From Deltaproteobacteria bacterium (GTDB lineage: Bacteria > Desulfobacterota > BSN033 > UBA1163), in the NCBI GenBank assembly GCA_016875195.1, contig VGRY01000001.1, positions 1-64,000 of the forward strand: 64,000 nt of DNA. The letters run 5' to 3'. The notes below the pieces were generated by a model. It saw only the letters and a program-made list of their open reading frames with translations. It did not search any database and had not been told where the DNA came from. Position 1 is the stretch's first letter; every line of letters begins with the position of its first letter. Shown here piece after piece: positions 1 through 64,000 of the stretch. A program made the translations under genes and the position numbers.

Positions 1-73
1 TTTAAGATATGATGATAATAGCTGTCAAGGACTGGCTTTAGAATTTCTGAAAAATCCAAAAATCTTCAATGGG

Positions 74-985
74 TTAACGTTTCTTCCTTTTACTAAACTG
101 TTTATCCCAGAACAGTACGACGGGGCTAGCGACATAGATTGTAGAATAGGTTCCGGAAATGAGGCCCACGATAAGGGTCAGGGCAAAGTCGTGGATCACC
201 GGGCCCCCGAAAAAGAAGAGGATCAGTACAACCATCATCACGGTTCCCGACGTGAGTATGGTCCGTCCAAGCGTCTCGTTGATAGCGGTGTTAAAAATCG
301 TTTCAAGGTTCTCTTTCCTGTATTTCTTGACATCCTCCCGGACCCGATCGAAGATGACAATGGTATCGTTGATCGAGAATCCGATGATCGTCAGGATAAC
401 AGCCATCAGAGGCAGGGAATATTCAAGGTCCAAAAGGGATATGGCTCCGTAAGCGATAATGATGTCGTGGACCAGGGCGGCAATTCCCCCCAATCCGAAA
501 GAGATTTGTTTGAATCTCCATGCCACGTAAATGAGGATGGCGATAAAAGAGAGAGACACCGCCCAAAGCGCCTTGGTCTTCAAATCTTTTCCCACTTTTG
601 GGCCAACCACTTCCACTCGCCGGATGTCCAGGTTTTTACCCTGAAATCGTTGCTGAAGATTCGCTTGAATCTCTTTTGAAATTTTCTCGAGATCATCCCC
701 GCCTTTTTCAATCCGGATTAGAAACTCATTCTCTCCCCCGAATTTCTGAACCATGGCATCTTTTGATCCTATCGCCTCCATGGCATTACGAACTTCGGAG
801 ATATCCACATTCTGAGCAAATCTGATCTGGAGCAGGATGCCTCCTGCAAAGTCAACCCCGTACCTCAGGCCATTGTGAAAGAAGATGGATCCCAGGCTCA
901 GGAGAATAGCGATCCCTGAAATCCAGACCGTAATCTTCTTCTTTCCGATAAAATCAAATTTCGTTCCTGGTCTGATTAATTCCAT
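74..985 (-). CDS. secF: Protein translocase subunit SecF
   Basis: SecF is an inner-membrane partner of SecD and SecYEG that helps proton-driven protein export. The ~303-residue product has a first membrane segment near residues 20-40, the SecF signature GVDFAGG just after it, a periplasmic domain to about residue 130, and a block of five hydrophobic segments ending in a basic tail (SKRKKR). Length and order fit bacterial SecF. The reading frame is open from a GTG at 994, but the ATG at 985 gives the usual short N-terminus (MELIRPG) and has a weak GGGTG upstream, so I prefer it. It lies downstream of secD on the same strand, separated by a 250-bp repeat element, and is probably cotranscribed with it. 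Confidence 0.95.
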   Translation of the reverse strand: MELIRPGTKFDFIGKKKITVWISGIAILLSLGSIFFHNGLRYGVDFAGGILLQIRFAQNVDISEVRNAMEAIGSKDAMVQKFGGENEFLIRIEKGGDDLEKISKEIQANLQQRFQGKNLDIRRVEVVGPKVGKDLKTKALWAVSLSFIAILIYVAWRFKQISFGLGGIAALVHDIIIAYGAISLLDLEYSLPLMAVILTIIGFSINDTIVIFDRVREDVKKYRKENLETIFNTAINETLGRTILTSGTVMMVVLILFFFGGPVIHDFALTLIVGLISGTYSTIYVASPVVLFWDKQFSKRKKR

Positions 986-1000
986 AGAATTCACCCAGAT

Positions 1001-1258
1001 GCTGCATCATTTCTGCTCAAACGGGTAAGGGCGATCCGTTCGGTGGAGCCCTAAAGGCGACATCCCGATCATGACGAAATATTTCTTTTTCGGGAAAAGG
1101 CTTCGAGGCGAACCTTTTTCTGTATCAGCACAACCGTTTCGTTTCCCTGCCGGAATTCACTTTGAGTGAAGTCCCCCGTTTTCCATAAAATTATAAAAAA
1201 CCGCCATTCGAAGCTTTGTAGGGCGGATTGCCCATGCCCGTTTTTGCAACTGGCGGGT
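1001..1258. repeat. Inverted-repeat (MITE-like) element, copy 1
   Basis: This spacer between secD and secF is closely related to 5644-5848. Both ends carry the same sequence in inverted orientation: a CRAAACGGG core, then (C/T)AAGGGC-like and ATCCG blocks, and an AAGGCTTCGA block further in. This copy has about 50 extra bases near 1044-1094 that copy 2 lacks. It encodes only a spurious 65-residue reading frame. No transposase is present, so it is best described as a short non-autonomous inverted-repeat element. Confidence 0.75.
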
Positions 1259-1266
1259 TCACTCAC

Positions 1267-2865
1267 TTAAATGCTCAACCGTTTGACATTCACCTTCAGG
1301 GTGAGAAAATCGAAGACCCATCGGGTCACATAAACAGCCGTAAAGATATTGGATAAAAGACCAATACACAAAGTGACGGCAAACCCCCTCACCGGACCCG
1401 TCCCGAACTGATAAAGAAAAAGGGCAGCAATCAATGTGGTAACATTCGAATCTAAAATGGTGATAAAGGCCCGTCGATACCCCTCATCAATGGCAGCCCG
1501 GATCGTCTTGCCCCATCTCAACTCCTCCTTGATCCTTTCATGGATGAGAACATTAGCATCCACTGCCATTCCAATTGAAAGGACAAGGCCTGCAATGCCA
1601 GGAAGGGTGAGCGTTGCCCGAAAAATCGCAAGCGCTCCCATCACGAGGATGATGTTGAGAATGAGAGCGACATCAGCAATCACGCCTGACACACGGTAAT
1701 AGAAAATCATGAACAGGGCGATGAGGGCAGCGCTGATCAGTGTGGCAATAATGCCTTTACGTATGGAGTCCTGCCCAAGCGACGGCCCTACGCTTCTCTG
1801 TTCGAGGATCTTCACGGGTGCAGGCAAGGCGCCTGCCCTGAGCACAATAGCCAGGTCGCCGGCTTCTTTCATATCAAATCGGCCAGTGATCTGCGCCCTT
1901 CCTCCTGCAATCTTCTCCTGAATGACCGGAGCGGAATAGACATTGTCATCTAAAATGATGGCCAATCTTTTTTTCACATTGGCCCCGGTGATCTGCTCAA
2001 AGAGCTTTGCGCCGATGTCATCAAATTCGAGCGCCACGTAGGGTTCATTGAACTGGGTGTCGAGGGCAACCCGGGCATCCTTCAACACTTCGCCAGTCAT
2101 CAATGTCTTCTCTTTTAAAAGGAAGGGATTCTTCTTCACCCCTCCTGTCTTCGGATCGACAAACCTCTGATAGAGAATGATGCTCCCCTCCGGTGGATTC
2201 CCTTTCAATGCCTCTTCAAGATTGCCATCTTCGTCCACCAGTTTAAATTCCAATAAAGCAGTTTTTCCGATGAGGTCGATCGCCCTCTGAGGATCTTTGA
2301 CTCCGGGGAGCTGGATCAGAATACGGTCCGCTCCCTGAAGGGTGATCTCAGGCTCTGCCACACCGAATTGATCGATCCGGTTCCTGATAGTCTCGAGTGC
2401 CTGATCAACGGCGCTTTTTCTGACCTGTTCAGCCTGACGGCTGTCTAGAACAAGAACAACCTTCCAGATCCCTTTATCGAGAGAAGTGGTGGAAAGTTCC
2501 TGCATGATGCTATAACGCTGACTCAGGAGTTTCTCCCATTTATCCCTATCGCCTGAAACCTCGATAACAATCTGATTGCTCTTCTCCCTCTCCAATTTTC
2601 CGACGGGGATGGCCTTATCCCGAAGGTCATCCCTCAGATTATTCTTAATCCTTTCCACATAGCTCTCGACTGCCTTCTCCGCCTCGACCTCCAGGATGAG
2701 GTGCATTCCACCCTGTAGGTCAAGCCCAAGGTGGACCTTTTCCGTGGGAATGATTTTATAAAACCAGGCTGGCAGTTCAGGGATCAATGTGGGCAAAAAG
2801 AGAAGGACAGCAAAAAGAGCCACTGCCGCATAAATGATTAATCGCCACTTTAGGTTTCTCAGCAT
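1267..2865 (-). CDS. secD: Protein translocase subunit SecD
   Basis: SecD forms the membrane complex with SecF that pulls preproteins through SecYEG. About 532 residues: one N-terminal membrane segment, then the SecD signature LGLDLQGG, a long periplasmic region, and a C-terminal membrane block containing AVDANVLIHERIKEE and the GPVRGFAVTL segment. The frame is open from a TTG at 2895, but the ATG at 2865 (MLRNLKWRL) gives a standard SecD N-terminus and has GAGGG upstream. yajC and tgt, frequent upstream neighbours, are not here. The preceding gene ends at its own terminator, so secDF probably starts a new transcript between about 2870 and 2960. Confidence 0.95.
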   Translation of the reverse strand: MLRNLKWRLIIYAAVALFAVLLFLPTLIPELPAWFYKIIPTEKVHLGLDLQGGMHLILEVEAEKAVESYVERIKNNLRDDLRDKAIPVGKLEREKSNQIVIEVSGDRDKWEKLLSQRYSIMQELSTTSLDKGIWKVVLVLDSRQAEQVRKSAVDQALETIRNRIDQFGVAEPEITLQGADRILIQLPGVKDPQRAIDLIGKTALLEFKLVDEDGNLEEALKGNPPEGSIILYQRFVDPKTGGVKKNPFLLKEKTLMTGEVLKDARVALDTQFNEPYVALEFDDIGAKLFEQITGANVKKRLAIILDDNVYSAPVIQEKIAGGRAQITGRFDMKEAGDLAIVLRAGALPAPVKILEQRSVGPSLGQDSIRKGIIATLISAALIALFMIFYYRVSGVIADVALILNIILVMGALAIFRATLTLPGIAGLVLSIGMAVDANVLIHERIKEELRWGKTIRAAIDEGYRRAFITILDSNVTTLIAALFLYQFGTGPVRGFAVTLCIGLLSNIFTAVYVTRWVFDFLTLKVNVKRLSI

Positions 2866-2891
2866 AGGTGTCAAACCCTCACAAAATGAAT

Positions 2892-2913
2892 CCAAGGGTT
2901 TCTAAACCCTTGG
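2892..2913. repeat. Short perfect palindrome upstream of secD
   Basis: CCAAGGGTTT and AAACCCTTGG face each other across two bases, giving an 8-10 bp hairpin. No T-run follows on either strand, so it does not look like a terminator. It resembles the other short palindromes scattered through the spacers of this window. Confidence 0.5.
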
Positions 2914-2962
2914 ATTTCAGAAACATAGCCTATCATTCGATTTTTTTCAAGAGGGAAATGAA

Positions 2963-2994
2963 TAAAAAAGGCCCAAGGGGGATTCACTTGGGCC
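2963..2994 (-). terminator. Intrinsic terminator after the acyl-CoA ligase
   Basis: On the minus strand GGCCCAAG and CTTGGGCC form an 8-bp stem with a 9-base loop, followed directly by TTTTTT. It lies 25 bases beyond the stop codon of the ligase gene and separates it from secDF. Confidence 0.85.
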
Positions 2995-3018
2995 TGGAAC
3001 CTTTTCATTGACCGCGCT

Positions 3019-4596
3019 TTACTTCGTGTCGCTCCATTTACCGTATTTTTCCCTCAAGACCCGGTGGAGAATCTTTCCGGTGGGAGTCATGGGCATCTCT
3101 TCGTCCTTGATAAAATCAACTGTTTTAGGAATCTTATATCCTGCGATCTTCCCCCTGCAATGATCGATCAATTCCTTTTCCGTCGCTGTCTTCCCCTGAT
3201 TTAATGTCACAATGGCTTTGATCGCTTCGCCCCATTTCGGGTCCGGAATGCCAATAACAGCTACATACTTAACCGCAGGATGGGACCCGAGCATATTCTC
3301 CACCTCCGAAGGGAAGACATTTTCCCCGCCGGTAATGATCATATTGGCCTTTCGGTCAACCAGAGTAAAATAACCATCTTCATCCTGGAAGGCCATATCC
3401 CCGGCGGTGAACCATTCACCCTGAAAAACCGATTTGGTCTTCTCAGGATCTTTCCAGTACTCCTTGAAGACATGCGGGGTTCGGGAATAGAGCTCTCCCA
3501 CCCCACCCCTTGGAACCTCCTTGCCATTTTCGTCAATAATCTTGATCCGGTCCGTTCCCCAGATCTCCCTTCCGATCGACCCTAGTTTCTTAAACTGCTC
3601 TTCAGGTCGGAGCAGAGTCACCAGCCCGGCTTCTGTTGAACCATAGGCCTCCCAGAGTTCCGCATTCTTGAAATAGTTCATGATGGCCATCTTCGTGTCT
3701 TTTCGAGCAGGAGCCGAAGAGATGAGGAGCTGGCGAATCGAGCTGACGTTGATGTTATTCTTCACCTCGTCAGGAAGCGAGAGCATCATGATATAATGGG
3801 TAGGGACGAGAGAGGTGAACGTGATCTTCTCTCTTTCGATCGTCTTCAACAGATCCAGAGGATCGAAACTGACCATATTATAGACAAATACTCTTCCGCT
3901 CACATACGTATAGGTGAAGGAGTAGTAGATGGAATTGATATGGCACATGGGCATGACCAGCATCACGCAATCATCCGGCCTCAACCCCATATTGATCCCG
4001 TTTAAGATATACTGGGACAGGTTCCCCTCATGGGTTCTCACTACCCCTTTTGGTTTTCCTGTGGTGCCTGAAGTATACATAATATTCCACATATCATCTG
4101 CATCAACTTCCACATCCGGCTCTGCCGGAGACGCTTTTGCCAGAAGTGATTCATAAGATTGATATCCTTCAGGGGTTTGATCATCTCCAAAGTAGATATA
4201 ATTTTCCGGCGGTATATTGGTCAGTTTATTACGAATGGAGTTGACCATAGGAACAAACTCTTTTGCTACGATGAAGGCTTTGGAATCGGAGTGCTTGACA
4301 ACATATTCGATTTCAGGAGGAGCAAGCCGAAACATCACCGGCACTGTCACCTGTCCCCTCTTTGCCGAACCTGCATAGAACTCCAGCCATTCGACGCAGT
4401 TATATGCAAGAATGGCAAAACGATCCCCCTTCTTAACCCCTAACTGATCTAAGGCGTTTGCAAAGCGGCAACTTCGATCATTCCATTCTTTAAATGTCAT
4501 CTTACGGACTTTATCCGCCGCTCCTATCTTATCTGGATTTTGCATTGCCATCATCTTCAGAATCGTCCCTGCAGTCATCCATTTGCTGATCATCAT
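3019..4596 (-). CDS. AMP-forming acyl-CoA ligase (ANL family)
   Basis: The product would activate a carboxylic acid to its CoA thioester through an acyl-adenylate in the cytoplasm. In 525 residues it shows the ATP/AMP-binding loop YTSGTTGKPKG at 174-184, YGSTEAG at 318-324, TAGD at 397-400, the hinge region DRKANMIITGGENVFP at 414-429, and PTGKIL at 505-510 with the usual catalytic lysine. The start is the first of two ATGs, five bases after AGGAGG. Long-chain fatty-acid or aromatic-acid ligases share these motifs, so the substrate cannot be read from the sequence. It precedes HdrD/NarI-like redox genes on the same strand, but a strong terminator follows it. Confidence 0.9.
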   Translation of the reverse strand: MMISKWMTAGTILKMMAMQNPDKIGAADKVRKMTFKEWNDRSCRFANALDQLGVKKGDRFAILAYNCVEWLEFYAGSAKRGQVTVPVMFRLAPPEIEYVVKHSDSKAFIVAKEFVPMVNSIRNKLTNIPPENYIYFGDDQTPEGYQSYESLLAKASPAEPDVEVDADDMWNIMYTSGTTGKPKGVVRTHEGNLSQYILNGINMGLRPDDCVMLVMPMCHINSIYYSFTYTYVSGRVFVYNMVSFDPLDLLKTIEREKITFTSLVPTHYIMMLSLPDEVKNNINVSSIRQLLISSAPARKDTKMAIMNYFKNAELWEAYGSTEAGLVTLLRPEEQFKKLGSIGREIWGTDRIKIIDENGKEVPRGGVGELYSRTPHVFKEYWKDPEKTKSVFQGEWFTAGDMAFQDEDGYFTLVDRKANMIITGGENVFPSEVENMLGSHPAVKYVAVIGIPDPKWGEAIKAIVTLNQGKTATEKELIDHCRGKIAGYKIPKTVDFIKDEEMPMTPTGKILHRVLREKYGKWSDTK

Positions 4597-4676
4597 AATA
4601 CCCTCCTTTTCCCCTATTCTCCTTTTTAAAGTGGAAACAGGGAAATATTTTGATTAGCTTGTGATATTTTTTACAT

Positions 4677-4705
4677 TCTTTACCATCATTGTATTTTTTT
4701 GTCAA
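4677..4705 (-). promoter_or_regulatory. Candidate sigma-70 promoter for the acyl-CoA ligase
   Basis: On the minus strand there is a perfect TTGACA (4700-4705), a 17-bp spacer and TAAAGA (4677-4682). The -35 and spacing are good and the -10 is poor (3 of 6). It lies about 80 bases upstream of the strong ribosome-binding site of the ligase gene. Confidence 0.35.
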
Positions 4706-4768
4706 GCATCAGTTTTTTTTATTGACATTTCAGCAAGTTAAAGAATTTACAGTTTCGGTATCAATCTT

Positions 4769-5617
4769 TTATTCGTGCGGTTTCTCTTTTGCTCTATCCG
4801 CAATAACGGTTACCGATGAAGTAAAAATATGGAGGAGTTTGGAATGAGGAATGTAAACAAACCAGACCAGGCTGGGAATGACATGGGCGTACCAGAGGAA
4901 GTGAGGATTGATCGTGATGTCCTTCAGAAAAAGCGACAGGAAATATCCGAAGAATGAGATCCAGTTATTGGCGCTTGGGGGAGTGAAATTGGCCATATAG
5001 ACTCGGTTGGCCACGACTTCGGGATGGGCGATCCGGTATCCCTCGATGAAGAACCCGGATAGCTCCAAGTAGAGAATGAAGATAAGTGTCACAATATCTT
5101 CCTCTTCTGTTTTGAGTTGTTGAGGCCGAATAAAGAAACGCCTGACAATGGCTAAAATACAGCCAACAAGAATGAGAAAGCTGAAGAATTCGAGAAAAAA
5201 ATCGAGATAGGGACGAATCGCTCCTGTTTCAAAAACATGGGCAAACGAAAAGAAGGGAATGGAATGGCTTAATTCGACGAGATAGCCTGTCGTAAATCCC
5301 TTGATCATGTCAACGATAAACGTGGCGATAAAACCGAAGACGAGCAAGGTGTGGGCAAGCCAGCGATAGAAAGATTGCCCGAAGAGTCTCTTATGAAAGA
5401 TGACATCCGTAATGAGAATCTTGATATACCAACCCGGTCTCTTCCAGAACCCCTGCCAGCCCCTGCCAATGAGGATCGTCATTTTCCGCCAGGGTGTCGC
5501 GTTCTCCGCGCCTTCGAGTGTACCTCTCAGGTAGAGACTGATACGAAACCACATTCCCCAGAAGAACAGGAGAACCGTAGGAATGAACATCACATAGAAG
5601 AGAACATGTTTACTCAT
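4769..5617 (-). CDS. NarI/HdrE-like membrane cytochrome b subunit
   Basis: A 282-residue integral membrane protein with about five or six hydrophobic segments and well-placed histidines (HVLFYVMF near the N-terminus, LAHTLLVFGF, FAHVFETG, WYAHVIPS and IPHSKLLH near the end). This matches the heme-b gamma-subunit family of nitrate reductase, DsrM and HdrE. It would carry electrons between the quinone pool and a soluble Fe-S partner. The HdrD-like gene lies immediately upstream on the same strand, separated only by a repeat element, so the pair resembles a two-gene version of HdrDE, DsrMK or the ETF:menaquinone oxidoreductase (EMO) of syntrophs. The substrate is unknown; family assignment is good. 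Confidence 0.8.
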   Translation of the reverse strand: MSKHVLFYVMFIPTVLLFFWGMWFRISLYLRGTLEGAENATPWRKMTILIGRGWQGFWKRPGWYIKILITDVIFHKRLFGQSFYRWLAHTLLVFGFIATFIVDMIKGFTTGYLVELSHSIPFFSFAHVFETGAIRPYLDFFLEFFSFLILVGCILAIVRRFFIRPQQLKTEEEDIVTLIFILYLELSGFFIEGYRIAHPEVVANRVYMANFTPPSANNWISFFGYFLSLFLKDITINPHFLWYAHVIPSLVWFVYIPHSKLLHIFTSSVTVIADRAKEKPHE

Positions 5618-5643
5618 AACGAATTCTCGTTTTCATTCAGATG

Positions 5644-5848
5644 TTGCAAAATTTCTACTCATACGGGCAAGGGCGATCCGTTCGGAAAGGCTTCGAGGCG
5701 AACATTTTTCCGTATCAGCACTTCCGTTTCGTCTCCCTGGCGGAATTCACTTTAGGTGAAGTCCCCTGTGTCCCATAAAATTATAAAAACCCGCCATTCG
5801 AAGCCTTGTAGGGCGGATTACCCTTGCCCGTTTTTGCAACTGGCGGGT
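5644..5848. repeat. Inverted-repeat (MITE-like) element, copy 2
   Basis: Second copy of the element at 1001-1258. The ends are inverted copies of each other: the left end reads ACGGGCAAGGGCGATCCG and the reverse complement of the right end ACGGGCAAGGGTAATCCG, and both continue into AAGGCTTCGA about ten bases further in. The ~205-bp copy lacks the ~50-bp insertion of copy 1. It separates the NarI-like and HdrD-like genes. Confidence 0.75.
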
Positions 5849-5862
5849 TCATTCAATGACGA

Positions 5863-7047
5863 TTACTCCATATGCTTCAAAACAAGCTCAGTGATATAGG
5901 CTGTTTTCAGATGAACCTTCATCCTTCTTGCCGTGGACTGAATCGTTCGAGTGCATTGCTGACATGCGGAAACCACGATCTCCGCCCCGGTGGCCTGAAT
6001 CTCCTTAATCTTCTCGCGGGCCAGAGAGATGGAAAGCTCGGGGTCAACCATCTCGAGCAGCCCTCCCCCTCCACAGCATTTACTCTCTTTTTCATGGCTG
6101 GCCAGCTCCACAAACTCTACCCCTGGCATGGATCGTAGAATCTCCCTCGGAGCCTCAAAGATGCCGCTCTGCCTTCCCAGATCACAGGGATCATGATAGG
6201 TGACCCTGACTTTCTCCTCCCGGAACCGAATCTTCCTCTTCTGGATCAGATCGAGAATGAACTGTGTGGAGTGGAAGAGATTTAAATCCGTATGATACTC
6301 CTCATGCCAGGTATGGTAACAGGAGGGACAGGAGAAGATAACGCTCTCGGCCCCCTTCTGTTTTACCCCTTCGACATTGTGACGGATCAGGTCCTCAATA
6401 TCTTTTTTGAAACCTGCGCCGATGAGCGGAAACCCGCAACACCACTCCTCTCCGCCCAGCAGTGTGAAATCGATTCCTGATCGCTCGAGGATCCTGACCA
6501 CACTCTGCGGAACCTTATAAGCCATCGGGAAATAACCGGAGACACACCCGACAAAGTAGACGACTGTGGCATGCTCTTTCTGGTATCGATGGGCCGGAAG
6601 ATTTTCAAGCCCCTCCAGCCAACTGGTCCTCAAGTTATTATGATCCCCCGAGATGTTATATTTTGATAAAACGTTCTTCTTCATCATCCCGAGGTTTTTA
6701 GGATAATGACCGAGATCGACCAGCGTCTCCTTGATGGCGATCCAGAGACTCCTCGAATCAATCGACACCGGACACTGCATGCTACACTCACCACACAACG
6801 TGCAGCGATAGACCATTTCGGAAAATTTTTCCAGTTCCGACTGGCTTAAGCTTTTTTTGCCGAAGATCCTTGCCCAGAGGCCATACTGTCCCCTGATAAA
6901 TTTCTTCATGGCCTGGATCTTTCCTCTCGGATTGATCCCCTCTTCGGTTTTCTGGCTGAAAACCGGGCAGGTCCTGAGGCACTCACCGCAACGGGTGCAG
7001 GCATCGATTTCTAAAAGCTGCTTGGGAGTGAGTTTAGCGAGGTCCAT
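5863..7047 (-). CDS. HdrD/DsrK-like Fe-S oxidoreductase (two 4Fe-4S, two CCG domains)
   Basis: 394 residues. Two ferredoxin-type clusters are visible (C17/C20/C23/C27 and C82/C85/C88/C92), then two CCG domains: the first around C168, CC203-204, C240 and C243, the second around C288, CC324-325, C362 and C365. CCG domains in HdrB/HdrD bind unusual clusters that reduce disulfides or pass electrons to quinone systems. With the adjacent NarI-like cytochrome it probably forms a membrane-associated complex that moves electrons from a cytoplasmic donor such as ETF, a thiol or a lipoyl protein to menaquinone, or the reverse. There is no clear ribosome-binding site before the ATG at 7047. Confidence 0.85.
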   Translation of the reverse strand: MDLAKLTPKQLLEIDACTRCGECLRTCPVFSQKTEEGINPRGKIQAMKKFIRGQYGLWARIFGKKSLSQSELEKFSEMVYRCTLCGECSMQCPVSIDSRSLWIAIKETLVDLGHYPKNLGMMKKNVLSKYNISGDHNNLRTSWLEGLENLPAHRYQKEHATVVYFVGCVSGYFPMAYKVPQSVVRILERSGIDFTLLGGEEWCCGFPLIGAGFKKDIEDLIRHNVEGVKQKGAESVIFSCPSCYHTWHEEYHTDLNLFHSTQFILDLIQKRKIRFREEKVRVTYHDPCDLGRQSGIFEAPREILRSMPGVEFVELASHEKESKCCGGGGLLEMVDPELSISLAREKIKEIQATGAEIVVSACQQCTRTIQSTARRMKVHLKTAYITELVLKHME

Positions 7048-7203
7048 GGCGTTTAAGATGATCCAGCATCATCTACCCTGTCTCAGTATACGATGTTGAT
7101 AAACGGCCTTTCTAACCGTTTTATAACAAACGAGGATGCCCTTGTCAATAAAATCAAAATGGTAAGACCAATATACCATCTGCGCAGGACCTGTATTTTT
7201 GCG

Positions 7204-7230
7204 AAAAAAAAGGCGTTCGAATCGAACGCC
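7204..7230 (-). terminator. Intrinsic terminator after the GcvH-like gene
   Basis: On the minus strand GGCGTTCGA and TCGAACGCC form a near-perfect stem, followed by eight T residues. It lies about 57 bases after the stop of the lipoyl-protein gene and before the HdrD-like gene, so the two are mostly transcribed separately. Confidence 0.85.
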
Positions 7231-7286
7231 TGTCTATTTCTACGATGGTCAATCCTTTAGACCTATATCTGCTCGCCGGGGCCTTT

Positions 7287-7715
7287 CTACTCTTTTGTCT
7301 TCTTGACCCGTTCGATTTCGGATTTGATGAAATCGCCCATTTGGCCAATCTTCATCAAGCCCTTGAGATCTTCCTGGAGACCGGAGGAACTGATCTTAAA
7401 GATCCAACCCTTCTCATAGGGACTGGTATTGATCAGTTCAGGGGAATCCTCGAGTTCCTCATTTGAAGATTGCACCTTCCCGGAAACAGGGGCATAGATC
7501 CTTCCTACCCATTTGCCCGATTCCATCGAACCACAGGGCTTCCCCTGCTCAACGGTTTTGCCAACTGAAGGCATCTCTACAAAGACGATATCGCCTGCCA
7601 ATTTCTGGGCAAAGTCAGTTGTCCCCACTGTCACGATCTCCCCCTCTACTCTTGCCCAAAAATGTTCTTTATGATAGTAAAGATCATCGGGGAATGTGTA
7701 TCCTTCGATTTCCAT
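7287..7715 (-). CDS. gcvH: GcvH-like lipoyl carrier protein
   Basis: A 142-residue glycine-cleavage H-type protein. The lipoylation site is visible as the ESGK motif followed by WVGRIYAPVSG, matching the ES.K...PVSG pattern of the family. The start at 7715 (MEIEGYTFP) has GGAGG seven bases upstream; the frame itself continues to 7763. No gcvT or gcvP is present. The nearest genes are HdrD/NarI-like on one side and, divergently, hdrCBA on the other. H-like lipoyl proteins next to Hdr genes are known in sulfur oxidisers (LbpA of the sHdr system), so a redox-carrier role is possible, but an ordinary glycine-cleavage role with genes elsewhere cannot be excluded. Confidence 0.85.
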   Translation of the reverse strand: MEIEGYTFPDDLYYHKEHFWARVEGEIVTVGTTDFAQKLAGDIVFVEMPSVGKTVEQGKPCGSMESGKWVGRIYAPVSGKVQSSNEELEDSPELINTSPYEKGWIFKISSSGLQEDLKGLMKIGQMGDFIKSEIERVKKTKE

Positions 7716-7944
7716 GGAATATCCTCCTTTCGATTTTTTCTGGCAATATACAATAAAAATCATAACTTAACAAGTCTTTTTTATTCTTTTTCATAAAAGC
7801 TTGACCTCACTACACAAATATTATATATAACCTGTGAAATTTTGCTCAAAATGGTTTTATAAGATAAAATTCGCCCTCTTATGTTTGTGATAAAAAGTAC
7901 TTTTATCCGTTGACATTTCAACATAAGCATTGCATTCATATAGT

Positions 7945-8445
7945 ATGATCCATTCAAAAGAACTTGACCCCGATTTTAAGATTCTGATCTCAAAAGAACC
8001 TGGCGGAGAGAATATAAAAAAATGCTTTTCCTGCGGCACCTGTACAGCCGGATGTCCTGTCAGGGAGATTACTGACCGTTACAATCCCAGGAAGATCATT
8101 CGAATGGCTCTGCTGGGAATGAAGAAGGAAGTTCTTTCAAGCCAGTTTATCTGGTTGTGCTCCTCCTGCTATACCTGCTATGAAAGATGCCCACAGGATG
8201 TCAGAATTCCTGAATTGATGAATGCGATTAAAAATATTGCTGTAAGAGAAGGTTATGTGCCTCCGGCCATGAAAGCCCAGATCGAACTTCTCTCTTCCCA
8301 TGGACGCCTCCTGGAAATTACGGAGTTCGAAAATGATAAGCGGAAGGAATCCGATCTCCCTCTTTTACCGGGTCGAACGGAAGATGTGAAGAAGATTCTA
8401 AAAGAGCTTGGGTTCTATCATGAAGAAAAAAGAGGATCGTCCTAA
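7945..8445 (+). CDS. hdrC: Heterodisulfide reductase-like subunit C
   Basis: A 166-residue HdrC with two 4Fe-4S motifs, CFSCGTCTAGCPV and CSSCYTCYERCPQ, both followed by the usual short helical segments. It would carry electrons between HdrA and HdrB. The first in-frame ATG is at 7945; an upstream TTG at 7930 extends the frame without giving conserved sequence. No Shine-Dalgarno sequence precedes the ATG. It heads a plus-strand set, hdrC-hdrB-hdrA, and overlaps hdrB by 26 bp. Confidence 0.9.
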   Translation: MIHSKELDPDFKILISKEPGGENIKKCFSCGTCTAGCPVREITDRYNPRKIIRMALLGMKKEVLSSQFIWLCSSCYTCYERCPQDVRIPELMNAIKNIAVREGYVPPAMKAQIELLSSHGRLLEITEFENDKRKESDLPLLPGRTEDVKKILKELGFYHEEKRGSS

Positions 8446-9334
8446 GAACAACGCCTATACCCTTTTCCTCGGGTGTACGGTTCCGGTCAGGACTTTAAAT
8501 TATGAAATTGCTGCAAGGAAGGTGGCCGGAGCCCTTGACATCCACCTATACGACCTCCCGGACTTCAGTTGTTGCGGTTATCCTGTAAAATCGATCAGTC
8601 ATCATGCTTATCTTCTGATGGCTGCAAGGAATTTGGCTCTGGCTGAAACCAAAGGCCATTCCATCTGCACGCTCTGCAGTTCCTGCGGTGGCTCTCTTGC
8701 GGAAGCAAACCACCAGCTCCAGGAAGATAAAAACCTCAGAAAACGGATCAACGAAGACCTCCATCAATGGCTCGGATTGCGCTACGAGGGAGAAGTGGGG
8801 GTTCTCCATTTTGCACGGATCCTGCACCGGGAGATCGGCGTAAAGACAATCGAATCTAAAGTTCAAGTTGATCTCTCCGGTCTCCGGATCGCACCCCATT
8901 ATGGTTGCCATTATACCAAACCCTCTAACGTCCATGGCAGGGCAGAAGATCCCGAAGATCCAAAAAGCCTTGATGATTTGATCCGGGCCACAGGAGCACA
9001 ATCCGTCTCCTACGAGGACAAGCTTTCCTGTTGCGGCGGAGGAGTCCTAGCGATAGATGAGCAGGTGGCGCTGGGAATGGCCCAGAAGAAACTGGAGCAC
9101 ATCCATGCCCAACAGGCCGATGCCATTGTTCTCATCTGCCCTTTCTGTAATGTGATGTATGAATCGAATCAGAAGAAGGTCGAAAAGGTCTTTCAAAAAG
9201 AGTATAAACTGCCCGTTCTCTTCTATCCCCAGCTCCTTGGCCTGGCCCTGGGAATCGAACCGGATGAGCTCGGACTCAAAATGAATCGAATCAAGACGAC
9301 AGACCTTATGAAAAAAGTGAGGAGGCCTGCCTGA
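8420..9334 (+). CDS. hdrB: Heterodisulfide reductase-like subunit B
   Basis: About 304 residues with the two CCG domains of HdrB: LGCTVPVR, FSCCGYP and CTLCSSCGG in the first half, and HYGCHY, SCCGGG and CPFCNVMY in the second. These cysteines hold the non-cubane clusters that cleave disulfides in HdrB. The bacterial physiological disulfide or thiol partner is unknown. The ATG at 8420 lies inside the end of hdrC; a TTG at 8408 is an alternative. hdrA starts one base after the hdrB stop, which points to translational coupling. Confidence 0.92.
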   Translation: MKKKEDRPKNNAYTLFLGCTVPVRTLNYEIAARKVAGALDIHLYDLPDFSCCGYPVKSISHHAYLLMAARNLALAETKGHSICTLCSSCGGSLAEANHQLQEDKNLRKRINEDLHQWLGLRYEGEVGVLHFARILHREIGVKTIESKVQVDLSGLRIAPHYGCHYTKPSNVHGRAEDPEDPKSLDDLIRATGAQSVSYEDKLSCCGGGVLAIDEQVALGMAQKKLEHIHAQQADAIVLICPFCNVMYESNQKKVEKVFQKEYKLPVLFYPQLLGLALGIEPDELGLKMNRIKTTDLMKKVRRPA

Positions 9335-9335
9335 G

Positions 9336-12300
9336 ATGAACCCAACCTCTAAGAAGCCAGTGGGTGCGGTGCTCGTGGTGGGCGGAGGAATCGGAGGAAT
9401 CCAGACCTCTCTCGACCTCGCAGAATCGGGATTGAAGGTTTACCTCGTCGAAAAGAAGCTCAGCATCGGCGGGACCATGGCGCAGTTGGATAAGACCTTT
9501 CCCACCAATGACTGCTCCATGTGCATCATGTCCCCCAAACTGGTCGATGCAGGCCGTCACCGGAATATCCAGATCCTCACCAATGCCAGAGTGGATAAAG
9601 TCGAAGGCAAACCAGGAAATTTCAAGGTTCTGGTTCAAAAGAAGGCCCGCTATGTCACGATTGAAGATTGCAAGGCCTGCGGTGAATGTTCGAAGGTCTG
9701 TCCGATCAAAATACCCAATGATTATGAACAGGGCTTGGTCACCCGTGCAGCCATCTATCAACTCTTTGCCCAAGCTATGCCCAGCGCCTACGGCATTGAT
9801 AAAAAAGGCGACCCACCCTGCCGCGCTGCCTGCCCCATCCATGTCAATGCGCAGGGCTACATCGCACTCATCTCCGCAGGCAAGTTTGAAGAAGCCCTCG
9901 CCCTGGTGAGAATGAAGAACCCCTTTCCAGGCATCACCGGCCGTATCTGCACCCATCCTTGCGAATCAGTCTGCCGCAGAAAAGAGGTAGAGCAGCCTAT
10001 TGCCATTGACGGTTTGAAACGGTTTGTCTCGGATTTTGAAAAAGAAGATAAGACCGACCTCACGGTATCTCCTGAAAATGGAAAGAAGGTGGCGATTGTG
10101 GGCTCTGGCCCAGCAGGCCTTCTGGCTGCTTGGGATCTGAGAAAGATGGGCTACGGAGTGACCATCTTTGAAGCCCTTCCTGTTGCAGGCGGAATGCTGG
10201 CTGTTGGAATTCCAGAATATCGCCTCCCACGTACTGTGCTCAATAAAGAGATTGACTACCTCCGGCGCATGGGCGTGGAAATTAAGCTCAACACCCCCAT
10301 CGGCAAAGGTCTCTCCCTACAGGAGCTCAAGCGCCAGGGATATGATGCCATCTTTCTTGCAACGGGCGCGCACCTGAGCAGAAAGCTCGGTCTCCAGGGT
10401 GAAGAGGCATCAGGTGTTCTTCATGCGGTCGACTTTCTCAGAAAGGTGGCGCTCAACCAACCCGTTAAATTGGGAGAGAAGGTCGTTGTCATTGGCGGAG
10501 GAAATGCGGCCATTGATGCCGCAAGGACAGCCTTTCGTCTCGGGGCAAAAGAGGTGTCCATTGCCTACCGCAGGACCCGAAACGAAATGCCCGCCCAGCC
10601 CGAAGAGATCGAAGAGGCCGAACACGAAGGAATCAAGATCGAATATCTCACTGCACCCGTCAAACTCCTCATTGAGAATGGAGCGATAAAGGGAGTGGAG
10701 TGCCAACGAATGGCCCTCGGCGAACCTGATGAATCCGGAAGAGCTAGACCCATTCCCATTCCTGGCTCAGAATTTACGATTGAAGCCGACACGCTCATCC
10801 CAGCCATCAGCCAGGAGCCTGACCTCTCCTTCCTCGATGAAAAAGAGGGAATCCGAATCAATCGCCGGGGAAATATTGAGGCCGATCCTCTCACACTTGA
10901 GACCGGCGCAGCATCCATCTTCTCCGGCGGAGATGCGGTCACCGGGCCCCAGACCTACATCGATGCCATGGCTGCAGGCCGAAAAGCCGCGATCTCCATC
11001 GACCGCTTTCTGAGAGGCCAGGACTTGCGAATAGACCGCGAGGCAGAGGGCGCTCAGAAAGACTCCATCCTTGCGGATATTGATGGCGTTCAATACCGGC
11101 CAAGGGCTTCTATGGCTGGGCTTCCTCTTGAGAGAAGACGAAGTTTCAACGAATCTTGCCTCGGGCTCAGGGAAGAAGATGTGATCAAAGAAGCCGAACG
11201 CTGCCTCCAGTGTGCAGGCTGCTCAGAGTGTCTCGAATGCGTCAAAGCCTGCGAGGCAAAAGCCATTGACCACAGAATGAAGGATGAACAGATCGAACTC
11301 GAGGTGGGCGCCATCATCCTCTCTCCTGGGTTCGATGAGTTCGATCCCACGATCAAGAGCGAATATGGCTACAAGAGATTCGCCAATGTGGTCACGAGCA
11401 TCGAATTCGAACGCTTCCTCTCTGCCTCGGGTCCTTTTAAAGGTGAAGTCCGCAGGCCCTCAGATGGGACCCATCCGCATCGAGTGGCATGGATTCAATG
11501 CGTGGGATCGAGGGATCCCCATATCGGCAAGGGATACTGCTCTTCGGTCTGCTGCATGTACGCCACCAAAGAGGCGGTCATCGCCAAAGAGCATGCTCCG
11601 GACATGAAGGCAACCATCTTCTTTATGGACATGAGGGCTTACGGAAAAGATTTCGACAAATACATCGACAGAGCGAAGAACGATTACGGCGTTCGCTACA
11701 TTCGCTCCCGCGTCTCCCATCTCAAGGAATCTCCGGATACGAAAAATTTGATCATCCATTACGAGACTGAAGACGGAGAGATGGTTTCTGAAGAATTCGA
11801 TCTCGTCGTTCTCTCGGTTGGTTTTGAGCCGGTGAAAGAACACAGGGAGATCGCGGAGACATTCGGAGTTGATCTCAATCCTTATGGATTTATCAAAACC
11901 GATACGTTCCATCCTCTTCAGACCTCGAGGCCCGGAATCTATGTGGGGGGCGCCTTTTCCGGCCCCAAGGACGTTCCTGAAACCGTGGCGCAGGCGTCCG
12001 CCGCAGCAGCCGAAGCCTCTTCCATTCTTTCTTCCGCAAGGGGAGAACAGGTCACCGAAAAAGAATATGTCCCTGAGAGGAATGTGGATTATGAGGGGCC
12101 CCGCATCGGTGCCTTCATCTGCCATTGCGGGATCAACATCGGAGGCGTGGTGGATGTTCCCTCTGTGGCCGATTATGCGCGTACCCTTCCTGACGTCGTC
12201 TATGTGGGAGAAAACATCTACACCTGTTCTCAGGACACGCAGGAAGCGATGAAGAAGATCATCGACGAGCACCGCCTGAACCGAATTGTGGTCGCCTCCT

Positions 12301-13787
12301 GCACGCCCAGAACGCATGAACCCCTCTTCCAGGATACGATACGTGAAGCGGGCCTCAACCGTTATCTCTTCGAGATGGCCAATATCCGCGACCAATGCAG
12401 CTGGGTCCATATGCATCAGCATAAAGAGGCAACCGAGAAGGCAAAAGACCTGGTGAGGATGGCCATTTCTAAAGCTTCCCTCCTTGAGCCCCTTCCTACG
12501 CAGAAGGTCGAAATGAATCATAAGGCCCTGGTTATCGGAGGGGGGCTTGCCGGGATGACAGCAGCTCAAAAGATCTCAGAGGCGGGGTTTGAAGTCTATC
12601 TCGTTGAGAAAGAATCCCAGTTGGGCGGTAAGGCAAGAAAGATCCACTACCTCCTCGATGGCAGCAATGTTCAGTTTCAACTCGAGAGAATGATCAAAGA
12701 GATTGAAAAAAATCCCCGGATTCATCTTCTCAAGGGGACGACGATTGAAAAGGTTGAGGGGTTTGTCGGAAACTTCAAGACTCAAGTTAAAAATAGCGAT
12801 GGCCCCAAGACGATCGATCATGGCGTCATCGTTGTGGCGACCGGAGCGCAGGAATACAGGCCCCGTGAATTCCTCTATGGACAGGACCCGGGAGTCATCA
12901 CACAGAAAGAACTGGAAGAGAGGATTGCTCTTCGTCCGGCATCGCTCAAAGGCGCTAAACATGTGGTCATGATCCAGTGCGTGGGATCAAGGAATGAAGA
13001 AAGGCCCTATTGCAGCAGAATCTGTTGCTCCGATGCCATTAAAAATGCTTTGAAAATTAAAGCGGCCTCACCGGAGAGCAATGTCTATATCCTCTACCGC
13101 GACATCCGGACTTACGGGTTTAAAGAGGATTATTATGAAAAGGCAAGGGAGATGGGAGTCCTTTTCATCCGATACGATCCGGAAAGCGAACCGAAGGTCG
13201 AGAAAGGATCGGATGGGCTTCAGGTCATCGTCCATGAGCCGATCCTTCACGATGACCTCTTGATCGAAACCGATCTCCTCGTTTTGAGTCCGGGAGTCAT
13301 TGCCTCCCGAGAGGAAAATGAGCGCCTCTCCAGAATGTTGAAGGTCCCGCTCAATGCGGATGGATTCTTTCTCGAGGCCCATATGAAACTGAGGCCTGTT
13401 GATTTTGCCACGGAGGGAATCTTTCTCGCTGGGCTGGCACACAGTCCCAAGTCGATCGACGAGAGTCTTTCCCAGGCCAACGCCGCAGTGGCACGGGCTC
13501 TCACTTATTTAACGAAGAAAGAGCTCGAGACCATTGGGACCATTTCCGAGGTCAATGAGAAGACCTGTATCGGATGCGGTCTCTGCGAAAGCCTCTGCCC
13601 CTATCAGGCAATCGAGGTTGTGGTTAAGAGGACTATCGTCGGTGAAAAGGCAGTCGCCCAGGTCAATAAGGTGCTTTGCAAGGGATGCGGGGTCTGCACA
13701 GCCTCATGCCGCTCCGGGTCCATCGACCTGAAGGGCTTCAGCACCGAGGAGGTCTTTACCCAGATCACCCGGCTGGCTATGGGATAA
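9336..13787 (+). CDS. hdrA: Giant HdrA chimera: HdrA-like module with inserted GltD/NfnB domain, fused to a complete HdrA
   Basis: 1483 residues. Residues 1-145 are the FAD-binding start of an HdrA-like module (GGGIGG at 16-21, ferredoxin motif C112-C122). Residues ~155-575 are a GltD/NfnB-type module: N-terminal cysteine segment (C162, C166, C205, C209, C213), FAD motif GSGPAG at 256-261, NAD(P)H motif GGGNAA at 387-392 and a closing GGDA at 531-534. The HdrA-like sequence resumes with a cysteine cluster at 623-639 and QCVGSRD at 721-727. From ~922 a complete HdrA follows: FICHCG, ASCTPRTHEP at 987-996, FAD motif GGGLAG at 1068-1073, QCVGSRN, CSRICC, and two 4Fe-4S motifs at 1411-1421 and 1448-1458. 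Three flavin sites and one nucleotide site are implied. It probably performs electron bifurcation or confurcation with HdrBC and the Flox genes. AGGAGG lies about ten bases before the ATG. Confidence 0.92.
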   Translation: MNPTSKKPVGAVLVVGGGIGGIQTSLDLAESGLKVYLVEKKLSIGGTMAQLDKTFPTNDCSMCIMSPKLVDAGRHRNIQILTNARVDKVEGKPGNFKVLVQKKARYVTIEDCKACGECSKVCPIKIPNDYEQGLVTRAAIYQLFAQAMPSAYGIDKKGDPPCRAACPIHVNAQGYIALISAGKFEEALALVRMKNPFPGITGRICTHPCESVCRRKEVEQPIAIDGLKRFVSDFEKEDKTDLTVSPENGKKVAIVGSGPAGLLAAWDLRKMGYGVTIFEALPVAGGMLAVGIPEYRLPRTVLNKEIDYLRRMGVEIKLNTPIGKGLSLQELKRQGYDAIFLATGAHLSRKLGLQGEEASGVLHAVDFLRKVALNQPVKLGEKVVVIGGGNAAIDAARTAFRLGAKEVSIAYRRTRNEMPAQPEEIEEAEHEGIKIEYLTAPVKLLIENGAIKGVECQRMALGEPDESGRARPIPIPGSEFTIEADTLIPAISQEPDLSFLDEKEGIRINRRGNIEADPLTLETGAASIFSGGDAVTGPQTYIDAMAAGRKAAISIDRFLRGQDLRIDREAEGAQKDSILADIDGVQYRPRASMAGLPLERRRSFNESCLGLREEDVIKEAERCLQCAGCSECLECVKACEAKAIDHRMKDEQIELEVGAIILSPGFDEFDPTIKSEYGYKRFANVVTSIEFERFLSASGPFKGEVRRPSDGTHPHRVAWIQCVGSRDPHIGKGYCSSVCCMYATKEAVIAKEHAPDMKATIFFMDMRAYGKDFDKYIDRAKNDYGVRYIRSRVSHLKESPDTKNLIIHYETEDGEMVSEEFDLVVLSVGFEPVKEHREIAETFGVDLNPYGFIKTDTFHPLQTSRPGIYVGGAFSGPKDVPETVAQASAAAAEASSILSSARGEQVTEKEYVPERNVDYEGPRIGAFICHCGINIGGVVDVPSVADYARTLPDVVYVGENIYTCSQDTQEAMKKIIDEHRLNRIVVASCTPRTHEPLFQDTIREAGLNRYLFEMANIRDQCSWVHMHQHKEATEKAKDLVRMAISKASLLEPLPTQKVEMNHKALVIGGGLAGMTAAQKISEAGFEVYLVEKESQLGGKARKIHYLLDGSNVQFQLERMIKEIEKNPRIHLLKGTTIEKVEGFVGNFKTQVKNSDGPKTIDHGVIVVATGAQEYRPREFLYGQDPGVITQKELEERIALRPASLKGAKHVVMIQCVGSRNEERPYCSRICCSDAIKNALKIKAASPESNVYILYRDIRTYGFKEDYYEKAREMGVLFIRYDPESEPKVEKGSDGLQVIVHEPILHDDLLIETDLLVLSPGVIASREENERLSRMLKVPLNADGFFLEAHMKLRPVDFATEGIFLAGLAHSPKSIDESLSQANAAVARALTYLTKKELETIGTISEVNEKTCIGCGLCESLCPYQAIEVVVKRTIVGEKAVAQVNKVLCKGCGVCTASCRSGSIDLKGFSTEEVFTQITRLAMG

Positions 13788-13796
13788 ATCAATTAA

Positions 13797-14130
13797 CTCC
13801 CCCCCTCCCCCTCTTATCTAAGAGGGGGATATTCCTCCCCTTTAAATAAAGGCTGAGGGGAAGTAGGGATGATGATTGAAATCATTTTAAAATGCCCCTC
13901 TCCCCTGGGAGACTGTGTCGTAATGTCATTGCGAGGGAGTGAAACGACCGAAGCAATCTCATAACGTATTGATAATCCGGAGATTGCCACGCTCCCTCCG
14001 GTCACTCGCAATGACGAAAAGGCGATTGCGACACAGCCTCTGGTGGGAGAGGGAAAGGGTGAGGGGGATATTCCTCCCCTTAAGATAAGTCGATTAGACC
14101 CGACCACAGGGGGAGGATAGGAGGGGTTAT
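13797..14130. repeat. Nested repeat spacer between hdrA and the MvhD/FloxD gene
   Basis: This spacer holds C-rich and G-rich arms (CCCCCTCTTATCTAAGAGGGGG near 13802-13826; CCCCTCTCCCCT and GGTGGGAGAGGG on either side of 13909-14040). The arms would pair if the 132-bp element between them were removed. I see no gene here. The spacer interrupts an otherwise contiguous hdrCBA-flox set. Confidence 0.6.
13909..14040. repeat. 132-bp modular palindromic element, copy A
   Basis: Outer ends are inverted: GAGACTGTGTCG on the left and CGACACAGCCTC on the right. Inside is a second palindrome beginning GTCATTGCGAG and ending CTCGCAATGAC. The same ends and the same total length of 132 bp occur at 32102-32233 and 60363-60494. 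Confidence 0.7.
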
Positions 14131-14169
14131 TAATAAAAATGCATTTAATGATTTGTCATTTCCAAATTC

Positions 14170-14239
14170 GAGATTCCGAAACAAGTTCGGAATGACACAC
14201 TTTTTTTGTCATGCTGAACTCGTTTCAGCATCTGATTTA
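14170..14239. repeat. Palindromic repeat with GAACTYGTTTC core
   Basis: The left arm (ATTCCGAAACAAGTTCGGAAT) and the right arm (TCATGCTGAACTCGTTTCAGCA) are imperfect reverse complements. A second copy is at 33319-33404. Repeats of this kind are common in many bacterial genomes. Confidence 0.6.
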
Positions 14240-14285
14240 ATGCGTTGTATTGGTGATTGGAATTTGAGAGATGAGGTTTAAGTAA

Positions 14286-14717
14286 GTGGAGAACGAATCC
14301 ATAACAACCTGGGAACCCAAAATTCTGGCTTTTCTCTGCAACTGGTGCTCTTATGCCGGAGCCGACCTTGCTGGAACATCGCGGATTCAATACCCTCCGA
14401 ACATCCGGGTGATCCGTGTGCCCTGCTCCGGTAGGATCAACCCACTCTTTATCCTGAAGGCTCTTCAGAGTGGAATGGACGGAGTCCTGGTTTCAGGCTG
14501 TCACCCCGGCGACTGCCATTACCTCTCCGGCAACTATGTCGGAAGAAGAAAGTCTGCCACCCTGAAACAATTTCTTGAATACCTGGGTGTGGAAAAGAGC
14601 CGGGTTCAGTTCTCCTGGGTCTCCGCAGCAGAAGGCGTGAAGTTCTCACAGGTCATCCAGGAAGTGACAGAGGATGTGAGAAAATTAGGACCGCTGAAGA
14701 ATTTTGTTAAAAGATAG
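14286..14717 (+). CDS. MvhD/FloxD-type 2Fe-2S electron adaptor
   Basis: A 143-residue MvhD-family protein, the 2Fe-2S adaptor that links a hydrogenase, formate dehydrogenase or Flox unit to HdrA. The cluster ligand pattern is visible as CNWCSYAGAD, then VPCSGR, then GCHPGDCHY. The start is GTG at 14286 with GAGG nine bases upstream. No in-frame TGA suggests selenocysteine. The position after hdrA and before three Flox-like genes fits the FloxD role. It is separated from hdrA by a 500-bp repeat spacer, so cotranscription is likely but not certain. Confidence 0.88.
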   Translation: MENESITTWEPKILAFLCNWCSYAGADLAGTSRIQYPPNIRVIRVPCSGRINPLFILKALQSGMDGVLVSGCHPGDCHYLSGNYVGRRKSATLKQFLEYLGVEKSRVQFSWVSAAEGVKFSQVIQEVTEDVRKLGPLKNFVKR

Positions 14718-14800
14718 GGTTCATGTGGCCCTGGGTTCAAGGGTTCCAGTGAAATGCGACAAAACTTGAACCCTCGAACCCTTGAATCCTTGACACCTTA
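14716..14800. repeat. Word-array palindrome (CTTGAACCC family)
   Basis: The left arm has GGTTCAAGGGTTC-type words and the right arm the complementary CTTGAACCCTCGAACCCTTGAA run. It fills the spacer between the floxD-like and floxC-like genes. A related array is at 42596-42712. Confidence 0.55.
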
Positions 14801-14805
14801 AAACC

Positions 14806-15750
14806 ATGATTCAGCAGAAACTTAGAGAAAAAGCAAAAGAGCTTCTATCCAGCAAGACCGTGGATCTTATCATCGGGTATGGAAGCTGGACCCTTCCACT
14901 CAGGACAACCCCTGTCTTTATCAGGGCACCCGAGGGAGTTGAAAGCCTGGTCTGGAACTCCTTCTGCGAAAACAACCTGACCACATACCTTCATAAATTC
15001 AGCCGCCTTAAAGTCGGGGTCGTTGTGAAAGGCTGTGATGCACGATCTGTGACGGCCTTAGGTCTCGAGAAGAGATTCCCGAATCATAGACCTCTTCTCA
15101 TCGGGATTCCCTGCCAAAGAATGGTGGACCGGAAAAAGGTGAAGAAAGCTGTAAAGGGAGAGATTCTTCAGGCGGTTGAACAGGGAGAGCTGCTTCTGGT
15201 CAAGGGAGAAGATTTTAATGTTACCCTCAAGCGGGAGGACTTTCTCTATTCTGTCTGCCAGGTCTGTACCCATCGAACACCGCTCCACGCTGATGTTCTG
15301 ATCGGTGATCCGGTGGAAGAATCTCCTCTCGTCGATCTTCATCCAGATGTCAAAGCATTGGAAGGAAAGTCTCCTGAAGAACGATGGGAGTTCTTTCAGA
15401 AAGAAATCAGTCGCTGTATCCGATGCTATGCCTGCCGGGAAGCTTGTCCCATGTGTTATTGCTCGGAGTGTTTTGTGGACAGCTCTCGCCCGCGGTGGAT
15501 CGAAAAGAGCCTCTCCCCTTCGGACCTGGCCTTCTATCATATTGTCAGGGCCTACCACCAGACTGGGAGATGCACGGGTTGTGGCGCCTGCGAGCGAGCC
15601 TGCCCCATGGATATTCGGCTCACCCATCTGACACAGAAATTAAACCAGGAGGTCAAGGGCCTCTATGGGTTTGAAACGGGAATCCAACCTGAAACCCTTC
15701 CTCCTCTCTCAACGTTCAATCCGGAGGATGAACAGGAATTTATCAAATGA
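14806..15750 (+). CDS. FloxC-like protein: FdhB/FrhB-type domain plus 4Fe-4S clusters
   Basis: 314 residues. The N-terminal ~200 residues resemble the coenzyme-F420 hydrogenase beta (FrhB)/formate dehydrogenase beta fold, with VVVKGCDARSV and IGIPCQRM. The C-terminal part has cysteine groups CIRCYACREACPMCYCSEC and CTGCGACERACPM, consistent with two 4Fe-4S clusters and extra ligands. In HdrABC-FloxABCD sets such a protein relays electrons between the NADH-oxidising FloxA and HdrA. The start ATG at 14806 has no strong ribosome-binding site. Its stop overlaps the next start in ATGA. Confidence 0.82.
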   Translation: MIQQKLREKAKELLSSKTVDLIIGYGSWTLPLRTTPVFIRAPEGVESLVWNSFCENNLTTYLHKFSRLKVGVVVKGCDARSVTALGLEKRFPNHRPLLIGIPCQRMVDRKKVKKAVKGEILQAVEQGELLLVKGEDFNVTLKREDFLYSVCQVCTHRTPLHADVLIGDPVEESPLVDLHPDVKALEGKSPEERWEFFQKEISRCIRCYACREACPMCYCSECFVDSSRPRWIEKSLSPSDLAFYHIVRAYHQTGRCTGCGACERACPMDIRLTHLTQKLNQEVKGLYGFETGIQPETLPPLSTFNPEDEQEFIK

Positions 15751-16796
15751 AGTTCAAACTGGATAAAAAGGACTTTGAAAACTTTCTAAAAGATCTGATG
15801 GAGACCTACGATCTATTCGCCCCTGTCCAGCTCACCGAAGGGGTCTCTGTTTTTAAAAAGATCGACAAACCTGAAGAGGTCAACCTGACCCAACTGGTTC
15901 CTCAAAAATCTGCAAAGGAGGTCTTCTTCCCCCAATCCGAAACGATGTTCCGCTATGAGATGTCGGAGAACCAGAGTCCGATCGTTTCCGAACAAAAAAT
16001 TGGAAGAGAAAGGGTTCTCCTGGGAGCCCGGCCCTGCGACATTGAAGCAATCTTTATCGTCGAAAAGGTTTTCATCGGTGAAGATTACACGGACGTCTAT
16101 TTTCTTGAAAAGAGGAAGAAGACGACCATCATCACCCTCGCATGCAACCATCCTCTCACCACCTGCTTCTGTTCTTCAACTGGAGGCGGACCTTTTCGAA
16201 AGGATGGTTCGGATCTGTTTATGATTGATTTAGGCGAATCCTACCTGGTTGAGCTACTCACCGAAAAGGGTCTGGCTTTTTCAAAGAACAGGTTCTTTAA
16301 AGAGGCCGGTTCAAAGGAAATCCGTTTGGTCAAAGAACTTGAAGAGAAGGCTGCCAAGAAAACAGATAGCTCGATCCCCGTGGAGGGAATAGAGAAACGA
16401 TTGGACCTGATGGTCGAAAGTCCGTTCTGGGACAGGATCCACGAGAAGTGTATCGGTTGTGGCACATGCACCTTTCTCTGCCCGACCTGCCACTGCTTTG
16501 ACATCACGGATGAAGCCACCAATCAAAAAGGAGAGCGCGTCAGGAATTGGGACTCCTGCCTCTTCCCGATCTATTCGCTTGAGACCTCCGGTCATAATCC
16601 TCGACCCACAGGCCGGGAACGAACCCGACAGAGGTTGATGCACAAATTCAACTATTACCCGAAGAACTTCGGCAGGGTGGCGTGTGTGGGTTGCGGTAGA
16701 TGTATTCTCTACTGCCCGGTTCAATTTGATGTCCGCGAGGCGATTCTTTACACCTCTTCACGGAGGACCGAGGGACGAAAAGGAAAGTTTAAATAA
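15747..16796 (+). CDS. FloxB-like 4Fe-4S dicluster protein (HydB/AsrA family)
   Basis: A 349-residue member of the family that includes sulfhydrogenase beta (HydB/ShyB) and anaerobic sulfite reductase A. Residues ~125-145 carry CNHPLTTCFC. The C-terminal half has two ferredoxin motifs, CIGCGTCTFLCPTCHC and CVGCGRCILYCPV. The start overlaps the previous stop (ATGA), showing translational coupling. No catalytic hydrogenase or sirohaem gene lies nearby, so the Flox role (electron wire between the FAD/NAD subunit and Hdr) is the best reading. Confidence 0.85.
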   Translation: MKFKLDKKDFENFLKDLMETYDLFAPVQLTEGVSVFKKIDKPEEVNLTQLVPQKSAKEVFFPQSETMFRYEMSENQSPIVSEQKIGRERVLLGARPCDIEAIFIVEKVFIGEDYTDVYFLEKRKKTTIITLACNHPLTTCFCSSTGGGPFRKDGSDLFMIDLGESYLVELLTEKGLAFSKNRFFKEAGSKEIRLVKELEEKAAKKTDSSIPVEGIEKRLDLMVESPFWDRIHEKCIGCGTCTFLCPTCHCFDITDEATNQKGERVRNWDSCLFPIYSLETSGHNPRPTGRERTRQRLMHKFNYYPKNFGRVACVGCGRCILYCPVQFDVREAILYTSSRRTEGRKGKFK

Positions 16797-16803
16797 TAGA
16801 CCA

Positions 16804-17643
16804 ATGAAGAATCCCTATCTTCCCATTCCAATGATTCTTAAAAAAGCCCGGATCGAAACGTCTGACCGGATGCTCCGCACCCTTGAATTGACGTTCCGCC
16901 ATCCGGAGGATGAAGAAAAGTTTCGATATGTCCCGGGACAGTTCTGTGAACTCTCTGCTCTGGGCAAAGGCGAAGCCCCTTTTGGAATTGCTTCCTCCCC
17001 GACGGAAAAGGGCTCTTTGAAATTTACGATCAATAAAGCCGGCCTTGTCACCACTGAACTCCACCGTCTTGAAGAAGGCTCTGAGATCGGCATCCGCGGC
17101 CCACTGGGCAATGGATATCCGATTGATCTCTTTCAAGGCAAGAACCTGGTGATCATCGGCGGAGGATTCGCCTTCACGACCCTGAGATCGCTCATCGCCT
17201 ATTTTCTCCATCCGGAAAACCGGGCAAGGATAAAAGGAATCACAGTCATCTACGGAGCCAGAATGCCCGGGCTCCTGCTCTACAAAGAAGAACTGCTTGA
17301 ATGGGAGAAACGAGATGATTTAAGGTTGGTGACGACGGTCGATTGGGGAGATAAGGATTGGAAGGGAAAGGTGGGACTTGTTCCTAATGTTCTCGAAGAA
17401 GCCGCTCCCTCCGCAGAAGAGACCTATGCCGTGATTTGCGGACCTCCGGTGATGATCAAATTCACCTTTCCCAAATTGATGGCCCTACGGTTTCCCAATG
17501 AAAGAATCTTCACCTCATTGGAGAAAAGGATGAAATGCGGCATCGGAAAATGTGGCCGTTGTAACATCGGCCATCTCTATGTCTGTAAGGATGGCCCAGT
17601 CTTCAGCTATGGTCAGTTAGAAAAATTACCGAAAGATTATTGA
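16804..17643 (+). CDS. FloxA-like FAD/NAD(P)-binding oxidoreductase
   Basis: 279 residues of the ferredoxin-NADP reductase/dihydroorotate dehydrogenase electron-transfer (HydG/AsrB) family. The FAD domain has VPGQFCELS and IASSP, the nucleotide site GGGFAFTTLRSL, and the end carries a 2Fe-2S-type motif CGIGKCGRCNIGHLYVC. It would oxidise NADH (or reduce NAD+) for the Hdr complex. The frame is open from 16684, inside the previous gene, but homologous sequence begins at the ATG at 16804. With the three preceding genes it completes a FloxABCD-like unit beside hdrCBA. Confidence 0.87.
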   Translation: MKNPYLPIPMILKKARIETSDRMLRTLELTFRHPEDEEKFRYVPGQFCELSALGKGEAPFGIASSPTEKGSLKFTINKAGLVTTELHRLEEGSEIGIRGPLGNGYPIDLFQGKNLVIIGGGFAFTTLRSLIAYFLHPENRARIKGITVIYGARMPGLLLYKEELLEWEKRDDLRLVTTVDWGDKDWKGKVGLVPNVLEEAAPSAEETYAVICGPPVMIKFTFPKLMALRFPNERIFTSLEKRMKCGIGKCGRCNIGHLYVCKDGPVFSYGQLEKLPKDY

Positions 17644-17789
17644 AATCATATAATTTCGAAATACGAAATCCGAAGCACGAAACAAATTCAAATTTTGAAT
17701 GTTTGAATATCCAAAACTCTTCTGAACATTTATATTTTGGTCATTCGGATTTGTTTCGAATTTCGAGTTTCGATATTCGTGCTTAATAT
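17644..17789. repeat. Word-array palindrome (CGAAAT/ATTTCG family)
   Basis: The left arm carries CGAAAT, CCGAAG and ACGAAAC words; the right arm carries the reverse complements (TTCGGATTTGTTTCGAATTT and so on). It fills the spacer before the FAD-oxidase gene. Related arrays are at 47768-47957 and 49541-49580. Confidence 0.55.
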
Positions 17790-17809
17790 TTATGAAAATA
17801 GGAGGAACC

Positions 17810-20386
17810 ATGGACTACATTAAAGAATTGATCAAGATCGTAGGGGAGAAGAATGTCAAGACCGATCAAATCGAACGGCTATGCCATTCCAGAGACATGT
17901 CGGTCCACGAGGGTATTCCCGATGCGATTGTCTTTGCCAAGACCACAGAGGAAGTCTCAAAAATATTAAAGCTGGCTAATGACAATAGCATCAAGGTCAT
18001 CCCCAGGGGCTCTGGCACGAGCACCACAGGAGCCGTGCTCCCCTGTTTTGGAGGGATCATCCTCGATGTGAGCCACATGAATAAGATCAAAGAGATTCAG
18101 AAAAAGGATGGTTATGTCATCGTGGAACCCGGGGTGATCTGCCAGCATTTGAACAATGCCCTTGCCCCAACCCACTTCTTTCCTCCGGATCCTGGAAGCG
18201 CCGCCATTGCCTCCATCGGTGGAATGGTCTCCACCAATGCCAGCGGCAACCGGGCAGTCAAATACGGCGCAACCAAAGATTACCTCATGGGGCTGGAGGT
18301 CGTCCTGGCAGATGGAAGGGTGATGAAAACTGGGTCGCTCGTTCCAAAAACATCTTCAGGGTATGATCTTGCCCATCTCTTCTGCCGTGCAGAGGGAACC
18401 CTCGGTGTGATTACAGAAGTGACGGTCATGGTTCTACCCATGCCTGAATATATCGCCTTTGCTCAGGCCTGGTTCCCCTCGGTTGAAGATGCGGGAAAAG
18501 CCGCTGAAGAGATTATTACCTCTGGAGTCCCCCTCTCCTCTTGCGAAATTCTGGACAGACTCTCCATTGATGTAGTCAATAAAGCCATGGGCCTCAACAT
18601 CCCTGACAACGTGGAATGCATCCTTTTTATGGAGATCGATGGAAACAAGCAGGCAGTAAAAGAGAACATTGAGAAGATCAATCGCATCTCAAAGGAATGT
18701 AATGGCCTGGGCAACCAGTGGGATGATGACCCTGCTAAGCGTTTAAAGATGTGGGCAGGTCGCCAGGGTCTGGTCCCTTCCCTCTCGAAGGTGAGAAGAG
18801 GAGCGAAGCTGATTCCCTTTGTGGAAGATTTTGGCGTACCCATGTCCAAAATCCCGGAAACGATACGCGAGTTACAGAAGATTCGTGATAAATACGACTT
18901 CCCCATTCCCATCTTCGGCCATATCGGTGATGGAAACCTTCACGCCACCCTTATCATTGATGGCCGAAACAAGAAGGAATGGGAAAAAGTAAAACCGATT
19001 GCCCAGGAGTTTATTGACTTGACTTTAAAGTTTAAAGGAACGTTAACCGCGGAGCATGGAATCGGCGTGGCCAAAGCGTCCTTTATTCATAAAGAGCTGG
19101 GATTAAGTCATGAGGTGATGAAAACGATCAAGAAAGCGCTCGACCCCAAGAATATCCTCAATCCGGGCAAAATGGGATTGGATGATAGCGTCAAAGATAT
19201 TTTCGATCCATTCACGTACGAGGCTTTTATAGAAACTCCGGACCAGATCAAAAGCTTCGGTCAGGCAGTCGACAATGAAATCTTCGCCTGTATCAACTGC
19301 GGGTTCTGCCGGGCGGGCTGTACGGTTTTTTCCCGTACCGGTCTGGAATCGGAGAATGCCCGTGGTCGGGTCATTCAGGCTTACTATATGATGAAAGGCC
19401 TGTTAGAGCCTTCCAAGGAAGTGGCTGACAAATTTTACCTCTGCACGACCTGCTTGAACTGTAAATCGACCTGCCCTGCGGGCGTAGTTGTCTCTGACAT
19501 TGTAGAAGCAGGACGGAGGAAACTGGTTGAAGCGGGATTTCTTCCTGAAATCCATAAGACCCTGATGGAGAATCTCAAAGCAACCGGAAACCCCTTCGGG
19601 GAACCCCGAGAAAAACGGACCGATGTCTATCCGTCAACTTTTCAACCCAAGAAGGGCCCAGTGGATACCCTCTTCTTTCCTGGTTGCGTCGCCTCCTATC
19701 AGGATATCAACCTTGTACCCATTCTCATGAATATTTTTGACAAAGCCGGAGTTTCATATACTGCCCTTGGAAAGGATGAAAATTGCTGCGGTTATCTCTC
19801 CTACCTTGTAGGGACGGAAGAATTTAAGGAAGTGGGAAAGAAGAATGTTGAAGCCATCTCGAAGGTTCAGCCCAAGCAGATTGTCACCACCTGTGCAGGT
19901 TGCTATAAAACCTTGAAAGAGCTTTACCCCAAGCACCTCTCCTTCAACACACCGGTGATCAATGCAATCGATTACCTTGATCAGTTGATTCAGGAAGGAA
20001 AATTAAAACTCAAAGGAGTGGAAGCCACGAAGGTTGCCTATCATGACCCTTGCGATCTGGGGCGCCATCTCAACATCTTCGAACCTCCGAGAGAATTGAT
20101 CAAAAAAATTCCAGGAGCCACGTTGATTGAATTTAAAAACAATCGCTTGCTTGCCAAATGCTGCGGAGGTGGAGGAGGCATGAAAGCCTTCAACACCGAA
20201 CTCTCGGGCGAGATCGCCTACCAACGCATGCTTGAAGCTCTCGAAGTGGGCGCGGAAATGGTTGTTTCCGCCTGCCCTGCCTGCAAAGCCAATCTTCAGC
20301 TCGCCGCCGCAAGGCTCCGGAAAGAAAAAAAGGGCAAGATCAAAGTGATGGACATCACAGAACTGGTGTCCGAAGCGCTGGCCTGA
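17810..20386 (+). CDS. FAD-linked oxidase (GlcD type) fused to HdrD-like Fe-S domain
   Basis: 858 residues. The N-terminal half is a vanillyl-alcohol-oxidase-fold FAD enzyme like GlcD or D-lactate dehydrogenase: PRGSGTSTTG near 65-74, GHIGDGNLH near 370-378 and EHGIG near 415-419. The C-terminal half has two 4Fe-4S motifs (CINCGFCRAGC near 494-504, CTTCLNCKSTC near 545-555) and CCG domains (FPGCVASY, ENCCGY, CAGCYKTL; HDPCDLGR, KCCGGGGG, CPACKANL). It probably oxidises a 2-hydroxy acid such as lactate, glycolate or a longer hydroxy acid and sends electrons to the quinone pool or an Fe-S partner. The ATG at 17810 has GGAGG five bases upstream and is preferred to the ATG at 17792. Confidence 0.9.
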   Translation: MDYIKELIKIVGEKNVKTDQIERLCHSRDMSVHEGIPDAIVFAKTTEEVSKILKLANDNSIKVIPRGSGTSTTGAVLPCFGGIILDVSHMNKIKEIQKKDGYVIVEPGVICQHLNNALAPTHFFPPDPGSAAIASIGGMVSTNASGNRAVKYGATKDYLMGLEVVLADGRVMKTGSLVPKTSSGYDLAHLFCRAEGTLGVITEVTVMVLPMPEYIAFAQAWFPSVEDAGKAAEEIITSGVPLSSCEILDRLSIDVVNKAMGLNIPDNVECILFMEIDGNKQAVKENIEKINRISKECNGLGNQWDDDPAKRLKMWAGRQGLVPSLSKVRRGAKLIPFVEDFGVPMSKIPETIRELQKIRDKYDFPIPIFGHIGDGNLHATLIIDGRNKKEWEKVKPIAQEFIDLTLKFKGTLTAEHGIGVAKASFIHKELGLSHEVMKTIKKALDPKNILNPGKMGLDDSVKDIFDPFTYEAFIETPDQIKSFGQAVDNEIFACINCGFCRAGCTVFSRTGLESENARGRVIQAYYMMKGLLEPSKEVADKFYLCTTCLNCKSTCPAGVVVSDIVEAGRRKLVEAGFLPEIHKTLMENLKATGNPFGEPREKRTDVYPSTFQPKKGPVDTLFFPGCVASYQDINLVPILMNIFDKAGVSYTALGKDENCCGYLSYLVGTEEFKEVGKKNVEAISKVQPKQIVTTCAGCYKTLKELYPKHLSFNTPVINAIDYLDQLIQEGKLKLKGVEATKVAYHDPCDLGRHLNIFEPPRELIKKIPGATLIEFKNNRLLAKCCGGGGGMKAFNTELSGEIAYQRMLEALEVGAEMVVSACPACKANLQLAAARLRKEKKGKIKVMDITELVSEALA

Positions 20387-20397
20387 AAGAAGGGGAT

Positions 20398-20530
20398 TAG
20401 GTTATCAGGAAATCAGGTCGGAATCGACTCGTACCGAGAGGCAGAGTATCAGAGGATCAGAATATCAGGAAAACAGAAGACTAACATTGTTTAACCTGAT
20501 ACCCGGATATCCTGATATGACCTGACCAGC
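20398..20530. repeat. Word-array palindrome (TATCAGG family)
   Basis: The left arm has TATCAGGAAATCAGG, TATCAGAGGATCAG and ATATCAGG words; the right arm has CCTGATACCCGGATATCCTGATAT. Further members are at 22198-22262, 47186-47286 and 55516-55672. Confidence 0.6.
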
Positions 20531-20804
20531 CTTTGAGTTGACAGACAGTGTCAAGATGATCTTTATCGCAAACATCAACTATTTATCCGGAAAGTGAGCC
20601 GACCTCCAATCTTGATGATTACTGAAAGAAAGGAAGCATAACGGGGAGTTGAGCCGCCGAGGTACGAGGTCGACTCGAACGTCTTGAGCGATTCCTTTGT
20701 TCTATGTCCTTCATGTTACGGTTTCATAAGCCCTGCCTATCACCATTCACAGAGTTATTTACCTATTTACGGTCGTCCCTCACGTCACCCCGAAATTCTC
20801 TTAC
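20531..20804. other. Non-coding stretch with no recognised feature
   Basis: Between the TATCAGG array and the 3' end of the amidohydrolase gene I see no convincing gene, RNA or terminator. The base use looks unlike the flanking genes. A short open stretch on the minus strand has no start or known motif. Confidence 0.4.
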
Positions 20805-21806
20805 TCACCGGTCTACCTTGAAGATTCGTATAGCGTTGTCTTCGGCAAACGCGGCTGCAGTTTGCGGTTTAAGTTGTGCAAGGAGCTCGCGGAAGCGTTG
20901 AATTCGGCGACCGTAGTTTTTTTGATTCATGCCGGGGGCGTGTGCCACGTCAGTACCGATCATGAATCGGTCCGGGAATGCCTCGTATATCTCACGCATC
21001 TCTGGAAAAATCACCCCGTTCTGCTCTATCAGTGCGTTGTACGCTTCCATCCGTGGCCAGCCGGTTCCGTAACCTGTCTCCCCCACATTGGTCATACTGG
21101 AAAGATCACAAAAAAGGTTTGAGTGATTTGTTAGCATGGTCCGGATGACGGGCGCCTTGCTGCGACCGCAGCTGTGAGCCCAAATGTAGCGGACCCGGGG
21201 ATTCTCTTGAAGAAGGCGGGTGAAGTCCTTAACAAACCCCGGTTCTCCCTCCATGTGCAGGACGATAGGTACATCAAAGCGGGCGGCGATCTGGCTCAGG
21301 CGCAGCATGAAAGGGGAGTAAATCGGGTTCTCCATTTCCGCGTGCTTTCCTGATGAATAGGCATAGTGTCTCACAATGACCTCGCCAATACCGCGAAAGC
21401 GACCCGTGGCAAGCGATACTTCAGTTTCTTTCAGTAGTGCGTTGACGGCCGCATCGGGATTGCGCCATTTGTGTTCACCTGTGAGTTCCGTGCGCTGCAT
21501 CCCGACGAGCGGAAGAAACCGACCAGGGTATTTATCAGATAGTTTGAGCGCTAAATCATCATTCCCAGGAAGATCTTTTGAGCCCGATGGGCCAGGGTAG
21601 CCGCGCGCCATGATGATCTGCCGAGAAACGTTATTCCGATCCATGACACTGACCATAGTTTCCCAGTCGAATGACTCGCCGACGTGACTGTGTGCGTCAA
21701 GTATTGGCCCCTTATAGATCTCGGCTGCCGCGCCCACGCCAGGCATCAAGAACACGGAAAGAATCACAACGATGACTTGTACCAAGTTCCCTTTATAAGT
21801 TCTCAT
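20805..21806 (-). CDS. Secreted amidohydrolase-family (TIM-barrel) metal hydrolase
   Basis: 333 residues. Residues 1-28 form a cleavable signal peptide ending GVGAAAE, so the enzyme is probably periplasmic. The mature part starts with the metal motif LDAHSH, followed by IVLHMEG, IWAHSCGRS and a late GTDVAHAP with the conserved aspartate, the pattern of amidohydrolase_2/ACMSD-like enzymes. The substrate is unknown. AGGAGG lies 11 bases before the ATG. The gene stands alone between two TATCAGG repeat arrays and long gene-free flanks, and no pathway partner is adjacent. Confidence 0.82.
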   Translation of the reverse strand: MRTYKGNLVQVIVVILSVFLMPGVGAAAEIYKGPILDAHSHVGESFDWETMVSVMDRNNVSRQIIMARGYPGPSGSKDLPGNDDLALKLSDKYPGRFLPLVGMQRTELTGEHKWRNPDAAVNALLKETEVSLATGRFRGIGEVIVRHYAYSSGKHAEMENPIYSPFMLRLSQIAARFDVPIVLHMEGEPGFVKDFTRLLQENPRVRYIWAHSCGRSKAPVIRTMLTNHSNLFCDLSSMTNVGETGYGTGWPRMEAYNALIEQNGVIFPEMREIYEAFPDRFMIGTDVAHAPGMNQKNYGRRIQRFRELLAQLKPQTAAAFAEDNAIRIFKVDR

Positions 21807-22197
21807 AGGAATAGGATCCTCCTTTTCTTATTGAATTACATTGAGGCCTATACTCCAACGGTTATTCTGCTACAATTTGTTAATTGTAAGAATCCTACCC
21901 ATTCAACTACTTTTTGTCAATTGGAATCAATGGATGTAACGAGCTTATCTTATGGGAACTGTCAATTGCCGTCCAATGGTTATCACAATTTGGGAATTTC
22001 CGGCTGCGAATAATTTGTCAAAAATAGGATGTTATATTGAATGTAGGTACTTCCTAAGGTCTATTATTCTGAGCATTCATCATTGAGGATTTCCGTTTGA
22101 AACATTGGATAGATAAGGTCTGTGCGGGTATGCGCGCTTCAAGAAGTAGTCATCGGCCTAATTGATAATGTCTGTATAATCAAATCCTGACTTTTAC
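21807..22197. other. Gene-free spacer upstream of the amidohydrolase
   Basis: About 390 bases with no convincing coding sequence on either strand. It presumably holds the amidohydrolase promoter, but I cannot place a good -35/-10 pair. Confidence 0.4.
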
Positions 22198-22262
22198 GCC
22201 TGATAACCCTGCCTACCGGCAGGCAGGTATAACCTGATCACCTGATATCCTGATAGCCGCTA
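22198..22262. repeat. TATCAGG-family half array with CCTGCC...GGCAGG palindrome
   Basis: CCTGCCTACCGGCAGG (a 6-4-6 palindrome) is followed by ACCTGATCACCTGATATCCTGATAG words. It is the right arm of the TATCAGG family without an obvious left arm. Confidence 0.5.
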
Positions 22263-22277
22263 ATCAGTGTTTCGGAT

Positions 22278-22808
22278 TTACGGTTTTAAGAAGTAATCCT
22301 TCCAGATCTCTTCGGTCTGTCCGACCCATTCCCTGAACTCGTAAAGCAGGGAGATTCCATCAAGATATTCTCCAAGGGGACGGGCAGTCGGAATCTCTGT
22401 AAATCTCCGACAGGTTTTTCTCAGGGCAGGCCTCAATTTATCACATCCGTAGGCTTGCGCTAAATTTTCATCAAGGGGAAGGTTTAAATGGGGGGTTTCA
22501 GCATGGTCATAGAACCTTCTGTGAGTACAGCGAAGGCATCTATGTTTTCTTAACTCAATTGCCCGATCGATCTCCTGATCCACCGCCTGTTGAATCATCC
22601 TTTTGAGAAGGGATGCTCTCTCCTTATAACCCATGGTTCGGGTCAACCGGATGATCTCCCTCTTCGTTTCTTCAAGCGTTTGGGAGATGCCATTCCTCAC
22701 AATATCCGGAACCGAACCCTGATGCATCTGTAACAACCGGACCTCCTGGATGACCAGTGTTTTGACCCCAAACCGAAGAACCTTTCTCAATTCCTTATCG
22801 ACCGGCAT
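22278..22808 (-). CDS. Unrecognised 176-residue protein with a Cys/His-rich centre
   Basis: I do not recognise this protein. It is mostly helical in appearance, soluble, with no signal peptide. The middle has CLRCTH, then YDHAETPHLNLP, and later YGCDKLRPALRKTC, a spacing that could bind a metal. It lies 37 bases downstream of the biotinyl-domain gene on the same strand, so the two may share a transcript. The ATG at 22808 has only a weak TGGGA upstream. Coding is supported by the uninterrupted length and by codon use like that of neighbouring genes. Confidence 0.6.
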   Translation of the reverse strand: MPVDKELRKVLRFGVKTLVIQEVRLLQMHQGSVPDIVRNGISQTLEETKREIIRLTRTMGYKERASLLKRMIQQAVDQEIDRAIELRKHRCLRCTHRRFYDHAETPHLNLPLDENLAQAYGCDKLRPALRKTCRRFTEIPTARPLGEYLDGISLLYEFREWVGQTEEIWKDYFLKP

Positions 22809-22845
22809 AAAATATTATCCCACAAGGCGATTACATAATGGGAGT

Positions 22846-23061
22846 TTATTCAATCATGGCAATGGTTGCCTCTGCTTCCACCTCCTGTCCGGCTGAGACG
22901 CACACTTCTTTGATCACCCCGGTAACCGGAGCAACAATGGGCATCTCCATCTTCATGGCTTCGAGCACTGCTACCTGATCATCTTCTTTGATCTGATCCC
23001 CTACCTTGACCGAAACAGAAACAATCTTTCCAACCATAGGTACTGTAACGGGTGTTGCCAT
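22846..23061 (-). CDS. Biotin carboxyl-carrier-like biotinyl domain protein
   Basis: A 71-residue stand-alone biotinyl/lipoyl domain. The biotinylation motif EAMKM is present, with a glycine/valine pattern on both sides that matches the barrel-sandwich fold. It would be the mobile carrier of a biotin-dependent carboxylase or decarboxylase (for example acyl-CoA carboxylase or glutaconyl-CoA decarboxylase type). No carboxylase subunits are in the window. GAGGAGG precedes the ATG by five bases. It is transcribed divergently from the 3-hydroxyacyl-CoA dehydrogenase. Confidence 0.9.
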   Translation of the reverse strand: MATPVTVPMVGKIVSVSVKVGDQIKEDDQVAVLEAMKMEMPIVAPVTGVIKEVCVSAGQEVEAEATIAMIE

Positions 23062-23098
23062 AGGTACCTCCTCATCCTCGCGAATTAAAGAATTGTGT

Positions 23099-23140
23099 TG
23101 TGATTCATAGTAAACACATCAAGATGTGTTCCGAATCACA
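23099..23140. promoter_or_regulatory. Candidate palindromic operator in divergent promoter region
   Basis: A 42-bp nested palindrome: TGTGATTC (23099-23106) pairs with GAATCACA (23133-23140), and AACACATC with GATGTGTT (23113-23130) across two bases. It lies between the divergent biotinyl-protein and 3-hydroxyacyl-CoA dehydrogenase genes and has no T-run. An operator for a dimeric regulator is plausible; a plain hairpin is the alternative. Confidence 0.4.
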
Positions 23141-23329
23141 TGAAATGTTGAAATTTAACCTTAACCCACCCTCATTTGTCAAGGTATTTTTTGAGAGAGC
23201 TCTAAAAATGGCCCTTGCTCTCTCCAAAAAAAATTTGACATCAAGAAGATATTGTAATACCTTATGTGAAAAATTTAACAGCAGCGTAATTGCTGTACTT
23301 ATCTGTAGTTCATTCAATAGGAGGAATGT

Positions 23330-24184
23330 ATGGAGATTAAAAAAATTGGCGTATTGGGGGCAGGTTCAATGGGAAATGGGATTGCTCAGGTAGCAGCCCA
23401 GGCAGGCTATCAGGTGGTGATGAGGGATATCGAAGACCGTTTCGTAGAGAACGGCCTTAAAGCCATTGATAAGTTTCTTGCCAAAAGCGTCGAAAAAGGG
23501 AAGATGACCGAAGACCAGAAGAAAGGAATTCTTTCCAAAATCAAAGGGACGACCCGAGTGGAGGATTTAAAGGATGTTGATTTCGTCATCGAGGCTGTCT
23601 TCGAAGATCTGGAATTGAAAAGGAACGTATTTAAGGCGCTCGATGAAGTCACCAGGCCGGATATCATCCTGACGACGAACACCTCTTCGATGTCTGTGAC
23701 AGAAATCGCAATGGCGACAAAGAGGCCTGAAAAAGTGGCAGGGATGCATTTCTTCAATCCAGCCCCTCTGATGAAACTTGTTGAAGTGATCAGGGGTTAT
23801 CATTCGAATGATGAGACCGTCCAGATCGTCATGGAGATGTCAAGGAAGATGGGAAAGGAACCCGTTGAAGTGAAGAAGGACACTCCGGGATTTATCGTCA
23901 ACCGGCTCATGATTCCCCATCTTGTGGAAGCCATCCGCATGTTCGAAGAAGGGGTTGCCTCGATTGAGGACATTGATAAGGCCGTCAAACTCGGACTCAA
24001 CTATCCCATGGGGCCCTTCGAATTGATGGACCTCACGGGTGTTGACATTGCTCATCATGTAACCGAATATCTTTATAAGGAATTGCCTAAAGAGGGCAAA
24101 TGGTCAATCCCTCCCCTGTTGAGATCCATGATCCGCGCTGGAAGACTCGGAAGGAAGACAAAGGGAGGCTGGTATAAATATTAA
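23330..24184 (+). CDS. hbd: 3-hydroxybutyryl/3-hydroxyacyl-CoA dehydrogenase
   Basis: 284 residues, the normal length for single-domain Hbd/PaaH. It oxidises 3-hydroxyacyl-CoA to 3-ketoacyl-CoA with NAD+. The N-terminal Rossmann motif is GAGSMGNGIAQ at 10-20; NTSSM and the catalytic HFFNP follow; PGFIVNRL marks the start of the C-terminal helical domain. AGGAGG is five bases before the ATG. A thiolase gene follows after a repeat, so the pair would complete beta-oxidation of C4 (or longer) units, for example from crotonyl-CoA after hydration. Confidence 0.93.
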   Translation: MEIKKIGVLGAGSMGNGIAQVAAQAGYQVVMRDIEDRFVENGLKAIDKFLAKSVEKGKMTEDQKKGILSKIKGTTRVEDLKDVDFVIEAVFEDLELKRNVFKALDEVTRPDIILTTNTSSMSVTEIAMATKRPEKVAGMHFFNPAPLMKLVEVIRGYHSNDETVQIVMEMSRKMGKEPVEVKKDTPGFIVNRLMIPHLVEAIRMFEEGVASIEDIDKAVKLGLNYPMGPFELMDLTGVDIAHHVTEYLYKELPKEGKWSIPPLLRSMIRAGRLGRKTKGGWYKY

Positions 24185-24185
24185 A

Positions 24186-24292
24186 AATACGTGCCTGTGA
24201 CCGTGTTTCGTGTCTGTAAAAAATAGACGACAGTCCAGCGATCTGTTATTATGAATAACGGACACGGATGTCGGACACGGACACGCAATAAA
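24186..24292. repeat. Word-array palindrome (ACACGG family)
   Basis: GTGCCTGTGACCGTGTTTCGTGTC on the left is complementary in words to GACACGGATGTCGGACACGGACACG on the right, with a small CTGTTATT/AATAACGG hairpin between them. Relatives are at 27357-27402 and 54262-54360. Confidence 0.55.
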
Positions 24293-24305
24293 AGGAGGAA
24301 AGATC

Positions 24306-25508
24306 ATGACCAGATTAAACAAAGCTTATATTCCATTCCGGGGTTATTACTCTTCCCCATTCTGCCGCTGGCAGGGAAGCCTGGCCAATGAAAATGCCAT
24401 CACATTGGCAGCAACGACAGCTAACCGGTGGTTTAAAAAGAGAAAACTGGATCCCACGATTATTGACTATCTCTACTATGGAATCACCATCGCCCAGCAC
24501 CGCATGTTCTACAGCCACACCTGGTCAGCCGCCATGCTCGTCGAAGGCGCTAAGGATGTGCCGGCTCTCATGATCAATCAGGCCTGCACCACATCAACGA
24601 CCGCCATCTATCTTGCGGCCCAGAACATCGAACTGGGGGGTTACGAGACCGGATATGCCCTCCTGGCTGATCGTTGTTCCAACGGTCCCCATACGGTCTG
24701 GCCAAACCCACCCGGCCCCGGCGGAGAGGTTATTTCCGAAAACTGGATGATGGACAACTTCAATCGAGACCCCTGGGCGGGTTTCAAAATGATTCAGACT
24801 GCCGAAAACGTGGCGAAACAGATTGGAGTCACTAAAGAGGAGTGCGACCGGGTGACCTTGAGAAGATACCAGCAATATAATGATTCGCTCGCAAATGATC
24901 GGGCTTTTCAGAAGAGATATATGTTTCCTGTGGAAGTAAAAGTTGGGAAAAAAGATGTGAAACTCGTTGAAGAAGATGAAGGGATCACTCCAACGACAGC
25001 AGAAGGACTGGCCAAACTGGCCCCGGTAGAACCCGGAGGGGTCCTTAGTTTCGGTGCACAGACTCATCCTGCGGATGGGAATTGCGGTTTCATCGTCACC
25101 ACACGGGAGAAAGCGAAAGCATGGAGCGGGGACCCAAAGATTGAAATTCAGATCCTCTCCTATGGTTTTGCAAGAGCGAAAAAAGGCTATATGGCAGCAG
25201 CGCCTGTCCCTGCCGCGGAAATGGCCCTCAGGGATGCGGGCTTAACTGTAAAAGACCTCAAAGCCGTAAAGACGCACAGCCCCTTTGTGGTCAACGACAT
25301 CTACATGGCCAAAACAATGGGATTGGACGTAAACTGGATGAATAATTACGGAAACTCCATGGTCTACGGCCATCCTCAGGGGCCAACCGCAGGACGATTG
25401 ATTGCCGAATTGATCGAAGAGATCGTTATGCTCGGCGGAGGATATGGTCTGTGGGCCGGATGCGCGGCAGGAGATACAGGAGCCGCCATGACCTTTAAGA
25501 TTGGATGA
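24306..25508 (+). CDS. Thiolase-family acyl-CoA acetyltransferase
   Basis: A 400-residue thiolase. The nucleophile cysteine is in NQACTTSTTA (C94), the catalytic histidine in GHPQGPTAGR (H356) and the second cysteine in WAGCAAGDTG (C386). The NEAF loop of standard acetyl-CoA acetyltransferases is replaced by THSPFVVNDIYMAKTMG, placing it closer to the SCP2-like or divergent thiolases, so chain length is uncertain. AAAGGAGGAAAG lies just before the ATG. With hbd upstream it probably performs the final cleavage step of acyl-CoA degradation. Confidence 0.88.
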   Translation: MTRLNKAYIPFRGYYSSPFCRWQGSLANENAITLAATTANRWFKKRKLDPTIIDYLYYGITIAQHRMFYSHTWSAAMLVEGAKDVPALMINQACTTSTTAIYLAAQNIELGGYETGYALLADRCSNGPHTVWPNPPGPGGEVISENWMMDNFNRDPWAGFKMIQTAENVAKQIGVTKEECDRVTLRRYQQYNDSLANDRAFQKRYMFPVEVKVGKKDVKLVEEDEGITPTTAEGLAKLAPVEPGGVLSFGAQTHPADGNCGFIVTTREKAKAWSGDPKIEIQILSYGFARAKKGYMAAAPVPAAEMALRDAGLTVKDLKAVKTHSPFVVNDIYMAKTMGLDVNWMNNYGNSMVYGHPQGPTAGRLIAELIEEIVMLGGGYGLWAGCAAGDTGAAMTFKIG

Positions 25509-25542
25509 GAAAAAGATCGTCTTAACAATGACCGGTGGATAA

Positions 25543-26691
25543 ATGGGATTTTTTCCATCAAAAATTAAGCTATCTCTTATCTCTGCCATCCTGATGATCC
25601 ACCTTCCTCTTTCTGCTTTCGGGGCAGCCATTACCGATATTCGGTTCTGGTCTGCCCCGGACCACACCCGTGTCGTTTTAGATTCAACAGCCCCTATTCA
25701 ATATCAAAGCTCACCCCAGGAAGACCCAGCTCAATACAAGATTGAATTAACCGGCATCACCTCTTTTCCAAAAAAGAAGGAAATTGAAGTCAAAGACAAA
25801 TATCTCCTTAAAATCAGTTTGATCGATCTCGGAAAGGGAAAAGTGCAACTGGTTCTCTATCAAAAGACCTCTCTCCAGGCAAATATCTTTGCCCTGAAAC
25901 CCGACCTTGGTAAAACCCACCGCCTCGTCATCGATCTCATCGATGTAGGACAGGAAAAAAAGGAACAGGAAGAAAGGGAAAAGCAGAAGGAGATCAGGCA
26001 GAAAGGGACAAAGATCGTCGTGATTGATCCTGGTCACGGCGGAGAAGACCCGGGAGCCGTGGGGCCCCGAAAAACCTTTGAGAAAGATGTTGTATTAAAA
26101 GTTGGAGAGAAAGTCGTTCATCTGATCAATCAACAGAAGGAGATGAAGGCTTTTCTGACACGCAAAGGGGATTATTTCATTCCACTTGAGGAGAGGGTGA
26201 GGATCGCGAGGGAATATGGGGCCGATCTTTTCATCAGCCTGCACGCCGATGGAAGTTTTAATCCGCAGGTTAGAGGGTCTTCTGTATATTGTCTTTCCCT
26301 TACCGGCGCCTCGGACCAAGCAGCGAAACTCCTGGCCGACAAAGAGAATATGTCCAACATCCTGGGAGGCGCTTTTCTGAGGCCCGCTTCCCTGAGCAAA
26401 GACCCGAATCTGAACCAGATTCTGCTCGATCTCATGCAGAATAATTCAATGAAAGAGAGTTTTCGATTTGCAGAATTGGTTCTGAATGAGACAAAAGAAA
26501 CCCATCCGCTTAAGTTCTCCACCTACCGGCAGGCTAATTTCATGGTGCTCAGAGCTCCGGATATCCCCTCGGTGCTGGTAGAGCTGGCCTTCATCACCAA
26601 TAAAGAGGACGAACACCTCCTAAGCCAGAGTGTATTTCAGGAGAAAATGGCCAAGAATCTTGTTAACGCCATCCTCAAATATTTTAAGTAA
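25543..26691 (+). CDS. amiC: N-acetylmuramoyl-L-alanine amidase with AMIN domain (AmiC type)
   Basis: 382 residues. A signal peptide (1-29) leads to an AMIN domain (about 30-133), a charged linker rich in E and K (137-153) and a zinc amidase_3 domain (157-382). Zinc ligands are visible in DPGHGG (H165), FEKD (E180) and SLHADGS; the catalytic glutamate lies in VELAFITN. It cleaves the peptide side chains of peptidoglycan in the periplasm during cell separation. The ATG at 25543 has GGTGG upstream. Confidence 0.92.
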   Translation: MGFFPSKIKLSLISAILMIHLPLSAFGAAITDIRFWSAPDHTRVVLDSTAPIQYQSSPQEDPAQYKIELTGITSFPKKKEIEVKDKYLLKISLIDLGKGKVQLVLYQKTSLQANIFALKPDLGKTHRLVIDLIDVGQEKKEQEEREKQKEIRQKGTKIVVIDPGHGGEDPGAVGPRKTFEKDVVLKVGEKVVHLINQQKEMKAFLTRKGDYFIPLEERVRIAREYGADLFISLHADGSFNPQVRGSSVYCLSLTGASDQAAKLLADKENMSNILGGAFLRPASLSKDPNLNQILLDLMQNNSMKESFRFAELVLNETKETHPLKFSTYRQANFMVLRAPDIPSVLVELAFITNKEDEHLLSQSVFQEKMAKNLVNAILKYFK

Positions 26692-26711
26692 CCCCGATGG
26701 CAATGAACAGG

Positions 26712-26740
26712 TTGACAAATTCGTTCATTCCGTTTATATA
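26712..26740 (+). promoter_or_regulatory. Strong sigma-70 promoter ahead of the nickel region
   Basis: A perfect TTGACA (26712-26717), a 17-bp spacer and TATATA (26735-26740). The predicted start is near 26746-26748, exactly where the hairpin-terminator structure begins. Confidence 0.65.
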
Positions 26741-26745
26741 AAATT

Positions 26746-26797
26746 AGCCACGAAGGTTCGGCCCCATTGAAAGTGGGGTAAGCAGTGGCTTTTTTTA
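26746..26797 (+). promoter_or_regulatory. Structured leader with intrinsic terminator (attenuator or small RNA candidate)
   Basis: AGCCAC (26746-26751) pairs with GTGGCT (26785-26790), followed by seven T residues. An inner hairpin CCCCA-TTGAAAG-TGGGG sits inside, with asymmetric internal loops of about 10 and 6 bases. The promoter at 26712-26740 would start transcription at its first base. It may be a ~50-nt RNA, or an attenuator for the downstream DUF3842-cooT genes. No known riboswitch class was recognised. Confidence 0.5.
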
Positions 26798-26805
26798 TTG
26801 GTTCA

Positions 26806-26925
26806 CCCCGTTAGAAAGTTTTATCCCTTCTAACGGTTAAACCCAAACAGGGCATTAAATCCTGTGTCCGCTAAGAAAAGAAATAATATCATCCCTGCCG
26901 AAAGTAACGGGGCTTTCTAACGGGG
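26806..26925. repeat. Long-range inverted repeat covering the DUF3842 ribosome-binding site
   Basis: CCCCGTTAGAAAG (26806-26818) is perfectly complementary to CTTTCTAACGGGG (26913-26925), with an extra TTCTAACGG between them. The right arm contains the GGGG that serves as the ribosome-binding region of the gene at 26931. Confidence 0.6.
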
Positions 26926-26930
26926 TAAAG

Positions 26931-27356
26931 ATGGAAAAGAAAAAAACAATCGCAGTGATTGATGGGCAGGGCGGTGGAATCGGAGGCTTGGTCATCAAAC
27001 ATCTTCGGGAAGCCTTCGGAGAGGATCTGGAGATTCTTGGTTTGGGCACGAATGCCATGGCCACAGGAGCCATGCTCAAGGCAGGAGCCAATAGGGGAGC
27101 GACCGGGGAAAATGCCATCGTCCAGACGGTGAAGAAGGTGGATATCATTGTCGGGGCAACCGCCATTGTCCTTGCCAATTCAATGATGGGGGAATTAACG
27201 CCGAAAATGGCAGAAGCCATTTCTTCCTCTTCTGCCCTGAAATACCTTATTCCCTTAAAGATGCCGGAAGTGGAAATGATCGGGGTTTCGAAGGAACCCC
27301 TGCCCCATCTCGTCGAACAGCTCATCAAAAGGATTCAGGAGATTATTATATCCTGA
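26931..27356 (+). CDS. DUF3842 family protein
   Basis: 141 residues matching the DUF3842 pattern: IAVIDGQGGGIGG near the start, LGTNAMATGAMLKAGA, GATGENAIV and VGATAIVLANSMMGE. The glycine-rich start suggests a nucleotide-binding Rossmann-like fold, but no activity is known. It is followed by cooT in the same direction, and DUF3842 here keeps company with nickel genes. Its GGGG ribosome-binding site lies in an inverted repeat that could hide it. Confidence 0.82.
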   Translation: MEKKKTIAVIDGQGGGIGGLVIKHLREAFGEDLEILGLGTNAMATGAMLKAGANRGATGENAIVQTVKKVDIIVGATAIVLANSMMGELTPKMAEAISSSSALKYLIPLKMPEVEMIGVSKEPLPHLVEQLIKRIQEIIIS

Positions 27357-27402
27357 AACAATGGTCATAACGGACACGTGACACGGGCACGGTCACGTTT
27401 GT
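27357..27402. repeat. Short ACACGG-family palindrome
   Basis: AACGGACACGTGACACGGGCACGGTCACGTTTGTT, with GGACACGTG and CACGGTCACG words facing each other, lies between DUF3842 and cooT. Confidence 0.45.
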
Positions 27403-27420
27403 TTAACGTAGGAGGAACCC

Positions 27421-27609
27421 ATGTGTGAGGCAAATGCGTACTTGTTGAAAGAAGGAAAGGAAGAACTCATCCTTGAGGATATCTCCGTCCTTCGCCCCGA
27501 GAAGGAGGAACTCTACCTCCAGAATATTTTTGGAGAACAGAAAAGGGTCAAAGCGCGAATCAGGGAGATGAATCTCCTCGACCACCGAATTGTTTTGGAA
27601 GAAGTTTAA
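27421..27609 (+). CDS. cooT: CooT-family nickel-binding protein
   Basis: A 62-residue protein typical of the CooT family: it begins MCEAN, with the cysteine at position 2 that binds nickel in Rhodospirillum rubrum CooT, and ends with the KARIREMNLLDHRIVLEE block shared across the family. It is thought to help nickel handling for CO dehydrogenase or related enzymes. AGGAGG stands five bases before the ATG. A strong terminator follows. The nickel ECF transporter genes lie just downstream, which supports the assignment. Confidence 0.88.
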   Translation: MCEANAYLLKEGKEELILEDISVLRPEKEELYLQNIFGEQKRVKARIREMNLLDHRIVLEEV

Positions 27610-27627
27610 ATCCAGAACCCTACAATC

Positions 27628-27656
27628 GTAGGGAACGGTTTAAAACCGTTCCCTAC
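27628..27656. repeat. 29-bp perfect palindrome
   Basis: GTAGGGAACGGTTT and AAACCGTTCCCTAC face each other across a single A. It lies between cooT and its terminator. Confidence 0.55.
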
Positions 27657-27677
27657 CTGAAATCCGATATTGCATTG

Positions 27678-27734
27678 AGGCCACGAAGGCCAAACTCTCG
27701 CAGAAGCGAAAGAAATCCTTCGTGGCCTTTTTAT
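27678..27734 (+). terminator. Intrinsic terminator after cooT
   Basis: AGGCCACGAAGG (27678-27689) and CCTTCGTGGCCT (27717-27728) form a perfect 12-bp stem, with a small TCGC/GCGA hairpin in the loop, followed by a T-rich tail. The GCCACGAAGG start is shared with the leader structure at 26746. Confidence 0.85.
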
Positions 27735-27776
27735 TTACAAGGAATGATCCTCCAGATTCAGAAGAAAGGAGGGATT

Positions 27777-28547
27777 ATGGATTCTATTAAAAAAGGTTTA
27801 TTTGAAATTGTTGTTCTCATGATGTGTATTTTCCTTGTTTCAAGTAATGCCTTTGCTGCCCGGCCCCTTACAACAGACGATGCTGGCACCGTGGAAAAGG
27901 GGAAATTTCAGGTGGAGGGGGGTTTTGATTTTACCCGTCAAGACAATCACGACAAGGAATACTTTCCTTCCTTGACGTTGACTTACGGTCTGTTCGAAAG
28001 AATGGATATCGGAATTGGAAGCGGGTACCTATTCCTCCATCCTGTTGAAGGAAAAAAAGTGAATGGATTGAGTGATGCGCCGTTGAAGGTTAAATATCGT
28101 TTTTTCGACCAAAAGGATTGGATACCGTCGTTTGCCGTTTCCGGCACGCTAGTCACACCTACCGCAAGTAAATCGAAGGGATTAGGATCAGGAAGGGCGG
28201 ATTTTAACCTCAACACCATCTTCGCATGGAATCTTAGCCAGAGATGGCAGCTTTATACCAATCTTGGATATACCTTTATCGGAGAACATCGGGTTAAAAA
28301 CGAATTCAACTATTCTGCCGCAGGACAGTTTGTCCTAACAGACCAATGGACTCTGGTAGGAGAAATCTTTGGAGTGAATAACTTCAATGGCCACAAGCGC
28401 GATGATCCCATCTCAGGCCTTTTGGGAATCCAACACTGTTTAATAAGCGATAAGCTTATCTTAGATGCTGGGGTGGAGATTGGGATGAACAAGGCTGCCC
28501 CTGATTTTCGATTGACAGTTGGGGTGACATTTTTCTTCAAGCCGTGA
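27777..28547 (+). CDS. Outer-membrane beta-barrel transporter-like protein
   Basis: 256 residues. The signal peptide (about 1-28) ends NAFAARP. The rest is a run of alternating hydrophobic/aromatic strands (for example FPSLTLTYGLFERMDIGIGSG, WQLYTNLGYTFIG) and the chain ends in an aromatic-rich strand (LTVGVTFFFKP), as expected for an outer-membrane barrel of the MetA-pathway/transporter type. The start at 27777 has AGGAGG five bases upstream. It lies between cooT and the nickel ECF transporter, so it may be the outer-membrane entry route for nickel or cobalt. The metal assignment is by context only. Confidence 0.72.
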   Translation: MDSIKKGLFEIVVLMMCIFLVSSNAFAARPLTTDDAGTVEKGKFQVEGGFDFTRQDNHDKEYFPSLTLTYGLFERMDIGIGSGYLFLHPVEGKKVNGLSDAPLKVKYRFFDQKDWIPSFAVSGTLVTPTASKSKGLGSGRADFNLNTIFAWNLSQRWQLYTNLGYTFIGEHRVKNEFNYSAAGQFVLTDQWTLVGEIFGVNNFNGHKRDDPISGLLGIQHCLISDKLILDAGVEIGMNKAAPDFRLTVGVTFFFKP

Positions 28548-28563
28548 CCTTTCAAGCATCCTA

Positions 28564-28587
28564 TGCCCCTCTTTGAAGAGAGGGGCA
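28564..28587 (+). terminator. Possible terminator or hairpin before cbiM
   Basis: TGCCCCTCT and AGAGGGGCA form a 9-bp stem with a short loop. A run of five T residues follows six bases after the stem. It could attenuate transcription entering the transporter genes. Confidence 0.4.
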
Positions 28588-28621
28588 AATTGCTTTTTAC
28601 TTAATGTAAGGAGGAATGACC

Positions 28622-29716
28622 ATGCACATGTCAGATGCTTTGTTATCTCCGGCAGTGGGTGCAACCGTCTGGGCGGGAACATTAGGAACAATTGCTTACT
28701 GCTCGAAAAAAATTAAAGAGAATCTCGATGAAAAGATGATTCCCATGATGGGTGTGATTGGAGCGTTCATCTTCGCGGCTCAAATGGTCAACTTTACGAT
28801 ACCAGGGACCGGATCAAGTGGACACCTCGGGGGAGGAATGATCCTTGCAATCCTTCTTGGTCCCCATGCCGCCTTTATCGTCATGGCATCGGTCCTGACG
28901 ATACAGGCTCTTTTCTTTGCAGACGGGGGGTTATTAGCCTTGGGATGTAATATATGGAATCTGGGCTTCTATCCTTGTTTCATTGGATACCCGCTGATCT
29001 ATAAGCCGATTGTTCAGAAAGGGATGAGTTCAAAAAAGATTCTGATGGCTTCTCTGTTCGCCGTATTTGTGGGACTTCAGTTAGGTGCCTTTTCTGTGGT
29101 TCTGGAAACACTTCTTTCTGGGAGGAGTGAACTTCCATTTGGGACTTTTGTTTTGCTGATGCAGCCCATTCATCTTGCCATAGGGGTTGTGGAAGGTTTC
29201 ATTACCGCGGGTGTCATCAATTTTGTAAAAACCTCGAGGCCTGAACTCCTTGAAAGCATAGCCGAGATAAGGTCTTTGTCTCCAGAAACTAAAATGAAAA
29301 AGATCGTGATCGCCTTTCTAGTCATTGCAATTATCACCGGCGGGGCTGTATCATGGTTCGCCTCATCCCATCCTGACGGCCTGGAATGGTCGATTGAAAG
29401 AGTTTATGGGAAGCCCGAGTTGCCTGAACATGAGACGGGCATAGCGATGCTACTCAAAACTTTCCAGGAAAAAACAGCCTTTCTTCCTGATTATACCTTC
29501 AAGAGGAAAGAGGATATCAAAGAACAGAAGACTTCAGACGGTGAAGCGAACGCATGGCCCAATATTGAGACTGGCACCTCTGTCTCCGGGATTCTTGGAT
29601 CAGTCATGATGCTCAGTCTTATTGTCCTGATAGGTTTCGGTATTAAAATCATCAGAAAGAAAGAAGCCCATTCATCAAAGGAAACATCCGGCCTGAAGGG
29701 GCAAGGACGATCATGA
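28622..29716 (+). CDS. cbiM: Energy-coupling factor nickel/cobalt transporter, CbiM/NikM fused to a PDGLE (NikN-like) domain
   Basis: 364 residues. The substrate-binding membrane subunit begins MHMSDALLSP; in CbiM/NikM proteins the residue-2 histidine and free N-terminus form part of the metal site. This sets the start at 28622 rather than 28616, and AGGAGG is spaced correctly only for 28622. Several hydrophobic segments follow. From about residue 220 comes a C-terminal CbiN/PDGLE-type domain (SSHPDGLEWS) with one last membrane segment. It takes up Ni2+ or Co2+ with CbiQ and CbiO. Its stop overlaps cbiQ (ATGA). Confidence 0.92.
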   Translation: MHMSDALLSPAVGATVWAGTLGTIAYCSKKIKENLDEKMIPMMGVIGAFIFAAQMVNFTIPGTGSSGHLGGGMILAILLGPHAAFIVMASVLTIQALFFADGGLLALGCNIWNLGFYPCFIGYPLIYKPIVQKGMSSKKILMASLFAVFVGLQLGAFSVVLETLLSGRSELPFGTFVLLMQPIHLAIGVVEGFITAGVINFVKTSRPELLESIAEIRSLSPETKMKKIVIAFLVIAIITGGAVSWFASSHPDGLEWSIERVYGKPELPEHETGIAMLLKTFQEKTAFLPDYTFKRKEDIKEQKTSDGEANAWPNIETGTSVSGILGSVMMLSLIVLIGFGIKIIRKKEAHSSKETSGLKGQGRS

Positions 29717-30522
29717 ATTTTGACAAAGAATATTTCAATTTGGGCGTTCTGGATACCCTCTCCTACAAGAACACTCTGGTTCATCGCCTCGATCCGCGAA
29801 CCAAAGTGATCACCACATTTGCGTTTATTGTCACAGTTGTTTCCTTTCCCAAGTACGAAATTGCCGGACTGATACCTTTTCTCCTTTTCCCGGTTGTTAT
29901 TTTTGCCCTTGGGGATATTCCGGTCTGGTTCATTCTCAAGAAGGTCCTCGTTGTCTCTGTTTTTGCAGTATTCATCGGAATCCTCAATCCATTATTTGAT
30001 ACCCATATCAAGTATCATTTTTTCACGCTTCCTGTTTCGGGTGGTTGGGTTTCGTTCTTTTCGATCCTCTTGAAGTATTTCCTGACAATGTGCTCTGCAT
30101 TGCTTTTGATCTCAACCACCTCTTTCCCTGGCATCTGCCATGCCCTACGAAAGCTCGGAGTTCCTGAGATTTTTATCTCTCAACTTCTATTTCTCTACCG
30201 TTATATCTTTGTCCTCATGGAAGAGACCCTGAGGATGGTCAGGGCAAAGGACTTGAGGTCGTTTGGTAAAAAAGGGCAAGGGATCAGTATATTCATCAAC
30301 CTTGTTGGAACACTCTTTGTTAAGACGATAGAGCGGGCAGAAAGAATTTATCATGCGATGCTGTCCAGGGGGTTTACTGGAACAATTCATTTTGTTTTAA
30401 GAGAAGGTTTTGGAAAAAAGGACTTCGTATTTATATCTGCTACAGGGATAACCCTCTACATGTTTAGGGCATATGATATCGTCGGTCTCATTGGGAGATT
30501 GGCGGAAAGGATGTTTAATTAG
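29713..30522 (+). CDS. cbiQ: ECF transporter transmembrane subunit CbiQ/NikQ
   Basis: 269 residues with about five membrane segments and the HRLDPRTK motif near residue 28, a hallmark of ECF T-components. The ARG/RAKDLRSFG and AMLSRGFTG regions correspond to the coupling helices that contact the ATPases. It couples ATP hydrolysis by CbiO to metal uptake by CbiM. Translational overlap with cbiM and a two-base gap to cbiO show a tight operon. Confidence 0.92.
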   Translation: MNFDKEYFNLGVLDTLSYKNTLVHRLDPRTKVITTFAFIVTVVSFPKYEIAGLIPFLLFPVVIFALGDIPVWFILKKVLVVSVFAVFIGILNPLFDTHIKYHFFTLPVSGGWVSFFSILLKYFLTMCSALLLISTTSFPGICHALRKLGVPEIFISQLLFLYRYIFVLMEETLRMVRAKDLRSFGKKGQGISIFINLVGTLFVKTIERAERIYHAMLSRGFTGTIHFVLREGFGKKDFVFISATGITLYMFRAYDIVGLIGRLAERMFN

Positions 30523-30524
30523 AG

Positions 30525-31268
30525 ATGACTCATCACATTATCGATTTCAAAGACATTTTTTTTAGATACCCCGATGGAACAGAGGCTCTCAAGGGCGTTT
30601 CTTTCAGGATTACTCATGGAGAATCTGTTGGCTTGGTCGGAGCCAATGGGGCGGGTAAATCAACGCTTCTACTACAGATGAATGGCTATATGCTTCCATC
30701 GTTGGGCGTCATTAACATCGGAGGCGTGGAACTGACCAAAAAGACCAGACAGGATATAAGGAAAAAAGTTGGAGTTGTTTTTCAAAATCCGGATGATCAA
30801 CTCTTTATGCCGACGGTTTTTGACGATGTTGCATTTGGCCCTCTCAACCTCGGGATGAGTAACGAAAGGGTTACCGATCGCGTCAATTCCGCACTTCAGA
30901 CCATAGGGTGCCTTGACTTGGCAACAAAACCACCCCATCACCTTTCCGCCGGCAAAAAACGAGCGGTCTCCATTGCAACCGTATTGGCCATGGAGCCAGA
31001 TATTCTGGCTATGGATGAACCATCATCCAATCTCGATCCAAAATCCAGGCGCGATCTGATAGGGCTCCTTCAAGAATTTAAACACACCAAAATCATTGCC
31101 TCTCACGACCTTGACCTTATCCTGGAAGTCTGTGAGAGATGTCTTGTCATAAAGAACGGAATGATTGTAGCCGACGGCCGTGTTTCAGACATTTTGACAA
31201 ATCAATTGCTCCTTGAAGAAAACCACCTGGAGTTACCATTATCCCTTCAAAAAAACCGTCTACACTGA
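30525..31268 (+). CDS. cbiO: ECF transporter ATPase CbiO/NikO
   Basis: 247-residue ABC ATPase. Walker A is GANGAGKST, the Q-loop lies in VFQNPDDQLF, the signature is LSAGKKRAV, Walker B is ILAMDEPSSNLDP and the switch histidine is in IASHDLDL. The VFQNPDDQ segment is typical of ECF ATPases. It energises CbiMQ. No metal-responsive repressor gene is seen next to it. Confidence 0.93.
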   Translation: MTHHIIDFKDIFFRYPDGTEALKGVSFRITHGESVGLVGANGAGKSTLLLQMNGYMLPSLGVINIGGVELTKKTRQDIRKKVGVVFQNPDDQLFMPTVFDDVAFGPLNLGMSNERVTDRVNSALQTIGCLDLATKPPHHLSAGKKRAVSIATVLAMEPDILAMDEPSSNLDPKSRRDLIGLLQEFKHTKIIASHDLDLILEVCERCLVIKNGMIVADGRVSDILTNQLLLEENHLELPLSLQKNRLH

Positions 31269-31347
31269 TTGTTTACTACGATTACGTTCCTTAAGGGCTA
31301 TAGGGATGGTGTGTGGAACGATAAGGGACTTTCTCTTTGACGGAAGG

Positions 31348-31983
31348 TTACTTGTAGTTTCTCTCGCCGGCCGGGATTGGAATCTCCATCATGTTCTCAC
31401 GCGGAGGAAGCACGCAGACGAATTTTTCATTGTAGGCGCAGAGAGGTTGATAGGCCATGTTAAAATCCAAAACAATCTTGTATCCTGGCAGGATCTCGGC
31501 ATCAATATATCTCCCTCCGTCATACGTCTCTTTTCCATTCGTCTTATCTTTAAAAGGGATGAAGAGAGTATCGCTCAAAATTGACTTGAAAATTTGAAGC
31601 GTATGCTCCTTACCGTTCAATTGAAAATGAAATTTCCCGTATCGGACATAGCGTTTATTGACTCCCTTATTGGTCAGAAAGGTTGCATAATAATCCGGGT
31701 TGTTGATATGGAGGATAAACCGCTTGACCTCGCCTGAAAAGGCATAATTGGGGTCGAACTTATAGTATTTTAAACCCTTGAAAACCTTCTTCTCTTCTGA
31801 GTTGAAAGGGGAGCGCTGGTGGGTTTTAAAGAATTCATCCCTCTCCTTTCGCCATTCCATCACCAATTTTTCCTGATCCGCCTTGAAATCCGCCTTCTTT
31901 CCATCTACGGCTATTGATAACCCCGGAAGGAAAGGCAGCATCAGAAAGGTAAAAAACAGAAGTAAGATTTCTTTAGGTTTCAT
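31348..31983 (-). CDS. Exported DUF1684 family protein
   Basis: 211 residues with a signal peptide (about 1-25). The C-terminal half has the DUF1684 pattern: FKDKTNGKETYDGGRYID, IVLDFNMAYQPLCAYN, and CVLPPRENMMEIPIPAGE. Function is unknown. The gene is convergent with cbiO across 79 bases and has no clear operon partner. The ATG at 31983 lacks a strong ribosome-binding site. Confidence 0.85.
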   Translation of the reverse strand: MKPKEILLLFFTFLMLPFLPGLSIAVDGKKADFKADQEKLVMEWRKERDEFFKTHQRSPFNSEEKKVFKGLKYYKFDPNYAFSGEVKRFILHINNPDYYATFLTNKGVNKRYVRYGKFHFQLNGKEHTLQIFKSILSDTLFIPFKDKTNGKETYDGGRYIDAEILPGYKIVLDFNMAYQPLCAYNEKFVCVLPPRENMMEIPIPAGERNYK

Positions 31984-32101
31984 AAATAACTTTTCGATTC
32001 CGTAATTATATTAACAAATAGGATTTTCAACCGCAACCCGCTGGAAAGCCTTGTGGTCTTTAATTTTTTGAACCAGCTTCAAAATATCTCCCCTCCCCTT
32101 C

Positions 32102-32233
32102 GAGACTGTGTCACAATGTCATTGCGAGGGAGTGAAACGACCGAAGCAATCTCATAACGTTTTGATAATCCTGAGATTGCCACGCTCCCTCCGGTCGCTC
32201 GCAATGACGAAAAGCGGATTATGACACAGCCTC
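32102..32233. repeat. 132-bp modular palindromic element, copy B
   Basis: GAGACTGTGTCA on the left and TGACACAGCCTC on the right. The inner palindrome (GTCATTGCGAG...CTCGCAATGAC) is nearly identical to that of copy A at 13909-14040. The outer flanks are CCCCTTC and GAAGGGGG, so the element again sits inside a C/G palindrome. It fills most of the 348-bp spacer upstream of the EamA gene, which holds no other feature I can name. Confidence 0.7.
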
Positions 32234-32331
32234 TGAAGGGGGAGGAGGTAAGTTTTTGGATATGTTAATTTGTAAATTCTAAATCTTTTGCTCAGGATTT
32301 CAGTTGATTTTCGGTCCTCTTTTATGACACG

Positions 32332-33264
32332 ATGGGCTCAATGAAGAGAAACGAGATCCATGGCTACCTTTATATTCTGATCGGATCGACGCTCTGGGGT
32401 GTATCGAGCGTTATTGCAAAAGCCCTCTTTAACATCGGGCTCCCGCCAGCCGAGCTCATCCTTGTCCGCCTGACACTTGCCACCCTCATCCTTCTCATCA
32501 TTCTCCTCATCTACGACCGGAGAAGGGTCATCATCTCCCCCAAGGACTTATCCTACTTCCTCATCCTGGGAGGTGTGGCGGTAACAGGAATGAATTTTTT
32601 TTATTACTTTACGATCAGCAAGATCCATGTCGGACCGGCCATACTCCTTCAGTACCTTCAACCCGTCTGGGTCTCCCTCTATGCCTTTTTCTTCCAGAAG
32701 GAACCCATTTCCGGGAAAAAGATCGCCGCCCTGCTCCTTGCTATGGCAGGATGTTATCTGGTCGTGGGTGGCTTTCAAATCGACCTCCTCCGACTGAACA
32801 GGGTCGGGATAGTGAGCGGCCTCATTGCTTCCTTCTTTTTCACCTTCTACGCCCTTTATGGAGAAAAGGGGCTAAAAAAATATGACCCATGGACGCTGAT
32901 TCTTTACGGTTTTGGAATTAGCGCGATCTGTTATATGTTTTTGGTTTCCCCCATGAAGATCATCCAGGGCGGTCATCCCCTCAAGGTATGGATCGCTTTT
33001 CTCTATATTGCCATCTTCTCAACCCTGATTCCATTTGGATTCTATTTCAAAGGGATGGAACGGATACGGGCAACCCGGGCAAGCATCACTGCAACCTGGG
33101 AGCCTGTCATAGCAGGCTTTGCAGCCTATCTCGTGCTTGGAGAGGTTTTATATCCTTTGCAGTTTTTTGGGGGGATAGCGATGATTGCAGCCATTGTTCT
33201 GCTCCAGATAAGCAGAGAAAAAGCGACACCTTCAACGCCTCTGGAAATCAGGCATAATGAATAA
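32332..33264 (+). CDS. EamA/DMT-family transporter
   Basis: 310 residues with ten hydrophobic segments arranged as two five-helix EamA repeats. The N-terminal LIGSTLWGVSSVIAKALF and the second-repeat WEPVIAGFAAYLVLGE segment are typical of drug/metabolite transporters. It probably exports or imports a small metabolite across the inner membrane; the substrate is unknown. The ATG at 32332 has no good ribosome-binding site and the ATG at 32341 is an alternative. A hairpin terminator overlaps the stop codon. Confidence 0.88.
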   Translation: MGSMKRNEIHGYLYILIGSTLWGVSSVIAKALFNIGLPPAELILVRLTLATLILLIILLIYDRRRVIISPKDLSYFLILGGVAVTGMNFFYYFTISKIHVGPAILLQYLQPVWVSLYAFFFQKEPISGKKIAALLLAMAGCYLVVGGFQIDLLRLNRVGIVSGLIASFFFTFYALYGEKGLKKYDPWTLILYGFGISAICYMFLVSPMKIIQGGHPLKVWIAFLYIAIFSTLIPFGFYFKGMERIRATRASITATWEPVIAGFAAYLVLGEVLYPLQFFGGIAMIAAIVLLQISREKATPSTPLEIRHNE

Positions 33265-33291
33265 AGCCCCCTGCCCACAGGGCGGGGCTTT
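33263..33291 (+). terminator. Hairpin terminator overlapping the EamA stop codon
   Basis: AAAGCCCC and GGGGCTTT form the stem, with GCCC/GGGC inside. The T-run is short, so efficiency is uncertain. Confidence 0.6.
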
Positions 33292-33318
33292 AAAACCTAA
33301 ATTCCTAAACCCAAAACC

Positions 33319-33404
33319 GAGATCCCGAAACAAGTTCGGGATGACAAAAAATACCAGAATTGAACCATATTGTCATGCTGAACTTGTTTCAGCATCTGAT
33401 TTAT
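33319..33404. repeat. Palindromic repeat with GAACTTGTTTC core, copy 2
   Basis: The arms (CCCGAAACAAGTTCGGGAT and TGTCATGCTGAACTTGTTTC) match the copy at 14170-14239, with a longer centre. Confidence 0.6.
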
Positions 33405-33541
33405 TTTTTCTATTTTCAGAAGACGCATCTTTCATCCCTGTCTACAGGACGGGTATTTAGGTGCGATTTTAATAATAAACCTAAACTGAGACTAAGGTTA
33501 CCAATACTCCATCTCAATCAACCTTTATAAACATTTCTCGA

Positions 33542-34960
33542 TTATAACTGCCCGGATTCACCCCAGGTTTCTAAAAGCTTCTGATACGCTACGTCTTCGT
33601 ACCTCTCCAGAAAAAATGCGGGAGCATAATGGGGGAGTGTGCTGCCAGTGATGTGATCAGCCAAAAGTTCGCCTGCCCCGCACCCAGCCATCACCCCAAA
33701 ACCCGACAAGGCACCGATCAAGTAAGCGCCCTCGATTGGCAGTCTTCCAATAAGGGGCCGATTCTCACGGGTTTTCGTATAATAACCTCCATCCACGACG
33801 GGTTTGGGAAGTCGATCAAGGTATGCCTGCATGCCAGGAATCATCGTGGTTAATCCACGCAGAACCATTTCAGAATAACGCAGATCCATGCTAAAGGGGA
33901 AGACAGGCTGTACCGGGCCCACGTCGTAAGCCCAAAGACCGAGCAGGGTCTCACCTTGAGGGCCTCCCTCCGGTCGCGTATGAACACCCGATGGAAGTCC
34001 CTCCAACAACCTTTTCGTCTCATCAGATTCAGCAAACATCTTTCGCTCTTCTTCTGACCAGGGCAAGCATATCGTATCCGTCCAGATCAACATCGGGGCA
34101 TGGCGAGGCACGATGCCTAAACGGTCATTGAAAGACATCTTCAAATGCAACTCGGAGAAGACCGGAAGTTCAACCCCAACCATATGCCCAACTTCCTTTA
34201 GGAATGGTCCGGCTGCATTAATGAAATTAGGTGTTGAGATGTTGTTCTCTGAGTCATTACTTCGTATGCTAACCGCCCGTACTTTGTTACCAACGACTTC
34301 TACCCCTTCGACCCTTCCTTGTGAAAATCGAACCCCGCGTTCTTTTGCTCGCTCTAACAGATACATCCCTAACTGTTGGACACTGAACCAACCGCAACGC
34401 CGAGCGTGGATCACCGCTACGATCTTCTTGGAAAGATATGGAAAATAATGCTGGATCATCCTTTGATCAAGAATCAAATCGATACCATCAGGCTGATCTT
34501 CGAAGGCCGATCCGTGCGAAGGAATGTAAGCGGGACCACCAGGCTGACCGTCATGATAGCGCAGTGGGCCTGCTCCCAACCTAGCCGATTCTTCTGCTGC
34601 TCGTTTAAAAAGGGAGACTCGATTAGGGTCGGCGGTCGCATAGACATATCCACGTCTGCTCAGATGAAAATAGTTATTGCTTTCGTGGGCTAAATGTTCC
34701 AGAATATCAATGCTCCTGTTCATAAGGCCAACCATGGCGTCCCCGGGCCCTGGCCAAAAATTCCGATAACATTCGGTGGATTTATCACTCGTCAACGAGA
34801 GTGGCGCACCTTCATCTACGAGAAGCACCTTCTCGATCCCATATTTCACAGATAGGTGATAGGCCGCAGAAATACCAGCGATTCCTGCACCGCAGATGAC
34901 AACATCTGCAGTATTCTGTTGCGAAGGCTCTGTCCAAACTTTTCGACCCTGTTTCATCAT
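33542..34960 (-). CDS. FAD-dependent amino-acid/sarcosine-type oxidoreductase (DAO family)
   Basis: 472 residues. The N-terminal dinucleotide motif is VVICGAGIAGISAAYHL with an acidic end LLVDEG; the late GALSGFGVMAGCGAGELLADHI segment closes the FAD site, as in glycine oxidase, sarcosine oxidase and DadA relatives. It would oxidise a secondary or D-amino acid or a related amine. There is no signal peptide. GAGG stands six bases before the paired ATGs at 34957-34960. It is isolated between repeat-rich spacers, and its substrate cannot be inferred from context. Confidence 0.82.
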   Translation of the reverse strand: MMKQGRKVWTEPSQQNTADVVICGAGIAGISAAYHLSVKYGIEKVLLVDEGAPLSLTSDKSTECYRNFWPGPGDAMVGLMNRSIDILEHLAHESNNYFHLSRRGYVYATADPNRVSLFKRAAEESARLGAGPLRYHDGQPGGPAYIPSHGSAFEDQPDGIDLILDQRMIQHYFPYLSKKIVAVIHARRCGWFSVQQLGMYLLERAKERGVRFSQGRVEGVEVVGNKVRAVSIRSNDSENNISTPNFINAAGPFLKEVGHMVGVELPVFSELHLKMSFNDRLGIVPRHAPMLIWTDTICLPWSEEERKMFAESDETKRLLEGLPSGVHTRPEGGPQGETLLGLWAYDVGPVQPVFPFSMDLRYSEMVLRGLTTMIPGMQAYLDRLPKPVVDGGYYTKTRENRPLIGRLPIEGAYLIGALSGFGVMAGCGAGELLADHITGSTLPHYAPAFFLERYEDVAYQKLLETWGESGQL

Positions 34961-35072
34961 GAGGTCCTCTTATTAAACATGATTTCCCTGCTGTTTTGTT
35001 TATTCTACCACTCAGCCTCTGTTTACTCAAACGAAAGTTGTAATCAACTATAGTGAACGACTTTGAAAAGTA

Positions 35073-35136
35073 GTCATTGCGAGGAGCGAAGCGACGTGGC
35101 AATCTTATGAGATTGCTTCACTTCGTTCGCAATGAC
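35073..35136. repeat. Free-standing CATTGCGAG palindrome
   Basis: GTCATTGCGAGGAGCGAAGC on the left and GCTTCACTTCGTTCGCAATGAC on the right. It is the inner module of the 132-bp elements A and B occurring without their outer ends. Confidence 0.65.
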
Positions 35137-35242
35137 ACATGATGGATGTCAATTTCTTTAAGTCCTTTAATATATGTAATGACAACTTTTTCTGAAAAAT
35201 AAGGTCAACTTATGATACATTATATTTATATTGGATAGAAAA

Positions 35243-35345
35243 AAATCCCCCTCAATCCCCTTTTGCCTGTCTATGACAGGGAAAAGATTACCAAAGGGGA
35301 TTGTTAATAATTTCTCCCCTTTGGCAAAGGGGAGGTAGAGGGGAT
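35243..35345. repeat. C/G-rich palindromic repeat array
   Basis: AATCCCCCTCAATCCCC and CCTTTTGCC are mirrored by CCCCTTTGGCAAAGGGG and AGGTAGAGGGGATT. It runs up to the start of the DUF2784 gene and supplies its upstream region. Confidence 0.55.
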
Positions 35346-35357
35346 TTTCCAAAAATT

Positions 35358-35711
35358 ATGACTCCATTGGTTTACAAGATTCTTGCAGATAGTGTTGTCC
35401 TGATCCATTTTCTCTGGATCGTCTTCCTCTTTCTGGGTGGCCTGTGGGGGAGGCGAAACAAAGTTCTAAAAATATTCCATCTCTCCGGCCTCGGTTTTGC
35501 TCTCGTCATCCAAATAGTCGACTGGTTCTGTCCCCTCACCCACCTCGAAGTTTGGCTGAGGGGAAAACATCATCCGGATCTCGCCTACGCTGGGTCATTC
35601 ATCATCCACTATATGGAGAGAATCGTCTATATGGAGATTTCCAGAACAATCGTTCTCCTGTTCACCATCCTGCTCCTATGCTTCAATATCTGGATTTATC
35701 TCCGAAAATAG
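35358..35711 (+). CDS. DUF2784 family membrane protein
   Basis: 117 residues with three or four hydrophobic segments. The family pattern is seen in LADSVVLIHFLWIVFLFLGG, DWFCPLTHLE and the final YMEISRTIV block. Function is unknown. The frame is open from 35301, but the first 19 codons are repeat sequence, so the ATG at 35358 is preferred. Spacing to the M42 peptidase gene is 49 bases, so the two may be cotranscribed. Confidence 0.83.
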   Translation: MTPLVYKILADSVVLIHFLWIVFLFLGGLWGRRNKVLKIFHLSGLGFALVIQIVDWFCPLTHLEVWLRGKHHPDLAYAGSFIIHYMERIVYMEISRTIVLLFTILLLCFNIWIYLRK

Positions 35712-35760
35712 GTAAAAATAGGTCTCATCCACAAAAACAGAGCAAAGTGAGGATCAAAAA

Positions 35761-36852
35761 ATGGCGCAAAAAAATCAAATCATGTTTGAACGATTTCAGA
35801 AATTGGTTGCTATCCCGGGAGGAAGCGGATTTGAAGAGAAGGTGATTGAGTTTGTTTCCGAAGAGCTGAAAAAGAGTCTCTCCGATGTCTCCGTCGATCC
35901 CATGGGAAATGTGGTTGGAAAGGTCGGAAAAGGATCAAAATCGGTGATGGTCTGCGTTCACACGGATGAGATGTGTTTGCTCGTCAAGTATATCGACCCA
36001 AAAGGCTATATCTTCTTCGACCTCAATGGAATGTTCGATGAAAGGGTATTGCTGAGCACCAAGGTCGATATTTGTACTGACAAAGGCATCTATACCGGCG
36101 TGGTCGGAGTGAAAAACCGACATTTGATGAGCGCTGAAGATCTGAAACGGCCTATTTCCGTCTCAGAACTCTGGATCGATATTGGAGCGGAGAGTGCAGA
36201 AGAAGTGCGATCCTGGGGGATTGAGATCGGCGATCCCATTGTCTATCACCCCCATTTTCAATCTGTCGGAAAGGACACCATCATCAGCAAATCGATCGAC
36301 AACCGTGCGGGTTGCACTGTTCTCATCGAATTAGCGGAAAGGATGAAAAAGGAGAAACTCGACTATCAGCTATTCCTCGTGGCTGCGGTTCAGGAGGAAG
36401 TGGGTTCTAGAGGAGCCAAAGTCGCAGCCCAGGCTCTCAATCCGGATATGGCGATCGTGGTTGACACCGTTCCTGCGGCTGATCCAATCACCCCTCCTCA
36501 ACTAGCTACGGATGAGTGCGGAAAGGGACCGGTCATCCGCTCTATGGATGTCAACGCCCTTGGACAGGGAACGATCTATTCAAAGAAGATTCGACAACGG
36601 CTTATTACGACAGCCGTAAAACATAAAATTCCTCACCAGAAGGATATTTTTAAGACCTGGACAGATGCTTCCACCATCCACACCTCAGGAAAAGGAATCC
36701 CCTGCGGTGGAGTCTACATCCCCAGGCGCTACAGCCATTCGCCAGGGGAGCTAATCAAATGGTCTGACGTAGAAAGATCAGCAGATTTACTTTATCTTTT
36801 CTTAAAGGGCCTCCGCTCCTCAGACATCGACAACCTGATCCGCAAGGTCTGA
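35761..36852 (+). CDS. M42-family metalloaminopeptidase
   Basis: 363 residues of the M42 (glutamyl aminopeptidase/cellulase M) family. Metal ligands and catalytic residues are visible in CVHTDE (H and D), SIDNRAG, AAVQEEVGSRGA (catalytic EE), VVDTVPA and the late RRYSHSPGE. It is a cytoplasmic, often tetrahedral peptidase that trims N-terminal residues from peptides. The common HMDE box reads HTDE here, a mild change that keeps the ligands. The ATG at 35761 has GAGGATCAAAAA upstream. Confidence 0.9.
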   Translation: MAQKNQIMFERFQKLVAIPGGSGFEEKVIEFVSEELKKSLSDVSVDPMGNVVGKVGKGSKSVMVCVHTDEMCLLVKYIDPKGYIFFDLNGMFDERVLLSTKVDICTDKGIYTGVVGVKNRHLMSAEDLKRPISVSELWIDIGAESAEEVRSWGIEIGDPIVYHPHFQSVGKDTIISKSIDNRAGCTVLIELAERMKKEKLDYQLFLVAAVQEEVGSRGAKVAAQALNPDMAIVVDTVPAADPITPPQLATDECGKGPVIRSMDVNALGQGTIYSKKIRQRLITTAVKHKIPHQKDIFKTWTDASTIHTSGKGIPCGGVYIPRRYSHSPGELIKWSDVERSADLLYLFLKGLRSSDIDNLIRKV

Positions 36853-36908
36853 ACGGATTTCATTTTATGAAAGTCAGCTCTTCTGGTTTTTCCATAGAAA
36901 ATAATATA

Positions 36909-36941
36909 CCGTTCGCCCTGAGCCTGTCGAATGGTGAACGG
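36909..36941. repeat. TTCGCCCTGAGC palindromic repeat
   Basis: CCGTTCGCCCTGAGC is mirrored by GTCGAATGGTGAACGG. It is related to the inner module of the 132-bp element copy C at 60363-60494. The 318-bp spacer 36853-37170 holds this repeat and the toxin-antitoxin promoter, and nothing else I can name. Confidence 0.55.
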
Positions 36942-37062
36942 TATCCAGTTGTTTCTGAATAACTCCCCTACCCCCTCCAAACCCTCCCCGAAGAACCCCA
37001 AAGTCAAATGAACCATTGACTCTTTCTTGAACTTTTCACTTCCCAGAAGTTTAAAAAAGGTG

Positions 37063-37085
37063 TATATTACAATTTGTATTTACAA
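37063..37085 (+). promoter_or_regulatory. Candidate promoter -10 and operator of the toxin-antitoxin pair
   Basis: TATATT (37063-37068) resembles a -10 box. It overlaps alternating inverted repeats TACAA-T-TTGTA (37068-37078) and TTGTA-TT-TACAA (37074-37085). This is the arrangement expected for antitoxin autoregulation. No convincing -35 is present. Confidence 0.35.
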
Positions 37086-37170
37086 TGAAAAATCTTACAG
37101 ACTCGTTAGAATAGAGGGCGATAGATATAATATGAAATGGATAGTTTGAAAAGAGGATTAAAGAGACAGG

Positions 37171-37431
37171 ATGAAGATAGATGGCATTATTTGGCTGAGA
37201 GACATTGCCGATAAACTGGAATTTAAGCATAATGTTACTATAGAGGAAGTGGAAGAAACACTGAATAATAAACCTAAATTCCGCTTTGTTGAAAAAGGCC
37301 AAAGAAAGGGTGAAGATGTCTATATGGCATTGGGCCGAACTGATTCAGGAAGACATTTATCTGTCCTCTTTATTTACAAGAGGACGAAGGAAACACTTAT
37401 TTTAAGCGCCAGGGATATGGCAGATAAATAG
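37171..37431 (+). CDS. BrnT-like toxin of a type II toxin-antitoxin system
   Basis: 86 residues resembling BrnT/DUF4258-type ribonuclease toxins: a short N-terminal strand (IIWLRDIADKLEFKHNVTIEE), an EVEETL helix, and the closing strand pattern YMALGRT...LSVLFIYKR...LILSARDMADK, comparable to the SARDM..KE end of BrnT. It lacks a strong ribosome-binding site. The gene is 10 bases upstream of a CopG-type antitoxin, toxin first, as is usual for BrnTA. Confidence 0.72.
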   Translation: MKIDGIIWLRDIADKLEFKHNVTIEEVEETLNNKPKFRFVEKGQRKGEDVYMALGRTDSGRHLSVLFIYKRTKETLILSARDMADK

Positions 37432-37441
37432 AGGAAACAAT

Positions 37442-37723
37442 ATGGAAAAAAATAAATCAAAAACTTTACCCCGTTCAAACTCTATCAAAGAACTTATAGA
37501 CCTCTTTGAAACTCATGACATGGGTGATTATTGGGAAGAAATGCCTGAAGCTCATTTTGAGGTTAATATTAAGAAACGAAAGCATTTGGTTGCACTTGAG
37601 GAAGATATCGTTGGCAAACTTACTGAAATAGCCAAATCAAAGAAGGTTTCATCGCAGTCACTAATTAATGCATGGTTGAAAGATAAAATACGCAGGTCAA
37701 CCAAGATTCAAAAAGTTGCCTAA
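37442..37723 (+). CDS. CopG-family antitoxin
   Basis: 93 residues. The N-terminal FETHDMGDYWEEMPEAHFEV is the CopG-antitoxin type neutralisation region; the C-terminal half (EEDIVGKLTEIAKSKKVSSQSLINAWLKDKI) is a ribbon-helix-helix DNA-binding domain. It should bind the BrnT-like toxin encoded just upstream and repress the shared promoter. Confidence 0.8.
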   Translation: MEKNKSKTLPRSNSIKELIDLFETHDMGDYWEEMPEAHFEVNIKKRKHLVALEEDIVGKLTEIAKSKKVSSQSLINAWLKDKIRRSTKIQKVA

Positions 37724-37770
37724 CACTTATAATGCCTCCACATTGCTTTTCCCGATAGGAGGTTTAAACC

Positions 37771-37989
37771 ATGAAACTCAATTATTACCCGGAGACCGAT
37801 TCACTTTATATTGATCTATCTCAGAAAACAAGTATGGAAAGCAAGGAGATCTCTGAAGGTATTGTCCTTGATTATGACGCCGAAGGTCATTTGGTAGGCA
37901 TCGACATCGACAATGCCAGCAAAAAAGTCCAGCTTAAAGAACTGATTCTCAGCAGGCTTCCATCTAACGTTCATACAGTGGCGGCATAA
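37771..37989 (+). CDS. DUF2283 family protein
   Basis: 72 residues with the DUF2283 pattern: YYPETDSLYIDLS near the start and ISEGIVLDYDAEGHLVGIDIDNAS. Proteins of this family are often encoded next to DUF4258/BrnT-like toxins and may be small antitoxin-like partners. AGGAGG stands eight bases before the ATG. It lies 47 bases after the CopG gene. Confidence 0.82.
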   Translation: MKLNYYPETDSLYIDLSQKTSMESKEISEGIVLDYDAEGHLVGIDIDNASKKVQLKELILSRLPSNVHTVAA

Positions 37990-38181
37990 CACGATCCTTC
38001 CTCGCTGATAGAGAACAGGTCGAGAATCACCTATCAAATCATTCCAGCAAATGGCTGATAGCCGCCACTTACGTCGTTCGTTATGCCAAATTATTAATCG
38101 TTGGATCCTGTGATCATATCAGAGTGAACATTTGTGAACTTTGCACCTCTTTTCCCAAGAGCTCCTTCCTGAAAGAGAGAT

Positions 38182-38208
38182 TTGACAAGTTTGATCACAA
38201 GATATAGA
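38182..38208 (+). promoter_or_regulatory. Candidate promoter for the 266-residue protein
   Basis: TTGACA (38182-38187), a 15-bp spacer and TATAGA (38203-38208). The spacer is short. It lies about 50 bases upstream of the ATG at 38262. Confidence 0.35.
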
Positions 38209-38261
38209 TTTCAATTAATAATCATTACATCGAAATGGATTAATACACACGAGATTTACCA

Positions 38262-39062
38262 ATGGAAACCGGACGTAATATTACTCACTTACTGTTTATC
38301 CTAATTATTTCAGTAACACTTTCTTGTGCTTCCTATCTTCGAACAGGATCAGAGCAAAAACGTGATTTCAGTTTTGTCATACCCTGTGAATGGGCTAATG
38401 ATGAGGGGACCTGTCTTTTGGGCAAATATAAGGCTGGTCTTACGGTTACTCTGCTTGAAAAGGGACTCTCCAAACCGTGTATTACAAAGTCTGCAAAGAG
38501 CGGGGAGTATGAGCGGGAGATCGGAGGGCAATTATTATTTACAAAGGTCGATGTGGTAAATGATTGTGGCTCAACAGATTTATATAGCGTGGCCGTCTTA
38601 AGATTTCATGTCTGGGACTATGAAATCCTTTTATTGGAAGAAATCCTTGAAAGGGAACGCATTAAATTCTTGGACACTTTTGTTCGATCTTCAACTGTCT
38701 TAGAGAGTCTTCGAAAAAAGGCACAAGGCCTTATTCCAGGAGAAATCAGCGAGATAGAAAATGAATTACCAAAGCTATATCGCTATCCAATCCCTAAAAT
38801 GGATGTACTTATTGTAGCATATGACGAGTTAGAAGATGGTCATTGTTGCTCAGGACCCAGGGTAATTGTGATCAACAGCATAGTTTATCCATTAACGGGG
38901 TGGTGTTCTTATCCGTTCATGAGGATATTCCGTCTGAATGGGAAATATTATCTTGAATCAGGTTCTGCTTGCTGCGGTTGTGGTATTACGATAAAAGAAC
39001 TTTTCAAGATTGAGCCCACAAGACTCGTTAAGGTTCACAGTGACGGGAGCTTATCAGACTAA
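38262..39062 (+). CDS. Unrecognised exported, cysteine-rich protein
   Basis: I do not recognise this 266-residue protein. The first 25 residues are a signal sequence (THLLFILIISVTLSCAS); the cysteine could be a lipoprotein site although the preceding TLS is not a classic lipobox. The mature part has paired cysteines (CC at DGHCCSG and ACCGCG) and several single ones, suggesting disulfides or metal binding. An EEILERERIKF helix lies in the middle. It stands alone after the DUF2283 gene. The 294-bp spacer behind it shows no feature. Confidence 0.62.
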   Translation: METGRNITHLLFILIISVTLSCASYLRTGSEQKRDFSFVIPCEWANDEGTCLLGKYKAGLTVTLLEKGLSKPCITKSAKSGEYEREIGGQLLFTKVDVVNDCGSTDLYSVAVLRFHVWDYEILLLEEILERERIKFLDTFVRSSTVLESLRKKAQGLIPGEISEIENELPKLYRYPIPKMDVLIVAYDELEDGHCCSGPRVIVINSIVYPLTGWCSYPFMRIFRLNGKYYLESGSACCGCGITIKELFKIEPTRLVKVHSDGSLSD

Positions 39063-39356
39063 AAAAAGTTATTAGTAGCCCGAGGGTGGGCTTTTGCCCG
39101 CTGGGATTTTACCTTTTCTCGATATCTGTGATTATAGAAGGAAACCCCCACTGCACTCTTGTTGCAACCTGCCCTTTATGCATGTTTCACCTGATAATCC
39201 TTGCACGTCAGAAATATCTCAAGGTGAAGGATAGTAGGTGTTATACGTAACATATTCTGCTTTTTAAATGGTTACTTAGGTCAAATCCTATTCAGGGTCT
39301 CTTACCCCTCACTCTATTTCCCTCACGAGTGAAAAGGAAAGGGTGGGAGATTAATA

Positions 39357-39935
39357 CTACCTCAATCCGTCCTCTTTCTTGGCTTCTTCTTTTTTCAGGC
39401 CGCCAATGCGTGGATGAGGTCTGCCTGAATCCGTGACTACGATGGCAACGAGGATCTCATCAGACCGTGGGGCATCCGGAACTCTCACGGTCATGGCATC
39501 GAAGTGAGTGCGGACAAAGGCCGCATCTTTGTAATGGAGCGGCACATCGATCTCTGTTCCCGGTCCCCCCATCTTTTTAGCTGATGGAATAATGGCTTTT
39601 CCACTGCCGACAGCTTCCCTCAATGGCGTACCGAGTTTGGGGTGAAGGATGGCTGCAGCGTGTTCAAGCTCCCCATCTCCCCCGACGATCGCAGCCTTCC
39701 CATAACTCTCCGCCTTCGCGGGAGCTATCTTTAACGCCTCAACCGCCTTCTTTCCCAATATCCCACCCAGCGCCTCACCGATGTCGATCAGTTCATCCAA
39801 TTTCTCTACATACTTCCCTGCAAAGGGATTCTTGATCACGGCTACAGCAGCCGCTTTCCGGGTCGGAGGATCAACCTTCTTTCCCCCTTCCACAACCGTC
39901 TCTTCCACAATGGTGACATATTTTCGGACTTCCAT
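39357..39935 (-). CDS. Amino-acid-synthesis (AA_synth, PF06684) family protein
   Basis: 192 residues with the AA_synth family pattern: MEVRKYVTIVEETVVEGG, AVAVIKNPFAG, GEALGGILGKKA, SYGKAAIVGGDGELEHAAAI and HYKDAAFVRTHFDAM. The biochemical role is unknown. The start at 39935 has GGAGG eight bases upstream and is preferred to the ATG at 39953, which overlaps that site. It is the last gene of the probable nicotinate operon; spacing to the previous gene is a ~95-bp repeat. A role in ring-opening, amide handling or a side product is possible but not shown. Confidence 0.82.
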   Translation of the reverse strand: MEVRKYVTIVEETVVEGGKKVDPPTRKAAAVAVIKNPFAGKYVEKLDELIDIGEALGGILGKKAVEALKIAPAKAESYGKAAIVGGDGELEHAAAILHPKLGTPLREAVGSGKAIIPSAKKMGGPGTEIDVPLHYKDAAFVRTHFDAMTVRVPDAPRSDEILVAIVVTDSGRPHPRIGGLKKEEAKKEDGLR

Positions 39936-39959
39936 TTTTTCATTCCTCCCCATAGTATA

Positions 39960-40026
39960 TTAAATTTCAGATTTTAGATTTCAAATTTTTCCCTTATCCA
40001 ATTTGCGATAAGAAATTTGCAATTTG
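39960..40026. repeat. AT-rich word-array palindrome
   Basis: TTTCAGATTTTAGATTTCAAATTT is mirrored by AAATTTGCAATTTGAAATC. It fills the spacer between the last two operon genes. Confidence 0.45.
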
Positions 40027-40029
40027 AAA

Positions 40030-40914
40030 TCAAATAATTTTCTTTAAACAATGTTCTATTGAATCTGTCCAGACAACTTTTCCTTGTAGAGCGATTAAGG
40101 CTCCGTGAATCAATCCTTTCTGTTGGATCGTACATGCCTTTGCAAGACCGTTGTCCAATGCCTCGTCAATTTTTTCCTGGGCCAATCTTCCTACCTTAAC
40201 AGTGACCCATTCGCCGGTAATATCCGTATTGGGATATATTCTCTCGGCAAGAGTTCTGGAGATATTCGGATCATTCACATTGGTGAAATTTCCGATGACG
40301 GTCGCTGCAGCATCGGCAAGGGAGACGTTCTCGGCAAGTACTGTTGCTGCCGAAGCAATGCCTTTGGTGAAACTCCTCCCCCCCAGACCGCTTGTCGCCA
40401 CTCCCCCTATTCCCATGGTTGAATCGATTGAAATAAGGTAACTAGGTTCTTTTGCAGTGATCTCTGTTTTGACTCCTACTTTGGCCACCTCCCCTTCCCT
40501 TATTCGGATAGCAATATCCCCTCCATTGTCCACGATGACCTTTGTCCCACCCCTGCTGAAGATAAAATCAGCAACCATCTCAGAGGTTGTTCCTGCAACC
40601 GCAGCAAGAGGCGTTAAATCCGTTTCTCCGACCTGCTGAGTTACTCGAATCATTCTTCGAACAATCTCAGGGTAAATATCTTTTATCTCCAGGGTCAGGC
40701 TTTTACTCTTTATAATAGATAGGCATTTCGACAGATCGTCGAGCAAACCCATGGCAAAATGAGCCCCCTCTTCCGCTAATTTTGGAAGAGGCTCTCCATG
40801 TTCAGAGACAGAGATGAACATCCGCATTGGACCATAGTCCAGAAGGATGGTTCCATTGGGCAAGGTTTGGATAAAGTTGCTATTTTGCAACCTCTGTACC
40901 GCTTTCGTTGTCAT
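40030..40914 (-). CDS. UPF0280 (ApbE-like) family protein
   Basis: 294 residues. The UPF0280 pattern is clear: GPMRMFISV, TPLAAVAGTTSEMVADF, VDNGGDIAI, IGGVATSGLGGRSFTKGIASAATV and ADAAATVIGNF. The family is related to ApbE flavin transferases (NGGDI and the T-fold-like core). It lies directly behind the 6-hydroxynicotinate reductase gene, an enzyme reported to carry covalent flavin in Eubacterium barkeri, so a flavin-attachment role is an attractive inference. The ATG at 40914 follows an in-frame TTG and lacks a clear ribosome-binding site. Confidence 0.85.
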   Translation of the reverse strand: MTTKAVQRLQNSNFIQTLPNGTILLDYGPMRMFISVSEHGEPLPKLAEEGAHFAMGLLDDLSKCLSIIKSKSLTLEIKDIYPEIVRRMIRVTQQVGETDLTPLAAVAGTTSEMVADFIFSRGGTKVIVDNGGDIAIRIREGEVAKVGVKTEITAKEPSYLISIDSTMGIGGVATSGLGGRSFTKGIASAATVLAENVSLADAAATVIGNFTNVNDPNISRTLAERIYPNTDITGEWVTVKVGRLAQEKIDEALDNGLAKACTIQQKGLIHGALIALQGKVVWTDSIEHCLKKII

Positions 40915-40917
40915 CAA

Positions 40918-41056
40918 TTAAATTCCAATAACCAAATCCCAAATTACAAATAATTACCAATTACCCAATGATCGAATTTCAAAACAAATCTGTTTGGGAC
41001 ATTTGAAATTGGAATTTGGATATTGTTTGGGATTTGGTGCTTGAAAATTGGTGCTT
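40918..41056. repeat. Word-array palindrome (CCAAAT/ATTTGG family)
   Basis: ATTCCAATAACCAAATCCCAAATTAC on the left; GAAATTGGAATTTGGATATTGTTTGGGATTTGG on the right. Relatives are at 43896-44088 and 58985-59110. Confidence 0.6.
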
Positions 41057-41060
41057 CTTT

Positions 41061-42581
41061 CTATCTCTGCAACACTTCTTCCAATTTCCGAATTGCCTCT
41101 TTATGTCCTCCTATCTCCTGATACTCTTCCAATCTCATCGTATATTCGAGAGGGACAACCGTCGCAGGGGTGGGGACATAAGTGAATGCCCTCACCATCA
41201 CCTTCTCCACGTCAACCAGGAAAGTGATTCCGCCTCCGGGTAGAATATAGGTCGGCGCTCCTCCCACGGTCAGCCTCGCCCGATTCTGATGAATGGCTTG
41301 ATTCAATCTCACTGGAATTTTTGTCACTCCTGCCCTGGCGCTTCCACCTGCACCACCCACATAGATAGCCGAAACCCTCGACGGCTGGCAGTTAGAAGCC
41401 ATCATATCGATTGCCCTTTTTGCTGTGGGCGTTAAATCCACATGAACAAATTTACCTTTCTCATTTAGACGAAACATCGCTGCCCGTTCTGCGGTTGTCT
41501 CTGTGATGAGGACGGTCATGCCGGGTTTTGAGATCTTTGGATCAAAATCCTCGATAATTTCGATTGGGCTCTCGATAGGCGTCCCGCCCCATCCCTTACC
41601 ATGTTCACCAAAGTATCGGCCAGGAGTGGACCGCCTTGCCCTCAACTTTAAACCGCTATATTTTGCACCCAATTCTCTGCCGGCAGCGTGTTCCGTGAAT
41701 TGCCCGATGAGATGGGAATCAAGAACAACCACCTCATCTGCTGCATCCAGGTAATACCTTCCGAAGAGTCCCATGGAGGCACTGCCGCAACCGACCCTCA
41801 TCCTGGTACCTGTTTCGCCATTGATAATAGGAGCCTTCCCCACCTGAAGAGCTATCTCAGCTCCATCTTCTACTTTGAGACGCACTTCTCTCCGGTTAGC
41901 GATATTGACAATCAGTTTGGCAACGGTAAGACCCTCCTCGCCGGTGAGCAGATTGACTCCCCCAAGCGAGAGAATCTTAGAGCCATACTCCTCTGTGCAA
42001 AGATGGCCGACCCTCTTCTTTCCAATGAGAACTGGAGCGCCTTCTTTACCAACATTTATATCCGTGTCGATCTTCACCTTGACGCCGCTGTAGCTCATGG
42101 GAGCTTCGGTCACTACGGTGACAACATCTATTCCATCCACTTTAGACTGGACGATATAGGGAGCAGGTTTGGTATCGGGGTAAGTGGTCCCGGCGCCGAT
42201 GCCAGTGATCAATGGTTTTCGGATGGCTTCTTCGTGATCCGAGCCTATGATCTCCCTGACATCTTCATAAGATTGAAGCGGGATATTCCGGATGAGCACC
42301 CCATCCTGATTGACGAATCGCTGACAGGCCCCTGTGTTTCCAATCTTAATGATGCAATTAATCGGGCATGACGCACATTGAACACTCCCTTTTTCAGGTA
42401 TTGGCTGGGGGGCAATCGCCTCTGTTGGGCAGACCTTTGTGCAGGCTTTACAATCGACACAGATATCGGAGATGGATGCTTTTTTCTTCTTCCCTTTTAC
42501 CTTCTCCAGGGTGATGGCTGAAAGGGGGCAGGTTTCCACGCACAATCCACACCCAATACAGGTCTCCCAATCGACAATCAT
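41061..42581 (-). CDS. hnr: 6-hydroxynicotinate reductase-like Fe-S flavoprotein
   Basis: 506 residues. Two ferredoxin motifs open the protein (CIGCGLCVETCPL at 8-20 and CVDCKACTKVCPT), followed by an extra cysteine set CASCPINC. The remaining ~400 residues have no common redox fold that I can name beyond glycine-rich segments (GIGAGTTYPDTKPAPYI, GCGSASMG, GGAGGSARAG). The architecture and neighbours match Hnr of Eubacterium barkeri, which reduces 6-hydroxynicotinate to 1,4,5,6-tetrahydro-6-oxonicotinate and contains covalent flavin, one 2Fe-2S and two 4Fe-4S clusters. Enamidase lies immediately upstream and the nicotinate dehydrogenase genes beyond it. Confidence 0.83.
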   Translation of the reverse strand: MIVDWETCIGCGLCVETCPLSAITLEKVKGKKKKASISDICVDCKACTKVCPTEAIAPQPIPEKGSVQCASCPINCIIKIGNTGACQRFVNQDGVLIRNIPLQSYEDVREIIGSDHEEAIRKPLITGIGAGTTYPDTKPAPYIVQSKVDGIDVVTVVTEAPMSYSGVKVKIDTDINVGKEGAPVLIGKKRVGHLCTEEYGSKILSLGGVNLLTGEEGLTVAKLIVNIANRREVRLKVEDGAEIALQVGKAPIINGETGTRMRVGCGSASMGLFGRYYLDAADEVVVLDSHLIGQFTEHAAGRELGAKYSGLKLRARRSTPGRYFGEHGKGWGGTPIESPIEIIEDFDPKISKPGMTVLITETTAERAAMFRLNEKGKFVHVDLTPTAKRAIDMMASNCQPSRVSAIYVGGAGGSARAGVTKIPVRLNQAIHQNRARLTVGGAPTYILPGGGITFLVDVEKVMVRAFTYVPTPATVVPLEYTMRLEEYQEIGGHKEAIRKLEEVLQR

Positions 42582-42595
42582 GGTTTTAATCCCTC

Positions 42596-42712
42596 TTAGG
42601 GTTCAAGGATTCGAGGGTTCTTGGGTTCAAGGAATAAAAAATATTTTGTATTAATCCCATTGCTTGTAAGTTCTTTGCTTGACCCCTTGAATCCTTGACC
42701 CCTTGGCCCCTG
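42596..42712. repeat. Word-array palindrome (CTTGAACCC family)
   Basis: GGGTTCAAGGATTCGAGGG and TTGGGTTCAAGG on the left; CTTGACCCCTTGAATCCTTGACCCCTTGG on the right. It separates enamidase from hnr. Confidence 0.6.
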
Positions 42713-42715
42713 TTA

Positions 42716-43882
42716 TTACAGCTTACTCGTTACGATTTTTCGATTGGGGGGCGGGGTGTTGCGGCTCACCCCAATCTTCATCTGGCCATCGATCAAAACA
42801 GCCGCAATCCCCGGGATGTCACCAGCCTCAATGGCGGAAAGCGCATCTTTACCCACCGAACCAATAGGAGCATCCATAATGACCAGGTCTGCCTCCTTGC
42901 CAACCCCAATGATACCCCTGTTCAATTTAAAAACCTTTGCCGTATTGCCAGTTGCCATGGCAATGGCTTCCTCTGCTTTCACATCGCAAAGGGAAGCAAG
43001 GAAGTTGATGACTCTTAGAATTCCCAGGGGAATCACGCCAGTTCCCGAGGGAGCATCGTTTCCAATGATGATTCGGGGATAGGCTTTTAACTCTTTTACG
43101 ATCTTCATCACATCCACAATCATCTTCGAGTTGCCACAGTGGGAAATCTCCAGGGTCATAGATGTCTTTCGAATCAACTTTTCTGCTTCTGCAAGGGATA
43201 CGGCAGTGGGACCTCCATTGATATGGGAGACAATATCCGGATCGGTTGCGATCACATCATCAGCGGGAACCGTTGAACTTCCGGGAATCGAAGTTCCTCC
43301 GGTATGCATCATCACCACCATCCCGTACCTCTTCGCCCACTTGACCATAGGCGCAGCCTCTTTGGGACTCTTGACGCTGCCCAACCCGATCTCTGCCACC
43401 ACTTTCACGCCTTCTCTTGCCAACTCTTCAAAATCCTTCTCCTGGAGGCCTGACTCAAGGATGATGCTTCCACCCAGCACTTTCACACCCGAGGGCCTGG
43501 CGCTGGCAAAAGATTTGGCAGCGAGAATGGCAAGGGCCTTTGTCCCGGCCACATCCTTAGGCCTGCCCGGAAGGTGAACCTCTCCCGCCGAAATGGCAGT
43601 GGTCACTCCTCCGTGAAGAGATGACTCGATGAAGTCAATCATCTTCTGTCTTGGTGTGAAGTCTCCGAGAACAGGGTGGCAGTGGGAATCGATCAATCCT
43701 GGGGTTACTGTCATCCCTCCGGCATCGATCACCTGCTCAACCCCTATTTTATCGAAATCACTCTCTTGGCCTATTGCTTGAATCAACCCTCCCTCAATGA
43801 TCAAGGCATCCGCATTCAAGAGAGGATTAGAAATGTCTCCGGAAACCAGAGTCCCAATATTTTTAATCATCAATTTTCCCAT
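42716..43882 (-). CDS. ena: Enamidase (amidohydrolase family)
   Basis: 388 residues. It hydrolyses 1,4,5,6-tetrahydro-6-oxonicotinate to ammonia and 2-formylglutarate. Diagnostic blocks are LIDSHCHP (metal HxH), ESSLHGGVTTAISAGEVHLPG, MMHTGGTSIPGSST, SHINGGPTAVS, GNDAPSGTGVIPLGILR and SRNTPPPNRK; these correspond closely to what I recall of E. barkeri enamidase, an Fe-Zn enzyme. Length is as expected. GGAGG precedes the ATG at 43882. It sits between the MoCo subunit and hnr genes, in pathway order on the minus strand. Confidence 0.92.
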   Translation of the reverse strand: MGKLMIKNIGTLVSGDISNPLLNADALIIEGGLIQAIGQESDFDKIGVEQVIDAGGMTVTPGLIDSHCHPVLGDFTPRQKMIDFIESSLHGGVTTAISAGEVHLPGRPKDVAGTKALAILAAKSFASARPSGVKVLGGSIILESGLQEKDFEELAREGVKVVAEIGLGSVKSPKEAAPMVKWAKRYGMVVMMHTGGTSIPGSSTVPADDVIATDPDIVSHINGGPTAVSLAEAEKLIRKTSMTLEISHCGNSKMIVDVMKIVKELKAYPRIIIGNDAPSGTGVIPLGILRVINFLASLCDVKAEEAIAMATGNTAKVFKLNRGIIGVGKEADLVIMDAPIGSVGKDALSAIEAGDIPGIAAVLIDGQMKIGVSRNTPPPNRKIVTSKL

Positions 43883-43895
43883 GTGAACCTCCTAA

Positions 43896-44088
43896 TAAAA
43901 AGTTCCAATAACCAAATTCCAAGCTCCAAATAATAACCAATGACCAATAACTCAATCACCAAAACCCTCTCACTTTTATCCTCTCCCCCGTACTCGGGGG
44001 AGAGGGGAGGAGGAGGGGTATATTATGTTTTGGATATTGGTGATTGGAATTTATTTGGTTATTGGTGCTTGGTGTTTGGAATTTTCAT
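43896..44088. repeat. Word-array palindrome (CCAAAT/ATTTGG family) running into a coding end
   Basis: TTCCAATAACCAAATTCCAAGC on the left and TTGGTGATTGGAATTTATTTGG and TATTGGTGCTTGGTG on the right, with a CTCTCCCCCG/CGGGGGAGAG hairpin between them. The right arm overlaps the last codons of the molybdopterin subunit gene (44051-46321). Confidence 0.6.
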
Positions 44089-46321
44089 TCTTCCCCTTTC
44101 GGACTGCCTCCAGCACCCTCTCCAGATTCGCAGGCAGAGAATATATTCTTTCCCCAATGGCATCTGCAATAGCATTCAAAATGGCCGGCGCACAGGGAAT
44201 GAGGGCCGGCTCTCCAACTCCCTTCGCTCCAAACGGACCGCTGGGTTCCCGTTCTTCAACAAGAATTGGAATCACCTCCGGAATATCTCTCGATGTCGGG
44301 ATGAGGTAGTCCACAAAGGAGGTTGTCTTTTCCGGGATATATTCTTCCATCAAAGCAAATCCCATTCCCATGGCAACCCCGCCGATGATCTGGCCGACCA
44401 CATTTCTCGGATGGATCGCTCTTCCAACATCGTGGCATGCCACCACACGGATCACCCTCACCTTTCCTGTCTCTGTATCCACCTCCACCTCTGCGAGATG
44501 AGTGGCAAAACCATAAGTGGCATAAGGCGCCCCCTGCCCTGTCTTTGGATCAAGTTTTGTTGTCTCGGGATCAAAGCTTCCTTCACCTCTGATCACCTTC
44601 TGGCTTCTCCTTGCAATTTCCCTGAAGGGGATAGAAATACAGAGTTTCTTTCGATGTTTCACCTCTCCATTCTCAACAAAAAGATCCTCTTCATCTTCAC
44701 AAAGAAGAGAAGCTGCCTCTTTCAGAATCCCTTGTTTCAAATTTTTTATAGCCTGAAGGATGGCATTGCCGGAGATATAAGTTTGACGGCTTGCCGAAGT
44801 GGCTCCCGTATCGGTGGTCAGGGCGGTATCCGCCCGGATGAGCCCGATCTCTTCCAATGGAACTCCGAGCGACTCAGAAGCAATCTGAAGAAGCGCCGTA
44901 TCGGACCCCTGCCCAATATCTGCAGTACCTACAAAAAGGCGAACCTCCCCATCTGGATCGATCTCGATCTGTCCGGTCGAGGGATTGGCAATTCCCGTAT
45001 TGCCGATCCCGTACCACATGGAGCCAATTCCAATGCCCCTCCGAATGTAAAGTTTTTCTGGATCGTTCCTGGAAAAGGTTATTTGATCCCTCCGCTCTTT
45101 CACCTTTCTTAATGTCTCACCAATCCCAACGCTTGCCATCAGGGTCTGTCCCGTGGCTGTTTCTGAACCCGGGATCAATACATTCTTAAGCCGGATTTCA
45201 ATCGGATCCATACCAAGGGCTTGTGCAAGGAGATCCATTTGAGATTCATGAGCAAAAGCCATCTGGGGAACGCCAAACCCCCGCATGGCGCCTGACCAGG
45301 GATTATTCGTATAAGCCATCCGGCTCTTCACCTTCACATTGAGAATCTCATAGGGACCTGTCGCATGAACTGCAGAACGAATTCCCACCGTAGCGCCATA
45401 AGAAGCATACGCTCCTGTGTCGCCCAAAATTTCAACTTCAACCGCGGTCAATTTCCCGTCTCTCTTTGCGCCACTCTTATATTTTATCTTTAACGGGTGG
45501 CGTTTTGAGATCACCTGAAAAACCTCTTCGCGTGAATAAACAATCCTCACCGGCCTCTTCAGATGAAAAGTCGCAAGGGCTAACAGGCATTGGATCGTGA
45601 TATCGAGCCTTCCCCCAAATCCCCCTCCAGTGACAGACTGGATGATCCTCACCCTTTCCAGGGGAAGGTCGAGAAAAGCAGCCACTTCTTTTTGATCGTA
45701 ATGGACATTCTGCGTGGGGCAGACCACGGTCACCCTTCCCTCTTCATCAAGATAGGAAACGCCTGCGTCCGGCTCCATATAGGCATGGTCCACCCAGGTC
45801 GTTTCATAGGTTTCCTCGACGATGACATCTGCGTCTTTAAACCCTGCATGGGCATCGCCTTTGAGGACATTAAATTCGATGAGTAGATTACCGTTTGGAT
45901 GAATCAGGGGGGCATGGGGTTTGAGTGCCTCTTCGGGGTCGTTTACAGAAGGAAGATTTTCATACAGGATAATGACTTTCTTTGCCGCCTCTTCCGCAGC
46001 TTCTTCTGTTTTTGCCACAACAAGCGCCACAGGATCACCGATATACCTCACCCGGTCTCCCGCCAGAACAGATTGATCCTTTGTAATCGTCCCGACCATT
46101 TTTTTCCCGGGGATATCGGCGACTGTGAACACTCTTACAAAACCCTCTACCGCAGCGGCTTCTCCTGTTTCGATCTTTAAGACTTTGGCATGAGGTTTCG
46201 GGCTTCGAACAACTTTCAAATGAAGGGGATCGTTAGCGGAAAGATCCGCCCCATATTTTGCCTGGCCCAAAACTTTCTCCAGTGTATCTACTTTCGGAAT
46301 TTCAATTCCAATCTGATTCAT
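44051..46321 (-). CDS. Nicotinate dehydrogenase-like molybdopterin subunit (xanthine dehydrogenase family)
   Basis: 756 residues in one chain covering both halves of the molybdenum-cofactor subunit; E. barkeri splits this into NdhL and NdhM. Cofactor segments visible are VTGGGFGGR, GAMRGFGVPQ, GTADIGQGSDT and GAKGVGEPA, whose glutamate is the usual catalytic base. The CoxL-type AYRCSFR loop is absent. It should hydroxylate nicotinate at C6 with water as oxygen donor. Its ATG directly follows the stop of the FAD-subunit gene (TAAATG). The last ~12 residues (NSKHQAPITK) are encoded by the intergenic word repeat. Confidence 0.87.
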   Translation of the reverse strand: MNQIGIEIPKVDTLEKVLGQAKYGADLSANDPLHLKVVRSPKPHAKVLKIETGEAAAVEGFVRVFTVADIPGKKMVGTITKDQSVLAGDRVRYIGDPVALVVAKTEEAAEEAAKKVIILYENLPSVNDPEEALKPHAPLIHPNGNLLIEFNVLKGDAHAGFKDADVIVEETYETTWVDHAYMEPDAGVSYLDEEGRVTVVCPTQNVHYDQKEVAAFLDLPLERVRIIQSVTGGGFGGRLDITIQCLLALATFHLKRPVRIVYSREEVFQVISKRHPLKIKYKSGAKRDGKLTAVEVEILGDTGAYASYGATVGIRSAVHATGPYEILNVKVKSRMAYTNNPWSGAMRGFGVPQMAFAHESQMDLLAQALGMDPIEIRLKNVLIPGSETATGQTLMASVGIGETLRKVKERRDQITFSRNDPEKLYIRRGIGIGSMWYGIGNTGIANPSTGQIEIDPDGEVRLFVGTADIGQGSDTALLQIASESLGVPLEEIGLIRADTALTTDTGATSASRQTYISGNAILQAIKNLKQGILKEAASLLCEDEEDLFVENGEVKHRKKLCISIPFREIARRSQKVIRGEGSFDPETTKLDPKTGQGAPYATYGFATHLAEVEVDTETGKVRVIRVVACHDVGRAIHPRNVVGQIIGGVAMGMGFALMEEYIPEKTTSFVDYLIPTSRDIPEVIPILVEEREPSGPFGAKGVGEPALIPCAPAILNAIADAIGERIYSLPANLERVLEAVRKGKNENSKHQAPITK

Positions 46322-47179
46322 TTATCCTGCCAATGCCAATCTTATCGCCCTCACAAACAGGGCCTCTACCACAGGTGCTTTATAGAAAGTGGAATGTCTT
46401 ACTCCACTTCTGTTGATCATCGCCTCGGACACTTTTTGTGAGGCTGTTCTTAACAACACTTCATCAGGAAATTTACCTATTAAAAATTTTTCAACCTCTT
46501 CCAGTCGTTGATGGATCGGCAAAACAGCTCCCGGTGCAATCCGTATATCCCTGATCCTACCCCCCTCCATCCGGGCAAGAAGGGCCACACTTATTCTTGT
46601 GATAGCCATAGCCTCTCTTCTGGCCAACCGAACAAAACCAGTTCTCATATCCGTGGAAAGTTTTTCAAAAGAGATTCGAGCTAAGATTTCATGAGGTTGC
46701 AGGGCCGTCTCATAGGGCCCTCGAATGAGGTCGGCCACGGAGACTTCTCGCTCACCCTGTTGGGACACAACCGTTCCAGTGGCATTTAGTACCAGCAAAG
46801 GGGGAAGGCTATCAGCCGCTGGAGAAGCATTGACGATATTCCCTCCGATCGTTCCAAGGTTTCGGATCTGGGGAGAACCGATTTGAGCGACCGCATCTGA
46901 TAAAATATCTGCGTATTGTCTTACCAGAGGGGAGGAGGCAATCTCTGAATGTGAAACAGCCGCTCCGATGGATAAAACCCCGTCCGACTCTTCAATCCCA
47001 CGGAGTTCCTTCAGATGAGCAATGTCGATGAGTAATGGCGGGGACTGCTCTCCTTGGCGAAGACTGATTACCAGATCCGTCCCTCCGGCAATCACCTTTG
47101 CCTTCCCATCCGCCTCCGAGAGAAAATCACAGGCCTCCTGAAGAGTTTTCGGGATTTTGTAGTCAAATGGAGGAATCAT
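46322..47179 (-). CDS. Nicotinate dehydrogenase-like FAD subunit
   Basis: 285 residues of the CoxM/XdhB FAD-binding family: AGGTDLVISLRQG (FAD), GAAVSHSEIA and NLGTIGGNIVNASPAAD. It passes electrons from the 2Fe-2S subunit to its acceptor, in NdhF of E. barkeri probably NADP+. It has only one cysteine, so it lacks the extra 4Fe-4S cluster of 4-hydroxybenzoyl-CoA reductase HcrB. The ATG at 47179 has no evident ribosome-binding site. It is directly coupled to the MoCo subunit gene. Confidence 0.9.
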   Translation of the reverse strand: MIPPFDYKIPKTLQEACDFLSEADGKAKVIAGGTDLVISLRQGEQSPPLLIDIAHLKELRGIEESDGVLSIGAAVSHSEIASSPLVRQYADILSDAVAQIGSPQIRNLGTIGGNIVNASPAADSLPPLLVLNATGTVVSQQGEREVSVADLIRGPYETALQPHEILARISFEKLSTDMRTGFVRLARREAMAITRISVALLARMEGGRIRDIRIAPGAVLPIHQRLEEVEKFLIGKFPDEVLLRTASQKVSEAMINRSGVRHSTFYKAPVVEALFVRAIRLALAG

Positions 47180-47185
47180 ATAAAA

Positions 47186-47286
47186 TAGTATATCAGGACA
47201 TCAGGTCATCGGGATATCAGGATAAAAGCCTGATATTCTGATACCCTGACATCCTACATCCTGATTACCTGGTCACCTGATCACCT
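47186..47286. repeat. Word-array palindrome (TATCAGG family)
   Basis: ATATCAGGACATCAGGTCATC and GGATATCAGG on the left; CCTGATATTCTGATACCCTGACATCC and CCTGATTACCTGG on the right, between the FAD and 2Fe-2S subunit genes. Confidence 0.6.
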
Positions 47287-47288
47287 TT

Positions 47289-47741
47289 TCATTTTCCTAC
47301 TGCTTCAATCGCTTCAATGATCTGTTGATATCCTGTGCAACGGCAGAGATGGCCGGAGATGGCTTCCTTGATCTCATCTTGAGTAGGATGAGCGTTTCTC
47401 TCTAAAAGAGCTTTAGAAGACATCATTATTCCAGGGGTACAGAATCCACACTGAACTGCCCCATGATCTACAAAGGATTTCTGAAGCGGATGAAGAGCAT
47501 CCTTGCTTCCTAATCCTTCTACAGTTTCAACGCTTCTTCCTTCAACCTTTGGAGCTAAAATAAGGCACGAATTGACAGGGATGTTGTCGAGCAAAACTGT
47601 GCATGCACCGCACTCGCCAATTCCACAGCCTTCTTTCGTTCCAGTCAGCCCCAGTTTCTCCCGTAGAAGTCTCAGCAAAGTCCAATGAGCAGGCGTTTCC
47701 ACCTCTATCATTTTTCCATTCAATGTAAACTTGATTTCCAT
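47289..47741 (-). CDS. Nicotinate dehydrogenase-like 2Fe-2S subunit
   Basis: About 150 residues of the CoxS/XdhC-type double 2Fe-2S family. The plant-ferredoxin cluster is GCGIGECGACTVLL with the distant NSC; the helical-domain cluster is QCGFCTPG and HLCRCTGY. Two electrons pass through it from molybdenum to FAD. The frame is open from 47765, but MEIKFTLNGK at 47741 is the normal family start and has a GAGAA upstream, so I use it; either is possible. Confidence 0.92.
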   Translation of the reverse strand: MEIKFTLNGKMIEVETPAHWTLLRLLREKLGLTGTKEGCGIGECGACTVLLDNIPVNSCLILAPKVEGRSVETVEGLGSKDALHPLQKSFVDHGAVQCGFCTPGIMMSSKALLERNAHPTQDEIKEAISGHLCRCTGYQQIIEAIEAVGK

Positions 47742-47767
47742 TAATTTCTCAATATTAACGGACATGC

Positions 47768-47957
47768 CTAAATCCGAAATCCGAATATCGGGCGAAGCGT
47801 CCTCTTAGGACCAATCCGAAACAAATCCAAATTTTCAAATGACCAAAATTATCAAAACGAACTCTTAGAAATTCGTTTTAATAGATAGAACTATTTAAAT
47901 TTAAAATTTTGGTCATTCGATATTGTTTCGAATTTCGGATTTCGTGCTTCGTATTTC
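47768..47957. repeat. Word-array palindrome (CGAAAT/ATTTCG family)
   Basis: AAATCCGAAATCCGAATATCGGGCG, CCGAAACAAATCC and AATGACCAAAATT on the left; AAAATTTTGGTCATTCG, TTGTTTCGAATTTCGGATTTCG on the right. Confidence 0.6.
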
Positions 47958-49472
47958 TTATTTCTTCGTATATTTCATTGCGAAACCATCATCGAGCGTT
48001 TTGGCTACTCCTTGAAGCGAGGAATGCCAACGACTGATGATCACTTTTTTATCCGTATAGAAATCAATCGCCTCGTTGGCCCTTCCCCGGATATCGCCGA
48101 ACATCGAAATCTTCCGCCCACCCACAGGGAAATAGGCAATGGGGGCTGGAGTCCCGATATTGATTCCCACTTGCCCGACATCGACCAACCGGGCAAACTC
48201 GCGAGCCCAGCCGCCGTTCTCCGTATAGATATTTGCCGTGTGACCATAACGGCTCTGATTGATGATTTCGATGCCTTCCGCAAGATCTTTCACTTTCTTG
48301 AAACAACGGACCGGCCCGAACACCTCTAATTGAAAGATGCGCATCTCAGGTTCTGCCTCAAGAACCGTGGGACCGATAAAGTATCCTTTGGAATATTTAT
48401 CCACTTTTGGATTTCTGCCATCGAGAAGGAGCTTAGCCCCGTCGCTGATTCCCTTATCGACCTCTGCGAGCATCTCATTTAAAGAATCTTTTGAAACAAC
48501 AGGCCCCAGAGTCACCCCTTTCTCCATGCCATAGCCCAGGACCAGTTTTTTGGAAAGGTCGAGGAACTTCTCCTTGGCCCTCTCATAAATCTTCTCAACC
48601 ACCAGCACATTCGATACGGCAAAACATCGCTCCCCCACATGGCCGAAGCAGGAGTCAACGACATTCTGCATCACCTCATCGAGGATGGCATCTTCGGCGA
48701 TCAACACATGATTTTTAGCGCCTCCCTGGCATTGAGCCCTCTTCCCATGATTGATAGCCGTTTTATAGACGCGTTCTCCTACCTCGGATGACCCCACAAA
48801 GGATACTCCAACCGTTCCGGGGTGGGTGACCAGGGCTTCGCCTACTCCACTTCCTGAACCATGAAGAAGGTTAATCACCCCTCTTGGAAACCCGCATTCT
48901 TCGGCAACTTCAATAATTCGTGTAACTGTCATCGGGCAGAGGCGACTCGATTTGACGATCGCTGTATCCCCTGCAGCAAGGGCCCAAACAAAATAGAGGG
49001 CGATCATCGCAGGAAAGTTAAACGGAGGGAGAAACACGAAGGCTCCCAACGGTTCCCGGATATAGACGGTATCGACGCCGGTTCCGACATCCTCAGCGTG
49101 GCTCCCTTTGAGCAATTCCGGTCCTGCACAGGCATGCTCCACATATTCAAGCGCACGGGTGATCTCTCCCCTGGCATCGCTTAAGGTCTTCCCGTTCTCA
49201 TTGACGATCAACTCCGCTATCTCATCCTGATGCTTCTCGAGTTTTTCATGAAAATCGAAAAGAAATTTTGCGCGGCGAGGGGGCGGGGTTCTCCTCCATG
49301 CCCAGAAGGCTTGCTGTGCAACTCTCACTGTCCGGTCGATCTCATCCGGAGTTGTTTCCGGACAAAGAGCAATCACTTCGTCCGTTGCCGGATTTCTGAC
49401 TTCAAGCCACCGATGTGTCTTGGATTCGACCCACTGTCCATTAATAAAATTTTTGAGTTTTCTCACTTCCAT
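47958..49472 (-). CDS. mmsA: CoA-acylating methylmalonate-semialdehyde dehydrogenase-like enzyme
   Basis: 504 residues of the MmsA/IolA aldehyde dehydrogenase group. Seen are NFINGQWVES at the start, PPFNFPAMIALYFVWALA, GGAKNHVLI, and the catalytic cysteine in GHVGERCFAVS. The family oxidises a malonate semialdehyde, loses CO2 and transfers the acyl group to CoA. In this operon the expected aldehyde is 2-formylglutarate, itself a substituted malonate semialdehyde; the same chemistry would give glutaryl-CoA + CO2 + NADH. That is inference. Start at 49472 (MEVRKLKN) with GGAGGGGAG upstream; the 16 codons before it are not conserved-looking. Confidence 0.85.
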   Translation of the reverse strand: MEVRKLKNFINGQWVESKTHRWLEVRNPATDEVIALCPETTPDEIDRTVRVAQQAFWAWRRTPPPRRAKFLFDFHEKLEKHQDEIAELIVNENGKTLSDARGEITRALEYVEHACAGPELLKGSHAEDVGTGVDTVYIREPLGAFVFLPPFNFPAMIALYFVWALAAGDTAIVKSSRLCPMTVTRIIEVAEECGFPRGVINLLHGSGSGVGEALVTHPGTVGVSFVGSSEVGERVYKTAINHGKRAQCQGGAKNHVLIAEDAILDEVMQNVVDSCFGHVGERCFAVSNVLVVEKIYERAKEKFLDLSKKLVLGYGMEKGVTLGPVVSKDSLNEMLAEVDKGISDGAKLLLDGRNPKVDKYSKGYFIGPTVLEAEPEMRIFQLEVFGPVRCFKKVKDLAEGIEIINQSRYGHTANIYTENGGWAREFARLVDVGQVGINIGTPAPIAYFPVGGRKISMFGDIRGRANEAIDFYTDKKVIISRWHSSLQGVAKTLDDGFAMKYTKK

Positions 49473-49505
49473 CGTCACTCCCCTCCACTCAATATGGTTT
49501 GTCTT

Positions 49506-49580
49506 GTAGGGGCAATTCATGAATTGCCCCTACGGTAATTTCGAGATTCGATATTCGAAATTCGGATTTCGAATTTTCAT
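49506..49580. repeat. GTAGGGGCAATTC palindrome plus CGAAAT half array
   Basis: 49506-49533 is a perfect 28-bp palindrome (GTAGGGGCAATTC-AT-GAATTGCCCCTAC). It is followed by TTCGAGATTCGATATTCGAAATTCGG words. Confidence 0.6.
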
Positions 49581-49584
49581 ATAC

Positions 49585-50892
49585 CTACCTTCCCATCATC
49601 GATGGCAGAAAAAGAGCGATCTTTGGGAAAATCGTGATCAGGATCACGATCAGTATCATCGATAGGAGAAAAGGGGCGGCCCCGCGAAAGATCGTCTGCA
49701 TGGGAACGTCCTTCACCACACCCGCAAGCGTATAAACATTCAGCCCCACAGGTGGCGTGATAAGCCCCGCCTCCATCATAATCACGCAGATGACTCCAAA
49801 CCAGATGGGGTCAAAGCCTAACGTCTTGATGACCGGAAAGATGACGGGCATGGTGAGCACCATCATTGAGATCGCATCAAGAAAGCAGCCAAGCATCATA
49901 TAGATCAAGATGATAATGGCAAGGATCAAATACTTGGAAACCTGAAGGCTTGCCATCCAGGATGAGACCGCCATGGGAATGGTCGAAAGGGCGAGAAAAT
50001 AGCTGAACACATTTGCCCCTGCCACTAAGAATAGAACAAGAACAGAGATCCGGGCTGCCTCAAAAAGGGAACTGGACAGATTTCGCAGGGTCAACCTTCT
50101 CTTCAAGAAGATGATGATAAAAAGGGCTAAAGCGCCTATCGCCCCTGCTTCTGTGGGATTGATGAAACCTAAATAGATGCCGCCCATGACGATGAGAAAT
50201 ACCAATACAGTCTCCCAGATTCCTTTCAGGGCCAATAATTTTTCTTTAAAACTGACCGCCTGGGGATTGGAGGGCGCTAAGCTTGGATCCATCTTGACTT
50301 TAAAAAGAATGATGGCAATAAAAGCAAGGGAAAGGAGAATTCCGGGAACAATCCCTGAGATCAAAAGCTTTCCAATGGATTGTTCGGTCAACATCCCATA
50401 GACCACAAAACCCAAACTGGGTGGAATGAGAAAGCTTAGCGTTCCGCCAGCGGCCACTGCGCCCACGGCTAATCTGGGAGAGTAGTTAAATCGTCTCATC
50501 TCCGGAATGGCAATCGTTCCCATGGCGGCAGAAGCGGCTACGGAGGAACCGCTCAGAGCCGCAAAAAAGGCACAGGCGGTGATCGTGGCAATTCCCAGTC
50601 CACCCGGCATTCTCCTGAACCATTTATCAAAGGTGGCGTAAAGTTCTCGAGTGATGCCTGCATTTCCTGCAAATCCTCCCATCAGGATGAAGAGAGGAAT
50701 GATGGTATAGGGATAGAAGGAGGCTGTTTCATACACGGTTTTGGCAATCACAGGGAGAGCTGCATTGACCGAGGCTAAATAACTGATACCCAGAAATCCA
50801 ACTAACATCATGACAAAGGCTATGGGCATCCCTAAGAAGAGGAGAAAGACCAGAAGAATGCTTCCAAGAATACCGACCGTAATCGGGCTCAT
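49585..50892 (-). CDS. dctM: TRAP transporter large permease (DctM type)
   Basis: 435 residues with about 12 hydrophobic segments; typical TRAP-M blocks are GMPIAFVMMLVGFLG, GGFAGNAGITRELY, GGLGIATITACAFFAALSGSSVAASAAMG and INPTEAGAIGALA. It imports a carboxylate with sodium or proton. It overlaps dctQ by four bases and is followed by mmsA, so the likely cargo is the operon substrate, nicotinate or a related acid. Confidence 0.93.
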   Translation of the reverse strand: MSPITVGILGSILLVFLLFLGMPIAFVMMLVGFLGISYLASVNAALPVIAKTVYETASFYPYTIIPLFILMGGFAGNAGITRELYATFDKWFRRMPGGLGIATITACAFFAALSGSSVAASAAMGTIAIPEMRRFNYSPRLAVGAVAAGGTLSFLIPPSLGFVVYGMLTEQSIGKLLISGIVPGILLSLAFIAIILFKVKMDPSLAPSNPQAVSFKEKLLALKGIWETVLVFLIVMGGIYLGFINPTEAGAIGALALFIIIFLKRRLTLRNLSSSLFEAARISVLVLFLVAGANVFSYFLALSTIPMAVSSWMASLQVSKYLILAIIILIYMMLGCFLDAISMMVLTMPVIFPVIKTLGFDPIWFGVICVIMMEAGLITPPVGLNVYTLAGVVKDVPMQTIFRGAAPFLLSMILIVILITIFPKIALFLPSMMGR

Positions 50893-51371
50893 GTTGACCT
50901 CCCTTTCAATTTCCCGAACGAATCAATCAGGTCGAGAAGGAGTTCCAGCCAAAGGAGAAACCCTCCAATGGCAACGAGCAACCGAAAAGGGTACTGGGGA
51001 ATTCGTAACATGTCTGAGACGGTCCGTTCCCGAATCCCCTCGATCCAACCCTGCCAGATAACAATCGAAATGATGAAGAGGCTGAGTAAAAGAGTAAGGA
51101 TGCTGCAGAGCGCTTGAAGGCGGGGAGAAAACCTGGAGGTTAAAAAATTGACCCCCACATGTCCCCTCACCTGCTGGGTATACGCCGCCCCAAGCAGGAT
51201 GAAGACAGCCAGGATATATTCGGATAATTCAAAGGCGCCCGGGACCGTCTTTGCGAAAAATTTTCTTCCCACCACATCCACTGTGGTTAGAAGCATCAAC
51301 GGAAGGAGCAAACAGACCCCCGCTCCACACACATAATAATTGATCCGCTGGATCAGATTTTTGAGATTCAT
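50889..51371 (-). CDS. dctQ: TRAP transporter small permease (DctQ type)
   Basis: 160 residues, four hydrophobic segments, with the family pattern DVVGRKFFAKTVPGAFELSEY and QQVRGHVGVNFL. It forms the membrane complex with DctM. The TGAT-type overlap with dctM shows coupling. A GC-rich hairpin separates it from dctP. Confidence 0.92.
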   Translation of the reverse strand: MNLKNLIQRINYYVCGAGVCLLLPLMLLTTVDVVGRKFFAKTVPGAFELSEYILAVFILLGAAYTQQVRGHVGVNFLTSRFSPRLQALCSILTLLLSLFIISIVIWQGWIEGIRERTVSDMLRIPQYPFRLLVAIGGFLLWLELLLDLIDSFGKLKGRST

Positions 51372-51530
51372 GAGTGATTGACCTTCTATCTCTCTCTTCT
51401 CCTAACTCCCCCTTCCCCCTCTCGGTTTCGAGTCGCAACGACTTATCTTAAGAGGGGGAAGATGGATGGGAGCGTTAGATTGGGAGGGAGGGGTTAATTA
51501 CGAAGCTGAGAGACCGTTAACAATATTGAA

Positions 51531-51552
51531 GGGGCGACCTCCATGTCGCCCC
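51531..51552 (-). terminator. Hairpin between dctP and dctQ
   Basis: GGGGCGAC and GTCGCCCC form an 8-bp stem with a 6-base loop. The minus-strand tail (TTCAATATT) is only partly T-rich, so this may be a partial terminator that lets the binding protein be made in excess. Confidence 0.45.
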
Positions 51553-51587
51553 TTCCCTCCATTCCTTGACTCATTCTTTTTCTAATC

Positions 51588-52655
51588 TCAAGCCCACTCC
51601 CTCGGGAAAGCGACCACTTTAACCCCACGTCTCTCGCATTCTTGGTTATACATCCGGACGACCTCTTTTGCAGGAAGTCCTTTCCCTTCGAGATCAGCGA
51701 CCCACTTTCGAGTGACCTCCCTGAAGCCTTCATACCATTTCTCCGCTTCAGCCGAAGGAAGATCATAAAGGGTCACCCCTTTGTCAGTGATCTCTTTCAT
51801 CATGGTCTTGTAAACTTCTCGGTTGAGTCCTCCTGTGGTTTTGAAGGGGTTCTGGCCAGCTGCCTCGATGATCTTCTTCTGATCATCCGGCAATTTTTTC
51901 CAGCTCTCGAGGTTCATGACCACGCCTTCGGTCACACATCCAAAAGTTGCAACGACTCCATGTTTCGCCACTTCATTTAGCTTGAAGGAAAGAAAGATAG
52001 GGGGGCACGTGACAAGACCATCTATTGTCCCAGTCTCCATGGCAAGGTATACATCCCCCAGTGGCATGAAGATCGGCTCGGCCCCAAGAGCCTTAATATA
52101 ATTGGTTTGATGACCACCCGGTGACCTGACTTTCAACCCTTTTGTATCAGCTAAGGAACGGATAGGTTTTTTGGTCCAAAGAAAAGATTGTATGCAGCCA
52201 TTTAACTCCACCACCTTTACGTCTTTGAACTCTCGATTAAGAATCCTTTCATACATCGCATTTCCGATATCCGTCGCCAGATCTTTTCCATCCACCCACG
52301 CCGCCATGGAGAGGACGTCCGAAAGGGGAAAACGTCCCGGCGTCCAAGTTGCTGTGAAATATCCCATGTCTGAGAGGCCTTTGGCCACAATGTCAAAATG
52401 CTCAGGCCCTTTCCCTAATGCTCCGCCAGCATACATGTTGGAGGTAACCTTGCCTCCGCTCTTCTTTTTAATCTCTTCAAGCATAGGTTCCCAAACAGTT
52501 TTGACCTCTCTGCTCATCGGGGCATGCCATGTGCTGAATCGGATATTCGTCGCCTGAGCGTAAGACAATTCATAAATCCCTACGCCGGCTCCCACCGCCA
52601 CACCACCGATAATCGAATTCTTTAAAAATTCCCTTCTCGTCGTTCCTTCGCACAT
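51588..52655 (-). CDS. dctP: TRAP transporter substrate-binding protein (DctP type), Tat-exported
   Basis: 355 residues. The N-terminus TTRREFLKN is a twin-arginine export signal, followed by a hydrophobic GGVAVGAGVGIYEL core, so it should be exported folded. The mature part shows GLKVRSPGGHQTNYIKALGAEPIFMPLGDVYLAMETGTIDG in pieces, including the conserved arginine (KVRSPGG) that binds a substrate carboxylate. It should capture the acid imported by DctQM. AAGGAGG stands eight bases before the ATG. It is the first gene after the promoter at 52726. Confidence 0.93.
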   Translation of the reverse strand: MCEGTTRREFLKNSIIGGVAVGAGVGIYELSYAQATNIRFSTWHAPMSREVKTVWEPMLEEIKKKSGGKVTSNMYAGGALGKGPEHFDIVAKGLSDMGYFTATWTPGRFPLSDVLSMAAWVDGKDLATDIGNAMYERILNREFKDVKVVELNGCIQSFLWTKKPIRSLADTKGLKVRSPGGHQTNYIKALGAEPIFMPLGDVYLAMETGTIDGLVTCPPIFLSFKLNEVAKHGVVATFGCVTEGVVMNLESWKKLPDDQKKIIEAAGQNPFKTTGGLNREVYKTMMKEITDKGVTLYDLPSAEAEKWYEGFREVTRKWVADLEGKGLPAKEVVRMYNQECERRGVKVVAFPREWA

Positions 52656-52725
52656 ATTTCATTCCTCCTTTCTTTTTATTCCCCCTAACTTAAATGTGAT
52701 AAACATGAGAATCAATATTGTTTTC

Positions 52726-52734
52726 ATTATATCA
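52726..52734 (-). promoter_or_regulatory. Extended -10 promoter of the dctP-nicotinate operon
   Basis: On the minus strand TGATATAAT (an extended -10, TGnTATAAT) lies about 70 bases before the dctP ATG. No good -35 is visible, as is usual for extended -10 promoters. It may drive the whole set from dctP to the AA_synth gene. Confidence 0.5.
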
Positions 52735-52787
52735 TAGTCAATGATGAAACACCTGTGGGAAAAATGTTTTTTTATTATTACAAATTC

Positions 52788-53519
52788 TCACTTGTTCCAC
52801 AATAGATAACCCATTTTTATATTCGAGAGAGACCGGAAGATGTTTCCTTTGACAAGGCGGTTCTCCTGCTCCAGGGTGTGAATCAGTTCTTTCACCCTTT
52901 TTCTTTTCGATTGTCCGGAAGCGGGACATCCACACGGAAAGTAAGGAAGCCCTTTCTCCTTCGCAAACCGTTCGATCTTCTTCTCTTCGATAAAGGCCAA
53001 CGGCCGAATGAGGGTCATCTTTCCCTTGAACAGGGTCTGCAAGGGAAGCATGGTGCTAATCTCCGCGCTGTAGAAAATATTGAGCAGGAGGGTTTCAATG
53101 ATATCGTCTTTATGATGTCCAAAAGCAATCTTGTTGCACCCAAACTGTTGTGCCAGATAAAAAATCCGTTTTCTTCTTTCCCATGAACAGAGAAAGCACG
53201 GATTTTCACGGTTCTCAGGGCCTGTGGCCAATGCTGCGATCCGGGTGTGCTCAATATGATAAGGGATCTTTTTTGCTTCGAAGAACTCTGTCAGCAATTC
53301 TGCCGCATTCGATTCGAACCCGAGGTCAACATGGACTGCAAGTAACTCATAGTGAATCGGAACCCGCTTGGCGCGTTCGGATAAAAGGGTTAGCAGGGTT
53401 AAGCTGTCTTTTCCGCCGGAAACACCCACCAGAACGCGGTCTCCATCATGGATCATCCCGTACCGATGGATCGCCTTCCCCATCAAACCCCGAATCTCTT
53501 TTTCCCAGTACTTTCCCAT
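52788..53519 (-). CDS. ttcA: TtcA-like tRNA 2-thiocytidine synthetase (PP-loop ATPase)
   Basis: 243 residues. PP-loop SGGKDS near residue 35, the cysteine pair NPCFLCSWERRKRIF, and FGHHKDDIIETLLLN are the TtcA/Ncs6 pattern; FPCGCPASGQSKR adds the C-terminal cysteines. It would thiolate cytidine 32 of some tRNAs using a 4Fe-4S cluster. The start at 53519 (MGKYWEKEI) is preferred, because the ATG at 53552 lies inside a palindromic repeat. It is followed by no obvious partner; the gene at 53565 is upstream on the same strand. Confidence 0.87.
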   Translation of the reverse strand: MGKYWEKEIRGLMGKAIHRYGMIHDGDRVLVGVSGGKDSLTLLTLLSERAKRVPIHYELLAVHVDLGFESNAAELLTEFFEAKKIPYHIEHTRIAALATGPENRENPCFLCSWERRKRIFYLAQQFGCNKIAFGHHKDDIIETLLLNIFYSAEISTMLPLQTLFKGKMTLIRPLAFIEEKKIERFAKEKGLPYFPCGCPASGQSKRKRVKELIHTLEQENRLVKGNIFRSLSNIKMGYLLWNK

Positions 53520-53543
53520 AACGTAAGTTAAAATGATTTGTAG

Positions 53544-53598
53544 CGTCGGCATTCATTGCCGACGTCACCCATTAGCGCCCTCAGTAAATGAGGGCGCT
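53544..53598. repeat. Two adjacent GC-rich palindromes at a gene end
   Basis: CGTCGGCA-TTCAT-TGCCGACG (53544-53564) and AGCGCCCTCA-GTAAA-TGAGGGCGCT (53574-53598). The second lies within the last codons of the endonuclease III-like gene. Confidence 0.65.
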
Positions 53599-54245
53599 AC
53601 AACATTATGCCCTATGCCCCTAAGGGGACATCTCTCACATTCGGGCTTCTTTTTGCATACGTTTTTGCCGACATGGACGATCAGGGCATGATATTCGTTG
53701 AATAACCTCTCTTCGTGTGGAAGATGTTCCATAAAGAGGTTTTGAATCGCCTCATAGGAAGCTTTTTCTGAAACGATTCCATGCCTCGAAAGAACCTTTT
53801 TCGTATAGGCATCCACAACGAATATCGGTTTCTGAAGGCCATAGAGGAGGATACTGTCAGCGGTCTCCGGTCCGATTCCGTTGATTCCAAGGAGTTTTTC
53901 CCTTAAGTTCTTAACCCTCCCTCTCTTCATCTTATGGATATCACCATCATACTCGTTAAACAAAAAACTGACGAAGGTTTTTAGGCGCTTAGCTTTAATT
54001 CGATAAAATCCCGATGACCTGATCAGAGAACCTAATGGTTCCTCTTTTAGTCGGTAAATCCCGTCTGGATTCAGGACCCCGTTCGCTTTCAGTTTGCGAA
54101 TGGCCATTTCCACATTCTTCCAGGAAGTGTTCTGGGTGAGGATTGCCCCCACCATCACCTCAAAGGGCGTCTCTCCCGGCCACCAATGGCGAGGACCATA
54201 GGCTTTGTAGAGCTTTCGATAAATGTCCATGAGAAGGTTCGGCAT
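53565..54245 (-). CDS. Endonuclease III-like HhH-GPD DNA glycosylase with altered C-terminus
   Basis: 226 residues. The helix-hairpin-helix LLGINGIGPETADSILLYG and the catalytic aspartate in FVVDAYTKK are present. The lysine that gives E. coli Nth its lyase activity is a glutamate (GPET), so it is probably a monofunctional glycosylase. The Fe-S loop begins CKKKPECERCPL, then runs into GHNVVAPSFTEGANG, which is encoded by a palindromic repeat; the usual fourth cysteine is missing. It removes damaged bases, perhaps alkylated or oxidised. The start is the ATG at 54245 after an in-frame TTG. Confidence 0.83.
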   Translation of the reverse strand: MPNLLMDIYRKLYKAYGPRHWWPGETPFEVMVGAILTQNTSWKNVEMAIRKLKANGVLNPDGIYRLKEEPLGSLIRSSGFYRIKAKRLKTFVSFLFNEYDGDIHKMKRGRVKNLREKLLGINGIGPETADSILLYGLQKPIFVVDAYTKKVLSRHGIVSEKASYEAIQNLFMEHLPHEERLFNEYHALIVHVGKNVCKKKPECERCPLRGIGHNVVAPSFTEGANG

Positions 54246-54261
54246 CAATGTTTACCATCAT

Positions 54262-54360
54262 TCCATCGACTGAAATGATGACACGGAGACGCGGTGACAC
54301 GGCGACGCGGCGATTTTTCTCCGTGTCCCCGAGTCACTCCATCACCGTGTCATCCTAATG
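54262..54360. repeat. Word-array palindrome (ACACGG family)
   Basis: ATGACACGGAGACGCGGTGACACGG on the left and CTCCGTGTCCCCGAGTCAC and CACCGTGTCATCC on the right. Confidence 0.55.
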
Positions 54361-54377
54361 ACATCCCATGGTTCATC

Positions 54378-55508
54378 TTATTTCAGTCTCTTCTTAAACC
54401 TCATCGAACTTAAGGTGATCATTAACCCGCCAAGAACAGCCAGGGCAAGCATCTGGGGCCACAGGATATCAAGTCCGACTCCCTTGAGAAAAGTCCCTCG
54501 GATAATGATTAAGAAGTATCTGAGGGGGTTGATATAAGTAAGATATTGCAGCCATTCCGGCATATTCTCCAGAGGAAAAGCAAACCCTGACAGAATAAAA
54601 GCAGGATTCATAAAAAAGAAGGTGGAGATCTGCGCCTGCTGTTGGGTTGAGGAGATAGTGGAGATGAAAAGGCCTATGCCCACGGAGCTCATCAGAAAGA
54701 GGATATTTCCCAGAAGGAGGACAAGTGGATTCCCCCGCAGGGGAACTTCGAACCAGTATACCCCAATCAATGCAATCATCACCACATCAACTAAACCGAT
54801 CAGTGCAAAAGGAAGGGTCTTTCCCAGAACGAGTTCCCAGGAACGGATAGGGGTGACCATGATCTGTTCAAGTGTTCCCAGTTCCCGCTCCCGAACAATG
54901 GCCTGGGCAGTCAGGATCATGGGGAGGAGAAAGGCAATGGTGGCAATGACTCCAGGAATGTAAAAAAAACGGCTTTCGAGGTTAGGATTGAACCAGACCC
55001 GATGTTCCAGTTCCACTCCGGCTTCCTCAAACCCCTTCATCCCTTCCTGGTTCAACCTCTTCACAATGATCTCCGTTGAATATTCAGAAAGGATTCGGCT
55101 CACATATCCAAGACCGATCATAGCCGTGTTCGACTCCGTTCCATCGACAATAATCTGGATGGTCGCCGTATTGCCTTTCTTCAATTTCTGTGAAAATCCA
55201 CTCGGAATTTCGAGGCTAAGGGTAATCTCTCCTTTTTTGATAAGCGCTTCAATCTCCTGAGGGGACTGAGGATAAGAAACCACTTTAAAATATTTCGAAC
55301 TCATGAACCGGCCAGTGATGTCTCTGGAGTCCACACTCTGATCCAGATCCCTGATCGCAGTAGCGATATTTTTCACGTCAAGGTTGGCCGCATAACCGAA
55401 GACGATCAGCTGGAAGATGGGCGGAAAGATCAGCGTGATCCTTAACCGCTGGTCTCTAAGGACCTGAATCAACTCTTTGGCAAAAAGAAATCGAACCCGC
55501 TTAAACAT
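54378..55508 (-). CDS. ABC-2 type permease (YbhS/YbhR-like)
   Basis: 376 residues: one N-terminal membrane segment, a long periplasmic loop (about 50-180), then five membrane segments with QAIVRERELGTLEQIMVTPIRSWELVLGKTLPF, the ABC2 membrane signature. It is the last of five genes (HlyD-like, two ATPases, two permeases) in one minus-strand set resembling E. coli ybhGFSR, a multidrug or ion exporter. The two permeases would form a heterodimer. Confidence 0.9.
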   Translation of the reverse strand: MFKRVRFLFAKELIQVLRDQRLRITLIFPPIFQLIVFGYAANLDVKNIATAIRDLDQSVDSRDITGRFMSSKYFKVVSYPQSPQEIEALIKKGEITLSLEIPSGFSQKLKKGNTATIQIIVDGTESNTAMIGLGYVSRILSEYSTEIIVKRLNQEGMKGFEEAGVELEHRVWFNPNLESRFFYIPGVIATIAFLLPMILTAQAIVRERELGTLEQIMVTPIRSWELVLGKTLPFALIGLVDVVMIALIGVYWFEVPLRGNPLVLLLGNILFLMSSVGIGLFISTISSTQQQAQISTFFFMNPAFILSGFAFPLENMPEWLQYLTYINPLRYFLIIIRGTFLKGVGLDILWPQMLALAVLGGLMITLSSMRFKKRLK

Positions 55509-55515
55509 AGACCCC

Positions 55516-55672
55516 TAATGATGAGGTTATCAGATGATCAGGTTATCAGGAAGTGGAGATCAGGATATCAGGATATCAGGTCAAACAATTTTTTATCTTC
55601 TTTTTTCCTGATATCCTGATCCTCTGGTATCCTACCTCCTGATATTCTGGTCACCTGATATCCCTTTTTTAC
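55516..55672. repeat. Word-array palindrome (TATCAGG family)
   Basis: GAGGTTATCAGATGATCAGGTTATCAGG and GATCAGGATATCAGGATATCAGG on the left; CCTGATATCCTGATCC, CCTGATATTCTGG and CCTGATATCC on the right. This is the clearest member of the family. Confidence 0.65.
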
Positions 55673-55681
55673 ATTTATTTC

Positions 55682-56815
55682 CTACCTCAGCTCCTTTTTG
55701 AAACTTCTTGTTGCTACGATCAGTCCTAACACACCCATTACGATTAAAACGGAGGCCTCCTTCCATAGGAAAGAGATGTCCGATCCTTTAAGAAAGATTT
55801 CCTTGACGATGGTCACATAATACCGCGGTGCAATCCCATAGGTAATAATCTGCAGCCAGAAAGGCATATTGGAGATGACAAAGGTAAAGCCGGATAGAAG
55901 GAAGGTCGGGAGAAAACCGATCATCATTGCCATCTGGTTGGCAAACAACTGTGTCCCAGCCACAGCGGAGATGGTTAGACCCATGGACAGTGCCACGATT
56001 AGATAGATGCAGGACAGCACAAGGAGCAAGGCTAAACTTCCTCTCAAAGGAACTTGAAAGACCAGCTTCCCCATCAGAACAGCCAGCGATAGGTCAAGAA
56101 GGCCCAGGAAGAAGTAAGGGAATAATTTTCCGACAATCAGCTCTGCCTTCCGGACTGGCGTGGAGATGAGTAGTTCCATCGTTCCCTTTTCCCACTCCCT
56201 TACCACCACCTGGCCAGTGAGAAGCACTCCAATGATCGAAATGATGACAGCCACCAGTCCGGGGATAAAATAGTTTTTCGACTCCAATTCTTCATTGAAC
56301 CAGATTCTTGTTCGGCCCTCGAGCGGTGGATCTGGCTTTTTTCTCCCCATCCGTTCTATTTTCAGGAAAGTTTTTTCCTGTGTGTATTCACGGGCAACGG
56401 CCTGGGCATAACTGAGGATGATATTGGCTGTATTCGAATCACTCCCATCCAGCACAACCTGAACAGGAGCTGTCTTTCCCGCTTTTACGGTTTTAGAGAA
56501 GTCGCGTGGTAGAACCAATCCCATCTTGATGGTTCCTTCATCGATCAGCCTTCTCATTTCTCTTTCATTCTGGACAAAACTGGAAAGGTGAAAATACGGA
56601 GAACCGCTGAACCGATGGACAAAGGATAGGCTTTCCTGGGCACCATCATAATTCAGAACAGCCATCTTCACTTGTTTTACATCAAGGGACACCGCATAAC
56701 CAAAAAGAAGCATCAGGACAGCTGGCATGAGAATAACTAATCCTAAACTCCTTGGGTCGCGATAGATGTGAATAAATTCCTTCCTGGCAATAGCCCAGGA
56801 TCGAGAGACATTCAA
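55682..56815 (-). CDS. ABC-2 type permease (YbhS/YbhR-like)
   Basis: 377 residues with the same topology as its neighbour: N-terminal segment (LGLVILMPAVLMLLFGYAVSL), large periplasmic loop, then five segments including GQVVVREWEKGTMELLISTPVRKAELIVGK. It pairs with the permease at 54378-55508. It is separated from the upstream ATPase gene by a MITE-like element, yet strand and order keep it in the exporter set. Confidence 0.9.
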   Translation of the reverse strand: MNVSRSWAIARKEFIHIYRDPRSLGLVILMPAVLMLLFGYAVSLDVKQVKMAVLNYDGAQESLSFVHRFSGSPYFHLSSFVQNEREMRRLIDEGTIKMGLVLPRDFSKTVKAGKTAPVQVVLDGSDSNTANIILSYAQAVAREYTQEKTFLKIERMGRKKPDPPLEGRTRIWFNEELESKNYFIPGLVAVIISIIGVLLTGQVVVREWEKGTMELLISTPVRKAELIVGKLFPYFFLGLLDLSLAVLMGKLVFQVPLRGSLALLLVLSCIYLIVALSMGLTISAVAGTQLFANQMAMMIGFLPTFLLSGFTFVISNMPFWLQIITYGIAPRYYVTIVKEIFLKGSDISFLWKEASVLIVMGVLGLIVATRSFKKELR

Positions 56816-56843
56816 CGCTCACCTCTTAGTTATAAAAATATCA

Positions 56844-57018
56844 CATGAAAGGGGAGGCGGGTGTGCTGAGAACCTTTACAGCGGCACCTTTAAACGTTTG
56901 GCTACTCCCCTTTTAAACAGAATTCAACGGCTCCAATGATGACACCCTATATTACCCATACACTATAAAAAATCCGCAATTGTAAAGGTTTGTAAGCAGA
57001 CTCGGCTCCCCTTTCATG
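56844..57018. repeat. MITE-like element with ~40-bp terminal inverted repeats
   Basis: CATGAAAGGGGAG (56844-56856) is perfectly inverted at 57006-57018, and AACCTTTACA (56871-56880) at 56981-56990. The arms between these blocks also align (GTGTGCTGAG against GTCTGCTTAC). It is 175 bp with no coding capacity and sits between the permease and ATPase genes. A target-site duplication is not evident. Confidence 0.65.
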
Positions 57019-57024
57019 CGACGT

Positions 57025-57960
57025 TCAACGCTCGTTCTCCTTTTCGATCAACGATACAAAAACATCCTCCAGGGAAGGCCGGATCCACTCCATTCGTCTC
57101 AGATGAATATGGTTTGCCTGAAATAAGACTTTGATCTCCTGCTCTGAGTCCACCCCCTCTTTTCCAATAACATGGAGCCCTTCTCCGAAGACAGCAGCTT
57201 CTGAAATCCATGCCGCTTTTTTCAGAAGATCAAGGGCCGGGATGAGAGGATCGCACTCCACTTCAAGAATTCCCCTGGAAAGGGTTTTCATCTTTAATTC
57301 GGTGGGCGTTCCGAGAGCAACGATCTTGCCCTGATAGATCAAGGCCAACCGATCACAATATTCGGCCTCATCCATATAGTGAGTGGTCACAAAAATGGTA
57401 ACACCCTTCTCAGCCATTTGCTGGATCAGGCTCCAGAAATTCCGACGTGAGATAGGATCCACTCCAGAGGTGGGTTCATCCAGAAAAAGGATATCAGGTT
57501 GATGGAGTAAAGCACAGGCCAATGCAAGCCTCTGTTTCCAGCCTACGGCCAGTATTCTCGTAATTCGATCTCGGAGATCCTGAAGGCCTGCCCTCTCCAG
57601 AGCTTCTCTCTCCCTCTCCTTTTGTTGGGAACCCGAGAGGCCATAGATCCCTCCGAAAAAATGGAGGTTCTCCTCTACCGTCAAATCATCATAGAGGGAA
57701 AACTTCTGTGACATATATCCGATGACCTGTTTGATCTTATCGGGTTCTTTAACGATATCAAATCCTGCGACTGTCCCTTTCCCTGAAGTAGGCATCAATA
57801 ATCCACAGAGCATCCGAATGGTTGTCGACTTTCCAGCTCCATTAGGACCAAGAAAACCGAAGATTTCGCCCTTCCTTACCTGGAAATGGATATGATCGAC
57901 AGCAACGAAATCACCGAAAATCTTAAAGAGGTCTTCAACTTCTACGGCATGAGTGAACAT
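57025..57960 (-). CDS. ABC exporter ATPase with degenerate signature (YbhF second half-like)
   Basis: 311 residues. Walker A is GPNGAGKST, Walker B ILFLDEPTSGVDP and the H-loop VTTHYMDEAE. The signature reads AVGWKQRLAL instead of LSGGxxQR, a degeneration often seen in one half of paired ATPases. The C-terminal ~80 residues form the substrate-specific tail of the DrrA/NatA family. GAGG lies five bases before the ATG at 57960. The adjacent gene encodes the second ATPase; in E. coli YbhF both are fused. Confidence 0.9.
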   Translation of the reverse strand: MFTHAVEVEDLFKIFGDFVAVDHIHFQVRKGEIFGFLGPNGAGKSTTIRMLCGLLMPTSGKGTVAGFDIVKEPDKIKQVIGYMSQKFSLYDDLTVEENLHFFGGIYGLSGSQQKEREREALERAGLQDLRDRITRILAVGWKQRLALACALLHQPDILFLDEPTSGVDPISRRNFWSLIQQMAEKGVTIFVTTHYMDEAEYCDRLALIYQGKIVALGTPTELKMKTLSRGILEVECDPLIPALDLLKKAAWISEAAVFGEGLHVIGKEGVDSEQEIKVLFQANHIHLRRMEWIRPSLEDVFVSLIEKENER

Positions 57961-57965
57961 CAAAA

Positions 57966-58058
57966 CCTCAATGCAAATTATAAAATTAGCAATTCAAAGT
58001 TAGCATTTTCTTGATCTTAATTTTGCATTTTGCAATTTTCATTGCTAACTTTGCATTG
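57966..58058. repeat. AT-rich word-array palindrome (GCAAAT/ATTTGC family)
   Basis: CTCAATGCAAATTATAAAATTAGCAATTCAAAGTTAGC on the left is complementary in words to GCAATTTTCATTGCTAACTTTGCATTG on the right. Confidence 0.5.
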
Positions 58059-58059
58059 A

Positions 58060-58983
58060 TTATTTTCCCTTTTCTCTCACCATTGAAACAAAAGCATCTT
58101 CAAGAGAGGGCCTCACCCTGCTTAAACCCAGTACAGTCATCCCCTCCGTTTTCAAGACATCCCGGATCATCCTTTCTCCCTCCTCTGGTTGGTCAACCAG
58201 AACATGGATTTTATCTCCGGATAAAACCAGGCTACGAAAGGCTGCGGTTCTTTCCAGTATTTTCATTCCCTGTTGATGGTCTTCAAGGCGCAGTTCTAGA
58301 ACGGTTCCTCCGATCTTCATCTTAACCGCAGAGGGAGAATCAGCAACCAACAACTCTCCCTGGTGGATCAACCCGATGTGATTGCATCGCTCTGCCTCAT
58401 CCATATAAGAAGTTGAAAAAAGTATGGTAACTCCCTCCTTTAAAAGGTCATAAAGGATGACCCAGAAATCCCTCCTCGACAGCGGATCCACTCCGGTCGT
58501 GGGTTCATCCAGGAAAAGGATTTCCGGAGTATGGATCAAAGCACAGATCAACCCTAATTTCTGCTTCATCCCGCCGGAGAGATCCTGCGCCTTTCTCTTT
58601 CCGAAGGGTTCAAGGTTGGCAAACCGAAGAAGCCTATGGACCCGATCCTTTCTCTCTTGCTTCGGAACCCGGTAGAGATCTGCATAGAAATGAATATTCT
58701 CAAGGACACTCAGGTCACCGTAGAGCCCGAATCGTTGCGGAAGATATCCCACCTTCTCTTTTAACTGTTCGGCTTCTTTTCGAATATCACAGCCCGCGAC
58801 CCTTGCTTCTCCTCCATCAGGTGGAAGAATTCCACAGAGCATCCGGAGGGTCGTGGTCTTTCCGGAGGCATCCGGGCCCACCAGGCCGAAAATCTCTCCA
58901 GATTTCACCTTTAGGTTAAGTTGATTGACAGCAATGGTGGATTCAAACTTCTTAGTAAGGTTGGTTGTTTGGATGGAAAGCAT
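58060..58983 (-). CDS. ABC exporter ATPase (YbhF first half-like)
   Basis: 307 residues. Walker A is GPDASGKTT, signature LSGGMKQKL, Walker B ILFLDEPTTGVDP and switch STSYMDEAERC. The histidine of the H-loop is replaced (FSTSY), so this half may be the less active site. A NatA-like C-terminal tail follows. It lies just downstream of the HlyD-like gene and upstream of the second ATPase. Confidence 0.9.
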   Translation of the reverse strand: MLSIQTTNLTKKFESTIAVNQLNLKVKSGEIFGLVGPDASGKTTTLRMLCGILPPDGGEARVAGCDIRKEAEQLKEKVGYLPQRFGLYGDLSVLENIHFYADLYRVPKQERKDRVHRLLRFANLEPFGKRKAQDLSGGMKQKLGLICALIHTPEILFLDEPTTGVDPLSRRDFWVILYDLLKEGVTILFSTSYMDEAERCNHIGLIHQGELLVADSPSAVKMKIGGTVLELRLEDHQQGMKILERTAAFRSLVLSGDKIHVLVDQPEEGERMIRDVLKTEGMTVLGLSRVRPSLEDAFVSMVREKGK

Positions 58984-58984
58984 T

Positions 58985-59110
58985 TGAGATAAGCACCAAA
59001 TCCCAAATAAATTCCAATGTTCGAAAACTTAAAAACCGTTTGGGTCATTGGAAATTTGAATTTCGAAATTGTTTGGGATTTGAATCTTGGGATTTGGAAT
59101 TTTTGGATCC
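58985..59110. repeat. Word-array palindrome (CCAAAT/ATTTGG family)
   Basis: AAGCACCAAATCCCAAATAAATTCC on the left; GAAATTGTTTGGGATTTG and TTGGGATTTGGAATTT on the right. Confidence 0.6.
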
Positions 59111-59138
59111 AATAATCTTCACTATATATGAACTACGA

Positions 59139-60143
59139 CTATGGTTTCTGGGCTGCCGACAGTGCCAACAGAATCTTTCCATCGGCTGGCATGCCTGGTT
59201 TTAATTCACGATCGGGATTGGGGATATCCACTTTGATCCGGTAGACCAGGGTCACCCTTTCCTTTTCCGTCTGGATCTGTTTGGGCGTAAATTCGGCTTG
59301 TGAAGAAATAAAGGTTATCTTTCCCTTGTACTCTTTTCGCGGATGGAGATCCGTTGTCACAATGACTTCCTGTCCCCATCTCACACGGCTCAGTTCAGTC
59401 TCCGGTATATAGGCTTTCAACCAGACATTGACAATATCGGCAAGAGTGAGAATAGATGTTCCCGGATTGACCACCTCTCCCACCTCCGCCGATTTAACGA
59501 GCACCATCCCTGAGAGCGGAGATCGAAGAGTGGCATAACTGAGCTGTGTTTCTGCCAGCCTCAATGAGGTGCGTGCTTGCTCCACCTGAGCCCTTCCATC
59601 TTCAATATCCTCTTTTCTTGGCCCTTCCCTCACCTTTTTATAGATTTCGGTTGCCCCCTCTAATGCCGCTTTCGCAATCTTGAATCTCGCTTCTGCATTA
59701 TCCAGAGTCTCTCTCGGAATGACCCGCCCATCAAAAAGGGTCTTCATCCGTTCATATTGAACCTTCTTATTCTCAAAATCAAACTGGGCTTGCTGGAGGT
59801 TAGCTTCTGCCTCCTTAATCTCTTCCGGCCTCGATCCCGCAAGCAATTTTTCTAATCGCGCCTGGGACGATCTCAATGTCGCCCGTGCCAATTCAAGCCG
59901 CTGCCGCAAGTCTTCATCATCCAAACGGGCGATCACGTTCCCTTTTTCAACCCATTCTCCCTCCTGGACAGAAATCTGGACAATTCTTCCGGAAATTTTA
60001 AACCCAAGGTTCACCTCAGTCGTCTCGATATTGCCTGAAACGTTGATATGGGGAGGCTCCACGATCTGGTTTTGCAGGTATAGATAAAATATCAGTGCAG
60101 CCACACCGATACCAATGAATACCCCTATCAACCACCGTTTCAT
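59139..60143 (-). CDS. HlyD-family periplasmic adaptor (YbhG-like)
   Basis: 334 residues. A single N-terminal membrane anchor (LIGVFIGIGVAALIFYLYL), a lipoyl-like half domain (NLGFKISGRI...VQEGEWVEKGNVIARLD), a long coiled-coil hairpin (about 75-190, rich in A, E, K and Q) and a beta-barrel domain (LRSPLSGMVLVKSAEVGEVVNPG). It bridges the inner-membrane ABC transporter to an outer-membrane channel. It is the first gene of the exporter set, with GAGG six bases before the ATG. Confidence 0.91.
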   Translation of the reverse strand: MKRWLIGVFIGIGVAALIFYLYLQNQIVEPPHINVSGNIETTEVNLGFKISGRIVQISVQEGEWVEKGNVIARLDDEDLRQRLELARATLRSSQARLEKLLAGSRPEEIKEAEANLQQAQFDFENKKVQYERMKTLFDGRVIPRETLDNAEARFKIAKAALEGATEIYKKVREGPRKEDIEDGRAQVEQARTSLRLAETQLSYATLRSPLSGMVLVKSAEVGEVVNPGTSILTLADIVNVWLKAYIPETELSRVRWGQEVIVTTDLHPRKEYKGKITFISSQAEFTPKQIQTEKERVTLVYRIKVDIPNPDRELKPGMPADGKILLALSAAQKP

Positions 60144-60215
60144 TCAAACCTCAGGAATTATATACAGAGATTAAAATTCACTTTGTCATTAAGTCGGAAA
60201 CCTCTACCCGTCTAT

Positions 60216-60270
60216 AAATAACCCCACCCAGCCTCCCCTTATCTTAAGGGGAGGTGTGGAGGGGTTATTT
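60216..60270. repeat. C/G-rich palindrome
   Basis: AAATAACCCC, CCTCCCCTTA, TAAGGGGAGG and GGGGTTATTT form two nested perfect stems in the gene-free stretch 60144-60588. Confidence 0.6.
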
Positions 60271-60362
60271 GAAAGAACCGGAACTTATTATAGAGTCCAT
60301 TCATTCCCCTGTCAAAACTTTTATAGGTTCATTCTGAAATTGAGCGGGTAACCTCTCATTAG

Positions 60363-60494
60363 GAGACTGTGTCGCAATTAGCCATTCGCCCTTCGACATG
60401 CTCAAGACGAACGGTTAATTGGTTGATTTTTAACACGTCGTAGTCCTTTCGTGGTGAGGCTCTCGAACCATGAACTGAATTACGACACAGTCTC
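60363..60494. repeat. 132-bp modular palindromic element, copy C
   Basis: The ends GAGACTGTGTCGCAAT and ATTACGACACAGTCTC match copies A and B, and the length is the same, 132 bp. The inner palindrome differs: CATTCGCCCTTCGACATGCTC on one side and GGCTCTCGAACCATGAACTG on the other. The rest of the 60144-60588 spacer shows no gene. Confidence 0.7.
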
Positions 60495-60588
60495 TTATGA
60501 GGGGGAAGATGGATGACAACGTGGATGAAACGATTTGGCAAAGAAAGATATTTGAATTTTCTATCCTTTGTAGTAAGATAAATTTGAG

Positions 60589-62760
60589 ATGTTGAGATTC
60601 AATGACATTTTGGACCGGTTGGCCTCCTACAATCCCAATGCCGACACAGACCTCCTTAAAAAGGCCTATGTCTTCTCCGCCAAAGTCCATCTTGGCCAGG
60701 TCCGCTTATCCGGCGAACCTTACCTCACTCACCCACTTGAAGTGGCTGGCATTCTCACCCAGATGCGACTCGATGTCGCCACCCTGGCCACGGGCCTTCT
60801 CCATGATGCTGTTGAGGACACCTTAACCACACCCGAGGAGATCCGCGAAAACTTCGGAGGGGAAGTTTCCCAGCTGGTCGAAGGATTAACCAAGATCAGC
60901 AGGATGTCGCTCAAGTCGTCCGAGGAAAGTCAAGCGGAAAATTTCAGGAGGATGATCCTGGCCATGGTGAAGGATATACGGGTTATCCTGGTCAAGCTCG
61001 CTGACCGCCTCCACAATATGCGGACGCTTCAATACCACACTCCGGAGAAACAGGCGGAGATCGCCCAGGAGACGCTCGATATCTATGCTCCATTGGCGAA
61101 TCGCCTTGGTATTGACTGGATCAAAACAGAGCTGGAAAATCTTGCCTTTAAGCACCTCTATCCGGATATCTATGGAGAGATACAGCAAAAGATCGCCAAA
61201 AAAGAGAAAGAGCGGCATCGCTATATCGAAGAAGTGAAGCGAACCCTGATGAAGAAACTTTACGAGAATAAGATCAAGGGAGAAGTGGCCGGCCGGCTCA
61301 AACAGATATACAGCATCTATCTCAAGATGAAGGATCAGAATATCGATTTTGATCAGGTCTACGATATCACGGCCTTCCGGGTCGTCGTCGAAAGCATCAA
61401 GGATTGTTATGATGTTCTGGGCATCATCCACTCCATCTGGAAACCCATCCCCGGTAAATTCAAAGACTATATCGGTCTCCCCAAAGAGAACATGTACCAA
61501 TCGCTCCACACCGCTGCCATCGGACCATACGGTGAACGGATTGAGATACAAATTCGAAGTCAGGAGATGCATCGGATTGCCGAGGAAGGCATTGCCGCTC
61601 ACTGGAAATATAAAGAAGGGAAACCCTTAGACGAAGCGGATGACAAACGGTTTACATGGCTGCGACAGCTCCTCGAATGGCAGCGCGATCTGAAGGATGA
61701 TCAGGAATTTATTGAAAGCGTCAAGGTGGACCTCTTTCCTCACGAGGTCTACATCTTTACCCCAAAAGGCGAAGTGAAAGAATTTCCTATTGGGGCTACT
61801 CCGGTCGATTTCGCTTACAGCATCCACTCCGATATCGGAAATCATTGTATTGGGGCAAAAGTGAATGCAAAGATCGTCCCCCTGAAATATGAGTTTAAAA
61901 GCGGAGATACGGTTGAGATCCTGACTTCTCCTAATCAGAAGCCGAGCAAGGACTGGCTCAAGTTTGCCAAAACCTCGCGGGCTAAAGCCAAGATCCGGCA
62001 GTGGTTCAAATCCGAGGAGAGAGAAAAATCAATTGCCCTCGGGAAAGAGATCCTGGACAAGGAACTCCGAAAATATAATCTCTATCAGGCCAAGTTGATG
62101 AAGTCTGGAGAGCTGGCAAGGGTAGCCGGAGAATTCAGCTTCCAAGCGGCAGAGGATCTGATCGCCGCTGTCGGTTACGGAAAGGTCACTGCCAACCAGA
62201 TCATTGGAAAAATCCTTCCTCCTGAAAAGTTAGAGCAGAAAGAGGAACAGGACGAAAGCCGTTTGAAAAGTCTTATTCAAAAAATCACCCGGACCGGACA
62301 GAAAGACGCTCTCCTCATCAAGGGAATCGATAACGTGATGGTCCGCTATGCAGGGTGCTGCAACCCCGTCCCGGGAGATAGGGTCGTGGGGTTTATCACC
62401 CGGGGACGCGGCGTCACCATCCATTCGATCGATTGTCAGTCCATGGTGGATGAAGACCCGAATAGGAAGGTAGAGGTCGAATGGGATTCGACAAAGGAAT
62501 ACAGTTATCCTGTCCGGATCCGTATCTATTCTGAGGACAAGAAGGGATTGCTGGCAGAGATCAGCAGCTCCATTGCTTCTAACGAAGCCAATATCACCAA
62601 TGCGAGAGTGGAAACGACGGATGACCGGAGGGCCATTGGGACTTTCGAGCTGCAGATCCGGGATTTAAACCATTTGAAAAAAGTGATCAAAAGCCTTGAA
62701 AAGATAAAAGGGGTTCACCGCGTGGAAAGGATGAAAATCGAATCACAGGGAGAAGCCTGA
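60589..62760 (+). CDS. RelA/SpoT-type bifunctional (p)ppGpp synthetase/hydrolase
   Basis: 723 residues in the standard RSH order: HD hydrolase domain (LLHDAVEDT near residue 70, LADRLHNMRTL near 138-148), synthetase domain (about 190-370, with LKQIYSIYLKMK and VYDITAFRVVV), TGS domain (about 390-450, VDFAYSIHSDIG) and a C-terminal ACT domain (from ~645). The intact HD motif suggests hydrolase activity, and the complete synthetase region suggests both functions. It governs the stringent response. The ATG at 60589 has only a weak TTTGAG upstream. Confidence 0.94.
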   Translation: MLRFNDILDRLASYNPNADTDLLKKAYVFSAKVHLGQVRLSGEPYLTHPLEVAGILTQMRLDVATLATGLLHDAVEDTLTTPEEIRENFGGEVSQLVEGLTKISRMSLKSSEESQAENFRRMILAMVKDIRVILVKLADRLHNMRTLQYHTPEKQAEIAQETLDIYAPLANRLGIDWIKTELENLAFKHLYPDIYGEIQQKIAKKEKERHRYIEEVKRTLMKKLYENKIKGEVAGRLKQIYSIYLKMKDQNIDFDQVYDITAFRVVVESIKDCYDVLGIIHSIWKPIPGKFKDYIGLPKENMYQSLHTAAIGPYGERIEIQIRSQEMHRIAEEGIAAHWKYKEGKPLDEADDKRFTWLRQLLEWQRDLKDDQEFIESVKVDLFPHEVYIFTPKGEVKEFPIGATPVDFAYSIHSDIGNHCIGAKVNAKIVPLKYEFKSGDTVEILTSPNQKPSKDWLKFAKTSRAKAKIRQWFKSEEREKSIALGKEILDKELRKYNLYQAKLMKSGELARVAGEFSFQAAEDLIAAVGYGKVTANQIIGKILPPEKLEQKEEQDESRLKSLIQKITRTGQKDALLIKGIDNVMVRYAGCCNPVPGDRVVGFITRGRGVTIHSIDCQSMVDEDPNRKVEVEWDSTKEYSYPVRIRIYSEDKKGLLAEISSSIASNEANITNARVETTDDRRAIGTFELQIRDLNHLKKVIKSLEKIKGVHRVERMKIESQGEA

Positions 62761-62878
62761 AGTAGTCATATAGTCGTATAGTCTCATAGTCAAATAGTCT
62801 TATAGTCTTTTAGTCCAAAAACGATAAAACATTAAGACTATACGACGATACGACTATTTGACGATACGACTATTAAAA
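62760..62878. repeat. Word-array palindrome (ATAGTC/GACTAT family)
   Basis: At least seven AGTC words in a six- to nine-base rhythm (ATAGTCGTATAGTC, ATAGTCAAATAGTC and so on) are mirrored by GACTATACGACGATACGACTATTTGACG. It separates the convergent rel and rpmB genes and may act as a two-way terminator. Confidence 0.6.
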
Positions 62879-62879
62879 A

Positions 62880-63071
62880 TCAGGCGGCTTTGGTGATCGC
62901 ACCGGAGCGAAGGCAACGGGAACAGATCTTCACCTGAACCGTCCGTCCTTCTTTAATCGCCTTCACCTTGTGGAGGTTGGGATACCAGACTTTTCGGGTC
63001 TTATTGTTGGCGTGACTCACATTGTGTCCAAAAACAGGCCCCTTGCCACAGATTTCACACTTCTTTGCCAT
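62880..63071 (-). CDS. rpmB: 50S ribosomal protein L28
   Basis: 63 residues with the L28 start AKKCEICGKGPVFGHNVSHANNKTRK and end VKICSRCLRSG. Two CxxC pairs show the zinc-binding (C+) form. The length is that of short L28 proteins. AGGTTATGAA upstream gives a weak ribosome-binding site. It is alone on the minus strand between rel and the secretin gene. Confidence 0.95.
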   Translation of the reverse strand: MAKKCEICGKGPVFGHNVSHANNKTRKVWYPNLHKVKAIKEGRTVQVKICSRCLRSGAITKAA

Positions 63072-63174
63072 TTCATAACCTCAGTTATAATTTATTTAAA
63101 ACTAACACACCCCTACTCAGAATTCAACCCCTCCATCGAGGGCGGTGACGAGGAACCGTATGGTTGATCCGGGC

Positions 63175-64000
63175 CTATTTCTTTCCCTCCTCCTTCCCCG
63201 CTTTATCCTCCCATTTTTTCAACTCCTTCTTGAGTCCCTCTAGTTTTTCTTTGAACTCATCCGTAACGGTCCGCGATTGGAGATGGTCGGTGATGATGTG
63301 AGGGGTCATTAAAAGGATCAACTCTCTTTTCTTATCTCCATAGTCGTGAGTTCCAAAAAGCGCGCCAAGGAGGGGAATTTTACTCAAGAGTGGAACACCC
63401 CCTTTATTTCTTTTTATTTCTCCTTCCATCAGTCCACCGATGACGATCGTCTGCCCTTCCAGCACGGACAGAACGGTTTTGGCCGTCGTTTTATTGAAGA
63501 ATGGAACATCCGGACGGCCAAAAACAGTTTTCACATCTGCATTGCTTTTCTCGACCTGGATCTCCAGTGTGATTAAACCTCCATCACTGATACGGGGAGT
63601 AACGGTGAGAATGATACCAACATCTTTGTATTCAATTGAACCTTCAACAAGATTAATTGGAGAAGTGGAGGTCGTTGTGTAAGTATTGGTTAAGATGGGT
63701 TCTGAAGTTCCGATTTGAATTTTGGCCTCCTTATTATTTGAAGCCAGAATGTGAGGTGAAGAGATCACGTTCAACCGGTTGTCAGCGGCTGCTGCATGAA
63801 CTGCAGCGGATACCCTTCCTCCCAATTCAACGATAGAATATCGAATAAATTTTTCTGTCGGAAGGGCTGCGCTGAAAGGATCGGCAGGAGGCCTTGATCC
63901 CATGACAACTTCCTGGGCATTTGGAGTTTTGCTCGAGAGGAACCTCGCCCATTCAATCCCGTATTTGACCGAATCGTCAAGGGAGATATCCGCGAGGAAA
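63175..64000 (-). CDS. gspD: Type II secretion secretin GspD, 3' part (5' end outside window)
   Basis: The frame is open from the right edge of the window to 63175, so the start lies beyond 64000. The visible ~275 residues begin in the secretin core (SLDDSVKYGIEWARF), then NVISSPHILASNNKEAKIQIG, a VGIILTVTPRIS block, VIGGLMEGE and VPLLSKIPLLGALFG, the classic GspD/PilQ C-terminal pattern, ending with a lysine-rich tail. It would form the outer-membrane channel of a type II secretion or pilus system. The V-GIEW and GLMEGE spacing favours GspD over PilQ. Confidence 0.9.
   Translation of the reverse strand, partial: FLADISLDDSVKYGIEWARFLSSKTPNAQEVVMGSRPPADPFSAALPTEKFIRYSIVELGGRVSAAVHAAAADNRLNVISSPHILASNNKEAKIQIGTSEPILTNTYTTTSTSPINLVEGSIEYKDVGIILTVTPRISDGGLITLEIQVEKSNADVKTVFGRPDVPFFNKTTAKTVLSVLEGQTIVIGGLMEGEIKRNKGGVPLLSKIPLLGALFGTHDYGDKKRELILLMTPHIITDHLQSRTVTDEFKEKLEGLKKELKKWEDKAGKEEGKK

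Follow-up and report, generated by a model that had tools for sequence, protein, structure and literature searches.

An MmsA-like dehydrogenase predicted to convert 2-formylglutarate to glutaryl-CoA in place of the B12-dependent branch of anaerobic nicotinate catabolism

How do anaerobes that open the nicotinate ring dispose of 2-formylglutarate when the B12-dependent mutase of the classical fermentation is missing? This question is raised by a minus-strand gene set located at positions 39357-52655 of the window, the 64,000-nucleotide stretch of DNA analyzed here. According to the list of open reading frames, the set combines a TRAP transporter and an MmsA-like dehydrogenase with the upper-pathway enzymes nicotinate dehydrogenase, enamidase and 6-hydroxynicotinate reductase (HNR) (Table 1), and the original prediction had the orientation and the rough pathway order of these genes right. 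The nicotinate fermentation of Eubacterium barkeri (ndh, hnr, ena, hgd, mgm, mii, dmd) uses the same upper steps to 2-formylglutarate. In contrast with E. barkeri, the operon contains an MmsA-like gene, no mgm was found in the genome, and the molybdenum subunit is one chain rather than two. The nearest named relatives of the organism are labelled Syntrophaceae, which it resembles.

Since 2-formylglutarate is a 2-substituted malonate semialdehyde, the chemistry of methylmalonate-semialdehyde dehydrogenase (MMSDH) would turn it into glutaryl-CoA, CO2 and NADH. We consider it quite likely that the operon encodes anaerobic nicotinate catabolism in which this MmsA-type conversion replaces the B12 branch. 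Nicotinate would be taken up by the TRAP transporter, and close E. barkeri homologs suggest that it would then be hydroxylated to 6-hydroxynicotinate by the three-subunit molybdenum hydroxylase, reduced by HNR to 1,4,5,6-tetrahydro-6-oxonicotinate, and opened by enamidase to 2-formylglutarate and ammonia. A dedicated MMSDH subfamily would combine 2-formylglutarate with CoA and NAD+ to give glutaryl-CoA, CO2 and NADH, and glutaryl-CoA would enter the glutaryl-CoA/crotonyl-CoA route, which the organism apparently also uses in benzoyl-CoA degradation. The original prediction had already proposed the MmsA-like step, and comparative genomics now supports it at the level of sequence through co-occurrence with HNR, exclusion of the B12 mutase, and pocket changes confined to nicotinate-linked subfamilies. 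These are three independent kinds of evidence, and they agree.

Table 1. Genes of the predicted nicotinate operon and their supporting matches.
Feature	Coordinates	Strand	Evidence
DctP, TRAP solute-binding protein, probable nicotinate uptake	51588..52655	-	PF03480 140.6 bits; NF037995 122.7, cut-off 50
DctQ, TRAP small permease	50889..51371	-	PF04290 93.2 bits
DctM, TRAP large permease	49585..50892	-	ORF; kept beside DctQ in relatives
MmsA-like dehydrogenase, subfamily A, predicted 2-formylglutarate dehydrogenase (CoA-acylating, decarboxylating)	47958..49472	-	TIGR01722 460.2, cut-off 448.5
NdhS, [2Fe-2S] subunit of predicted nicotinate dehydrogenase	47289..47765	-	PF01799, PF00111
NdhF, FAD subunit of predicted nicotinate dehydrogenase	46322..47179	-	PF00941, PF03450
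NdhLM, molybdopterin subunit of predicted nicotinate dehydrogenase, L+M fused	44051..46321	-	best PDB match 3HRD chains A, B
Ena, predicted enamidase: tetrahydro-6-oxonicotinate -> 2-formylglutarate	42716..43882	-	2VUN E=2.2e-143; 59% identity
HNR, 6-hydroxynicotinate reductase-like iron-sulfur protein	41061..42581	-	Fer4 domains; annotated homologs; adjoins Ena in relatives
UPF0280-type protein	40030..40917	-	NF003322 220.5 bits, below cut-off 290; PDB 2O34
AA_synth protein	39357..39953	-	PF06684 251.9 bits; PDB 2QTP

We surveyed 395 genomes of the window's phylum, 59 with HNR and 336 without. Subfamily A of the MmsA-like proteins, assigned at 57% identity or more (the next match being at 47%), was found in 14 genomes, all of which carry HNR, and subfamily B in 36, of which 35 carry HNR; no genome contained both. 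Taken together, A or B was present in 49 of the 59 HNR-positive genomes vs 1 of the 336 HNR-negative ones, the exception being a B-containing genome that is 81% complete (G200). Of the 49 genomes with both HNR and A or B, 40 have the two genes on one contig, separated by no more than 12.2 kb. Ten HNR-positive genomes have neither subfamily; the HNR contig is cut off in six of these, and a cut-off contig does not explain the other four (G012, G114, G241 and G358).

We observed that the MmsA-like gene and the B12 branch exclude each other. Among 80 enamidase loci, 29 contained the MmsA-like gene, 18 contained mgm and none contained both (Fisher 1.4e-4); when any of mgm, mii or hmd was counted, 24 loci qualified, again with no overlap (1.7e-6), both p-values ignoring kinship and carrying no phylogenetic correction, with loci and genomes partly picked by enamidase and some genomes counted twice. 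The lower-pathway reference was the Acetobacterium bakii locus L099, whose gene names are putative assignments made from order and sequence. A second phylum followed the same pattern: of 14 whole genomes with an enamidase match, 12 matched at 57% identity or more, and these comprised nine with mgm, three with the MmsA-like gene and none with both. Consistently, mgm was absent from the 59 HNR-positive genomes, where matches spanned the B12-binding part of the query only (at most 56.3 bits). The search of the window's genome (87% complete) for the B12-dependent 2-methyleneglutarate mutase gave a single match, to a B12-binding domain at 47.5 bits, and no mutase of the E. barkeri type. The original prediction had named a full E. 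barkeri-type lower pathway in other parts of the genome as contrary evidence; this was set aside on the negative genome-wide search for mgm, with hgd, hmd and dmd covered at the loci.

The division between the two routes leaves some loci to one side. Of 60 enamidase loci spanning 12 kb or more, 14 had neither the MmsA-like gene nor the B12 route, and an hgd-like gene (35-44% identity) also occurs in three MmsA-type loci (L134, L147 and L177). Beyond the core, neighbors recurring in at least 4 of 60 MmsA-type loci were transport genes, regulators, nicotinamidase and numerous antisense ORFs. An alternative enzyme for the conversion of 2-formylglutarate was not recognized among these neighbors, which were mostly judged by eye, with five clusters scanned.

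The MmsA-like protein of the window is 504 aa long (520 aa if an in-frame upstream ATG is used). We aligned 89 rows (15 A, 35 B and 39 other MMSDH-like proteins) and numbered them by the window protein. In the resulting tree, A and B formed separate clades with support of 100/100 each, clade B also including 4 rows that originate elsewhere than in the retrieved nicotinate loci, and the split of A+B from the other rows, which come mostly from one phylum, had support of 93/98, not past the star threshold of the tool. Five positions separate the A+B rows from the remaining MMSDH-like rows. Position 160 is W in 39/39 others, Y in 15/15 A and S in 35/35 B, while position 450 is F in 39/39 others and V or L in A/B; the canonical pocket W and F are thus replaced by Y160 and V450 in the window protein. 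Position 411 is N in 39/39 others and H in 50/50 A+B rows, and R464 is found in 50/50 A+B rows vs 0/39 others. This pattern was upheld in rows outside the discovery set (4 A, 3 full-length B and 4 non-members), one B row having M450. In addition, a lysine equivalent to the NAD-binding Lys192 is missing from most B rows (S in 32/35). Replacement of the residues expected to face the methyl group of the canonical substrate may create space for the carboxyethyl side chain of 2-formylglutarate.

The MMSDH machinery itself appears to be retained. As in MmsA/IolA/ALDH6 proteins (TIGR01722), the window protein has the catalytic cysteine (Cys283) and two arginines, R106 and R282, and the hydrolytic glutamate is missing; R282 and C283 are found in all 89 rows and R106 in all 50 A+B rows. 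We take R106 and R282 to be the MMSDH arginines that contact the carboxylate adjacent to the aldehyde, and an ordinary aldehyde dehydrogenase (L091_11) has L and V at these positions. Their conservation counts against a scheme in which 2-formylglutarate is decarboxylated first, either on its own or with the help of another protein, leaving the MmsA-like enzyme to act as an acylating glutarate-semialdehyde dehydrogenase that forms glutaryl-CoA, because a substrate without the carboxylate would not need them. Beta-aldehyde acids lose CO2 readily, and the Azorhizobium nicotinate pathway, to whose step order this scheme is close, reportedly places decarboxylation before oxidation. The glutarate route described in PMC3511419 also offers a precedent. 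On balance, we regard decarboxylation ahead of the dehydrogenase as unlikely.

It could also be argued that the operon acts on another N-heterocyclic acid yielding a different 2-substituted malonate semialdehyde, as both the HNR homologs and the molybdenum hydroxylases belong to broad families, and all three Ndh subunits match xanthine-dehydrogenase-type NCBIfam models, at scores below their cut-offs. However, among solved structures the molybdenum subunit is matched best by 3HRD, a nicotinate dehydrogenase (425.1 bits to chain A over residues 7-413 and 279.7 bits to chain B over residues 427-741), ahead of 4-hydroxybenzoyl-CoA reductase (389.4 bits). In this comparison with solved structures the enzyme does not fall nearer to one for another N-heterocycle; such a kinship would have spoken against the original prediction. 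Because the two 3HRD chains match successive parts of NdhLM, the two molybdenum chains are represented here by a single fused chain. The molybdenum, Fe-S and FAD subunits are all present, and sequence comparison points to nicotinate as their probable substrate. Furthermore, the identity of Ena to the characterized enamidase, taken from the family alignment, has no counterpart in a comparable second family (the PDB runner-up to 2VUN has E=7.3e-07), and a nicotinamidase homolog (best PDB match 2WT9) occurs in 11 of 60 MmsA-type loci. The Pfam and NCBIfam matches of HNR are confined to ferredoxin domains; the protein is homologous to the HNR of A. bakii and 41.7-46.3% identical to proteins annotated as 6-hydroxynicotinate reductase (Hnr), and its naming also leans on the nicotinate cluster published in PMC3511419. 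A different heterocyclic substrate is therefore very unlikely.

Membership in the aldehyde dehydrogenase superfamily would also allow hydrolysis to free glutarate, followed by activation by a CoA-transferase, after the manner of aerobic Azorhizobium. In the nicotinate pathway of Azorhizobium caulinodans / Bradyrhizobiaceae (PMC3511419), ring reduction and hydrolysis are the same and the carbon skeleton reaches the glutarate/glutaryl-CoA level, but the pathway is aerobic and glutarate is a free intermediate. Glu268, described in the literature as the general base required for hydrolysis by aldehyde dehydrogenases, is replaced by Q in 15/15 A rows (Q249 in the window protein) and by N in 35/35 B rows, whereas the ordinary aldehyde dehydrogenase has E. 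Moreover, no CoA-transferase cluster recurred among clusters found in at least 4 of the 60 MmsA-type loci, and no A/B homolog lay within 14 kb in the five aerobic plasmid hnr loci that were inspected out of 26. We set this hydrolytic route aside as highly improbable, since the general-base glutamate is replaced. That the gene encodes an ordinary methylmalonate- or malonate-semialdehyde dehydrogenase merely neighboring the operon is extremely improbable, for although the protein passes the curated TIGR01722 cut-off, subfamilies A and B are almost restricted to HNR-positive genomes and differ in the residues listed above, and a separate canonical MMSDH (543.1 bits) is present in the window's genome.

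If the MmsA-like enzyme does form glutaryl-CoA, the likely next enzyme is a glutaryl-CoA dehydrogenase like that of Desulfococcus multivorans (3MPI, NF045552). The original prediction had pointed to the rest of the genome for this gene; a homolog is indeed present, with 3MPI as its best PDB match, but its NF045552 score (461.9-462.6 bits) lies slightly under the curated cut-off of 470. The candidate is on another contig, within a benzoyl-CoA degradation cluster that places it next to oah and had. NF045552 matches above the cut-off occurred in 20/29 MmsA-type vs 0/18 mgm-type genomes; of the nine MmsA-type genomes under the cut-off, four were far under. At E<=1e-118, the model matched 43/49 A/B genomes and, in the second phylum, 3/3 MmsA-type vs 0/9 mgm-type genomes. 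Only two acyl-CoA dehydrogenase matches were found within 140 nicotinate loci (37-40% identity, in L122 and L082), indicating that glutaryl-CoA dehydrogenase is not usually a member of the operon. The acyl-CoA dehydrogenase of L190 was rejected as an alternative glutaryl-CoA dehydrogenase, as it resembles other acyl-CoA dehydrogenases more closely.

Judged from these comparisons, subfamilies A and B are likely to constitute a previously undescribed 2-formylglutarate dehydrogenase (CoA-acylating, decarboxylating) that would define a second, B12-independent anaerobic nicotinate pathway in several phyla and tie the breakdown of vitamin B3 to the glutaryl-CoA metabolism of syntrophs. Their members occur in records labelled Thermodesulfobacteriota, Bacillota, Actinomycetes and Armatimonadetes. 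B members fall under the TIGR01722 cut-off (379.6-391.4 bits in the four scanned). As the Azorhizobium glutarate route is already known, the novelty would lie in the predicted one-step decarboxylating CoA-acylation and in the replacement of the B12 branch; nothing on point linking nicotinate or 6-hydroxynicotinate to MMSDH or glutaryl-CoA was found in the open-licence PMC literature, among the matches listed. If correct, this pathway would account for the completion of nicotinate degradation in anaerobes lacking the B12 mutase, and the energy of oxidation would be conserved directly in a CoA thioester, with no outlay of ATP or of a CoA donor. It would also give a role to genes now named methylmalonate-semialdehyde dehydrogenases, and a metagenome signature separating the two routes (Y/S at 160, H411, V/L at 450 and R464).

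Two genes within the same interval, encoding the UPF0280-type and AA_synth proteins, were absent from the original prediction. The UPF0280-type protein is co-conserved with HNR, and the AA_synth protein with Ena/HNR, in MmsA-type and mgm-type (E. barkeri-type) loci alike. Within 1.5 kb flanks of HNR in 30 loci (L009-L038, that of the window included), we found Ena in 30/30, UPF0280 in 28/30 and AA_synth in 27/30. The clustering of these four genes exceeds chance.

The unit of interest encodes the gene set of the original prediction, namely the TRAP transporter dctPQM, the MmsA-like protein, the molybdenum hydroxylase ndhS, ndhF and ndhLM, enamidase (ena) and the 6-hydroxynicotinate reductase-like protein (HNR, hnr), together with two further genes beyond that list, encoding UPF0280-type and AA_synth proteins. 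The enamidase shares 59% identity with the structurally solved Eubacterium barkeri enzyme, whose product is 2-formylglutarate according to PMC9304392. A closer kinship of the dehydrogenase to enzymes for another N-heterocycle had been named as a point against nicotinate; instead, the best match of its molybdenum subunit among solved structures was nicotinate dehydrogenase 3HRD.

Features discussed and their coordinates
Feature	Location	Strand	Best match
Gene unit	window 39357-52655	-	
MmsA-like protein (subfamily A)	window 47958-49472	-	
UPF0280-type protein	window 40030-40917	-	
AA_synth protein	window 39357-39953	-	
Nicotinamidase homolog inside nicotinate operon	L057:15336-16091	-	PDB 2WT9, E=5.8e-41
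oah/had and glutaryl-CoA dehydrogenase candidate	L200 (G000:C3) 3263-9672		
Second cluster in the window's genome	L202 (G000:C37) 163-9782		
Subfamily B gene	L044:2835-4319		
Acididesulfobacillus acetoxydans class-B gene	L275 (G422) 3126-4235		

We searched 395 genomes of the window's phylum, 59 of which carry HNR. With the window's MmsA-like protein as query, 14 genomes matched at >=57% identity, the next match following at 47%, and all 14 of these subfamily A genomes are HNR+. Many other HNR loci contain a second aldehyde dehydrogenase, subfamily B, which is 36-41% identical to the window protein and whose best NCBIfam match is methylmalonate-semialdehyde dehydrogenase (MMSDH), below cut-off (379.6-391.4 against 448.5 for the four members scanned). 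Subfamily B is present in 36 genomes, of which 35 carry HNR, and no genome among the 395 has both A and B. Overall, A or B was found in 49/59 HNR+ versus 1/336 HNR- genomes (Fisher 2.4e-51, uncorrected for relatedness), and in 40 of the 49 the gene lies on the HNR contig at a distance of at most 12.2 kb. The sole HNR- genome among these, G200, carries B; its completeness is 81%, and its genus includes genomes with HNR. Neither subfamily was found in ten HNR+ genomes: six of them (G113, G115, G175, G245, G319, G355) have HNR on a short contig or one that stops next to the operon, which does not account for the other four (G012, G114, G241, G358). Among 286 genomes of another phylum, the single match above 45% was the genome on which the sample was centred, which itself has a nicotinate locus.

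To compare these loci with the B12 branch, genome contigs were scanned with an enamidase alignment, and hgd, mgm, mii, hmd and dmd were named from gene order and sequence with Acetobacterium bakii L099 as reference. Among the best 80 of at least 567 loci, the MmsA-like gene was present in 29, some of them fragments at contig ends (e.g. L130, L152), and mgm in 18, without a single locus having both (p 1.4e-4). Extending the comparison to any of mgm, mii or hmd gave 24 of these best 80 loci, again with no overlap (p 1.7e-6), and the 60 loci that are 12 kb or longer comprised 24 with the MmsA-like gene, 22 with mgm, mii or hmd, 14 with neither and none with both (p 2.9e-7). An hgd-like gene, of a broad family, is present at 35-44% identity in three MmsA-type loci (L134, L147, L177). 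Run against the 59 genomes with HNR from the first phylum, a mutase query was matched in its B12-binding region only (56.3 bits at most). In a second phylum (299 genomes), 14 genomes had an enamidase match: nine carry mgm and three A or B (G422, G423, G552), a split of 9 versus 2 without G422, which was picked as the sample's centre for having an A/B gene. G451 and G460 have neither, and their enamidase matches are only 47% and 43% identical.

A nicotinate route by way of glutarate is already described for aerobic Azorhizobium (PMC3511419), and our searches of open-licence PMC articles yielded none that links 6-hydroxynicotinate to MMSDH. Therefore, the new elements would be the predicted single-step conversion of 2-formylglutarate by a dedicated MMSDH-related family and the use of this family instead of the B12 branch. 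Five of 26 hnr loci on plasmids of aerobes were examined; they encode UPF0280-type and AA_synth proteins (the latter often doubled), and no A/B homolog was found within 14 kb in any of the five.

The proposed product is glutaryl-CoA, alongside CO2 and NADH. In the window's genome, which is 87% complete and split into 187 contigs, contig C3 carries a candidate glutaryl-CoA dehydrogenase that scores 461.9 bits against NF045552 (cut-off 470), with 3MPI as best PDB match (378 bits versus 306 for the next). This gene adjoins two genes of benzoyl-CoA degradation, oah and had, which both exceed their cut-offs; the organism may thus also degrade aromatic acids. Across 47 named genomes, NF045552 was over cut-off in 20/29 MmsA-type versus 0/18 mgm-type, an association partly confounded with phylogeny; of the nine MmsA-type genomes under cut-off, five score 421-470 and four below 390. 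At E<=1e-118, a glutaryl-CoA dehydrogenase match was found in 50/59 HNR+ genomes, including 43 of the 49 A/B carriers, and, in the second phylum, in 3/3 MmsA-type and 0/9 mgm-type genomes.

A tree built from 89 rows, 84 of them distinct, places subfamily A in a single clade (support 100/100) and B in another (100/100), which comprises all B rows from nicotinate loci together with four from contigs outside those loci, in G169, G170, G200 and G286. The two subfamilies jointly separate from the remaining 39 MMSDH-like rows (93/98), a sister relation that is provisional because the comparison rows are drawn largely from the window's phylum, with two PDB chains added. The MmsA-like rows of L166, labelled Syntrophaceae bacterium UBA2188 by NCBI, and of G258, from the window's family, are identical, which makes the window's organism a relative of Syntrophaceae under NCBI labels. 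Several positions (window numbering) follow the division into A, B and other rows: at residue 160, A has Y, B has S and every other row W; at residue 450 the letters are V, L and F in the same order; and at residue 411 both subfamilies carry H where the others have N. R464 is present in all A and B rows and C275 in 49/50, both in none of the others. Seven further full-length members outside the first comparison fit this pattern, with one exception (M at 450), and four further non-members fit the canonical one. At the position of the hydrolytic glutamate, an ordinary aldehyde dehydrogenase has E; A carries Q there and B carries N. Arg282 and Cys283 are kept in 89/89 rows and Arg106 in 50/50 A/B rows (30 R and 9 K in the others); in MMSDH these two arginines hold the carboxylate of the substrate. 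In the alignment, residues 160 and 450 correspond to Trp177 and Phe465 of ALDH2. Phe465 is described as a substrate-holding residue in PMC8160307. The equivalent of Lys192, a conserved NAD-binding lysine, is S in 32/35 B rows, which counts against a simple story for B and, from sequence, suggests a different coenzyme contact there. Among culturable organisms, A. acetoxydans and Dethiosulfatarculus sandiegensis have type B loci. The A. acetoxydans class-B gene is open for ~370 residues only and may be broken, misassembled or affected by a sequencing error.

Within 1.5 kb flanks of HNR, enamidase is found in 30/30 loci (the window's included), UPF0280 in 28/30 and AA_synth in 27/30. Both small proteins accompany HNR and enamidase in the two lower-pathway types and in the aerobic loci examined, suggesting a role in the shared upper pathway. 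UPF0280 might attach flavin to HNR, an idea that presumes an ApbE-like fold and covalent flavin. A nicotinamidase homolog, which would channel nicotinamide into the pathway, occurs in 11/60 MmsA-type, 0/18 mgm-type and 5/62 other loci (140 loci, some genomes twice); the one in L057 has a hydrophobic N-terminus that resembles a signal peptide by eye. The second cluster in the window's genome encodes a canonical MMSDH (543.1 bits) and, judged by eye, a molybdenum hydroxylase-like pair, a GntR-type regulator and TRAP genes.
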